64,000 nucleotides of DNA from Hydra vulgaris (lineage: Eukaryota > Cnidaria > Hydrozoa > Anthoathecata > Hydridae), in contig NC_088921.1 of the NCBI RefSeq assembly GCF_038396675.1, positions 45,042,501-45,106,500 on the forward strand, written 5' to 3'. Below the pieces are notes generated by a model, which had not been told where the DNA came from, did no database searches, and saw only the letters and a program-made list of their open reading frames with translations. Both the position numbers and the translations under genes were made by a program. This document shows positions 1-64,000 of this stretch, one piece after another. How positions within the stretch are numbered: the first letter of the stretch is position 1; every line of letters starts with the position of its first letter.

Positions 1-88
<88 letters not shown>
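1..88. repeat. (TA)n microsatellite
   Basis: Uninterrupted TA dinucleotide array running off the left window edge, so its true length is unknown. It is one of about eleven such arrays here. Confidence 0.98.
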
Positions 89-89
<1 letters not shown>

Positions 90-565
90 TTCTTTGTTTG
101 AAACTGTAAGAATTAAAGTTGACATTTCATATTTCTGAGAAAAATATATTAGCAAAATATATTAGCAAAATATATTTTTCTAACAATTTAAAAAAAAAAG
201 TGTTATATATAGTACTATCCTAAATTTAGAGTAGAAATTTGTTTTAGCTTTGGCTAAATTTTTGAAATCAATAACTTTAATCAAGAATTTTTAAAAGCTG
301 ATACCTTAGACCTTGAAATTATAGAGATTAATACCTTTCACCTACAACTTTTGGAATTTTCTTCTTTTACTTTTTCTTGCAATAATTTCTTTTAAAATCC
401 TTATTTTAAAAATCTTAAATTAAATTAATTGTAAAAAGGGTTTTTTTAAATATAATTTTTAAAAATCTTTTCTTAAATTTTTGTTTTAGAAAAATTGTAA
501 AGTCTTCAAGATCTTGAGCTTCTTACTTATTAGTGATTAATTATTTTTAATTTCTGAACTAATAC
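89..565. other. AT-rich sequence without recognised feature
   Basis: About 480 bases of A/T-rich, homopolymer-rich sequence. I see no coding potential, repeat structure or RNA gene in it. It probably belongs to the downstream part or introns of TTC17. Confidence 0.6.
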
Positions 566-782
566 CTAGGCACAGTTGATCGGGTAGTCGAGTCTTGATT
601 TTTTTATCTGGTTATTTAAGTCCATAAAGTCCTTACAGTCTTGTCACAGAGCACTGTTAAAGAGCAATTAACTAGAAAGTTCATGCCTCCATTCTTATTA
701 TTATTGCAAACATGGCCAGATCTGGCATTGAACCCACTATTCTGAGACAAGAGCAGTAAACACTATGCCACTGTTGCTACCA
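566..782 (-). mobile_element. tRNA-derived SINE
   Basis: Read on the minus strand from about 782, the sequence starts with a tRNA-like head. A box-A-like stretch (GTGGCATAGTGTTTACTGC) is followed about 25 bases later by a box-B-like stretch (GTGGGTTCAATGCC), which is the internal RNA polymerase III promoter layout. An unrelated body of about 150 bases follows, less AT-rich than its surroundings. It does not fold as a canonical tRNA, so I call it a SINE or tRNA pseudogene-derived repeat. The 3' boundary is approximate and no target-site duplication was established. Confidence 0.6.
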
Positions 783-1039
783 TAAAAAATTTTATATAAA
801 AAATAAGCACAAAAGTTGCAGACTACAATGCGGAATTAAATTGTTTTATTTTTAACTATAGAATGTATCTTTATCAACTCATTACCCCTTTGTTGCAAAT
901 CAAAGAGAGGGTGATGAGTTGATGAACATCTGGTAGACACTGAATAGACACTTTTTATATATTAAAATTGCCACCTAAACAAAAAAAGAAAAAAGATTAG
1001 AAAAATTATTGTTTATATCATTTTTATTATTATTTGATA

Positions 1040-1092
1040 GACTGCCTTCCTTAATCAAATCCTCAGTCGATGTAGCGGCACTTCCTTTTTGT
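1040..1092 (+). repeat. Fragment of the 42-bp-minisatellite repeat family
   Basis: This segment matches the family at 6490-8368: a 'gactgcct' start, then 'cctcagtcgatgtagc' and 'gcacttcc', in the same order as in copies B and C. Only the junction and the first minisatellite unit remain. Confidence 0.6.
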
Positions 1093-1315
1093 GGTTTTTT
1101 AAAAAAACATTAAATTTAATTAGTTTTCTCAATTAAATTAATGCATTTTTCATAATCAACCTTAATTTTGTCAATTTAAAAACCATAGACAAGCTAATAG
1201 CAGTTTTTTTACAACAAACTGTATATTTAATGCCTTTATAGTGACTGGAGCCCTAGCCCCAGCTAAAAATTAGACTTTTTTAAAATCTGGCCCCAGCCCC
1301 GGCTAAACTATAAAA

Positions 1316-1357
1316 TTTAGCAGGACTTGATAGCCGGGGCTATCAAGTCCTGCTAAA
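1316..1357. repeat. Perfect 20-bp inverted repeat (hairpin)
   Basis: Arms 1316-1335 and 1338-1357 are exact reverse complements with a 2-base spacer. The stem is unusually GC-rich for this window and sits in a block containing repeated 'CCCAGCCCCGGCTAAA'-like words. A related, more diverged block lies near 3340-3420. Confidence 0.85.
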
Positions 1358-1427
1358 AAAATTTATAATACTTTAAATATTACAACTTTATACTTACATT
1401 TACTATTTATTAAATACTGGCATATAT

Positions 1428-2664
1428 TTATATATTTTCAAACTCTAATTTACTTCCAACAAGATTGCAAGCAACCATTATTAAGTTATTAGTTACTTTA
1501 AAATAGAAAATAAGTAAAAAAAAAATACTAGGAAAAAGACTTGAAAAGTTGTAGGTTATATATAAAAAAAAAACATAAAGATGGTTAATAATTATAAGGT
1601 TTTTATGATGTGCAAGGAAAAAAACTGGATTAATAAAAGTTTTTATAGGATGAAGGGACAGATACAGTAAAAGGATGCAACTTGTTGAATAAGAAACCAG
1701 CAAGAATGAATTTTGGTTTATCATAATAGAGATGATATCTTGTTGAGCATAGACCATGATCGTATTTGTAGAAAAAAGAAAGAAATGCAACCTTACAACA
1801 ATGGGAGAGTGGCTCGGGCTTGGCAGATAAAGCAGGTCTAACTTATTACTATTTTGTTTTTTTAAGTTAATTCACCTTTCCAAGACTGAAAACGTCACTA
1901 CAGATGAGGAGGCTACTTAATTGTACTAATAACCTCTCTCAACTCCAAAACACAAAACTTGACAACCAAGGCCTCAGTGCAGAGAAACAAGTTAAGCGCA
2001 ATTTGATCTTCACGTAGTGGGCATCAAACTCGGCACCTCTCGCTTATGACGCAAGCGCTCTACCACTACACCACAACCGCATTACATTTTCAATGTACTT
2101 TTAGACTTTTTCTGAGAGTATGAGGGTTGTTATTCATTAATATAGGAATACAAACATTATTGCAATATTTTTTTGCAGCAAATAAATGAGTTTTGTTGTC
2201 TAACAAAAATTGCAGATTTTAAGTTCAGAATTTAAATCCACAAGCCACAGCAAGCCTTAGGCTGTTACAGAAGAGAAATCAGATTAAAAATCAGCTGCTT
2301 GTTCGAAGCAATCAAAAAGTGAAGATTTTTTGTCAAGACAAGAGTATAAAGTTGAGTTGTCAACAAATAGAGCCACTTTAGATAAATTTTCATGAAGATT
2401 GATATTGTAGATAAAAAACAATACAGGAGCAAAGATTTAAGAGTACCACAAGATACCTTGTGGTACCCTTAAAGTTATTTTAAATAAAGAAGAGTGTAGG
2501 CCTTCAAGAATAACTTTATTACTGCAGTTAGTAAAAAATAATTTAATAATCTCAAAACCTTTATATAAAGAAACTAATAACAGAGTGAAGACTAATTGTA
2601 GGATTGTTGGAGAGGTCAAAGTGTTTTTTAGAGTTTTGAAAAATTGGAACCACTTATTTAGCAC
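1428..2664 (-). mobile_element. LINE relic (non-LTR reverse transcriptase), interrupted by a SINE
   Basis: The minus-strand frame at 2664-2437 ends in a reverse-transcriptase signature resembling 'S..F.IT..VPQG', and just downstream the translation resumes with LFVDNSTLY, a variant of the catalytic F.DD box, with frame breaks between them. At 1790-1428 the frame ends in a C-terminal stretch (...LIMVACNLVGS) that recurs at 52823-53011, where a second frame reads STLWNSFALQ, the conserved RT tail 'lWNsLP'. The order on the minus strand (RT core, then tail) fits one element, with the SINE at 1856-2080 between them. It is a decayed, 5'-truncated, non-functional copy, probably of a CR1-like clade. 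Confidence 0.6.
1856..2080 (-). mobile_element. tRNA-derived SINE
   Basis: Minus-strand reading from 2080 starts GCGGTTGTGGTGTAGTGGTA, a strong box-A context. Box-B-like GGTGCCGAGTTTGATGCC follows about 30 bases later, as in a tRNA with GAGCGC in the D arm. A non-tRNA body of about 150 bases follows. Its composition contrasts clearly with the AT-rich flanks. It differs in sequence from the SINE at 566-782, so two families are present. Confidence 0.7.
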
Positions 2665-3136
2665 TTTTTAAAAAATAAATAATATTAAATATTATATAAT
2701 TAATAAGATTTAATGTTAGACTTACTTCAGTTAATGACATTGTTGAAGACTAACCAAAAGTCTCTAGAACCTAACATCTGATATAAGATACAAGATTTAG
2801 TAAACTGAGAATAACAGAGCTTAATAAAAGGACATTTGTTCTTAAGAGAGATGTTCTTGTAAAAAAGATGAAATAAATGATTAATAAAGCAACTGCTCAA
2901 GATGGTGAAAAAAATATGGAGTAGAATGAGGTTTGACTTGAAGAGTAGGAATAAAAGCTTCTAAACTTTTAGTCCGGAAGGAATAAAAGCTTCTGAGATG
3001 CACTTTATGTATAGATATTATGGATATAAACATACATGTTTGCCACTTATTTAGATGCTGGCATACAATATTATTTCATATTTATATAAACTTTAGTATT
3101 TATATGGTGTAGTATTTGCTGAAAGAGAAGGTGATA

Positions 3137-3226
<90 letters not shown>

Positions 3227-4730
3227 TTGATAATGATGATTATGATAATCATGGTGATCATAATGATGTTTATCTATGCATGTATACATATAAAATATAA
3301 CATGAATTTTGAATAAAAAAAATATACTTAAGGATGTATAAATGTTTATGAAGCCCTGGTCACAAACTTGGCCCTGGCTATATTTTATCAAACCCAGTCC
3401 CAGTCAAATATCAACCCCAGTCATTCTGTGAAATTTTTTTAGTTTTTTTTTATTACGTTTATTTGTTTTGTACATCTTTTTGCTTTTAAAAATGTGTTTG
3501 CTATATTTGATGTTTTCTTCTCAATACTTATATAATAGGAAAATAAAAATAAATAAATTGTTATTTATTTGTAAAATATATTACTTGATTAATAAATTTT
3601 GTAATGACAAAATATGTTATAATAAAAGAATAATATGGTTTCTTTAATAAATGTATTTACCGCATTTGATACATGTCTGAAATTGTTTCTTTTATATTGC
3701 TCAATTTCCAATGTTAATACGAATTACTAGAGATAATGAACATAACGATTGCTCTGTTTAAGAAAATGTATTTAAAAACTTAAAAAAAAATTTAAAATAG
3801 GCTACTAAACATTTCGTTAAAAAAGTTCAGTAAATTAACAATGTCTAGCCCACAAACTTTTGGAGCATCGTCAATAACAATAGTTCATCAGATGCACAAT
3901 TTGGATAATCCTACAAAAGTGCAGACTATGTCAATGGGGGTATTGAAAACAACCAAATATTTTATATTTAAACACCAGTATTAATGATTTTTTTATTTTT
4001 TTAGATTTTTTTAAAACTTTTTTTTTTTACAAATAAATAGCAATTAGTTTTCTCACTTTCCTGTCCATTGATAAAAACAGTAAAGTTTAGCAAAAACATT
4101 TGAAAAACAAATTTAAAAATTGCCCATGTTTCTAGCACAAATTATAAAGTATTTCCTTAATATACTGTCTGAAAAAAAGTCACAAAAAAATTGAATATCA
4201 AAAAATATTTTTATTTTCTGTATATTCTTATCTTTTTTTTTTCTCTTCTTGTATCAATTTTGGTAGTGGAAAATAACAAATGCCCTAAAAATAAGAAAAC
4301 AAAAACAGTAAAATATTTAGGTATATTATTTTTTTGACAACAATTTTCTTTTTTAATTATTCAATTTTTTTTAGCTTACTTTATTTAGATTTTCTATTTA
4401 GTCTTCGGTTCTTTTCTTCAGGTATTGCTGTTTTATTTTCTAGTTTCTTACAGCTTTGTTTTGCTGCAAATTCTTAAAATGTTTATTATATAAAAATGTG
4501 GTCATGTTGTCTAAAAAAATTACTTTAAGCGTGGACAAACAAGGCGTGTGACCACACGCATTTCCCGGTAAAGCTTGATATATATATAGATAAACATATA
4601 TGGTCATTTTGAGATAAGTATCCAGTTTTGTTATATTTCATTACATCTTTCATTTGGTCAAACTTTGATTTTTGTAGTTTAAAAAAAAAATAGCTTCATT
4701 TTATGAAAAATAATTTATTTTTCATTATCA
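2665..4730. other. Non-coding intron or flank sequence
   Basis: About 2 kb, AT-rich. Apart from the trinucleotide array at 3137-3228 and a CCAGTCCC-rich block near 3340-3420, I see nothing that supports a gene. If TTC17 continues leftwards, this is intronic. Confidence 0.5.
3137..3228. repeat. (GAT)n trinucleotide microsatellite
   Basis: About 30 tandem GAT units. It creates poly-Met on one strand and poly-His on the other in apparent reading frames, neither of which is a gene. Confidence 0.97.
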
Positions 4731-4943
4731 CCTGATTTATGGCAACGAATCAAGTTTTCAAACTCTTCTCCTGCAAAATGTGATATTTGCACTTATCATA
4801 AATTGAACAACGGCCACAAATTTGTCTCAATTTGAACAAAATAAAAATATATAATTAGTGCAATTATATATTCTTCTAAAAAAAATTTAATTATTATATA
4901 AACACTTAAAAAAGTAATAATTGTTTAATAAAGCAACTATCCC

Positions 4944-5034
4944 TTTTAAGTATAAATAAGGGTTTTGGGGCATCTCTAAAAACATATAAAAAATATTTTT
5001 AGAGGTGCTTCAAGACCCTTATTTATATTTAAAA
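4944..5034. mobile_element. Short hairpin MITE candidate
   Basis: Two 39-bp arms (4944-4982 and 4996-5034) are reverse complements with about five mismatches around a 13-base AT loop. Such a compact stem with scattered mismatches is typical of a miniature inverted-repeat element or its relic. No target duplication was proven. Confidence 0.5.
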
Positions 5035-5228
5035 GTAAGAATTGTTTTATAAAAAACATACCAACAACTAAAAAAATATTATTTACAGGTCTTGTTAAGA
5101 AGTGTTACGACATTCTAATTTATGTACAAAATTGTGATTTCACTTATGCTTTGTTATTGTGATTTCACTTATTTATCTTATAAATTAAATAAACTTTTTA
5201 TTAACTATTCACATAATTTTTATTTTGT

Positions 5229-5229
5229 A

Positions 5230-5314
<85 letters not shown>
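5229..5314. repeat. (TG)n/(TA)n compound microsatellite
   Basis: A short TG run (5229-5246) passes into a TA array with one TTA interruption. Confidence 0.97.
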
Positions 5315-5318
<4 letters not shown>

Positions 5319-5512
5319 CAATATTTCCCCTAAATTTCTCCGGGATGGGGGTACCACCGCCCAAATTTTTTTCTTAGAATACCCCCTGATATACCATTAA
5401 AAGGTTTATAATACCTTCTACTTTATTTTCTTCCTTTAACAGCAAAGCAAAGTAAAAGTTAAAAGTAAGATATAGTCAAAAAATAAAAAATAAAATAGTT
5501 CATACATAATAC

Positions 5513-16059
<10,547 letters not shown>

Positions 16060-16740
16060 AAATTGGTAATATTAACTTCTGCTTACTCTAACTTAATCAA
16101 TCACATATAGCTTTTATTAGCCGGTCACTTATTTGTCATTCATGAATAAAAATAGTCATTAATATGCACGTTGCCATTGATTTGTAATCAAAATAAGTTC
16201 GAATTTTTAAATCCCCGTCCCGTAAAAAACAAAACAAAAAAACAAGTCATTATATGAAGACAAAATTTGATTACATGTTTAAAAAATAGCGAAACAGTAC
16301 AGTAAACGTTAGGCAACCGCGTGAAAACAATACAGGAGGTGGGCTTATAGGTAAAAGTTGAAAATGGGAATCGCATTTGAATATAGTACTGTTAAATAAG
16401 TTGTAAAAATGTTTTAGTGTGTCAATTATAATTTGTATTTTTAATATATGAATGACAAAAAAGCTTGTTATTATTATGTCTTTTGCTTTCAACACTTTTT
16501 TTAATTATACAAAAAATTTGTCATTTTTCATTAAAGCTACTACAAGGATACATGTTCTGTTCTGATATTAAAGAAATAATTAACACTTAACAAACGACGA
16601 AATAGTTAACTCTCACAAACACGACGAAATAGTTAACTCTCAGAATAGAACATCAATCCTTTTTTAATAAAAATTGATGCAAATTTTGCTTTAAACTTTT
16701 CATAGAATTTTACCAGTTTCAAAAAGATTTTTTTTTCAGG
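16060..16740. promoter_or_regulatory. Presumed 5' flank of TTC17
   Basis: This lies just upstream of the TTC17 start codon, so the promoter and 5'UTR should be here, but no specific core element can be proven in such AT-rich DNA. It contains a 22-bp direct duplication (ACGACGAAATAGTTAACTCT...; 16594-16615 and 16621-16642, period 27). Confidence 0.35.
16594..16642. repeat. Direct tandem duplication, 27-bp period
   Basis: ACGACGAAATAGTTAACTCT plus two further bases occurs twice without change, in the TTC17 5' flank. Confidence 0.9.
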
Positions 16741-16815
16741 CATCGACTGACCCACCGGGAAACCGGAAAATTTTCAGGTGTGCCCCTATATTTCCGGCGC
16801 CCCTTCCACGCCACA
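16735..16815. repeat. GC-rich island fragment
   Basis: About 80 bases (GACCCACCGGGAAACCGGAA, TTCCGGCGCCCCTTCC) with GC content far above the neighbourhood. No reading frame or RNA fold was recognised. Most likely the end of a dispersed repeat. Confidence 0.35.
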
Positions 16816-17019
16816 AATAACTAATATATGTTGTATAGTAACTATAAACACCATTTAATAATATCGCTTTATGTGCAATTTCATGATTCTTCGATATCTG
16901 ACAATGCAGTTAAAGCTTCATGTATATCACTAACTTGATAGCAAACAATTCACTTTTCTTTTTTAGAAGTTTTAAGTTGAAGTTATTTTTAGTTTGAATT
17001 TTTTTTAACTACTCTTTCC

Positions 17020-17270
17020 AACAGGTTGACGTGAAACAGAAATTGTTGAAAACGAATTATAAACCGCATCTTTTTTCATTTATTGACCATTTTTCTAAAT
17101 ATTTAAAAACCTTCATAAAATGAGGGTGTTCTAAACTTTATGTGATCGTATCTTTTGAGTGTCAAAATATATTTTGATAAAATCGGAAACCTAATTTGAA
17201 TTTATGAAAAAATTTAAGATATAAAATTTTTTTCTCAAAAATTACTTTCCCTAGACCAGAGCACAGTGAT
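17020..17270 (+). repeat. Dispersed repeat R2, plus-strand copy
   Basis: The series AAACCGCATCTTTTTTCATT, TGAGGGTGTTCTAAACTTTA, GACCGTATCTTTTGAGCGTC-like word and AAAAATTACTTTCCCT occurs in the same order on the opposite strand at 28480-28760 and 36122-36402. It is diverged but clearly homologous. Confidence 0.65.
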
Positions 17271-17409
17271 CATGAATAACTTAAAATTAGGCCAAAAGTA
17301 ATTTTTTTGAAAATATTTTATTCAAAAAAGCTAAAAACTTGCTCTATGATCTAAAAAAGACAGACAACGAAAAAAGGCTATATAAATCTTTAAAAAAGGG
17401 TCAAATATG

Positions 17410-20400
17410 GTCGGGGAGCATATTTTGAAACCCTATACAGACTCAGAATAGGCAGAAATTTGCGCAATCTGATTCGCTGATTTTGAAAGAGAGGCTTTTG
17501 CACGTATGTTTAAATCAAAACAAATGTCAAAAAACGTATTAAATAATAAAAGTGAATTTGAGTAACTTCATATAAAACCAAATAATAATAGCAAAAAAAA
17601 ATTATGATTTTTCTATCCAATTTTGTGAAATATAGTACAAATACTTATACAAACCCTCACAACTCAAACATCCGTGTTTTTCAGAATTTTTTCTTAAAAA
17701 TAAAGATTTGAAAAAATTAGTTTGTTTTTCTAATTGTTTTTATAATTCTAAGATATAAAAAAGACAACCATTGTCACAAACTATAAACCAGATGGTGAAA
17801 CTTGACTATGCTGTGATTCTCATACGATAGATTTTTTTAAACAGTTTTAAAATTTACCTACTAATATCAATAGACTATTATTAACTTGGTATAATTTTTT
17901 TTCAAATTAAGTTCCCATTTATCCAATCATTTAGCAAAAAAAGTATTTTGAAAAAATAACCTAATTTCTTTTTAGAACTTTACACGTATTACTCCCATAT
18001 ATAAATTATATACAACACTAAAAAAGTTTGAGAATATTGCTTATTGGTTGTTATAGCTAGCCCAGATGATTTGCAACACTCTTAAATTAAAAGCAATTGT
18101 AAGCAAGAGCGAATTTAGATATCCTTTGGTAATGTATAGTAATAAAAGATCACAAAGCATTGCAGCATAATAAGCTATTAGAAAAAATCTATAACCTGAT
18201 ATCCACAAGTGTGTTCTGATATAGTAAACTGATTACCAAAAGCAATAAATCTCAACTTAACACACCTTTATGAAAAACTAAGTGTAAAAAGGTAGAAACA
18301 AGAAAGATTGCCAACATGCAAGTTCATGTTGTTGTTTATTTCAATTTCAAAACTCAATACATGTTTGTTGATATATAGCTTTTAACCTGAACAAAATAGT
18401 CGTTATTATATTCTATAATTAATATAAAATGTGTATCCTCTAATAGCAACTAATGGTAAATAATATTAAATAAAGCAGCAAACTTTGATAAATTTTATAT
18501 ATTTATAATGCTAATAATTTATTTTACATTATATACTCCAGAAGAGAAAGAAAATATGTCTGCTCTAAAAAAATTAGAAAAAAAATCTTAAATAAAATGT
18601 ACTTCATATTTACAATTTTTATTCATAGTTTTATTATGTAATTTTTAATATAACCAATAAAAACAAGTGTTCTTTTTTTAAATTTCTGTTAATATCTCTT
18701 GTTTATTAATATAAAAACAGAGGTGCATTATGTTTTATTTTGATGTAATATTAATAACTTTTTTTTAAAACTTGCTACTTCAAATGTAAAAGCTAATTTT
18801 GATGAAGTTATTTTTATTACAAAAATTGCCATAATTCACCTTTATTTGGTTAAATTTTTTGACTTTAATACTCAGTACAGTTTTAATGTTCAGTGAAAAA
18901 ACAAATATCACTTTTTTTGTTAAATTTTCCAATAGATTTTTATCCAATTTATTATTCAAATTATTTCCATTAGATTAATATCCAATTTTCATCCTATATA
19001 ATATATATATAGAAAAAAATTGATGTACGCCTTATCAGCCTTCTCAAAATTTAGGTTGAACAGTAACTTCTTCAGGGTTCATAGATTTATATGGAATATG
19101 TAAGCTAGTTTGGCAAAACATCTGTAAAAATTTTCTTTTTCCAAAATTTTAAATGTTAAACTGTTTATAATTAACAAGTTGGTATAAAGATGCAGTAACG
19201 AGCTTAGAACAACCTCTACCTCAGCTTAAAATTTATACTTTTCATATTATAAGTACTTTACCAGAAGTCTGGTGCAATTGCATATAAACTTTGTATTGAG
19301 TATGCTTTATAAAACACGGACATTATATTTGATGAGAAACACATTTAGAAATCTTGCAAAATTGCACACATGCAAATTCAAGTGAAATATTTCAAGAGTT
19401 TATACATACAAAACACATTTTATAATAGCTTTTTTTTTGATAATTCTCTTTTCTTTTTTTATTACTCTTTTTTCATTAAAACGATTGATTTTAACCACTT
19501 AGTATAGTTTTTTAAATCTTTTTTTCTTTCAATTACTGCAATACAAAAATGCCACAATCATTTGCCATAATCTACTTTTATTTATGCCATAATCCACTTT
19601 TATTTGGTTAACTTATTTGACTTCAATACTTTTTCTTGCTTTTAATGTCAGTGTTTATATGAAACTGTACAAAAATTACTGTTCTGTAGACAAACATAAA
19701 TATCACTTATTTTGTTAAATTTTCAAGTATTTTATAACTTAATGCAGCCTGCCAAAATTTTTAAAAATTTAAAAAAAGTTTTTAATGGTTTAACATGATG
19801 TTTTATTAAAGTTACGTAATAAAAAAATATATCAGCCTCCTCCAAACTATGGTTAAAACAAAGCATGAAAACAAAATCTCCTCAGAGCTCATATATTGAC
19901 ATGGAACATGTAAGCTAGTTTTGCAATTAGTAAAAATTTTCTATTTTAAAAAACTAAATTTCAACTCTTTATAATAAACATGTAAATCAGTTTATAAATA
20001 AAGTTCTTCACCAGTAGTCACATAAAACTTCACTTCAGTAGTCACATAAAACTGCATATAAACTTTGTATGCAAAAGTGCTTCACTATTAGTCTCGTACA
20101 ACATACTTATATAAACTATGTATTTGAGAATGCTTTAAGGCCAAGAGCATATTTTAAGAGAAACACATTTGTAGATTTTTTCAAATTTACTTCAACACAT
20201 TTTTTTTTCGCTTCTTAAAATTAACAATAGATAAAATCTTCATCACCAAGATAAACTTTATTGAAATTTTTACGAGTGAAAATTCTCTTGTACAAATAGA
20301 TTTTGATACATTTTAAATACTCTGAAGAGTACTAAAAAAAAATGAATTTCCTGTGTTAATAGTAACACATGACTTGTATTGATAAACTTAGTATATCATA

Positions 20401-20556
20401 ACTTTGAAATTTATTTCAAAAATCTGTTTGTTTTGATTTTCATTATATTTTTCAACAAAATCGCACTTGCCTCTCTTTCAAAACCAGCGAATCAGATTGC
20501 TCATTTTTCGGCCTATTCTGAGCCTGTATAGGGTTTCAAAATATGCGGTCGGGGAG
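17410..20556. mobile_element. Candidate ~3.1 kb element with ~95-bp inverted ends
   Basis: The block at 17410-17504 (CATATTTTGAAACCCTATAC, AATCTGATTCGCTG, TTTTGAAAGAGAGGC) recurs as its reverse complement at 20461-20550 with roughly 85-90% identity by eye. The interior has no transposase frame but shows an old internal duplication: words near 18829, 19070 and 19100 recur near 19587, 19840 and 19909 (offset 760-810 bp). I infer a non-autonomous element; alternatively, two unrelated insertions of one repeat in opposite orientation. No target duplication found. Confidence 0.45.
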
Positions 20557-20736
20557 GTGGTGTGGGGAGGAAAATATATATTTATTTGTAAATAAATGTA
20601 ATCAAAAAGTAAATTTTGAAGTAATTCATTTCTATCAATCTAAATTCTGTCCTCAATAACTAAAAAAAGTTGATGTTTAGTAAACTTTATATTCTTTTTA
20701 TATCAAAGTGAAAGAAAAATGATATTAACTTTAGCA

Positions 20737-20999
<263 letters not shown>

Positions 21000-21175
21000 A
21001 TAACATGAATTAAAAATTGAACAAAAATCGAACAGCAAGAAAACTATAATGCTAATTAAATGAAACATAAATCAAACATTTAAATGTATTTTCATTTAAA
21101 AATGCGTCGTTTGTTCAGAAATTTTTTACAGAGTCATTTACACATATAAAAAAAATTATCCACCACATGTTTTAC

Positions 21176-23700
21176 TCTGTTGGAGTAAGCTTCTCTAAGA
21201 ATAGTGATATGACTGTATCAAAGTTTTCTTCGGATAACTCATAACCGCCACAACCATTGATTAGAAAAGGAGCATCTACTAAACAGATAATTTTTTCAGT
21301 ATTTTATTCATAATTTTTTCAGTTTATCTCCTCGGGAGTAACTGGCCAGCGAAAAATATTCTTCTATTGTTCGTTATTCATACAAATAACTTTGATCCCA
21401 GTTATAGATACATAAAAGTATAAGCACAACATTTAAAAAAATATAATCTAGAATTTATGATTTGTTTAATTTTGTTCACATTCAGTAAAACTTATTAGGT
21501 TTATTACGTTTTTTTCGATTTTTTACATTTTGCTTATATTGCTTTTATTTTAAAGCACTTTTTTGTAAAACAAAACAAAAACTTGAAAACTATGCTTTAA
21601 GTAATATTACCTCCACAGTATATCCAACATTTTTTTTTTTTTATATACAACAGCAACCCAATCATTCACTTTCCATACAAGACAAATTTCTTTTGCAAGG
21701 TAGGCGGTGTCTTCCTCATATTGATTACTATCTTCATTGTATCTGAATACAGTCAACGTTTTCTCCATATCTTATCGTTAATCTGACTATATTCATTATT
21801 TTCTGTAGTCGATTCCACCAGCATACCTTTTCTTTTCAGGTTACTAAATCTACAATAATATCAAAATACAATAATTTCGAATCTTTTTAAACATATGTAA
21901 ACAAACACACAAAATTATAGTCTTCACAGAAATTTTAATTTCATATTTGCAAAAGAACTATTTAACATAATCTCATTTGTAAAAATTTTAATAGCAACAA
22001 CCTTGAAAAATCTTATCTGTTGGCTAATTACATATTGATCTGGCGGAAGTTCCCTTCTAAGCTGCATGTGAACCTGTTCAGGACTCATTTTATTACCTGA
22101 TTCTTCTCCACGAATAAAGTATCTATACAACAGCGCTTTCTATTGATTTAAAAATCTAAAAGAACTTCGAACTGGTAATGCCCAACCTTGCAACACAAAA
22201 ATGTTCATGCAATGTGGTAGTTTGTCTTTAACAGAAACATTGTTAGAGAATGAAGAAATTGGCATATTTAGTAGTGAAGTATTTTCATCTTATGAATAAA
22301 CGAGTTGCGAACTTTATCCAATGATGGTAATGATTTTGGAGATGTATGAAGACCGGATAGCACGTGTTCTTCTAACTCAGCGTTGCTTTCAAATGATAAG
22401 GTACAATTTATTTCAGGGCAAAATCTTAATAAACATAATTGCCTGTCATTTCTTTTCTGTTTTTCCTTGAGTGACTTGTTTTGCTTCATTGAATTATCTG
22501 TTTTGCTTTATGGCAACAACAACTTAATCGAGGGTTGAATTTTAAGATTTCCATACTCTTTTTCATTTCCCCCACCAATATCAAAATAATGCTACATCTT
22601 CATACTCTTCTCACCAAATTCAAATGAATGATAGTTGCTAATGTTCATAATCTTTGGTCCAGTAACTACAGTTTTATCATTGCTAGTTTGATTAATTGCT
22701 ACTTTTCCATCTATAGCGTCAAAACTATAATGCATAGCCTTGTGTATATCTTCAGAAGTCAAAAGATTATTACCATAATCAACGAAATATTATTATTATT
22801 ACAACTGCACAATCCCTGCCACATTGATCTTTTCCACACCAGGGTTCATTATAATCATATCTCAGCAATTTTATGTCTCTCTCTCTCTTTGCATTCATTG
22901 TGCAATTCTTCAGCTGAATGATTTCCCTGATAGCAGCCGGCATTATCAGATCTGGTAAACATCTTCTTGTATGAGGTTGATCAGTTCTAAATTGTTTTAA
23001 AACAGCAGTAGCTAACGAAACAACATCACCTATTCTCTGATTACATATATACAAATTAAACACGCTTGAATAACTTTCCAGCTATTTTTATAAAGAATAT
23101 ATCCACATGTAAACTCATTCCTTTCTTGCCAAAATACTCTCTTTGACCCTCTCTCTATCAATCCGGAAGAATTTTTTGACAAAAATCTTTAATCTAGAAA
23201 GCAGTTTCATCAATTAATTGCTTAAAAGCTTCAATCTTTGCCTTTTGCTTTTGAGAATCTCTCATCAGATGTTTTATGTAGTTGAATACATCCTTTATAG
23301 CAATTTCTAAATCATAAATAATGAATCGAATAATGGTACATAATTGTTTTCGCTGCAACTTTTTTGATAGAACATGATAGCGTGGCTAAATTTTGTCGTC
23401 AGTATTGCATGCGCTATCTTTTGCTCTTTACCGCTGTCGTATTTCAATTTGATTATTCCAAAAAGCAACACCATGCAAAATACCGCTTGTAAATATAAAG
23501 TCTAAGTAATGCTCACACTTTGTTTGATCAAGACTAGATCAAACAAACATTTTCTTCTCTGGAAATGCCAACCTTTTATTAGATGCATGCCATGATTGGT
23601 CTTTTCATCGGCTTTATATAAAGCAGTTTCTTGTTTTAAATGAGTAAAACACAGCCTTGCATTAAATAAAAATATTTGATTGTATCACTTTGACATTGAT
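21176..23700 (-). pseudogene. Decayed copy of an unnamed gene family with DDE-like motifs and a C2H2 finger
   Basis: Minus-strand fragments, in order but in changing frames: REYFGKKGMSLHVDIFFIK (about 23085-23140), RSDNAGCYQGNHSAEELHNE (22905-22955), RYDYNEPWCGKDQCGRDCAV (22812-22870), SEDIHKAMHYSFDA, ISNYHSFEFGEKSMKM (about 22600-22640), a C2H2 finger CPEINC...HVLSGLH (22350-22440), SPEQVHMQLRRELPPDQYVI (about 22020-22095), VWKVNDWVAVVYKK (about 21645-21690), and LVDAPFLINGCGGYELSEEN (about 21220-21285). At least four frameshifts and several stops are present; one shift falls in a GA microsatellite (about 22870-22885). The layout D(VDIFF), D(SDNAGCY), D(GKDQC.RD) suggests an RNase-H-like transposase; the name is unknown to me. 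It does not look functional. Confidence 0.55.
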
Positions 23701-23888
23701 AAGACAACATGTATTAGTGACGCCTTTAAAGCGGGAGATTTTTTTCCTTTTATATTTAGATGGTGAAGATAAAAGCATGTTTTTGGAGGACTCCACGCAG
23801 CACCAAAGGTATACTGGTAAAAAGCACATAGTTGTTCATCCTTTTCAAGAATTCTTTTAAGCCTATTTGCAATTCCTTATTATTGTTG

Positions 23889-23955
23889 ATGGACTTCCCA
23901 AACAATAATAATTGTTTGGGAAGTCCATTGTCTTCCCAAACATTATTATTGTTGG
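23889..23955. repeat. 18-bp perfect hairpin plus third partial copy
   Basis: ATGGACTTCCCAAACAAT (23889-23906), loop AATA, exact reverse complement (23911-23928), then another TCTTCCCAAACATTATTATT in the first orientation. Confidence 0.85.
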
Positions 23956-23959
23956 ATCG

Positions 23960-26400
23960 CATGACCTAAAAACAATTTTTTAAACAACTATTAGGTGTGT
24001 CATTTAAAGTATTTTTTGTAATCTGATTCTTACTATTCACAAAAAATGTTCACAAGTTTGAAATATATTGTTATTGTTATTAATATAGAATATTGCAAGA
24101 GTGTGATTAATTTAGTGATTATTAAAAGAGTGGGGAATTAATTAAAAGAGCCATTTCTTTTTTTTTCAAAGAGCTTTATCTCAAAATCTTGCTGCAGAGT
24201 AGTTATAAAGTATGTCATTATAAAAATTATATTACAGTCTGCGTACATTTAAAAAACATAATTACCTTTAAGTTAATTAGGTGTTTCTTGACATCAACAT
24301 CTCCCAGCTGATGAATGTAAAACATATTGTTTACAATTTTATGTTTTTTGAATAATCCACAATTTCCTTTTGAAAACTAACAACAGTTTTCATAAAAAAT
24401 TATGTTTTGTTCTATACTCAACTAAAAATAAGTTCCATTTATGCAGCCATTCATTTCTCAATAACAATAATAATATATCTACTCTGTTAATGTTAATTTT
24501 CGTTATAATAAAATTAGGAAATTTTGATGGTAAAATAAATTGTTTTATGACAATCGCTCATTAACTAGTTTTTCCATAATTGTGATATTGGAGATTCTTC
24601 GATTCTTTCAATCACCACAAGTTATTTGCTTATGACGTAAGTTTAACTAATTCTCTTCTGATCGTATATTGTATTTTATTATTATTAATTTTAATTGTTA
24701 TGATTTCTATATCATAGTCAGAAACGTTTAAATTTTTTCCAAACATTAGGTGCAATATTTTTTGTTACTCTAAATGCTAATTTTGAAAGATAGAAGTTTT
24801 ATCGTGCTGCCGAACGAAAACCGATCCGAATACCTCATCTGTGCGTCCTAGAAAATATCTCTTCGTACTAAATCATTTTTCATAAAATTTCAATTCTTTG
24901 TACCTTCAATTGTGACTTAATATCTGAGTTTTGCGTGAGTTTTTTTAAACTATGTTAGGATCATGTTATATTGACAATTTAATATGATCATATTTTTACA
25001 AAACTTAACGCCTCTGCCATATTGGGTCATTTTGTAAGTATACAACAACTTTTTTTTTCAATTTCAAGCCTTAATATATGAATAGGTCTTAGGTATCACA
25101 TAACTTTCTTTCCATTTTTAGACTCAATACCTACGATACTTACAAATTCTGCAAAAAAAATCGTGTACAACACTTCGCTGTTAGAAACAACTCTTGAAAA
25201 TTTGATAATTAGCCAACTGCACAGTGTCACGCATCGTTTTATATTTTTTGGAGAGAGCTTTTGGGTTACGTTTGATATTAGCTACAAAAGTTATGTGCAA
25301 CTTCTTGCCTTGTTAAAAAAATGGTTTCAAAGTTGGCAAAAACTAAATTTCCAAAAATTTTTAAAAAATCTCTAAACTTTAAACCTAGGTTCCGAATAAA
25401 CGAATTATTTTTGAAAACTTTTTCTTTCCCCAACAGGTTTTCTTTATATTCTGGTCAATAAATAAAAAATTCTAGCAGTTTGGAGGGGGTTACTTCCTCT
25501 GACTTCCTGATTCTTAAAAAAAATGACATAAAAGTTAAAGGTAATTTGCTTAGCTTTTTTTTTAAGTTAGCTTTTACGTCGCTAATTTTTTTATAAAATT
25601 AACTTTTTAAAACCCCATTATTTTAGAATGAGGCAAACCACATTATTTCAGTTGGGACAGGTTTTTTAGATTCTTATAGAATGATACAAAATTTCTGTAA
25701 AAAAAGAATTAGCTTCGCGAAGAAAGTCTAAGCTAAAAAGTCCTAGCTCTAGAAAAATAAGTTTAAACTCGTTGAAATTGCATTTTTTAAATGCATTTCT
25801 TACAAGATGTAAATATAGATATTTAAAATATTTTCATAAATTAAAATAAAAATTATCTATTATTTATGTATGTAATGAAAATTAAAATGAATGGTTTTGT
25901 ATTTAGGAAGAAAATCAAGTTTTAATAATGATAAAATTTTAATGACAAAAAAAAGCTGTTTTCAGTCACTTTCAGACATAAATTAACGTTTAAATTTATT
26001 ACTTCAGAACTTATTTTTTATACCATTAGAATCATAAGTAACTGTAGAAAATAGTTAGCTAAAAACGTTATTTAAACCACTGTACAGGGGGATGCAGGAG
26101 GCATTTTTCAAGGATGTTTCTACTTTTGTTTGCAAATCACGTTGTTTGTACCTTAAATTGAAGTTATTTTTGTTCAGAGACTAATTACAAATAATCAAAT
26201 AGCAAACCCATGGCATAATCACAATACAATTTAGACAAATTAGTCTCAATAAATTACGTCAAACGTCTGTTAATTTATTTAAATTAAACAATTTGTTAGA
26301 GTATTGATTAATAAATTTTAAATAACCTAGGTTATAAAATACTAAATAAAAACGTTTTGGTATAAAATGAGTCTGAAAAAAGCAAGATCTCATTCAGATA
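23960..26400. other. Intergenic sequence, no recognised gene
   Basis: About 2.4 kb, AT-rich. A word at 26083-26125 (GGGGGATGCAGGAGGCATTT) matches in reverse the block at 28458-28492, suggesting the edge of a dispersed repeat. No coding segment I can defend. Confidence 0.45.
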
Positions 26401-26470
26401 ATAAGAGATAGATATTTTTTGTTGAGTCTACAAAGAGAAAAAATGTCTATCTTTAGAGAAGAAGAATTCA

Positions 26471-27654
26471 TTGGTTCATCTGATCAAAGCCTTTGTGAAC
26501 CCTGGATTTAGTCTGAACCTGAGTTCTTATCCGTCTGGAATATGCAAAAGCTGCAAGTTAAAATTATATTTAAAACAGAAAGTTAAAGCTATCAGTAAAG
26601 TTGTGGAGACTTCCTGGATAAATGGTCGTGATCAAGTTTATAAGTTAGGAAGAATTAAACAAGAAGATGGCAACTACAACTGTGCTACTAACTGTCCTTG
26701 TATTCGTCATCCTTGCAACAACAAAAAAAACTTTTCAAAATCTTCACGCCTTAATTACTATAAAGAATCAAAATATCGCTGAAATATCTGTTGTTGATGA
26801 TGTTGTGTTGTTGGTAAAAAAATAAAACTTGCAACAGTAGGAAAAGCTCTTCATAATAATTTATACAGAGACCGATCACCTATAAGGCATACAAAAAGTG
26901 AAACAATCATGAACTTAAAGATAAACCATAATCTTCTAAAGTGTGCAGTGTTAAGAATAATGAAGGTGATAAGAAAAGACGTTGGACAATCTGGAAGACA
27001 GGAGAATACCTGGATAATTAAGGAGATAAGATCAGTATAAGATTTTCAACCAAGGAATCAGAAGTACACTAGGGTCAACAAAGTGACTATTTTGGGCGTA
27101 GTTTGAAACGTAGAAGGAGTCATAAAAATCAGAAAACACTTTTCCAACTACTTCAACTCAATCAATTAAAGTTTACCTTGGCTTCTGACCTCAAATTGAT
27201 CAACATCACCCAAGGATTATCAGTAAGTACCTTATTTCTTTATCTTGACTTAATATGCAATGTAAATTTTAAATAAGCAATATCTATAAGTTATTTTCTA
27301 TAATAAAGGGTTTCGGTGGAAAATAATCGTGTTGCTATTGTGATGGGCCGATGGACAAAAAAGGAGTTCAAAGGACTTTCGGATCACTAGCATATTAGTT
27401 CGAAAAATATTTGATAACAAAGCTTGTATGCAAACGCATTTTAAAAATGAAATCCATGTTTGTTGGACAAGAAATTGACTGAGAAAATTATCCAAATAAT
27501 TTCACCACCTGAATATCATATTTGTGAACACCATGTTAGTGAAAATATTGATCTCGTCTTCACTGAAAAAAATCTAAAGGAGTTTCTTGAAAAGAAAATG
27601 GTTATCAGGCATGGCTTTAGTGATGGTAGACTTTTGACTGAGTCAAAGTTTTAG
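26471..27654 (+). pseudogene. Coding-like relic, unrecognised
   Basis: The open frame 26471-26782 encodes 103 residues with clustered cysteines (YPSGICKSCKLKLYLKQK, then NCATNCPCIRHPC), which look like a zinc-binding pair set. Further on, HFSNYF / LASDLKLINITQGLS-like words appear near 27140-27225, followed by a GTAAGT. A frame at 27460-27654 (KKLTEKIIQIISPPEYHICE...) follows. The pieces lie in different frames with stops between, and no complete gene model works. I infer a decayed multi-copy gene or transposon-borne gene and give no function. Confidence 0.35.
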
Positions 27655-28479
27655 GATCTGTGGACGAAATGAAAATTTATTCTCCAATTGAATATTTAGA
27701 ATGTATTGAAACCCTGAGGAGGTTCAAAGAAGAAGTATCATTGCTTTTAAAATTGTTTTGAACACTTTTTTGAACGTTTTTAAGTAAATAAATACAATTA
27801 GGGGACTATTGATCTACCATTCTAATTAAAATTTAGAGACTCGATTATGTTAATACTATTATTTTCAGCAAGTTATTGTTTCGTTAACTATTGTTTGATT
27901 TAGTTGCTAAATGCTGCTTTGGCATGATGTTTCATTTAAAAAAATATGCCCATGATGTATTCGTAATGAAAATTTCTCTTCGATGTAATTTTCACATAAT
28001 CAGATTCTATCTCAAAAATCTCTCGTTAATCAGAAGATCCCGCTCTGTGTTACATTAGAACAAACATTTGAAGCAATGTATAGAAACTTAAACGAGACAC
28101 TGAAAAGGCTCGTTGTCTGAGAAAAACGTCTATCACGGTGAAAAGCTAAGAGCTCTGGTTGTTAAATACAATTCAACGAGATTGTAAGATAATTTTTCAG
28201 TATGTTTAGATTGAAAAAATACAAAATCTTTTTTGTAACATATTATAATATTTAAAATACTGTTTGTGGCATTTTATTTGTTTAAATTTGTTATCGGAGA
28301 TTTATTTATGTTTTGTGTGTGTCAGTAGAGACGGAAAATTTGTTACATTTTCAATAGATTTTTGACAAGAAGATAATTGGAACTAATATTTTGGTACAAA
28401 AAAAATGGCAAAAAATCACGGTAATCAGATTACTAGGGCAGGAATACCCTTTAAAAACGCCCCCTGCATCCTCCAGGTT

Positions 28480-28760
28480 GAGGGAAAGTAATTTTTGAAA
28501 AAAAAAAAATCTTTTATCTTGAATTAAATCAGAAATTGTAACTAGGTTTCAAATTTAATAAAAATTTATTTTGACGCTCAAAAGATACGGTCACATAATA
28601 TTTAGAACCCCCTCATTTTTTTGAAAGTTTTTAATAATTAGAAAAAAGGTCAAAAATAAAAAAAGGTGCGGTTTTTAATTCCTTTTTAAGGATTTATGTT
28701 TCCTGCCAACCTTCTCGAAAGAGTGGTTTAAAAAAATCTGAAGTAAAATTAACTTCAACC
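28480..28760 (-). repeat. Dispersed repeat R2, copy in unit 1
   Basis: Reverse-oriented homologue of 17020-17270 (shared words GACGCTCAAAAGATACGGTC, CCCCCTCATTTTTTTGAAAG). It begins with a GC-richer block, CGCCCCCTGCATCCTCCAGG. Confidence 0.6.
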
Positions 28761-29019
28761 TCTAAAAAAGTGGACTTTTACACTTATTTTTGCTTCCGAG
28801 AGCGTGTCACAAAGTTTCTTTAAAAAATCCTACTCTAATTATATTTTAAAGTAAATTATGTAATTTTTGATTAATGCTAAGTTTAAAAATTTATTCATTT
28901 TTTAATATTCACGGTTGTTCAAATTTAAAATCGCGTTTTTTTGTGAAGATAAATTTAATCTATTCTATTTTTTTTTTAAACATACAATTACAAAATTATA
29001 TCATATGAAATAACGAAGT

Positions 29020-31656
29020 TTTCCTCCTTAATTTACATGCCACCCTCACTTGCAATCAAGATGTCTGGGTTATTTAAGTGCTTGGAATATGGTGGAGTTA
29101 TCAAAACAAGAACTGCAGACAATATCTTTTGAAGTTGTCCATTCTAAGACAATTTCACTTTTTGAATAAACCAACACCTTCAGTTCAGTAGTTCTCTAAT
29201 AATGCGCTGATGTGGTATTTCAATAGATCTATTAAAAAGATTTTCCTCCTTGACAGGTTTTTTTCTCTCTACCGATTTTTAGAAGCCATTTAAACAATTC
29301 TCAGATTTCATAATGGGTAGTATTTGTCTAAATCCCCACCAAAAAAAATGATTTTTCTGTTTGCTGTTGCAAAAATATGTTTACAATGTCATAATGTTAA
29401 TAATGTCAGTGTTATCTTGTAATAAACTGTTTAAAACACATGCTTCACAAAAAGTTTATTATAAAAATTATAATAAACTTATAAAAATTATAATAAACTT
29501 TTTGTGTGTAATAACTTTTTCCTGTCTATAAAAACAAAACTTGAAAAAAAAAAAAAAAAAAAAGTTAAATTCATTTTTGCAAAAATGCATTCATTGATGC
29601 TAGTGAACTTGATTTAGAGGTTGAAATAGAGTCGCGTGTAGAATGAGTTTATCAAAAGAAATGAACCGCAGGGGAACTTGCATTTGATGACATACAAGAG
29701 AATCCTCTTAATTTTGTTCTGACAGATTGCGGTCTGATTTGCATAGCTTTGCTGTAAACTTTGATGGGCTCTCAAAAACACGAGATGAATTTGTAACGAG
29801 TACTAGTGACGGTGATTCAAAAAAATCAATTTCAGCCTTAAGAGTTGAATACTTTAACAAAAGCTGCAGAAAATGAAAATGACAGAGATTTTTAGAACTT
29901 TGAACGTTTTGTAGGGTCTTGAATAAATGTTAAAAATGTTGCTATAGTATTTCATGCAAATATTCCTTAAATGCAACCGCTTATTCAAATCTGTTTCAGG
30001 TTAACGAATATCTTATGACACTTGTATTCTTAAGTGAGTTGTGAATGGACATTTAGTTAATTAAAAGTTGTCTAAACTATGCTGCGTTCCTCACTAGTTA
30101 ACAACAAGCTTGAGACATTTATGTTGATGTCAATCGAGAAGGACATTTTTGAATCAATTTCTTGGATTCAGTTGACGACATGTTTGTGTAAAAATTCACT
30201 AGAGTTATCAAAGATGTTGCTTCTATAAATTATGTTAAGAAATTGCAATCAGTTACATTATAATTACCATTTCACCACAGTTACACCACATGATTCACCA
30301 CAGTTACACCACATGATTCACGAGCCACTTTTGATTTTTGTTTATCTTGAGTGAGTTAAAGTATTAACCATCATAACAAAGTTCATTATGTTATTATAAT
30401 TATTATTGTTATTATTATTATCACTTTCTGTATAACTATCATGTACATCAATTATATTATGCATTTGTAACACGACAGACTGATTTATATTGTAAGCCTG
30501 AATGAGTTTTGAACTTTTAAAGTGAACCATAACTTTACTTATTCAAATTTAAAAAATGCCTGATTTTTTTTTTATAAAAAAGATGTTTTTAAAAATGAAA
30601 AAATCAAAAATATTATACAAGCTTAAACAATTGGGCAATTGACTAGTGACTAGCAAGCAATATTCGTAATAATAAAGACAGCGGTTTGGCCACAAGAATC
30701 GCTAGCTAAACAAGCAAGCGACAACTGGTATCAGTTTAGCCATCAGGATCGCTTTCTAAAAAGCTAGTGATTAATTAGAAAAAATTCACATTACATTATT
30801 ACTTGTTCCCGTTATATTACATTATTAGTATTATAACAAAATATTAACAAAATCATTTACTATTATAGTTGTAGACAACTTAGTAAATTAAATTGACACA
30901 AGCCCCATTATATAAATTGCCAGGGTTTTTTATATACTTAAATATATATTTCAAGTTTATATTTAAGTATATAAAAAGACAGCGCCTTTAAGATTTTGAT
31001 TAACTTTTTAAATTAACTTTAACACTGCGCTCTCCTAGTTTTAAACCGTAAAAGCTATAAAATAATATTTTATAGCTCTACTATAATATTATAGGCGGTA
31101 AAAGCTATATCATAATATTATAACATGTCTACTGCTACCCACAGAGTTTTTTCATCTCATTTTATTGGCGGGAAAAAGCGCACTAGAACAAAACTGTCAC
31201 AAAAAAATTGTCACAAAAAAACACATTGTCACAAAAAAACTATTGATAGCAGTGGTTTAGTTGAAAACACCATACACAAAAAATAATGTTAATGAAAAGC
31301 ATCACATTCCCTAAAGGAAAATTTGCGGCAAAGTTTAAATAACTAAAACTTAACAAAACTAAATTAAACAATGATTAGACGCAACAATGAAAGCTACAAA
31401 GTATTGTTAAGTTCATAATAGACAAATTCAAACGTAGCAGTCTAATTTAAATCTCATATTGGTATTGAAAGTTATAAATTGTTCAAAGTCTTTTTTAATA
31501 TTTTTGACCAAAAAATATTTATTGCCATAGACACAAATGAGTTTTTATTCTGGGGAACACAAGAATCTCACCACAAAACAATTTGATTAATTGATATATT
31601 AGGACAGTCTTGAATAATTAACTTTTAATTATTTTAATTTATTTTTTATTTGATTA
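29020..31656. other. Unit 1 sequence between R2 and the hAT element
   Basis: Mostly AT-rich with local structure: an inverted repeat at 29448-29507, a 20-A run at 29544-29563, two tandem copies of a 23-bp word TTCACCACAGTTACACCACA... at 30271-30320, a related pair of GTTTGGCCACAAGAATCGCT-like words at 30683-30765, a palindrome at 30934-30978, and three TGTCACAAAAAAA words at 31195-31250. Coding-like scraps near 29585-29870 could not be assigned. The same holds at +7,642. Confidence 0.5.
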
Positions 31657-31664
31657 GTTTATAC

Positions 31665-34429
31665 CAGTGGTCGGCACCATATTTCCAAAGGAGCCCACTT
31701 GCAAAATTCTTGTTTTAGTTGCGGCCCACAGTAATAAATAAATTATATATAAAATAGGTTGTATTACCTATATAACAGAATATAGTATAGAATTAGATTA
31801 TAGAACTAATAATTGTATCAATACAAAATACATACTTAAGAAAAAAAACACATAAAACACAATTAAAAATTTTTTTAAAAGTATTTTGTTGTTGCAGCTA
31901 GCACAAGGTCATTCAAATGAGTGTCAGTCAGTCTTGTTCTGTAAACATTTTTTATTATTTTCATGGCTGAGAATGTTTGTTCGCATTGGTAACTAGTGCC
32001 ATACATACAGATAAGTCTATTTGCATGTTTTTTAAGAACTGGAAAACGTTCCTTCATGAAAGCATGCCAGAAAATAATTAAATTTTCACAAAAAGTGCCA
32101 TCTTCATCTTTTTTTGGTGCCTTTCTTCTCAACTCGTCGTCACATTGAAAGTTAATTAGTTCATCCTCTGCTTTTAAAATTTCAGCTTCTTCAAAGTCCT
32201 TTAGAATACTAATATCATTCATATCAAAGTCATATGGATAACACAAAAAAACCATATGTTTTTTTAAGTCTTTAAATTCATAAAATCTGTTTTCAAATTG
32301 ATCATACAGAGCAGTCACTATTAATGAAAATGACGATAACATTTCCCTTGATGGTTGACATTCATTTAAAGTAGGAAAATGAGTACAACTACCAGATGCA
32401 AATTGAGTTTTGTACAAATTAAGTTTTGTCTTCATCACAGTGATGTGGTTGATCAAATCACAAACCTGCACACGGCGGCCTTGTAATCTGTTATTCAGAA
32501 CATTGAATTGTACTATGATGTCGCAAAGGAAAGCCAGTTTACACTTAAACTTTTCAATAGATATTGTAATGAATGAAAATTTTTGAGTTTCCATGAACTG
32601 CAGTACACTTGGCAAACACTCCCAAAATCTGTTAAGAATATTTCCTCTTGATAGCCACCTAACCTGCAAAAAATAGACAAACATTTATTTTTGATTGTAA
32701 TGGTAATTTATTTATTTTTTGTCTATATACCTCTGAATGAAGAAGAAGATCACCATGTTCATCTTCATTTTGTTCCATTAGCGCACAAAATTGACGCCGT
32801 TTGAGTGCATTGGAGCGTATGTGATTGATTGTTTTTACTACAGCTGTCATTACATCATCAATTGTCGCAACTTTAGCGCACAGTGCTTCCTGGTGTATCA
32901 CACAGTGAAATGAAATAAATTTGTTAGGAAACTCACCACTATTTCTCAGCAAAGTAACAACTCCTCGAATTCTTCCAATCATAGCAGGAGCGCCATATGT
33001 GACAACTGAAGATATTTTTTGAAGAGGCACTTTCCTATTTTTTAATATTTTGAACAATTTGTGATAAATGTCTTGTCCAGTTGTAGTTGTTTCCAGTGGT
33101 TTAATTCCAAGCAGTTCTTCAAATAAACAACAATTCGTAGTGATAAAACGTGCATAAACACAGAGTTGTGCTTTACCGACAAGGTCAGTAGACTCATCGA
33201 GAGCGATACTCGCAAATTCAGCTTCTCACAGATTGTTTAACAGTTGTTCATAAACATTAACAACCATTTTCTCAATTTTTCGAGTAACTGTACGCGCGGA
33301 CAATTGCATACTTTGAAATTTGTCATGAATTTTTTTATCATTTGGGAAAAGAAATTTTGATGCTTCAATCATGCATTCTTTGATTATTTCACCATCAGTA
33401 ATAATTTCAGGTTTTTTGCTAATATCCATGACACCATATTAGAGGCACGAGTTTCACAATCAACACTGCTAGACATTTGTTGAAACAAATTTTTCCGTTT
33501 TTCTAAACAGCTTTTCAATGAGTCGTATTTTATTTTTCTGGTTGTTGAATCAAGAGGATATTTAGTATTGTACAATTCATGTTTTGATACGAAATGACGT
33601 TCAAGCTTGGTTCCTTTCATTTCACCAACAGTCTCATTACATATTAAACATAGAGCATTGTTACTTGGTCCCTCAGTGAAGAAATAAATCAGCTCCCATT
33701 TTTCATTCGACTGACGTGCATATTTACGCTTCGCTTCATGTTTACCTGGCATATCTTTGCAAGTTAATGTGTGTATTTATCAGAGTTGCAACTTCCGAGT
33801 AAAGCATCCAAACTCGATAACCGGTTACTCGATAACTGGTTATACTCGAGCAATTTTTGGTTATTCAATTTCCAAATATTGCGTCTTAAAAAACCGGTTA
33901 TTTAAAACAATAAAGATTTGCCGACTATTTCTTTTATAATACTTATTTCGTAAAAAATCTAAACAATGTAGTATTTTTATTCAAGAAAAGTACGAAAAAC
34001 ATTCTAAAGACGATAACTTTTACCGCTGGTATATTTGATATGAAATAGTTTTTACAGCGTTAAATTAATTAAATTGTTGTTTGAGATACTTCATCTGAAC
34101 AAATTCGAATGTTCTAATTATTTTTGACGTGCTTTTCGAATGTTTTTATTTTTGTAGAGTAATTTTTTAGCATGATTTAACTTTTAAGTATAAGGATCTT
34201 ATTTGAAGTCTTAAAGTGCTACAGTGTTAGAGTGCATTAAAATTATTTTTTTACTATGCCTAAAATGACAAGATTTGGTGTTAGGGAGTATTTTATAAGG
34301 AGGCTTTATAATTTTTACAGCCTGGAAAACAACTAAAAGGCCCACAACTACACTACTTTGTATATTATGCAGTTAGGTGGCTTGGGACCCACAAATTATG
34401 TACAAAGGCCCACAATTTGCCGACCTCTG
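31665..34429 (-). mobile_element. hAT transposon with 8-bp target duplication, copy 1
   Basis: 2,765 bp. Ends CAGTGGTCGGCA (left) and TGCCGACCTCTG (right) are 11/12 inverted matches of the hAT/Charlie-type CAG..GGTCGGCA terminus. Flanks GTTTATAC (31657-31664) and GCTTATAC (34430-34437) form an 8-bp duplication with one mismatch. Subterminal 'GGCCCACA' words occur near both ends. The transposase gene inside is dead, so the element is non-autonomous now. Confidence 0.9.
31875..33752 (-). pseudogene. hAT transposase pseudogene (ZBED5/GTF2IRD2-like), copy 1
   Basis: Minus strand from ATG 33752. A BED zinc finger comes first (CLICNETV ... LERHFVSKH, residues about 34-58). Next are the nuclease segments IALDESTDLVGKAQ and VVTYGAPAMIGR, the CVIHQEALC motif, and the C-terminal hAT dimerisation region YGTSYQCEQTFSAMKIIKN ending at 31875. 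A 67-bp GT-AG intron (32664-32730) joins LLLHSE to VRWLSRG. Three lesions: a frameshift around 33430, an in-frame TGA at 33226-33228, and TAT at 32995-32997 where the family has the catalytic Asp of the 'TDGAP' motif. It cannot make active enzyme. Relatives include transposase-derived vertebrate genes such as ZBED5 and GTF2IRD2. Confidence 0.9.
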
Positions 34430-34734
34430 GCTTATACAGACAACTTGCAAGTTCATTTGCACCTCTACCAACCATAAATTCATTCCAAAGTGCACAATAA
34501 GTTTTGTTATTAAATGAACAGTGGGCTATGAAATTATAACAATTTAATTTTCTTTTATAATAGAATGCATAATAATTGGAAGGGGAAATACACTAAATAG
34601 CTACTGTGATTATTATTATTTAGCTTGTATTAAAAATCTCCATTAAAAAACCTTAGAAATTGCTGATCACAAGCTGTTGTCAATCTATTTTGAAAATAAG
34701 ATTTTTTTTAAAATCAATTAACTTTCAGAAAAAA

Positions 34735-35119
34735 TAGATCAACTGAATCAGCTAATCAACAACTGCTAGCTAAATGGAGAACTTCTTTGAATAACAATAA
34801 ATTTGTTATAACAGTAATGCTAGACCTTAAAAAGACATGGGAAACAATTAATAGAAAGATTATTATAGAAAAAAGTTTCACGATTAAAGGTAAAGTTCTA
34901 AACTAGATTTTAGACTATTTTTCAATGAGAACTCAAGTAGTCAAAATAAAAAGTGAAGAGTCAAGTGAATTGGTTTGTGATATAGGGGTTCCACAGGGAA
35001 AGGGCGGATCCGCTACTTTTTGGTCTTTAAGATTTCCAGACATGGAGCAAACTCTAAACATTTATATGCTTAAACTTATGTCAAATAAGAATGATTTGCA
35101 AAAAAGTGCAATGAATTGA
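34735..35119 (+). pseudogene. LINE reverse-transcriptase relic, copy 1
   Basis: Plus-strand translation reads FVITVMLDLKKTWETINRKI (the RT 'f.DlkkAFDtvnh' block with AFD changed), IKGKVLN, a stop, then RTQVVKIKSEESS and DIGVPQGKG (the 'GVPQGS' block). Order and spacing fit RT domains 2-4 of a non-LTR element. A stop at about 34901 and loss of similarity after VPQG show decay. It lies just outside the hAT right end. Confidence 0.7.
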
Positions 35120-36121
35120 GCCTGGGAACAAAAAATCCACCAAATTTTACCCCACCCCCTACCTTCCTGCCCCAAACGTGAGAGCAACAAGTTTATAAAA
35201 TAATTTTTTACTATTCTCGACTAGACTTATATTTATAGATAATTCTTTAGTTTCATAGTATCCTTAGGTTTTTAAAAAATATGACTATAAAAAATTTGAA
35301 ACACAATATGAGATGGTTACAAATTTTGGTCAAAGTGCATGTGGAACAAAAAAGTAGACCGTGTAAAAAAATTAAGTTTACATGTTTTACCTTTTTCCAC
35401 AGCTGCTGATTTCAATAAAATGAGTGTAATACACTGTTATATCGTGAATTATTTTGCCACCACCTTTTGCTGATGATCATAGACAAATAATAGTTTTAAA
35501 TAAGATAGACAACTAGATTTACGTTTCAAAGAAGTGGTTTGAAATATTTTTTTTATATTTATTTAAAATATTTTTTTGAATTTAAACAACTTTATTAATT
35601 ATCTTTAAAGTATTTATTTATTATTCATTTTAAAAGTTTGTTATTTATAACAAACGAGGTAAAATAAGCATGGCTTAATCAACTAATACCAACTGTTTTC
35701 TTGTACATTCATTTCATATCGGAAAAATATTTTTTTAATAAAACAATTTAAATGTGATGTGTGACCTTAAATATAAATTTAGAAAAGCTAAGAGCTCTGG
35801 TTGTTAAATACAATTCAACGAGATTGTAAGATAATTTTTCAGTATGTTTAGATTGAAAAAATACAAAATCTTTTTTGTAACATATTATAATATTTAAAAT
35901 ACTGTTTGTGGCATTTTATTTGTTTAAATTTGTTATCGGAGATTTATTTATGTTTTGTGTGTGTCAGTAGAGACGGAAAATTTGTTACATTTTCAATAGA
36001 TTTTTGACAAGAAGATAATTGGAACTAATATTTTGGTACAAAAAAAATGGCAAAAAATCACGGTAATCAGATTACTAGGGCAGGAATACCCTTTAAAAAC
36101 GCCCCCTGCATCCTCCAGGTT

Positions 36122-36402
36122 GAGGGAAAGTAATTTTTGAAAAAAAAAAAATCTTTTATCTTGAATTAAATCAGAAATTGTAACTAGGTTTCAAATTTAA
36201 TAAAAATTTATTTTGACGCTCAAAAGATACGGTCACATAATATTTAGAACCCCCTCATTTTTTTGAAAGTTTTTAATAATTAGAAAAAAGGTCAAAAATA
36301 AAAAAAGGTGCGGTTTTTAATTCCTTTTTAAGGATTTATGTTTCCTGCCAACCTTCTCGAAAGAGTGGTTTAAAAAAATCTGAAGTAAAATTAACTTCAA
36401 CC
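36122..36402 (-). repeat. Dispersed repeat R2, copy in unit 2
   Basis: Same as 28480-28760, shifted by 7,642. Confidence 0.6.
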
Positions 36403-39306
36403 TCTAAAAAAGTGGACTTTTACACTTATTTTTGCTTCCGAGAGCGTGTCACAAAGTTTCTTTAAAAAATCCTACTCTAATTATATTTTAAAGTAAATTA
36501 TGTAATTTTTGATTAATGCTAAGTTTAAAAATTTATTCATTTTTTAATATTCACGGTTGTTCAAATTTAAAATCGCGTTTTTTTGTGAAGATAAATTTAA
36601 TCTATTCTATTTTTTTTTTAAACATACAATTACAAAATTATATCATATGAAATAACGAAGTTTTCCTCCTTAATTTACATGCCACCCTCACTTGCAATCA
36701 AGATGTCTGGGTTATTTAAGTGCTTGGAATATGGTGGAGTTATCAAAACAAGAACTGCAGACAATATCTTTTGAAGTTGTCCATTCTAAGACAATTTCAC
36801 TTTTTGAATAAACCAACACCTTCAGTTCAGTAGTTCTCTAATAATGCGCTGATGTGGTATTTCAATAGATCTATTAAAAAGATTTTCCTCCTTGACAGGT
36901 TTTTTTCTCTCTACCGATTTTTAGAAGCCATTTAAACAATTCTCAGATTTCATAATGGGTAGTATTTGTCTAAATCCCCACCAAAAAAAATGATTTTTCT
37001 GTTTGCTGTTGCAAAAATATGTTTACAATGTCATAATGTTAATAATGTCAGTGTTATCTTGTAATAAACTGTTTAAAACACATGCTTCACAAAAAGTTTA
37101 TTATAAAAATTATAATAAACTTATAAAAATTATAATAAACTTTTTGTGTGTAATAACTTTTTCCTGTCTATAAAAACAAAACTTGAAAAAAAAAAAAAAA
37201 AAAAAGTTAAATTCATTTTTGCAAAAATGCATTCATTGATGCTAGTGAACTTGATTTAGAGGTTGAAATAGAGTCGCGTGTAGAATGAGTTTATCAAAAG
37301 AAATGAACCGCAGGGGAACTTGCATTTGATGACATACAAGAGAATCCTCTTAATTTTGTTCTGACAGATTGCGGTCTGATTTGCATAGCTTTGCTGTAAA
37401 CTTTGATGGGCTCTCAAAAACACGAGATGAATTTGTAACGAGTACTAGTGACGGTGATTCAAAAAAATCAATTTCAGCCTTAAGAGTTGAATACTTTAAC
37501 AAAAGCTGCAGAAAATGAAAATGACAGAGATTTTTAGAACTTTGAACGTTTTGTAGGGTCTTGAATAAATGTTAAAAATGTTGCTATAGTATTTCATGCA
37601 AATATTCCTTAAATGCAACCGCTTATTCAAATCTGTTTCAGGTTAACGAATATCTTATGACACTTGTATTCTTAAGTGAGTTGTGAATGGACATTTAGTT
37701 AATTAAAAGTTGTCTAAACTATGCTGCGTTCCTCACTAGTTAACAACAAGCTTGAGACATTTATGTTGATGTCAATCGAGAAGGACATTTTTGAATCAAT
37801 TTCTTGGATTCAGTTGACGACATGTTTGTGTAAAAATTCACTAGAGTTATCAAAGATGTTGCTTCTATAAATTATGTTAAGAAATTGCAATCAGTTACAT
37901 TATAATTACCATTTCACCACAGTTACACCACATGATTCACCACAGTTACACCACATGATTCACGAGCCACTTTTGATTTTTGTTTATCTTGAGTGAGTTA
38001 AAGTATTAACCATCATAACAAAGTTCATTATGTTATTATAATTATTATTGTTATTATTATTATCACTTTCTGTATAACTATCATGTACATCAATTATATT
38101 ATGCATTTGTAACACGACAGACTGATTTATATTGTAAGCCTGAATGAGTTTTGAACTTTTAAAGTGAACCATAACTTTACTTATTCAAATTTAAAAAATG
38201 CCTGATTTTTTTTTTATAAAAAAGATGTTTTTAAAAATGAAAAAATCAAAAATATTATACAAGCTTAAACAATTGGGCAATTGACTAGTGACTAGCAAGC
38301 AATATTCGTAATAATAAAGACAGCGGTTTGGCCACAAGAATCGCTAGCTAAACAAGCAAGCGACAACTGGTATCAGTTTAGCCATCAGGATCGCTTTCTA
38401 AAAAGCTAGTGATTAATTAGAAAAAATTCACATTACATTATTACTTGTTCCCGTTATATTACATTATTAGTATTATAACAAAATATTAACAAAATCATTT
38501 ACTATTATAGTTGTAGACAACTTAGTAAATTAAATTGACACAAGCCCCATTATATAAATTGCCAGGGTTTTTTATATACTTAAATATATATTTCAAGTTT
38601 ATATTTAAGTATATAAAAAGACAGCGCCTTTAAGATTTTGATTAACTTTTTAAATTAACTTTAACACTGCGCTCTCCTAGTTTTAAACCGTAAAAGCTAT
38701 AAAATAATATTTTATAGCTCTACTATAATATTATAGGCGGTAAAAGCTATATCATAATATTATAACATGTCTACTGCTACCCACAGAGTTTTTTCATCTC
38801 ATTTTATTGGCGGGAAAAAGCGCACTAGAACAAAACTGTCACAAAAAAATTGTCACAAAAAAACACATTGTCACAAAAAAACTATTGATAGCAGTGGTTT
38901 AGTTGAAAACACCATACACAAAAAATAATGTTAATGAAAAGCATCACATTCCCTAAAGGAAAATTTGCGGCAAAGTTTAAATAACTAAAACTTAACAAAA
39001 CTAAATTAAACAATGATTAGACGCAACAATGAAAGCTACAAAGTATTGTTAAGTTCATAATAGACAAATTCAAACGTAGCAGTCTAATTTAAATCTCATA
39101 TTGGTATTGAAAGTTATAAATTGTTCAAAGTCTTTTTTAATATTTTTGACCAAAAAATATTTATTGCCATAGACACAAATGAGTTTTTATTCTGGGGAAC
39201 ACAAGAATCTCACCACAAAACAATTTGATTAATTGATATATTAGGACAGTCTTGAATAATTAACTTTTAATTATTTTAATTTATTTTTTATTTGATTAGT
39301 TTATAC

Positions 39307-42071
39307 CAGTGGTCGGCACCATATTTCCAAAGGAGCCCACTTGCAAAATTCTTGTTTTAGTTGCGGCCCACAGTAATAAATAAATTATATATAAAATAGG
39401 TTGTATTACCTATATAACAGAATATAGTATAGAATTAGATTATAGAACTAATAATTGTATCAATACAAAATACATACTTAAGAAAAAAAACACATAAAAC
39501 ACAATTAAAAATTTTTTTAAAAGTATTTTGTTGTTGCAGCTAGCACAAGGTCATTCAAATGAGTGTCAGTCAGTCTTGTTCTGTAAACATTTTTTATTAT
39601 TTTCATGGCTGAGAATGTTTGTTCGCATTGGTAACTAGTGCCATACATACAGATAAGTCTATTTGCATGTTTTTTAAGAACTGGAAAACGTTCCTTCATG
39701 AAAGCATGCCAGAAAATAATTAAATTTTCACAAAAAGTGCCATCTTCATCTTTTTTTGGTGCCTTTCTTCTCAACTCGTCGTCACATTGAAAGTTAATTA
39801 GTTCATCCTCTGCTTTTAAAATTTCAGCTTCTTCAAAGTCCTTTAGAATACTAATATCATTCATATCAAAGTCATATGGATAACACAAAAAAACCATATG
39901 TTTTTTTAAGTCTTTAAATTCATAAAATCTGTTTTCAAATTGATCATACAGAGCAGTCACTATTAATGAAAATGACGATAACATTTCCCTTGATGGTTGA
40001 CATTCATTTAAAGTAGGAAAATGAGTACAACTACCAGATGCAAATTGAGTTTTGTACAAATTAAGTTTTGTCTTCATCACAGTGATGTGGTTGATCAAAT
40101 CACAAACCTGCACACGGCGGCCTTGTAATCTGTTATTCAGAACATTGAATTGTACTATGATGTCGCAAAGGAAAGCCAGTTTACACTTAAACTTTTCAAT
40201 AGATATTGTAATGAATGAAAATTTTTGAGTTTCCATGAACTGCAGTACACTTGGCAAACACTCCCAAAATCTGTTAAGAATATTTCCTCTTGATAGCCAC
40301 CTAACCTGCAAAAAATAGACAAACATTTATTTTTGATTGTAATGGTAATTTATTTATTTTTTGTCTATATACCTCTGAATGAAGAAGAAGATCACCATGT
40401 TCATCTTCATTTTGTTCCATTAGCGCACAAAATTGACGCCGTTTGAGTGCATTGGAGCGTATGTGATTGATTGTTTTTACTACAGCTGTCATTACATCAT
40501 CAATTGTCGCAACTTTAGCGCACAGTGCTTCCTGGTGTATCACACAGTGAAATGAAATAAATTTGTTAGGAAACTCACCACTATTTCTCAGCAAAGTAAC
40601 AACTCCTCGAATTCTTCCAATCATAGCAGGAGCGCCATATGTGACAACTGAAGATATTTTTTGAAGAGGCACTTTCCTATTTTTTAATATTTTGAACAAT
40701 TTGTGATAAATGTCTTGTCCAGTTGTAGTTGTTTCCAGTGGTTTAATTCCAAGCAGTTCTTCAAATAAACAACAATTCGTAGTGATAAAACGTGCATAAA
40801 CACAGAGTTGTGCTTTACCGACAAGGTCAGTAGACTCATCGAGAGCGATACTCGCAAATTCAGCTTCTCACAGATTGTTTAACAGTTGTTCATAAACATT
40901 AACAACCATTTTCTCAATTTTTCGAGTAACTGTACGCGCGGACAATTGCATACTTTGAAATTTGTCATGAATTTTTTTATCATTTGGGAAAAGAAATTTT
41001 GATGCTTCAATCATGCATTCTTTGATTATTTCACCATCAGTAATAATTTCAGGTTTTTTGCTAATATCCATGACACCATATTAGAGGCACGAGTTTCACA
41101 ATCAACACTGCTAGACATTTGTTGAAACAAATTTTTCCGTTTTTCTAAACAGCTTTTCAATGAGTCGTATTTTATTTTTCTGGTTGTTGAATCAAGAGGA
41201 TATTTAGTATTGTACAATTCATGTTTTGATACGAAATGACGTTCAAGCTTGGTTCCTTTCATTTCACCAACAGTCTCATTACATATTAAACATAGAGCAT
41301 TGTTACTTGGTCCCTCAGTGAAGAAATAAATCAGCTCCCATTTTTCATTCGACTGACGTGCATATTTACGCTTCGCTTCATGTTTACCTGGCATATCTTT
41401 GCAAGTTAATGTGTGTATTTATCAGAGTTGCAACTTCCGAGTAAAGCATCCAAACTCGATAACCGGTTACTCGATAACTGGTTATACTCGAGCAATTTTT
41501 GGTTATTCAATTTCCAAATATTGCGTCTTAAAAAACCGGTTATTTAAAACAATAAAGATTTGCCGACTATTTCTTTTATAATACTTATTTCGTAAAAAAT
41601 CTAAACAATGTAGTATTTTTATTCAAGAAAAGTACGAAAAACATTCTAAAGACGATAACTTTTACCGCTGGTATATTTGATATGAAATAGTTTTTACAGC
41701 GTTAAATTAATTAAATTGTTGTTTGAGATACTTCATCTGAACAAATTCGAATGTTCTAATTATTTTTGACGTGCTTTTCGAATGTTTTTATTTTTGTAGA
41801 GTAATTTTTTAGCATGATTTAACTTTTAAGTATAAGGATCTTATTTGAAGTCTTAAAGTGCTACAGTGTTAGAGTGCATTAAAATTATTTTTTTACTATG
41901 CCTAAAATGACAAGATTTGGTGTTAGGGAGTATTTTATAAGGAGGCTTTATAATTTTTACAGCCTGGAAAACAACTAAAAGGCCCACAACTACACTACTT
42001 TGTATATTATGCAGTTAGGTGGCTTGGGACCCACAAATTATGTACAAAGGCCCACAATTTGCCGACCTCTG
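39307..42071 (-). mobile_element. hAT transposon with 8-bp target duplication, copy 2
   Basis: Same element in the second duplication unit, including the identical GTTTATAC/GCTTATAC flanks (39299-39306 and 42072-42079). The second copy therefore arose by duplication of the region, not by a second transposition. Confidence 0.9.
39517..41394 (-). pseudogene. hAT transposase pseudogene, copy 2
   Basis: Shares the frameshift (about 41072), the in-frame TGA (40868-40870), the Asp-to-Tyr codon (40637-40639) and the 67-bp intron (40306-40372) with copy 1. All lesions predate the duplication. Confidence 0.9.
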
Positions 42072-42376
42072 GCTTATACAGACAACTTGCAAGTTCATTT
42101 GCACCTCTACCAACCATAAATTCATTCCAAAGTGCACAATAAGTTTTGTTATTAAATGAACAGTGGGCTATGAAATTATAACAATTTAATTTTCTTTTAT
42201 AATAGAATGCATAATAATTGGAAGGGGAAATACACTAAATAGCTACTGTGATTATTATTATTTAGCTTGTATTAAAAATCTCCATTAAAAAACCTTAGAA
42301 ATTGCTGATCACAAGCTGTTGTCAATCTATTTTGAAAATAAGATTTTTTTTAAAATCAATTAACTTTCAGAAAAAA

Positions 42377-42761
42377 TAGATCAACTGAATCAGCTAATCA
42401 ACAACTGCTAGCTAAATGGAGAACTTCTTTGAATAACAATAAATTTGTTATAACAGTAATGCTAGACCTTAAAAAGACATGGGAAACAATTAATAGAAAG
42501 ATTATTATAGAAAAAAGTTTCACGATTAAAGGTAAAGTTCTAAACTAGATTTTAGACTATTTTTCAATGAGAACTCAAGTAGTCAAAATAAAAAGTGAAG
42601 AGTCAAGTGAATTGGTTTGTGATATAGGGGTTCCACAGGGAAAGGGCGGATCCGCTACTTTTTGGTCTTTAAGATTTCCAGACATGGAGCAAACTCTAAA
42701 CATTTATATGCTTAAACTTATGTCAAATAAGAATGATTTGCAAAAAAGTGCAATGAATTGA
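42377..42761 (+). pseudogene. LINE reverse-transcriptase relic, copy 2
   Basis: Same as 34735-35119, shifted by 7,642, with the same stop. Confidence 0.7.
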
Positions 42762-43423
42762 GCCTGGGAACAAAAAATCCACCAAATTTTACCCCACCCC
42801 CTACCTTCCTGCCCCAAACGTGAGAGCAACAAGTTTATAAAATAATTTTTTACTATTCTCGACTAGACTTATATTTATAGATAATTCTTTAGTTTCATAG
42901 TATCCTTAGGTTTTTAAAAAATATGACTATAAAAAATTTGAAACACAATATGAGATGGTTACAAATTTTGGTCAAAGTGCATGTGGAACAAAAAAGTAGA
43001 CCGTGTAAAAAAATTAAGTTTACATGTTTTACCTTTTTCCACAGCTGCTGATTTCAATAAAATGAGTGTAATACACTGTTATATCGTGAATTATTTTGCC
43101 ACCACCTTTTGCTGATGATCATAGACAAATAATAGTTTTAAATAAGATAGACAACTAGATTTACGTTTCAAAGAAGTGGTTTGAAATATTTTTTTTATAT
43201 TTATTTAAAATATTTTTTTGAATTTAAACAACTTTATTAATTATCTTTAAAGTATTTATTTATTATTCATTTTAAAAGTTTGTTATTTATAACAAACGAG
43301 GTAAAATAAGCATGGCTTAATCAACTAATACCAACTGTTTTCTTGTACATTCATTTCATATCGGAAAAATATTTTTTTAATAAAACAATTTAAATGTGAT
43401 GTGTGACCTTAAATATAAATTTC

Positions 43424-44140
43424 TTTGGTAAGATTTATTATCGCCGTTAGTAACAGTCATATCTTTATAATAACATAAGATTTTATTTGAAATATATTAT
43501 TTAAGGTATAGTTTATCAGGTGGTAAATACGGAGGCGATTGTCATAGTAGGCATTCTAATGTTGATCGTCGCCTTACCGCCCACTATACCACTCTCCCCG
43601 TCGATCCGCAACTATTTTATTCAAAAGTATTCGTAATAAGTTTGGAAATATTATGCGCGAAAAGAGTATGAAAATTATTCGTGATAATAGTCATGAGAAA
43701 TTTAAAATAGTGGCAAAACTAGAAAAATCTGACAGAAGTCAGGGTCGTTCACACAACAATTGAAATGTTCGATTGTTGTACGAACTGTTCTTCGCAAACT
43801 GTTGAGGTCACAAAAAAACTTTCATCAACAGCTTATATTTTATAAATTTTACAATTTTCAAAACAAAAATTTAGTTTTACAAATATATATTTTTATATTG
43901 TTTTTGCTATCAAAAATATATGTCTATGCATCAATGTAAAAATGCATAATATAAGATTATATACAGGTAAAAAATAAAATAAAAAATCATGAGTAATAAA
44001 TTAAACGAAACTCAAAAGTTAAAAGATTTCTAAAAAGATTTCAAGAGAGAACAAATATACCCCTGTCGTCAACTATACACAAATATATTATAAAAAATAT
44101 TTAAGCGAAACCCCTTTATGAAAGAAATAAGAAATGCGTG
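43424..44140. other. Spacer and 3' flank of the TSP1/CUB/WAP gene
   Basis: Holds an imperfect inverted repeat at about 43504-43594 (GGTATAGT...GGCGAT against ATCGTCGCC...ACTATACC), GC-richer than its surroundings. The rest is presumed 3'UTR and flank of the minus-strand gene; no clear AATAAA signal was found close to the stop. Confidence 0.45.
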
Positions 44141-44301
44141 TCAGTCAATAAAATTATCTTTAGGTTCAGGTAATGAACGTCTGCAGTACCTCTTTTTGCT
44201 CATATCCAAACAACATGGACCATTATTAGGACAATCTAACTCCGAAATACATTGTATCTGAGGATAATAAAACGGATCACGCAACGGACACGATCGTGTT
44301 A
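44141..44301 (-). CDS. Terminal exon with second, WAP-like domain
   Basis: 161 bp to the TGA stop. RSCPLRDPFYYPQIQC, ELDCPNNGPCCLDMSKKRYC: six cysteines, keeping the CP start and the D.C....CC core but lacking two positions of a full WAP. The tail RRSLPEPKDNFID follows. Confidence 0.82.
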
Positions 44302-47300
44302 CTACAAAAAAGAGGTTTGAAAAATTATTAAAGTTTTTTTTATTAAAAAAATAAGTTGAATAATTTTTTATCATACCTAAAAATTGTGTTCAAAATATTT
44401 CAATAACCAAATATTAAAAAATAAATAATAATTAAACCGCATTTCTTTTAAAAAATCTAAAAAAAATTAAATTATAAAAGTTGAAAACCTTTCGGAGTGC
44501 ACATACGCATACTAAACTCGCAAGAAGTTGTGCAACAAGCAAAACCAAATCCACAGTTTTCGTCAGTATTGCAGGGATATGAAAGAAGTAAACGAATACA
44601 TCGAAGTTGAGAAGGATGAGGACATTCTCCTTAAAAAAAAAAATTTTCTCCAGTCATTAACTTGAAAAAAGTGATATGCAAAATATTCATCTTAATTATG
44701 TTGCATTTTAGCGCTTAATCGTGTTTTATAGAGCAATATAATGTGGAATTTCATTAACTATTATAATGCAATATAATATTAAACTATATTTAATATTATA
44801 CAAAACTATATTTAACATTATATCGTAAAATGTATCATTTATAAACTAACAAATGTTAAAAAAGTAGCAAACCATTTTTTCCGTCAAGGTTATGCTCATA
44901 ATTCTGCAATCCTCTTGAAATAACAGACTTTTTAACATCTTCATGATGTTGGTTAGCTTTCAAAATGAACTGCGGTCTCGGGATAATTGGATTAGGATAC
45001 TGCGATTTTTTTGAAAACCCTTTTTCTTGGTTTAACAAAGTAGATTTTTTATCTAAGCTTGAAACATATACTGGTATAACAGGACTTTCAACTTGATTAA
45101 CTTGAATATCTTTAGAAGTTCTGGCAGCAAATCGATAAGAATCATCTAAAACAATTATAAGAAACAAGTAATAATAATAATAATAATAATAAATTGTTTG
45201 CTATATTCACAAATTTTTTTTAAATAAATTTTATAAATTTCAGTATTTTAGAAATATAAAAAACTTTTTTGACTAAAGTTATTATTTATTCTTTCGGTTA
45301 TTTTTCCTTTTTTAATGTATTTGGTTTTGGGATAAAATCCCCTATTAAACGCTGTTTTACTACTGAAAAAGTCCTACAATTTTAGTTTTTTTTATAAACA
45401 GTGTACTAGAACTGCACTTTTTTTTGTAGGCTATAATTTCTTTTTTTTTTTTAAGCTATAATCACTTTTTTTGTAAGTTATAATCTTTTTTTTTGTAAGC
45501 TATAATCTCTTTGTTGCTTTTTTAAATTAATTTTTAATTTTAATTTTAATTCATCTAAGATATGACGTTAATGCATTTAAAATGCATTAACGTCGTATAT
45601 TAATGTCGCATCTTACGTCGTATATTAACGTCGTATCTTACGTCGTATGTCAATGTCGTATCTTAGATGAATTCAAAATAATCATAAAAAAGGTAGCAAA
45701 CTAATAAAAATTGTAAGAAAAAAAATTGTAAGAAATTTGGTGTTGATACTGACAAAAGAAGCAAATAACTAAAAAAAAAATGGATAAAATTGAAAGTAAA
45801 TTTTTTTTATTAAACTGAGAACAATCTTCTTTATGCAACAATTATTTCTTTTAACCCATAACTAAAGTGGGAATTAAAACTGCACTTTTATAATTATGTT
45901 TCAGATAGATTTTTCTTAAAAGTACTATTTTTTTGAAAATGAATGCTTCTATTACTCACAAGTCAATTATTTTTATATACCCTGGTGAGAAATGAGCTAG
46001 CGACTAGCAAGGGTTATACACCCTGGTGAGAAATGAACTGGTGACTAGCAAGCAATTAGGTAGCTTTATAGCAATTTTTGAGCAATTCTTTTATTCTTAC
46101 GTTTGATTTTTAGTATTATATTTTTATGATAATAATTAAACATTACAATTTTAATATGACAGTTATCTCGATGCAGTTTTGTTGCTATCGATATAACTAC
46201 AATATATTATGAGCTACATATCACAACATTGTAGTTAGCTACAACATAACAACAAATTTGTAGCTAGTTGATGGTTACATATTGCATCTGTGTAGCTAGC
46301 AATATTATTACATTATATTGATAGTTACAGATAGTAGGTATATAGCTAACTAAAACTTAACAACAAATCTAAAGTTGAAGTTGCTATATAGTTAAAGCTA
46401 GTTGAAGGCTACATATCATAGCTTTTTAGCTAGCAATGTTGTCACAATATATTGATAGTTAAATATTGTAGCTTTGTTGCTAGCTACTACATAATGACAA
46501 TTCTACAGCTACTATTTGACTACAGCTACTATTTGACTACAGCTCTGCTAAAGCACTGTGTAAATACATATTGCCAGTTTACCACCGCTTTTTAGATAGC
46601 GCTATTATTATTTTATTATTGTAGCTAACTATAACGTAATTAAAAGTCTGTATCTATCAACATGGATGTTTTAGATAAAACTACGAAAATAATAAAAAGC
46701 TAGCTGACCAGACCCGTAAAAATACAGGTCTTTGAAAATACAGACATTTGTATATTATGCTATTCAAATGGCAGAACTAAGAAGATCTTAGACCATAAAA
46801 AACTATAGATGCGACCTTATCTATAAAACGCTAATCTAAATGTTAAGGCAAAAAAATTTTGTGCAGTGACATCAGTTTGTGGCAAAAAAAAACTTTTATA
46901 CATCAAGTTTTTTATACATCAAGTTTTTGCATTTATCTTACATTTTTTGTTTAATTTTAATCATAGTACATACGATTTCACGGATAAGAGTTTATATCTA
47001 TTACAATAGTAATAAATAGTTTTAATGAAACAGCAATTACTATATTTAGTCTTCATTAGAATCCCATAAAAATATATTCTATATATTTTTAATAAAAATC
47101 TGCCTTTTAACACATATATGTTCAATTTCTTTATTCTGGCCATATATATTTATAGCAAAAAAATAAATATAGCTAAAAAGACATTTAATTGTTATAATAA
47201 AATTGAAAGCTTTTTTCTAGCTACAAGTTTTTTTTATTTATTTATTTTGCCTCCACAACAGCACCTTCTGGAGTAGCAGAACTGTTTAATTAAATTTTTT

Positions 47301-50300
47301 CTTTATTGAGTTTCAGATCATAATTTTTTTTCAGACCACCCACAGCTTATTAGGAATAATTACCTGAGAGTATTAATAACATAAGTGTCTCAATCATGAT
47401 ACATATGTAACAAATTTCTTCCAGTGTTTTAATGTTTTTAGCATTTTTAGCTTTTTTAAAAATCCTTTTATTTGTTGTGTATAATATCTTTATATATCTT
47501 ATGTATATAATATCTATAAAACTATCAAGTGTTTTATTTTAAAAAAATCGAAAAAGATTAAAAAAAAAGTTGCTAGTGGTAGGATTTCAACTACAGTTTT
47601 TTCATTCAGAAGCTCTGTGAGTTAACCACTCGGCCAGGCTGACATGTTGACTAATGAAAATTTTAAAACTATATAATAAATAAGACTTTATAAAAGCAAA
47701 ATAAATGTTATAGATCAAAATTATGAAGATGTTGCCACAATGCAATTTCCAAGTGAAAGTAAAGTTGTATAACAGTATAATAATATACATATAAGTAAAG
47801 TATAAATATCAAGTGCAAATTTTTGCAAGCTAATAACTAGCTTTCATAATATATATGGTCATATATATGTATATATTATATATATGTATATATAATATAT
47901 ACATATATATACACATATATACATTTATATACACAAAATTAGAACTACTAACGCGCTATATCCTTGAATAAAACAATTTAATAAAATTAATTAAATTGTT
48001 GAAATTCAACTATACTGCAAGTGGTAAAAAGTTAAATAAAGTAAAATTGTCGCATGAAGTTTTTTAAATTTTTAGTTTTCTATGTATATGATAGTTAATA
48101 TACTTAATATTTTAATAACTGAATTTAAAAAAGAACTGAAAAAAATAGGCAAATAAACAACAAATCAAAAAAGTATTTCCTTAAAATTTTATTTTATGTT
48201 TTATGGTTTTCCTCTTTATAAAATGTTACATGTAATTTTATTGTTTATTTGTAATGTAAAGTTGTTTTTAACTTGTAGGATATCAGTAAGTCAGATAAAG
48301 TAAAATTTAAACTTTGAACACTTATGTAACAAAACAATTGTTGCAAGAGTAAAAGTAGGTCAAGAGTTTACTTCAGGATGGCAAACAAAAAAGGCTTTTT
48401 TATAAACGAGAAAATATGTGTCAAGAGACTAAAATAGTGCAGAAAACACTTAAACTGGACTTTAGATTAATGTGCCATATGGACAGATGAGTCACCTTTC
48501 ATGCTACAATATGGTAATCAAGAAAGAATTTGAAAAAAAGGGAGCAATTTAATCTAAAGTGTGCATGTGCCACAGCTAAACATGATAAAAATATCATGGT
48601 TTGGGGGTGCATTTGTTGCTCATAGAGTGTGAATTATGTACAGAGTTCATGGAATCTTGGACCAAGATAAGTACTATTATAAATTCATGGAATCTTGGAC
48701 AACATAACTACTACTATAATTTCATGGAATCTTAGACCAACATAAGTACTATTATAATTTAATTTATCGCTTAAAATCAAGATTACCATATCTATTTCCA
48801 AATAAAAACAATTTCAGCAAGACACCATTATTCCACCTCATTCTTCTTATAAGTATTTCAGCCTTGTTACTAATTCCAATAAAAACTCTTTCTTAGATGG
48901 TATAGACACATTTTTAATTGAGTATTGTAAGTTTAATTTCTCCATCTTATGGACAACTTTGAGTAGAGTGCTAGACTAGTGGAGTGTTTATATCATTTAA
49001 TATGGTGTTGTTTTAAACAATAATAATAATAATGAAACTTATTTATAACTAAAATCGAAAAAGAAAATACTCCACTAAACCACCATTGTTATATTAACAT
49101 TTCATTATTTCATTTCATTTTGAAATTTTATTATTTCATTTTGAATTGTAAGTACAATAGCAAATTTCCTTTCCTCATTTGATACCGGAGATTTATCCTG
49201 AATTATTTCCATGCCAACTTTTGTTTCCATGAAGTTATTAAAACTCATAACACTAATTGTAGTACTCATGCCACTATAATTCTAGTTGCAGTATTAACAT
49301 TTATTTTTTAATTTTGTAATTTATGGCCAATGATTGCTATTAGGATGAAACTTAAACACACATAAAATAACTGTGTTTTTACTCATTTTTTTAAAATATT
49401 GGAAAATAACTAATATATATAATAAATAATAAATAAATCAGTTGTTCTCTATGTTAATGTTCAATTCTATATACAAATGTTGGATTCAATTTCTATCCCA
49501 TAATCAACATTTTAAAAACATTTTAAAAATAAATTTATAATGATTTTAATTGTACTCTTTATAAATTTAGTTTAAGTTTGAGTAAAAATAAATATGTATA
49601 ATTATTCTGATGCAACAGCTAATAAATACAAAAGTTTATTAAAACAATTTTTTCAATCATATACTAATTTTTAATATTTGCTTATACATTCATAAGCTTA
49701 TTAGCTTATGAATGTATAAGTAAATATTAAAAATTAGTATATGATTGAAAAAATATTGTATCAAAATACTGTTGTACCACAAAGTTTAAGTATATTTGAT
49801 GCAATAATTGATACAATAATTGAATACAATTAAAAATAACTGAGATACTGTTGAGCAGCATAATTATGCAATATTTTATTTCAGAGTTTTACTTATTTTG
49901 TTCAAACAATCAACTTTTTTAAAAGAAGAACATTATAAAGCTTTTATAAAGTTTATAAAAGTACAAAAAAAAACCTTTTATTTTCAATGGGATAGTTAAA
50001 AAAGTTCTACGTAATAGCTGATGTTAATAATAAAACATAATAATAGTAAACAAGCTTATGTATACTGTCTGTTTTTTTTTATTAAAAAATAAATACCTGG
50101 TTCAGGAATCCAGGACAGAGTATCTTCTATAAATTTAAAAAATAATTTTATTGTACTTTGGACACAAACAATATTAATTTATTTAAGAAAATTATAAATT
50201 ATAAAAAACAAGCTTTAAACAACCAAAGAAATGAAACCAAAAAAGGTACTAACCCTCAATTGGAATGCTAGATAACTTTTGCTTTTTAACAAGTGATAAC

Positions 50301-53300
50301 TCTATTAAAAAAGTTTTTTTTTTAAATGTAAATAATTACAGGATGATAAACGATTCAAATTCAATTAGTTTAGATAAATTATTGAACAAAAATAAATAGT
50401 AAGGTTTTCTCTGGAAAACATTCTATACATTTTAATTTGTAGATTACAATCATATTATAATTAAAAATACTTTAAAATAATAAAAAACGTTGATCTACCT
50501 TGTTTATTATCATTTGGGATGATTTCTTTAGAAACTATATAAAAGTTGATTTTAAAGTTAATTTACAAATTAGAAATTTACAAAAATTAAAAAAAAGTTT
50601 TACAGAAACTTACTTTCATCATTGCTTGAGCTAGAAAATGTAAATGGAATATTATTAGGTTGTAAAGAAGCTTGACTTTCATGCACACTATTTAGAGGAG
50701 TATATTGATCAGAAGTTAAGTATGAACTAACAGGAATTGATGAAGTAGCAGTTGATCCCTCAGGAGAAGGATAAATCATACCTAGAAATAATTTCCATAA
50801 CAAATTAAGAAAAAAAAAAGTTTAACTTTTTTTTCATGCTAATGATTTTAAATTACTTGCAATTAAAAAAAATTAACTAAAATTAAATAAAGATCTATAC
50901 TTTTTCGTTCTTCACTAGCTTCTTCAATAGTATTTTGAACTTCTTTTAAGGTCATTTGGGCTTCTTTTGCTTCTGGTATTTTATTGCTTTCATTTTTGAT
51001 TGCACTATTTTCACTGGGTAAAACAACCCCCTCAGTAATGCTTGTTTTGTCAATATTTTGGTTATTAATATCACTTGATTTGTCAGGGATCTGGTGACGT
51101 GAATCACTTGTCTTATCTAGATAAAAATAATGAATTTAAAATCGTAAAACAAATTTTTTTTAGTAATTCACTACCAGCAAATAAAGTTAAAGAGCCAGAA
51201 AGTGGTTGATGGAAAACTTAAAAACTCTAAATTGGATGATACAGGAAAACATAAAGAAGAAAGAGATAACCTAAGCATTGGAGTACAAGGAAAAAAACTA
51301 GATAAACAAAAGCTTTTAGGACATAAAGGAACAGATACAGTAAAAGAATGCAACTTTGCTGAAAGACAAATCATGCAATATTGAATTTTGATAATGTATA
51401 TAAAAATAGTAAATATATTTACATATTGTAAATCTATTTTTTCTTATTTGGCACCTAGAAAAAATACATTTACAAAATGTTTATGGACCTTGTCTAGAAA
51501 AAAAAGTGCATTATTAGAAGAACCAGCAAAAATGTGACAACAGTATTCAATACAATGACAAAGAGATTTATAGATGCACATAAATAAATAGTCAGATGAT
51601 TTAAAATAAATTTCACAACAAATAAGTGAACTGATACCTAAGTATATGTGACTATTAGAGACTTAAAGAATCAAAAGATAATATTGCTATCAATACTGAG
51701 ATCTGAAGATAAAACAGCTGAATTCAAAATAGTTTCACTAAGAGCAAGGAGGTCTGGTGAATTTTGCAAAAGATAAAATGATAAAATAGATGAAAATAAT
51801 AATGATAAAAAGTTATTTAACTTGAAATAGTTAGTTGATGATTTTTGATGTTTATCACTATAGTAACATACTTATTTATGTTTATTACTATAGTAATATA
51901 CATACTTATGTTATTACTATGGTACTTACTATATTATACTATGGTTACTTACTATATTACTATGGTAATATACATACTTATGTTTATTACTATAGTAATA
52001 TACGTACTTATGTTTACTACTATAGTAATATACATACTTATGCTTATTACTATAGTAATAAACATAAGTATGTATATTACTTGTATATTACTATAGTGTA
52101 TTTATGTTTAGTACTATAGTTTTAAGTTAATTAGACACAATCATATATATTGCATGAAACCCATAGCAATAAGCTATGCTGTTACCTCAGTTTGGCTAAT
52201 CAACTGAAAGTCATAACAAAGGGCTTTTTATGTGGCCTTCACAGCAAACAACTGTAAATGTTGTTTGGTATATTTGAATATATGTTTTTGGAATATTTAA
52301 AAAATATTACTAATATAAAGTTTAAAGTCTATAAAAATAATTTTATAAAGACAACATTTGATAATAGCATATAACATAAAAGACAAAAGTATTTTTTACT
52401 TAAACCAGTACTTTATTCCATTGTCATTTCACTACAAACAAGAAAAAATACTAAATGGCACAAAATGCCTGTCAAATACAGTACCATAGTATTATGAATT
52501 GGCAGATGTCAGTCCTTTAACAACAGTAGTTTTACGCATATCTGGAAATTTGTGATGATAACTTTCCACTATTTGCAGCATGAACTGCAAATGGTCTTTA
52601 TTCCTTTTAATACACTTTGTATAACTTGTCTACCCCATTTTTAATAACTTACAGTGCAGTACTACTTCTCAAACTGTATATTACATATACACTATCTCTC
52701 ACTCATGACTTGACAGAGTTTGATATCTGCCACATAAGTTAAGCTTATTTATTTTAACAGAACTTGTTAAGCAGCATTTTTAAAATCATTTTCACAGATT
52801 TTTCCTTAAAATTTGATGTCTTTTGAGGCATGAACCTCTCTCTCATCATCTACATCCGCATTTCAACCCTTTGGAACTCTTTTGCCTTACAACCTACACC
52901 TTTTCAAGCCTTCTGTCAACCGTTTCCTTGTTTCTCTTTAACTCTATTTTTTATTTTCTAGTAACTCCCAACTTAATAGTGGTTGCTTGCAGTCTTGTTG
53001 GGAGTGAATAAAAAAAAATGTAAGCATTTTAAACAAGTTTTTTTCCTTTAGGTACTTAATATTAAAAAGTTCAAAATCTTGAACAAAGAAATCAATAAGT
53101 TGGTCAATATGTTTAAGCTACTAAGCTTGGTTATTTTTCTATTTTGTGTTTAAAATCTTTATTCTCTAGCTAGTTTTAGCATTTTTGTGTTATTTTAAAA
53201 TTGTTTGTATATCAATCATACTATTTATAAACAGCTATGAACAAAATAAAATCATCATATCATCATATGTAATAACGTAAAAATACATCATATGTAATAA

Positions 53301-53857
53301 CAACATATCATCAATGCTATTTATAAACAGCTGTTGTATACTGCTATTATCATCAATGTTTTTCTTAAGTAATGTTCTACCTTATTCATCAACTTTTTTT
53401 AATATCTAAAAATTTTAATATCTATCATGAATAAACTAAATCCAAGAGTCATTGTTTCCTGAATTTTGAAAATATAAAAATGTATTCGTTTAGTTAGATC
53501 TGAACTTACAAATTGTATTCAAGAACATTCAGTTAGATCTGAACTTACAAATTGCATTCAAGAACATTCAGTTAGATCTGAACTTATAAATGTTTAAAAT
53601 GTAAGCAAAAGGTTCCATTTTTAACATGTCTGGTACGGTGATCAACTTGTTTTGTTGTGCAGTGTTTGTGAAGACTTCAAAGTTAAAAAGTAGAAAAATA
53701 TTTTAAAAATATGTTTGTTTAAAGTGTGGGTAACTATAACAAATGTATTGATAATATGTTCAGTGTTAAAAATATTGTATTGACAATTTAACAACAACAA
53801 TATGTGGAAAACAAGTATTAAGAGTATTGCAATTAATATTATCATTAATATTATTGC

Positions 53858-53921
<64 letters not shown>

Positions 53922-56900
53922 TAGAAGAAAAAAAGTGTTTTAATGTTTTAAGTTACTAAATATTATTTAAGTATGAAAAAAATTATATTTGCTCATACAA
54001 TGAGATTGTTGGTTTAAATAAAAAATGGATTAATAAAAATAATTTTAAATGTTAAAAATCCCCAAAAATTTGTTACTAACAGATCAAAATTTTTATAGAA
54101 ATTGAATGATTGAATTGAATATGGATGCAAAATTTTACATAAATATGCAAAACATTTAATAGAAACCCTTAGTCATTTTCCTAGAATAATAACTTGCAAC
54201 TGCAAAAAATTAGATTTAAGCCTGGTTTTTTATATATGGAATGTAAAAACAATATCAAAACATTAAAAAAAAATTTAGTGTTTTAAGTAGTTATCAAATC
54301 TATAAAATATAAAAATCCTTTAACAACTTTCAATTTAAAAAAAATCATAATTACTTTGAGTTTAAATATATCAAAACATAAAAATATTAAACTTTAAAAT
54401 TTTGACTCTAACTTTGTTTAACTAAGTTTATTTTGCAATAAGTTTACAACTTTTCGTTTTTACATCTAGCATTTGAAAAATAAAAAATTATTAAGCACTT
54501 CTTTACCTGGAGGGTTTCCAGAAGTATAGGTTGCAACAAATCCAGGTTTCATAGCGGTTAAATGACTACTTGATACAAAGCGAATAAACAAAGTATTATC
54601 TGTTGACGTATAAAGAGGTGGAACTTTTTGCCCACAATACTTTTTTTTTTCATCTCCTCCACTTAAGAAAATATAGTCACTTGAACAACTAAAAAAAAAA
54701 AAGCGGAATCAAATTTGATCAACTTTATAAAAAAATAGAAATTGCTTAAAAGAAAAAAAGTGAAGAAAAAAAATTAATGTAGAATTGAAGTAAAAACTTA
54801 TTAAGATGTAAAAATTTAGTTTAAATCAATAAAATCACTTTCTTATAGTCTACAGTCTCCTTATAATCTATAGTCTTATATACATTAATTTTGTTATTTG
54901 GTGGCACTGCTGTTTATCCTTATTGAATAATCATTGACCATCAACTTTAGTAATATCAAAGTTTATCCATAGTGTCATATTTTCTTTACACATTATTATT
55001 TTTATAAAATATTTATACAGGAAATTTATCATAAATATATATACACTTCAGTTAAAAACTGCTATCAATGTATGTCCTGTAGTAATAGGGAAAAAAATAT
55101 TAAAAGTTAAAAGTACAAAATCACAAAATATTACAAAGTATACAAAATAATTTACATCATAAAAAATTTTTCTTCAACAAAACATTAAAACCACTTTCAT
55201 TTTTAAAGTTTCTAATCAGGAAATCATTGCTAAATCTAGAGAACATTAGATTTTTGATAACTTGTTTGATATCTTGAAAAGCATGCTTTCGGTTTTTAAT
55301 TACATTTATCATTAGTTCATAATTTTTAAAATAATATGTAATATTTTTAAAATTTTGCATTACGCAACTTTCAACAGATAAAAAGTCTTTAGAATAGCAA
55401 TATATAACCATATCATCTCCATATTATTTTAATTGGCATTTTTGATTAAATTAGTAATATCATTAAAGAAATTCATTAACAACAATAGTCTAAGTATGGT
55501 TCTAAAACAACTATATCAGGCCTCTTAGCCTTAGTGAGGTAAATTTTTTTCATTTAAGAATATCAGTATCATGACTCATCATAACATTGGCGTAATCATA
55601 CCACCTATTGAGGTTTTCATCTTATCCCCCCTTTCTCCCTAAGCCACTACCCAAAAATAACAAAATGAATTATAATTTCATTATATTTAGACATAAACTT
55701 TTGCCAATAAGAGTTTTCAAATTGCAATATAATTGAACAAAATTGACTTTTAATAGTTTTGTAAATTTAAGATTTATTATTAGATTAGGTATTATTTTTG
55801 ATAGATTTTTTCAAATAGTTTTAGTTCAAAAGAAGATTTTCATTCAATAGTTTTAGTTCAAAAGCCTTTTATTTTCATGATAATTAATTATGATGAAACA
55901 TCTTCACTCACACATTTGCCATATAAAATGTTTGTTTTATTTGCTTATTGTGGCATGGGAAAAATTTTAAATGAAACTTTTAATTTGATTTTTAAAATGC
56001 TGAAGCTGATAGTTGTTATTTTTCAATGAAGTATTACATCATTATATCAATGAAGTATTGCTTTTTTTCCCCATCAGCAAGAGCATTAAACACATCTATT
56101 TGGAGTTCATTTTTTTATTCAAAATATTTGCAACTATACTGAACAAATTTCTCAAACAAAAAGACGTGGTGAACACCTATAATTATATGTATAATTTATA
56201 ATTCAATTATACTGAACAAAATAACGAAATTAATAATATTATAAACTATTAGGTTTATAACAAAAAAACAACTTATTAATAAAATATTTTATTAATAAGT
56301 CTAATAAAAACTATAATAACATAAGTCAAATAAAAACTTTATTTCAATAAACAACAAGAAAAAAAAAAAGAAAAAACTACAAGTGTTCACCGCGTCTTTT
56401 TGTTAAAGAATTGCTAAAAAATCCTCTATAAAACAAGCTTATTGTACATTTGCTTAATTATTCTCTTTGGTACCATTGCTATCTTCTGCGCTTGTATCCA
56501 CCTGTTATTAACTTATTGTAGTGTGATGAGGTCAAATAAGACCAAAATAAATATTTTGTATAGTTGTGATGTTCCTAAATGAATAGAACTGCTCAATTAT
56601 AAATTTGACTTTTTTGTTGAAATTATAAAGTTGACTTTTTTGTTGAAAACCATACTACTTTGTTTAACATGGATTTTACTCATACTTTGTGGTAAAATAG
56701 CCAAAAAAAAACTTTTGTCTCATTTGGTGTTGTCATAATGATTGACAGCATAAGGTGATTAAGTCTGGTCATTTAAATATCAAAATAAGTCTGGTCATTT
56801 AAATATCTATATAAGTCTGGTCATTTAAATAATATGAGTTATTACCAAGGGAACTTCATAATACCAATTAATTCATCAACAATAAAACCTGAATTTTAAA

Positions 56901-59900
56901 ATTTTTTGTATTAATCACATTTTAGACACAAAGCCTCAAATTGCTCAAACATTATGTTCAATCGCACTCATCGCATTCTTTATTTTGTTCAACCGTATTC
57001 ATCCCATTCTTCAATATTTCTTAATCGCATTCATCGCATTCTTCGCATTTCTTAAACAATTTCTCGAACAACAATAAGATTTTTACAGCTTTTTTCAACA
57101 AACTTTCTTAATTTGTGATTAAAATTTTTTGAAATTCAAGTTCTTTGGAGTGTAAATTAGTGGTATTTAATCTTTCATTTTTGAAATTTAATTTAATGGT
57201 TTTTTAAGAAATTTAGTTTTACAAAACTTTTTTTCAAAATAAACTTAATTTTACACAGAACAGTTTTATAAAACTATTGTTCAAAAGAAAAGAAAAAAAA
57301 AGATATGAGAAGCCAAAACTTAACCAAAAAAAAAGAAAAAAATTTCAAACAAAACTGAGAAAATAAGCCTTAAATATTCTAAACATATATAATTTTTGAC
57401 TTTTTTTACTGATTCCAATATGTAACGGTAACCATTATGTAACAAATAATACAAGTTATTATCAGTTAAGAGCAAACTTCATAAATGCTTTTGACATTCC
57501 AAAAGTACATTTTTTAAATCTAATAATTTATAAACTAAATTTTTTGAAATGTGTATGAGATTTATTTGCCCACAGAGTTATATAATGGAGTTTATTATAG
57601 TGGAGTTTTTATGTGCCCAAAAAGTTATAGTGGAGTTTTAATGTGCCCAAAGAGTTATATTGGAGTTTTAATGTGTCCGCTTTGTTTTATTAAGAGTTTA
57701 ATATGTTTACTTTGTCTTAATTGAAATTATGTCCACTTTGAGTCAGTTTAACTTTATATCAAATTTAAAAATAAATTTTTTTTTAATTTTAAGACTTACT
57801 CTTCTGTGCCAACATCAAAAGCGTGAAAAGTAATTCTAATAGGTTTTTCCTCTGTAATAATAGTAATGTTACAGTCTTCATTTGGTGGATAATATTCAGG
57901 ATAATTAGGAGATGAAATAAGACCAGCAGGAGCTGTGTAGTTATATCCACATAAATCTAAATAAATATTTTTTCAATATTTATCAAAACTTTTTCAAAAT
58001 CTAAATTATAAATAATTCTTTTTCTTATTTAATATAATAAACAATCAAAGTTTAATTCTTCTATAAAACTATTTTCAAATGTATAAACAATTGTATAAAA
58101 TTTAGAAAATAAATAATTATCAAATTATATACTACTTAGGTTGTTAGAAAAGTTTCTAGAATCCAATATAAAAATAAATGAATTTTTTTTTCACTTTATT
58201 TTATTAAATGATAAAAATAATTTTCATCTTTATCTATAAAAAGATGCTTCAAGTCATTTATTAAATGTTTTTTTATACTTTTCTTTGGATACACTTTGAA
58301 GTAGCTTGGTTAAGTGATTTTTTTGACTTTCGACGTCAGTATAGTTATCAAGTATTTTTTTATTAAGTCGAATAGCCAATAATTGAATGGATCTAAATAC
58401 AAAGGGTAGCAAATGTGATTCTGACTTGGTTAAGATAATTTGTGTCGTTTGAATAACGTAAGGTCAAGCATTATAACAGAAGTTTAAAATTCAAAGTGCC
58501 TATTACGGGTCTTTGCTTTTTTTTTTCTTTTTTTTTTTGCATATAATAGGTTTCAAACATTTTCTTACATAGTATTGACTAGTAATGGTGCTTTCCTTTT
58601 CAATAAATGAAAAATAAAAACCTAAATGAACAACAACTTGAACAACAAGTTGTTTTGAGGAAGTTATAGAACATATTTTTTGGCTTAAACCTGTTGTACC
58701 ATACTATAGTTTTTAAACTTTTACCTTTGCCAACTCAACAAGCATTAGCTAATGCTTTTACGACTTGTCTCAAATAAAACCAAAACTCATCTCCTGTTAT
58801 AGCATTACACAGTTGTCATGGGCCCATTCTGAATAGGTAAATTTTCCTAACATGCCTCAACTCTATTCTTACAATTTTAATATGTTAACTCATAGGGTAT
58901 TCAACATGATGCTAGTTTTTTTTTAAGAGTGTTGTGAATAATTTCATTGATAATAAAATGATTGACCAATGACAGGCCTTTAATTATATCATGTGTTGCA
59001 TGGGGGTTTTCTTCAATAACAGCACACATACATTTAATATTCTAAGCTGTATACATTGTTTTAGGGTGTCCTAAGCAGGGATCATTTTTAACTGCACTAT
59101 ATTATCATTGGTAATCATTGGCAACTGTAATATATTAAAATGCTTGGTCACCATGAACTAATACCAATTCATCGGTTATGACTTGTGCTGAAACTCCAAG
59201 TAGAGCACAGGTTTTAGTATATGCTCAACATTTAATTTTTTCCATTTTTTAACATTTTTCTTCTAAATTTGTTAAATAAAAATTAAAAAACTTTTTAAAT
59301 ACCAAAAATTTTAACAACTTAAAATATTTATAATTAAATACAGTTTAAGGGTGTTATGTAAATAATTAATTATTTCCTTTTATAATGCAACTTTATAGAT
59401 GACATTCTATGAACTTTTCTAATGACCTAAGTATATAAAATAGTTAATGTATAATGTATAGAGCATATTTTTCTCACTAAAAAAATTTAATGATTTTAAT
59501 CTAAAGATAAATATTTTGAGATATAAACAGTTGATTTTTACAGTAGATAAAAAGTTGCTAATAAACTATTTTTGTAATTATTATTTAACATTTATTAATA
59601 TGTGGACCTAATTTTGATGGAAATTTTAAACATGAATTTTTACTAATTCTTATATGACAGCTTTAAGAACCCTGTAGATAGATGTAAATCTTTTTTTTAC
59701 ATTTTTTGTTTCTCAAGCTGATAACTGAAAAAACATTGGACTGAAAAAAAATTATTATAGTAAGGGGGTCACTAAGGTAAGAAGGTAAGAACTCATTTTA
59801 TTTATGTGTTTATTATAAGTATGTAAATAATAACATTTGTGATCATTGTGTGTAAATAAGGTTAATTTCAACTGAAAGTAATTTTAAATGAATGATTATT

Positions 59901-62507
59901 AGGAAATATAGTTGGAGCAAATATCCAAGTCAGATGAGAAATATAATTTACAAGGCTGTAATGCAGTATATAGTGACTAACTAGGTCTTGATTTTTAGCC
60001 AGTTTGTTACTAATTTAGCATTGTGTGATGAGACTAAAACAAGCCAAAATATATATCAACCATAATTGTAGTAAAGAAGTAATTCTTTACACACTACACT
60101 AGGAACTTTTTTCAAATTACTGACTAGAATGTTAAAGAGTTAAAGCACAAAACAGAAGACTTCAAATCTTATGAGTCAACAGGATGTTAAAAGAGAATTC
60201 CAAAGGATTGATCTTTAGGAAAAAACTAGATAAATAAAAACTTTATGAATAGAAAAGAACAGTTACAGTAAGAAGATGCAACTTTACCAAATATGTCACA
60301 TAAGTGTTTTGGTCAGTGGAACACAAGATGATGGTCTCTCTTGAGAAGGAATCATAGTAGTGTTGTGTATTGATAGAGAAAGAGATGCAGCATTACAACA
60401 GAGAACATTGTCTAAAAGAGAAAGGACATCACCATTAGAAAAATCAGCCCAAATGACAACTGAAATCCATAAAGATGGATAAGTGAAGAAACTATTTAAA
60501 TATTGTATATACTTATACTAAAAAAATTAAGTTTATATTTATAAGAAGTTATTATAATACTAGTAAGTTACTAAAAATTAAAATAAAAAAATAAAGTGAT
60601 AAAAATATATTATTTAAAAAGAACAGCAAAATCTCAAAACTTATGTTATAAAAAATTTTGTCAAAGTTAACCCCCAAAAACAGTAAAAACTTAGTTCACA
60701 CAAATTTTTTGAGTCTAAGCTTTATAAAGCATTGGGACAAAAAGTTCATAGAAAACATTTTAGTTGCAAAGTTTTGGTACCATTTTCCAATTTAATAAAC
60801 AATAATAAACCCTAATCAAAAACTTTAATTAGTAATTAAAAAGTTTAGGCATTTGTAAAATTAATTTTTGAACCAAAAAAAAATTAAATTCCATTTAATC
60901 CAAAAATCATGCACATCAGACTTTGGTATTAAAAAACTATTTAGCATAGAGCAAAAAAATTCTCTAAAAACTGGTAAAAATTCTATTTACTTAAAACTGG
61001 TACAAATTAAACATTCTTGTTCTGAGCGCAAACAATTTGGCACTCACCAAAGAATTTTTGTAAATTCTCACTATCAACCATTTCATTTAGCAATAAATTT
61101 GGAAGTTTAAAAAAAAAGATATTGCCTATAAAAATAACTACCCCCGGTTGCTCTAATTTTAAGATTTTTTGAGCAAACTAAATTCTCAAATTTTATTTAA
61201 CTTTAGAAAATTACAAAAGAATTTTAATACAAAATTATAAATGATAAAAATTATAAATTATAACATTATGCCTTCTTAATTTAACTTCCTTTTTTGTTTT
61301 TCAGATCTAACTTTGTTAATGCCCAAGTCTTCAATAAATAAAAAGGGCTATGAAACAGACAAACAGTTATATAGCAAAACATCATCAGATAAAAGAATAT
61401 AGTCAGATAACTGAACATAGATGGATTTCAAAATAAGACAACATAATAAAAAGTCAAACAAAAAACATCATAAAGTAACAAAAAACAAATTTAAAAAAAT
61501 CTTCTACCAGTATTTTGAGCAGGTTTGTCTATGGCCTTGTATTTCGCAATAAACCCTTCATCATTCTGTGAATCATCTGAGTAAAACTTTATACAAAGTC
61601 GATTAGTTGTAGAAACAAATGGAGGAGGTAATGTTTTCCCACAAAACTTAGACTCCCCTAAACGAGAAACACAGTCTCCATCCATAACCTTCACAAAGTC
61701 ATTCTTGCATTCTTTATCATCAGGAGCTACAATCTTCATTCTAAGTAATTAGTAATTACTCAATTTACAACTTCTGTTAAACATACAATTTTTATATAGC
61801 AAAACATTATCAGATAAAACATACACTTCAAAATCTAAATGAATGACTTTTCCCTCCTCCACTTGTATAATATGAACACATTCCATATTGTTTGGATAGT
61901 TATTTGGATACTCTGGAGATGAAAAATTTCCATGCGAATCAGTATATATACCACCACAGCCAGCTAGATTAGAAACCAAATAATGCATTTGTAATTTATT
62001 ATAGAGTAACAAACAATTTTTTTTTAATATATAAATGATTACCATCTCCAGGACATGGATTGTGAACATTACATTTTTGCTCAGTAGGAGGTTTTGTTTC
62101 TTTTCTACAATCAGTTAACTTTTGAGTAACAATAGAACCATCTTTTAAAGACTTCTGACAAAGAACATCGCGTACTTGTACACCAGGACCACATATAGTA
62201 GAGCACTTTAGAAATAAAAAGTTATTTAAAATAATTATTTAATAAAAGCTAAATCTAAAACTATAAATTATATAAATTTAAAACTATAAATATGCTTTAA
62301 ACCTCTCCAAATGGTTGTGCTACCCATTCAGAAGGACAAGATTCTTTATTACACCCTTCAGTATCAGATGGCTTTACTCCTGAACATAAACTGTTATCAA
62401 CATCATACTCGATTCCATTACCAGCTCTCTGTACACAGCGAACATTTCTTTTTTTCAAACCACCATTACATGTTTTGCTGCAATCTCCCCAATATGATGT
62501 TTGCCAA
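44141..62507 (-). CDS. Secreted TSP1-TSP1-CUB-CUB-linker-WAP-WAP protein, 3' 14 exons (5' end outside window)
   Basis: Exons, in transcription order: 62507-62303, 62205-62043, 61963-61825, 61740-61508, 57956-57800, 54688-54507, 51116-50901, 50781-50614, 50534-50499, 50301-50254, 50126-50097, 45145-44873, 44629-44489, 44301-44141. All junctions are GT-AG and every phase agrees, giving 716 residues to TGA at 44141-44143. Modules: two ADAMTS/papilin-like thrombospondin type-1 repeats, two CUB domains, a ~255-residue Ser/Thr/Pro- and charged linker, one 8-Cys WAP domain and a 6-Cys WAP-like domain. This predicts an extracellular matrix or secreted protein; WAP domains often inhibit proteases and CUB/TSP1 modules bind matrix and proteins. 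TSP1 followed by two CUBs recalls ADAMTS13, but no metalloprotease is visible here. I give no gene name. Confidence 0.88.
44489..44629 (-). CDS. Exon with WAP domain
   Basis: 141 bp, phase 1-1. GECPHPSQLRC, SYPCNTDENCGFGFACC, TTSCEFSMRMC: eight cysteines with the central D.NCG...CC pattern of the whey acidic protein four-disulfide core. The likely role is protease inhibition or matrix binding. Confidence 0.85.
44873..45145 (-). CDS. Linker exon 6 (273 bp, phase 1-1)
   Basis: DDSYRFAARTSKDIQVNQVE ... IIPRPQFILKANQHHEDVKK ... NLDGKN: basic and Pro/Gln-rich, no cysteine. The intron before it is 4.95 kb and full of repeats. Confidence 0.8.
45160..45191. repeat. (TAA)n microsatellite
   Basis: Short trinucleotide run just upstream of linker exon 6 in the intron. 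Confidence 0.85.
45410..45515. repeat. Imperfect ~28-bp tandem repeat
   Basis: About four units of a 'TTTTTTTGTAAGCTATAATC' type word with variable T-runs. Confidence 0.7.
45551..45670. repeat. TTACGTCGTAT minisatellite in a palindrome
   Basis: Words ACGTCGTATCTT/ACGTCGTATATTA recur five or more times. The block starts CATCTAAGATATGACGTTAA and ends with the inverse TCTTAGATGAAT. A CpG-containing repeat in a CpG-poor context. Confidence 0.75.
45978..46060. repeat. Direct repeat, ~43-bp period
   Basis: CCCTGGTGAGAAATGA followed by a GACTAGCAAG word occurs twice. A related GACTAGTGACTAGCAAGCAA occurs at 30640-30660 and 38282-38302, so it is a dispersed repeat edge. Confidence 0.7.
46140..46640. 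repeat. Degenerate tandem repeat, ~110-120-bp units
   Basis: Recurring words GTAGCTAGTTGATGGTTACA, TAGCTAGCAATATTATTACA, ATATTGATAGTTA and AACTTAACAACAAATCT repeat three to four times with divergence. No coding frame. Confidence 0.65.
46641..47571. other. Intronic sequence, no recognised feature
   Basis: AT-rich. Direct repeat TTTTATACATCAAGTTTTT at about 46890-46930 is the only structure noticed. Confidence 0.5.
47572..47652 (-). repeat. tRNA-like element (pseudo-tRNA or SINE head)
   Basis: Minus strand: GTCAGCCTGGCCGAGTGGTT is a tRNA-Ser/Leu-type D-arm/box A, and GTAGTTGAAATCCTACC about 35 bases later is a box-B-like T arm, followed by a T-run that could end polymerase III transcription. 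The acceptor stem pairs poorly and no good anticodon stem is formed, so it is not annotated as a functional tRNA. Confidence 0.55.
47850..47935. repeat. TATATG/CATATA low-complexity array
   Basis: Alternating TATATGTATA and TATACATATA words, self-complementary. Confidence 0.85.
48390..48870 (+). pseudogene. Tc1/mariner transposase relic
   Basis: Plus-strand translation in shifting frames: IWTDESPFMLQYGNQERI (the 'W.DES.F' block), KKREQFNLKCACATAKHDKN, IMVWGCI (the 'vmVWGcf' block), HGILDQDKYYYKF, and FQQDTIIPPH (the 'FQQDnaPcH' block). This order is that of a Tc1-like DDE catalytic region. Several stops and shifts; no inverted ends found. It contains a 3-unit tandem expansion (see next entry). 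Confidence 0.75.
48648..48765. repeat. ~38-bp tandem triplication inside the Tc1 relic
   Basis: TTCATGGAATCTTGGACCAA followed by a TAAGTACTATTATAA word occurs three times with minor changes. It grew from transposase coding sequence. Confidence 0.8.
49648..49753. repeat. Long near-perfect palindrome
   Basis: Arms of about 51 bp centred at 49700/49701, with a 4-base centre and one mismatch in the inner 45 bp (C versus T). Intronic. Confidence 0.92.
50097..50126 (-). CDS. Linker microexon 5 (30 bp, phase 1-1)
   Basis: Encodes EDTLSWIPEP. Acceptor TTTATAG, donor GTATTT. Ten residues, frame-neutral if skipped. Confidence 0.65.
50254..50301 (-). CDS. Linker microexon 4 (48 bp, phase 1-1)
   Basis: Encodes ELSLVKKQKLSSIPIE. 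Acceptor TTAATAG, donor GTTAGT. Same phase class as the surrounding exons. Confidence 0.65.
50499..50534 (-). CDS. Linker microexon 3 (36 bp, phase 1-1)
   Basis: Encodes ISKEIIPNDNKQ. Acceptor TATATAG, donor GGTAGAT. It is accepted because the phase and reading frame match both neighbours. Confidence 0.65.
50614..50781 (-). CDS. Linker exon 2 (168 bp, phase 1-1)
   Basis: Ser/Thr/Pro-rich (MIYPSPEGSTATSSIPVSSY ... FTFSSSSNDE), the sort of stretch that is often O-glycosylated. Donor GTAAGT. Confidence 0.82.
50901..51116 (-). CDS. Linker exon 1 (216 bp, phase 1-1)
   Basis: Acidic, Ser/Lys/Glu-rich sequence (DKTSDSRHQIPDKSSDINNQ ... EAKEAQMTLKEVQNTIEEAS) with a possible short coiled coil at the end. 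No cysteines or known domain. Length is a multiple of 3. Confidence 0.82.
51200..51380 (-). mobile_element. LINE 3'-region fragment
   Basis: Shares words such as GGAACAGATACAGTAAAAGA and ATGCAACTTTGCTGA with 1640-1700 and 60250-60300, marking a dispersed family probably derived from the LINE tail. The minus-strand frame here is not a gene. Confidence 0.5.
51845..52115. repeat. ~30-bp minisatellite ending in an inverted unit
   Basis: Units of TACTATAGTAATATACATAC-TTATGTTTAT type repeat about eight times; the last one (about 52040-52075) is inverted, making a palindromic end. Two long open frames across it are artefacts. Confidence 0.88.
52823..53030 (+). mobile_element. LINE 3'-end fragment
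   Basis: Frame RISTLWNSFALQPTPFQAFC is the conserved C-terminal tail of non-LTR reverse transcriptases; another frame ends VVACSLVGSE as at 1428-1790. It ends near a TAAAAAAAAATG run. Truncated and shifted. Confidence 0.65.
53488..53590. repeat. 39-bp tandem repeat, ~2.6 units
   Basis: GTTAGATCTGAACTTACAAA plus TTGCATTCAAGAACATTCA, nearly identical in successive copies. Confidence 0.9.
53857..53919. repeat. (TTA)n microsatellite
   Basis: About 21 TTA units. Confidence 0.95.
54507..54688 (-). CDS. Exon with second half of CUB domain 2
   Basis: 182 bp, phase 2 to 1. CSSDYIFLSGGDEKKKYCGQ, KVPPLYTSTDNTLFIRFVSS, MKPGFVATYTSGNPP. It contains a 10-A run within codons, so errors there would shift the frame; as given, the frame is intact. 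Confidence 0.9.
54689..56760. other. Intron between CUB 2 exons, no recognised feature in this part
   Basis: AT-rich. A small frame at 55157-55411 and one at 56013-56201 have AT-driven composition and no recognisable domain. Confidence 0.5.
56762..56833. repeat. 27-bp tandem repeat, 3 units
   Basis: AGTCTGGTCATTTAAATAT recurs three times in a row. Confidence 0.9.
56955..57060. repeat. Degenerate CGCATTCATCGCATTCTT repeat
   Basis: Words CGCATTCATCGCATTCTT, CGTATTCATCCCATTCTT and CGCATTCTTCGCATTTCTT repeat with decay. Confidence 0.7.
57575..57705. repeat. ~32-bp tandem repeat, ~4 units
   Basis: TGGAGTTTTAATGTGCCCAA-AGAGTTATA units, close to the CUB 2a exon on its intron side. Confidence 0.85.
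57800..57956 (-). CDS. Exon with first half of CUB domain 2
   Basis: 157 bp, phase 1 to 2, with a consensus GTAAGT donor. LCGYNYTAPAGLISSPNYPE, YYPPNEDCNITI and RITFHAFDVGTE. The split inside the CUB is at the same place as in CUB 1, pointing to exon-pair duplication. Confidence 0.9.
58135..59431 (-). mobile_element. mariner-type transposon with matched ends (degenerate)
   Basis: 1,297 bp, the usual mariner size. Left end CTTAGGTTGTTAGAAAAGTT and right end (reverse complement) CTTAGGTCATTAGAAAAGTT match at 23 of 27 positions over the full inverted repeat, and TA lies immediately outside each end (58133-58134 and 59432-59433). It lies in the intron between the two CUB domains, same orientation as the host gene. 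Confidence 0.85.
58200..59250 (-). pseudogene. mariner transposase pseudogene
   Basis: Minus-strand scraps: LGVSAQVITDELVLVHGD, DPCLGHPKT (the 'RSGRP' linker area), VIEENPHATHDIIKGLSLVN (N-terminal HTH 2 'l...np..t..ei...l'), ITGDEFWFYLRQ (the 'tgDEtWv' catalytic block), and RFKPKNMFYNFLKTT. Multiple stops and shifts. The element is inactive. Confidence 0.75.
59434..60219. other. Intronic sequence, no recognised feature
   Basis: AT-rich, no structure recognised. Confidence 0.5.
60220..60440 (-). mobile_element. LINE 3'-region fragment
   Basis: Shares AAAAACTAGATAAATAAAAA, ACAGTTACAGTAAGAAGATG and a GATGCAGCATTACAACA word with 51290-51370 and 1640-1800. Same dispersed family. Confidence 0.5.
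60441..61507. other. Intronic sequence, no recognised feature
   Basis: AT-rich. The 80-residue open frame at 60868-61110 on the plus strand has no recognisable motif and lies antisense in an intron. Confidence 0.5.
61508..61740 (-). CDS. Exon with second half of CUB domain 1
   Basis: 233 bp, phase 2 to 1. CKNDFVKVMDGDC, SKFCGKTLPPPFVSTTNRLC, KFYSDDSQNDEGFIAKYKAI complete the CUB with all four cysteines expected of the domain. The intron before it is only 84 bp. Confidence 0.9.
61825..61963 (-). CDS. Exon with first half of CUB domain 1
   Basis: 139 bp, phase 1 to 2. CGGIYTDSHGNFSSPEYP, NNYPNNMECVHIIQV and IHLDFEV are the classic CUB start (CGG...G...SP.YP..Y.....C...I). The donor used is GTATGT at 61824, which makes the frame join to the next exon. 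Confidence 0.9.
62043..62205 (-). CDS. Exon with TSP type-1 repeat 2
   Basis: 163 bp, phase 0 to 1. CSTICGPGVQVRDVLCQ continues the repeat begun in the previous exon, followed by LTDCRKETKPPTEQKC and NPCPGD. Acceptor CTAAAG, donor GGTAATC. Confidence 0.87.
62303..62507 (-). CDS. Exon with TSP type-1 repeat 1
   Basis: Enters in phase 2, leaves in phase 0 (205 bp). WQTSYWGDCSKTCNGGLKKR shows the Trp ladder and CS.TC.GG...R core, followed by CVQRAG, LCSGVKPSDTEGC and ESCPSEW. Six cysteines as in the ADAMTS-type fold. The last residues WVAQPFGE start the next repeat. Confidence 0.88.
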
Positions 62508-63079
62508 CTAAATGAAATATTTTGGCTTAAGGTATTAAAATATAGCAGAAAGTGAAAAGCTACTCAAGCTGTTCAACAGAAAATTACTTTTTTTTATTTG
62601 ATAAAATATAAAACATTTAATATTTTAAAATATTTTTATATGATTGGTTGAGCTAAAATATGATTGATTAAGCAAAATTCCATAATAAATTAAATCTTTA
62701 AGTAATTAAAATTAAAATTTGATTTATGAAAACCTGTTTTCATAAATATTAAACTATTAATGGGATTTTCATAGGTCTTTTTTGCCACAATGATTATAAG
62801 TACAGTCTTTATAACAACCTTGCCATATTATATATTGGAAACATTCATAACATATAACTTTAAACTTAGATCTGCATAAACCTTTATTCTTACATTGTTA
62901 AAATTAGACCTCTGTGCAAAATTTTGTTGTTGTTATTGCATTGATTGATTTTTTATTGTTGTTATTAAAATTTTCAATATATTATAAAACAGTTCAAAAT
63001 ATTTTGTCTTGTAATTTTTAGTTTATAAAACATTCCATACTTGATCCATGATATCATTTAATAAATTTAAAAACTTTCA

Positions 63080-63161
63080 TTTTTAATATTTCAATGTTTT
63101 AATTAAAGAGATTTAAATAATATTTTAAATCTCTTTAATTAAAACATTGAAATATTAAAAA
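63080..63161. repeat. Perfect 38-bp palindrome
   Basis: Arms 63080-63117 and 63124-63161 are exact reverse complements with a TAATAT-type 6-base spacer. Confidence 0.95.
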
Positions 63162-63207
63162 AATAACCCTTTAAATTTTTCCATAATTAAATTATATCTT
63201 TTTCAGT

Positions 63208-63311
63208 TAAAGAATAATATTAAGTGATTTTGTATTTATTTATGTATTCTTATTGCCACCATGAGTCTTATATGACACCAGAGTGTATAAACCACTTAAT
63301 ATTATTCTTAA
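63208..63311. mobile_element. Mini inverted-repeat element candidate
   Basis: About 104 bp bounded by AAGAATAATATTAAGTG and its inverse CACTTAATATTATTCTT, inner sequence unrelated. MITE-like; no coding capacity. Confidence 0.5.
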
Positions 63312-64000
63312 ACTTTTTTTGTATTTACTCTTCTCAAATTAATAATGAAAATAACAAACCTATATTTATTAAAGTATTAAATTGTATTTTATGTAAATAT
63401 TAAAATATTTTCACTTGTATATAATGTAATTGTTTCTATGACGGGTTAAGCAGATCCAATTATAAGACATTTTAAAACTATGATATTTTTATTTATATGA
63501 CAGCTTAAACCTGTCCAGCAGCTTGAATGAACCATTTGACATCAATTCACATTTTGATATTGAAGAATACAGAAACTATGAACAATATAAATGCCTTTGA
63601 ACAACGTGTATATGAGAAAGAATCTTTCCAAGACACAGATATATGGGCAAGGCACAAATATAAGGACTAAGATACTAGTACAAGAACATATTCAATTTGG
63701 TTCCCTTATACAAAAAGTAAGAAATATTATAAAAATATTTAAATATTCACCATTAATTAATTCCAGAACTAAAAGGAATAATTTTAAACAATACTTGAAT
63801 ATTTTCACAAGATAAAATCACACATTTGAAAAGTTAGATATTGATTAAAAAATTTCATACAACATTATAATAAATAGTTTTCAATTTAGATGCTCTACAA
63901 CTCTACACTAATGTTCTAAATTCACTGTTTATGTGATATAAAGTCACTGTCTATGTGAAATAAATTTACTGTCTATGACATTCTGTGTGCTCCAAAATAT

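What the first reader, a model, noticed from the sequence alone, without database searches (positions are those of the whole stretch)
28140..43422. Apparently identical 7.64 kb head-to-tail duplication
Two 7,641-bp copies separated by one base show no difference wherever I compared them, even in a 20-A run and in neutral intergenic DNA. Borders coincide with no transposon end and have at most 1-2 bases of microhomology. Either it is a very young tandem segmental duplication or an assembly artefact (overlapping contig ends joined twice). Full identity in such AT-rich, homopolymer-rich DNA makes an artefact quite likely.
Basis: seen in the sequence. Interest (0 to 1): 0.75.

Follow-up and report, generated by a model that had tools for sequence, protein, structure and literature searches.

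The report
Probable false duplication from overlapping contigs
A 7.6-kb stretch of what is probably the Hydra genome stands twice in a row, letter for letter, and this is more likely a joining error in a gap-filled genome assembly than a real duplication of the chromosome, although only the raw reads can settle it.

Summary
Window 28140-35780 equals 35782-43422 at 7,641 of 7,641 positions, with a single A (35781) between the copies. The window lies at 45.04-45.11 Mb of contig C2 in a 911.5-Mb, 15-contig genome. This fits the gapless Hydra vulgaris AEP haplotype HydraT2T_AEP (912 Mb), whose authors joined PacBio HiFi contigs with 3D-DNA and then filled 1,523 gaps with raw Nanopore reads. The identification is inferred, not proved.

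The unit is ordinary DNA: the right part of an old dispersed repeat, other intergenic DNA, and one hAT transposon with its target-site duplication. Relatives of the old repeat run unbroken through the left border (8 of 9 fetched); the abnormal join seen is the inner one at 35780-35782.

Perfect identity, read-overlap length and a one-base join are what two overlapping HiFi contig ends would give when laid side by side and gap-filled (the VGP's 'homotype' false duplication). I put this at 0.65. A genuine, very young tandem duplication with a one-base insertion is the main rival (0.3). Sequence alone cannot decide; I had no reads, 105 haplotype or second AEP assembly. Either way the finding is ordinary.

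The parts
28140..35780 (+). first copy of the 7,641-bp unit
   Evidence: identical to 35782-43422 at 7,641 of 7,641 positions
35781..35781 (+). single-base spacer (A) at the abnormal join; differs from both native neighbours (T at 28139, C at 43423)
35782..43422 (+). second copy of the 7,641-bp unit
27031..28759 (+). old dispersed repeat that spans the left border; 8 of 9 fetched relatives align unbroken through 28139/28140; its right part is repeated at 35782-36401
31665..34429 (-). hAT transposon (ends CAGTGGTCGGCA / TGCCGACCTCTG, 8-bp target-site duplication GTTTATAC / GCTTATAC, 7 of 8), wholly inside the unit; transposase in several separate open pieces on the minus strand
   Evidence: Pfam Dimer_Tnp_hAT E 7.8e-8; other near-full-length matches to its 1.9-kb part at 94-97%; ends read
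39307..42071 (-). second, identical copy of the hAT transposon
   Evidence: (offset 7,642)

Best explanation
An assembly artefact. Two HiFi contigs that overlap exactly by 7,641 bp at their ends (left flank + unit, and unit + right flank) were placed side by side by Hi-C scaffolding without the overlap being recognised. The gap between them was then 'filled' with one base and polished, leaving unit-A-unit in a nominally gapless chromosome. The real chromosome would hold one unit. Shown here: exact identity, a native left outer border, an abnormal inner join, no further full copy among the scored matches, and a published assembly procedure of the right kind for a genome of this size. Inferred: that the window comes from that assembly, that 35780-35782 is one of its filled gaps, and that the real locus has one copy.
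For: Zero differences in 7,641 bp including A20 and non-coding DNA. The genome of 911,502,276 bp in 15 contigs fits HydraT2T_AEP: 912 Mb, 15 chromosomes, gapless, built from 4,420 HiFi contigs for both haplotypes, 3D-DNA joins, and 1,523 AEP gaps filled with raw Nanopore reads. That is one filled gap per about 600 kb, 0.107 expected in a 64-kb window, at about 13.5x HiFi depth per haplotype. The VGP paper describes this form: overlap-layout contigs dovetail, the duplicated length is often that of a corrected read, and scaffolding gives tandem copies with a gap between (passages). BiSCoT found 515 overlapping regions, 24.5 Mb, in one human assembly (passages). The inner join is the abnormal one. 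The two haplotypes of the F1 are described as well diverged, so an allelic duplicate should show differences; an overlap within one haplotype explains their absence.
Against: No read or depth data were seen. The spacer A is not what short-read polishing of an N would be expected to give (T or C, the native neighbours), although a noisy Nanopore fill or an untemplated read-end base could give A (inference). Among 309 other listed pattern sites no second exact same-strand pair 2-25 kb apart was found, against about 3.9 expected if every gap were a 7.6-kb overlap. Published false duplications are mostly allelic: heterotype was the major source in three older assemblies, by an order of magnitude except in one, BiSCoT's overlaps are 'usually' allelic with a mean of 47 kb, and the VGP's illustrated homotype example was a FALCON bug, later fixed. 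Some gap closers trim overlapping contig ends (PBJelly); the tool used here is not named. Only assembly size, contig number and lack of gaps tie the window to the named assembly.
Confidence: 0.65

Rival explanations
1. A genuine, very young tandem segmental duplication in the AEP strain (or in the AEP x 105 F1 clone), formed by end joining or replication template switching that joined the unit's end to its start with one untemplated A, carrying a hAT element along. It would probably be neutral: among the 6 of 7 ORFs of 60 aa or more in the unit that I scanned, only the hAT domain passed its Pfam cut-off.
For: The geometry (native left border, novel inner join, no microhomology plus a 1-base insertion) is also that of a simple tandem duplication. 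The spacer is neither native neighbour. Reads of 8 kb or more could resolve an exact 7.6-kb repeat, so a HiFi contig could hold a real one (inference). The source paper suggests local tandem duplication of some transposon subfamilies in AEP, hAT families being among the 14 active ones. No second exact pair was seen at 309 sampled sites.
Against: Zero differences bound divergence at about 0.04%, including an A20 run; the one other young duplication looked at in this genome (an inverted 3,082-bp pair on C15) carries 7 differences. The assembly route can make false pairs of exactly this form.
Confidence: 0.3
2. A heterotype (allelic) false duplication: the AEP and 105 alleles, or two AEP alleles, placed in tandem.
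For: The sequenced animal was an AEP x 105 F1 hybrid and allelic errors are the commoner kind in other assemblies.
Against: The haplotypes are described as well diverged (single k-mer peak); 7,641 of 7,641 identical bases does not fit unless the haplotypes are identical here.
Confidence: 0.04
3. Transposon-mediated or circle-reintegration event with the unit as the mobile piece.
For: The unit carries a hAT element.
Against: The hAT element lies wholly inside with its own ends and target-site duplication; the unit's borders are 3.5 kb and 1.4 kb away from it. The left border lies inside an old repeat. No terminal repeats or target-site duplication are seen at the unit's borders, and no other full copy of the queried parts appears among the scored matches.
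Confidence: 0.01

Closest known systems
False homotype duplication by overlapping contig ends (VGP, PMC8081667, Extended Data Fig. 5b legend, passage seen)
   Same: tandem, without haplotype differences, about the length of a read or read overlap, one abnormal join
   Different: here there is no gap but one base between the copies, as could follow gap filling; the contig boundary was not seen
Artefactual duplication of overlapping contigs in optical-map scaffolds (BiSCoT, PMC7649008, passages seen)
   Same: overlapping contigs joined without merging, so the shared region is doubled
   Different: there 13 N mark the join, overlaps average 47 kb and are usually allelic; here no N and no difference
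Young tandem segmental duplication by end joining or template switching (general knowledge, recalled)
   Same: head-to-tail copies, novel inner join without homology, 1-base insertion
   Different: no divergence at all, and no reads at hand to support it

Membership tests
False homotype duplication (overlapping contig ends) | adjacent direct copies without haplotype differences | tested here: met
   7,641 of 7,641 identical, one-base spacer
False homotype duplication (overlapping contig ends) | length near a read or read overlap | tested here: inconclusive
   7.6 kb would fit HiFi overlaps (recalled), but the HiFi read lengths of this project were not seen
False homotype duplication (overlapping contig ends) | join is a contig boundary or filled gap | not testable with these tools
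   pre-fill contigs and AGP not available; the paper reports 1,523 filled gaps in this haplotype
False homotype duplication (overlapping contig ends) | reduced read depth, no reads across the join | not testable with these tools
   no reads available
Genuine tandem segmental duplication | native outer borders and one novel inner join | tested here: inconclusive
   left border native in 8 of 9 fetched relatives and inner join novel; right border lies in DNA without full-length relatives, so untested
Genuine tandem segmental duplication | reads spanning both copies and the join | not testable with these tools
   no reads available
Transposon or composite element | terminal repeats and target-site duplication at the unit's borders, or dispersed whole copies | tested here: not met
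   borders read; no other full copy of the queried parts among scored matches
hAT transposon (element inside the unit) | hAT dimerisation domain, short terminal repeats, 8-bp target-site duplication | tested here: met
   Dimer_Tnp_hAT 7.8e-8; ends and 7-of-8 duplication

The most novel reading that the evidence does not exclude
A real tandem duplication so recent that not one of 7,641 positions, A20 run included, has changed: perhaps arisen within the laboratory lineage or the clonally grown F1 hybrid, and so a datable case of duplication without homology in a clonal, apparently non-ageing animal.
Probability: 0.3. Interest if true: 0.25.

Novelty: not a real feature. Interest (0 to 1): 0.1.

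Why it matters
If an artefact, it is a practical warning: a 'gapless' chromosome can hide overlap duplications at filled gaps, which inflate transposon counts and look like recent tandem expansion. A scan of the whole assembly for exact tandem pairs with 0-1 base spacers would list them. If real, it is an ordinary young segmental duplication of mostly transposon and intergenic DNA.

Tried and rejected
Rejected: chance (7,641 exact bases); transposon-border or composite-element origin (the hAT lies inside with its own target-site duplication; the left border is inside an older repeat); a source copy elsewhere in the genome (none at 100% among the scored matches); an allelic duplicate (no differences, haplotypes described as diverged). 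No tRNA and no Rfam match at gathering score was found in the window. I first took the round contig lengths (multiples of 2,500) for an assembly oddity. Of eight end stretches fetched, two are wholly N and two partly N in amounts that fit 2,500-base blocks, which I take for withheld DNA, so I draw nothing from them.

Led nowhere: a genome survey for further exact tandem pairs. Listed pattern sites were 78 (which contains by construction the 43), 33, the first 100 of 1,228, all on C1, and the first 100 of 108: 311 in all, including this pair's two; the lists were compared by eye. Apart from this pair, one same-strand pair fell within 2-25 kb (20.9 kb apart) and its letters differ, leaving 0 exact candidates at 309 sites; the rough 95% ceiling is 1% of sites. 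Set aside: one same-strand pair only 192 bp apart on C5, and opposite-strand pairs within 25 kb, one on C9 and five on C1. The reported methods of the first HiFi assembly (10.1126/sciadv.abi5884) are not held. Paper searches were seen as listings. Passages only were seen in PMC8081667, PMC9516828, PMC8389630, PMC8848313, PMC7649008, PMC3504050 and PMC8257795; in PMC12220107 I saw the outline, passages and sections 5 and 18. The pecan paper (PMC8257795) collapsed 44 adjacent alternative haplotypes at contig ends, an allelic case, so I do not count it as support.

Full report
OBSERVATION. The window holds a maximal exact direct repeat, 28140-35780 = 35782-43422, 7,641 of 7,641 bases, offset 7,642, with one base (A, 35781) between the copies (identity re-read). 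The bases just outside (T at 28139, C at 43423) match neither each other nor the spacer, so there is no microhomology at the join. The coordinates of the finding are correct to the base.

WHERE IT LIES. The genome search places the window at contig C2, 45,042,501-45,106,500, of a genome of 911,502,276 bases in 15 contigs. The window is 73% A+T and contains no N (counts). Of eight end stretches fetched, two (C6 and C13) run out in TTAGGG repeats, one (C14) holds 33 TTAGGG but does not end in them, three (right ends of C2, C3, C12) hold none, and two (left ends of C2 and C3) are wholly N. Size, contig number and lack of gaps fit HydraT2T_AEP, described as 912 Mb, 15 chromosomes, gapless (PMC12220107, sections 5 and 18); that Hydra DNA is this A+T-rich is recalled. 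The identification is inferred; no name is attached to the genome here.

HOW THAT ASSEMBLY WAS MADE. 4,420 contigs (1.75 Gb, both haplotypes) from 23.6 Gb of HiFi reads of an AEP x 105 F1 hybrid; 3D-DNA and Juicebox; 1,523 gaps in the AEP haplotype, all reported as filled with raw Nanopore reads; Illumina polishing. This is one filled gap per about 600 kb, 0.107 expected per 64-kb window, and about 13.5x HiFi depth per haplotype. The filling tool and the treatment of overlapping contig ends are not named in that section.

ANATOMY OF THE UNIT. The left border lies inside an old dispersed repeat (27031-28759; 78-83% to the nine relatives that I fetched out of those listed). Eight of the nine align without a break through 28139/28140, and one (L014) has a gap there. 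At the inner join the same nine align only from 35782-35786 onward. So the left outer border is native and the inner join is novel. The right border lies in DNA whose only full-length place in the genome is this one, so it cannot be tested with relatives. Inside the unit is one hAT transposon, 31665-34429, with short terminal repeats, an 8-bp target-site duplication matching at 7 of 8 and a hAT dimerisation domain. Its 1.9-kb internal part has two 100% places, which are this pair, and other near-full-length matches at 94-97% (40 of 78 candidates scored). Part of the rest has diverged relatives (29710-30553 at 76-80%); 34430-35780 gave no other match among the 40 of 2,915 candidates scored. No tRNA and no Rfam match was found in the window. 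To the right, minus-strand exons with TSP1_ADAMTS and CUB domains lie at 54-63 kb. Of the seven ORFs of 60 aa or more in the unit six were scanned, and only the hAT domain passed its cut-off.

ARTEFACT OR REAL. Both readings predict native outer borders and one novel inner join. Three things favour the artefact. First, zero differences: the 95% ceiling is about 0.04% divergence, whereas overlapping ends of HiFi contigs from one haplotype are expected to be identical by construction (inference from how string-graph assemblers work, recalled). The one other young duplication looked at, an inverted 3,082-bp pair on C15, has 7 differences; at that rate 17 would be expected in 7,641 bp. It is a single comparison. 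Second, the inferred assembly route can make exactly this. The VGP legend describes dovetailing contig ends that scaffolding turns into tandem copies with a gap between, often a corrected read long. BiSCoT counted 515 overlapping regions, 24.5 Mb, in one human assembly. Ko and others report false pairs sometimes connected by incorrect gap filling. Third, an allelic explanation fits badly because the two haplotypes are described as well diverged.

Against the artefact: the spacer A is neither of the native neighbours that polishing an N with short reads would suggest. It could come from a noisy Nanopore fill or from an untemplated A at a read end, which A-tailing in library preparation can leave (recalled, not tested); a one-base insertion is also usual enough in end joining (recalled). 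The survey of 309 other listed sites showed no further exact same-strand pair, where about 3.9 were expected if every filled gap were such an overlap; so the error is not at every gap, but a minority of gaps is not excluded. In the published surveys most false duplications are allelic rather than same-haplotype, the VGP's illustrated homotype case was a FALCON bug, and at least one gap closer trims overlapping ends (PBJelly).

VERDICT. Probability 0.65 for a homotype false duplication at a filled gap, 0.3 for a real and very young tandem duplication, 0.05 for the rest. Reads, the pre-fill contigs or the other Hydra assemblies would decide at once. Either outcome is ordinary biology or ordinary assembly error, hence the low interest score.

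Noticed in passing
L045 379-3460 and 6388-9469 (G000:C15:57356801-57366800): An inverted pair of 3,082 bp at 99.77% (7 mismatches, no gaps) with about 2.9 kb between the arms: a young palindromic duplication or a transposon with very long terminal repeats.
   Followed up: partly
window 44144-62563, minus strand: Exons of a secreted matrix-type gene: two TSP1_ADAMTS exons and a CUB domain split over two open pieces at 61494-62563, a further CUB exon at 54469-54708, and a WAP-like stretch at 44144-44389 below the Pfam cut-off. Whether all belong to one gene was not tested.
   Followed up: partly
window 9645-11274, plus strand: A pogo/Tigger-like transposase (name recalled) in two open pieces: CENP-B_N and Tc5 helix-turn-helix, then DDE_1 (E 4e-39).
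   Followed up: no
window 6398-8496: A cluster of 42-bp tandem units and inverted arms (81-97% complementary) next to long TA runs.
   Followed up: no
G000:C1 near 18.00, 22.19, 23.21 and 23.38 Mb: The pattern GATWCATTAGA occurs four times as pairs, minus then plus strand, 8.8-10.5 kb apart (first 100 of 1,228 sites), which may mark a large element with inverted ends.
   Followed up: no
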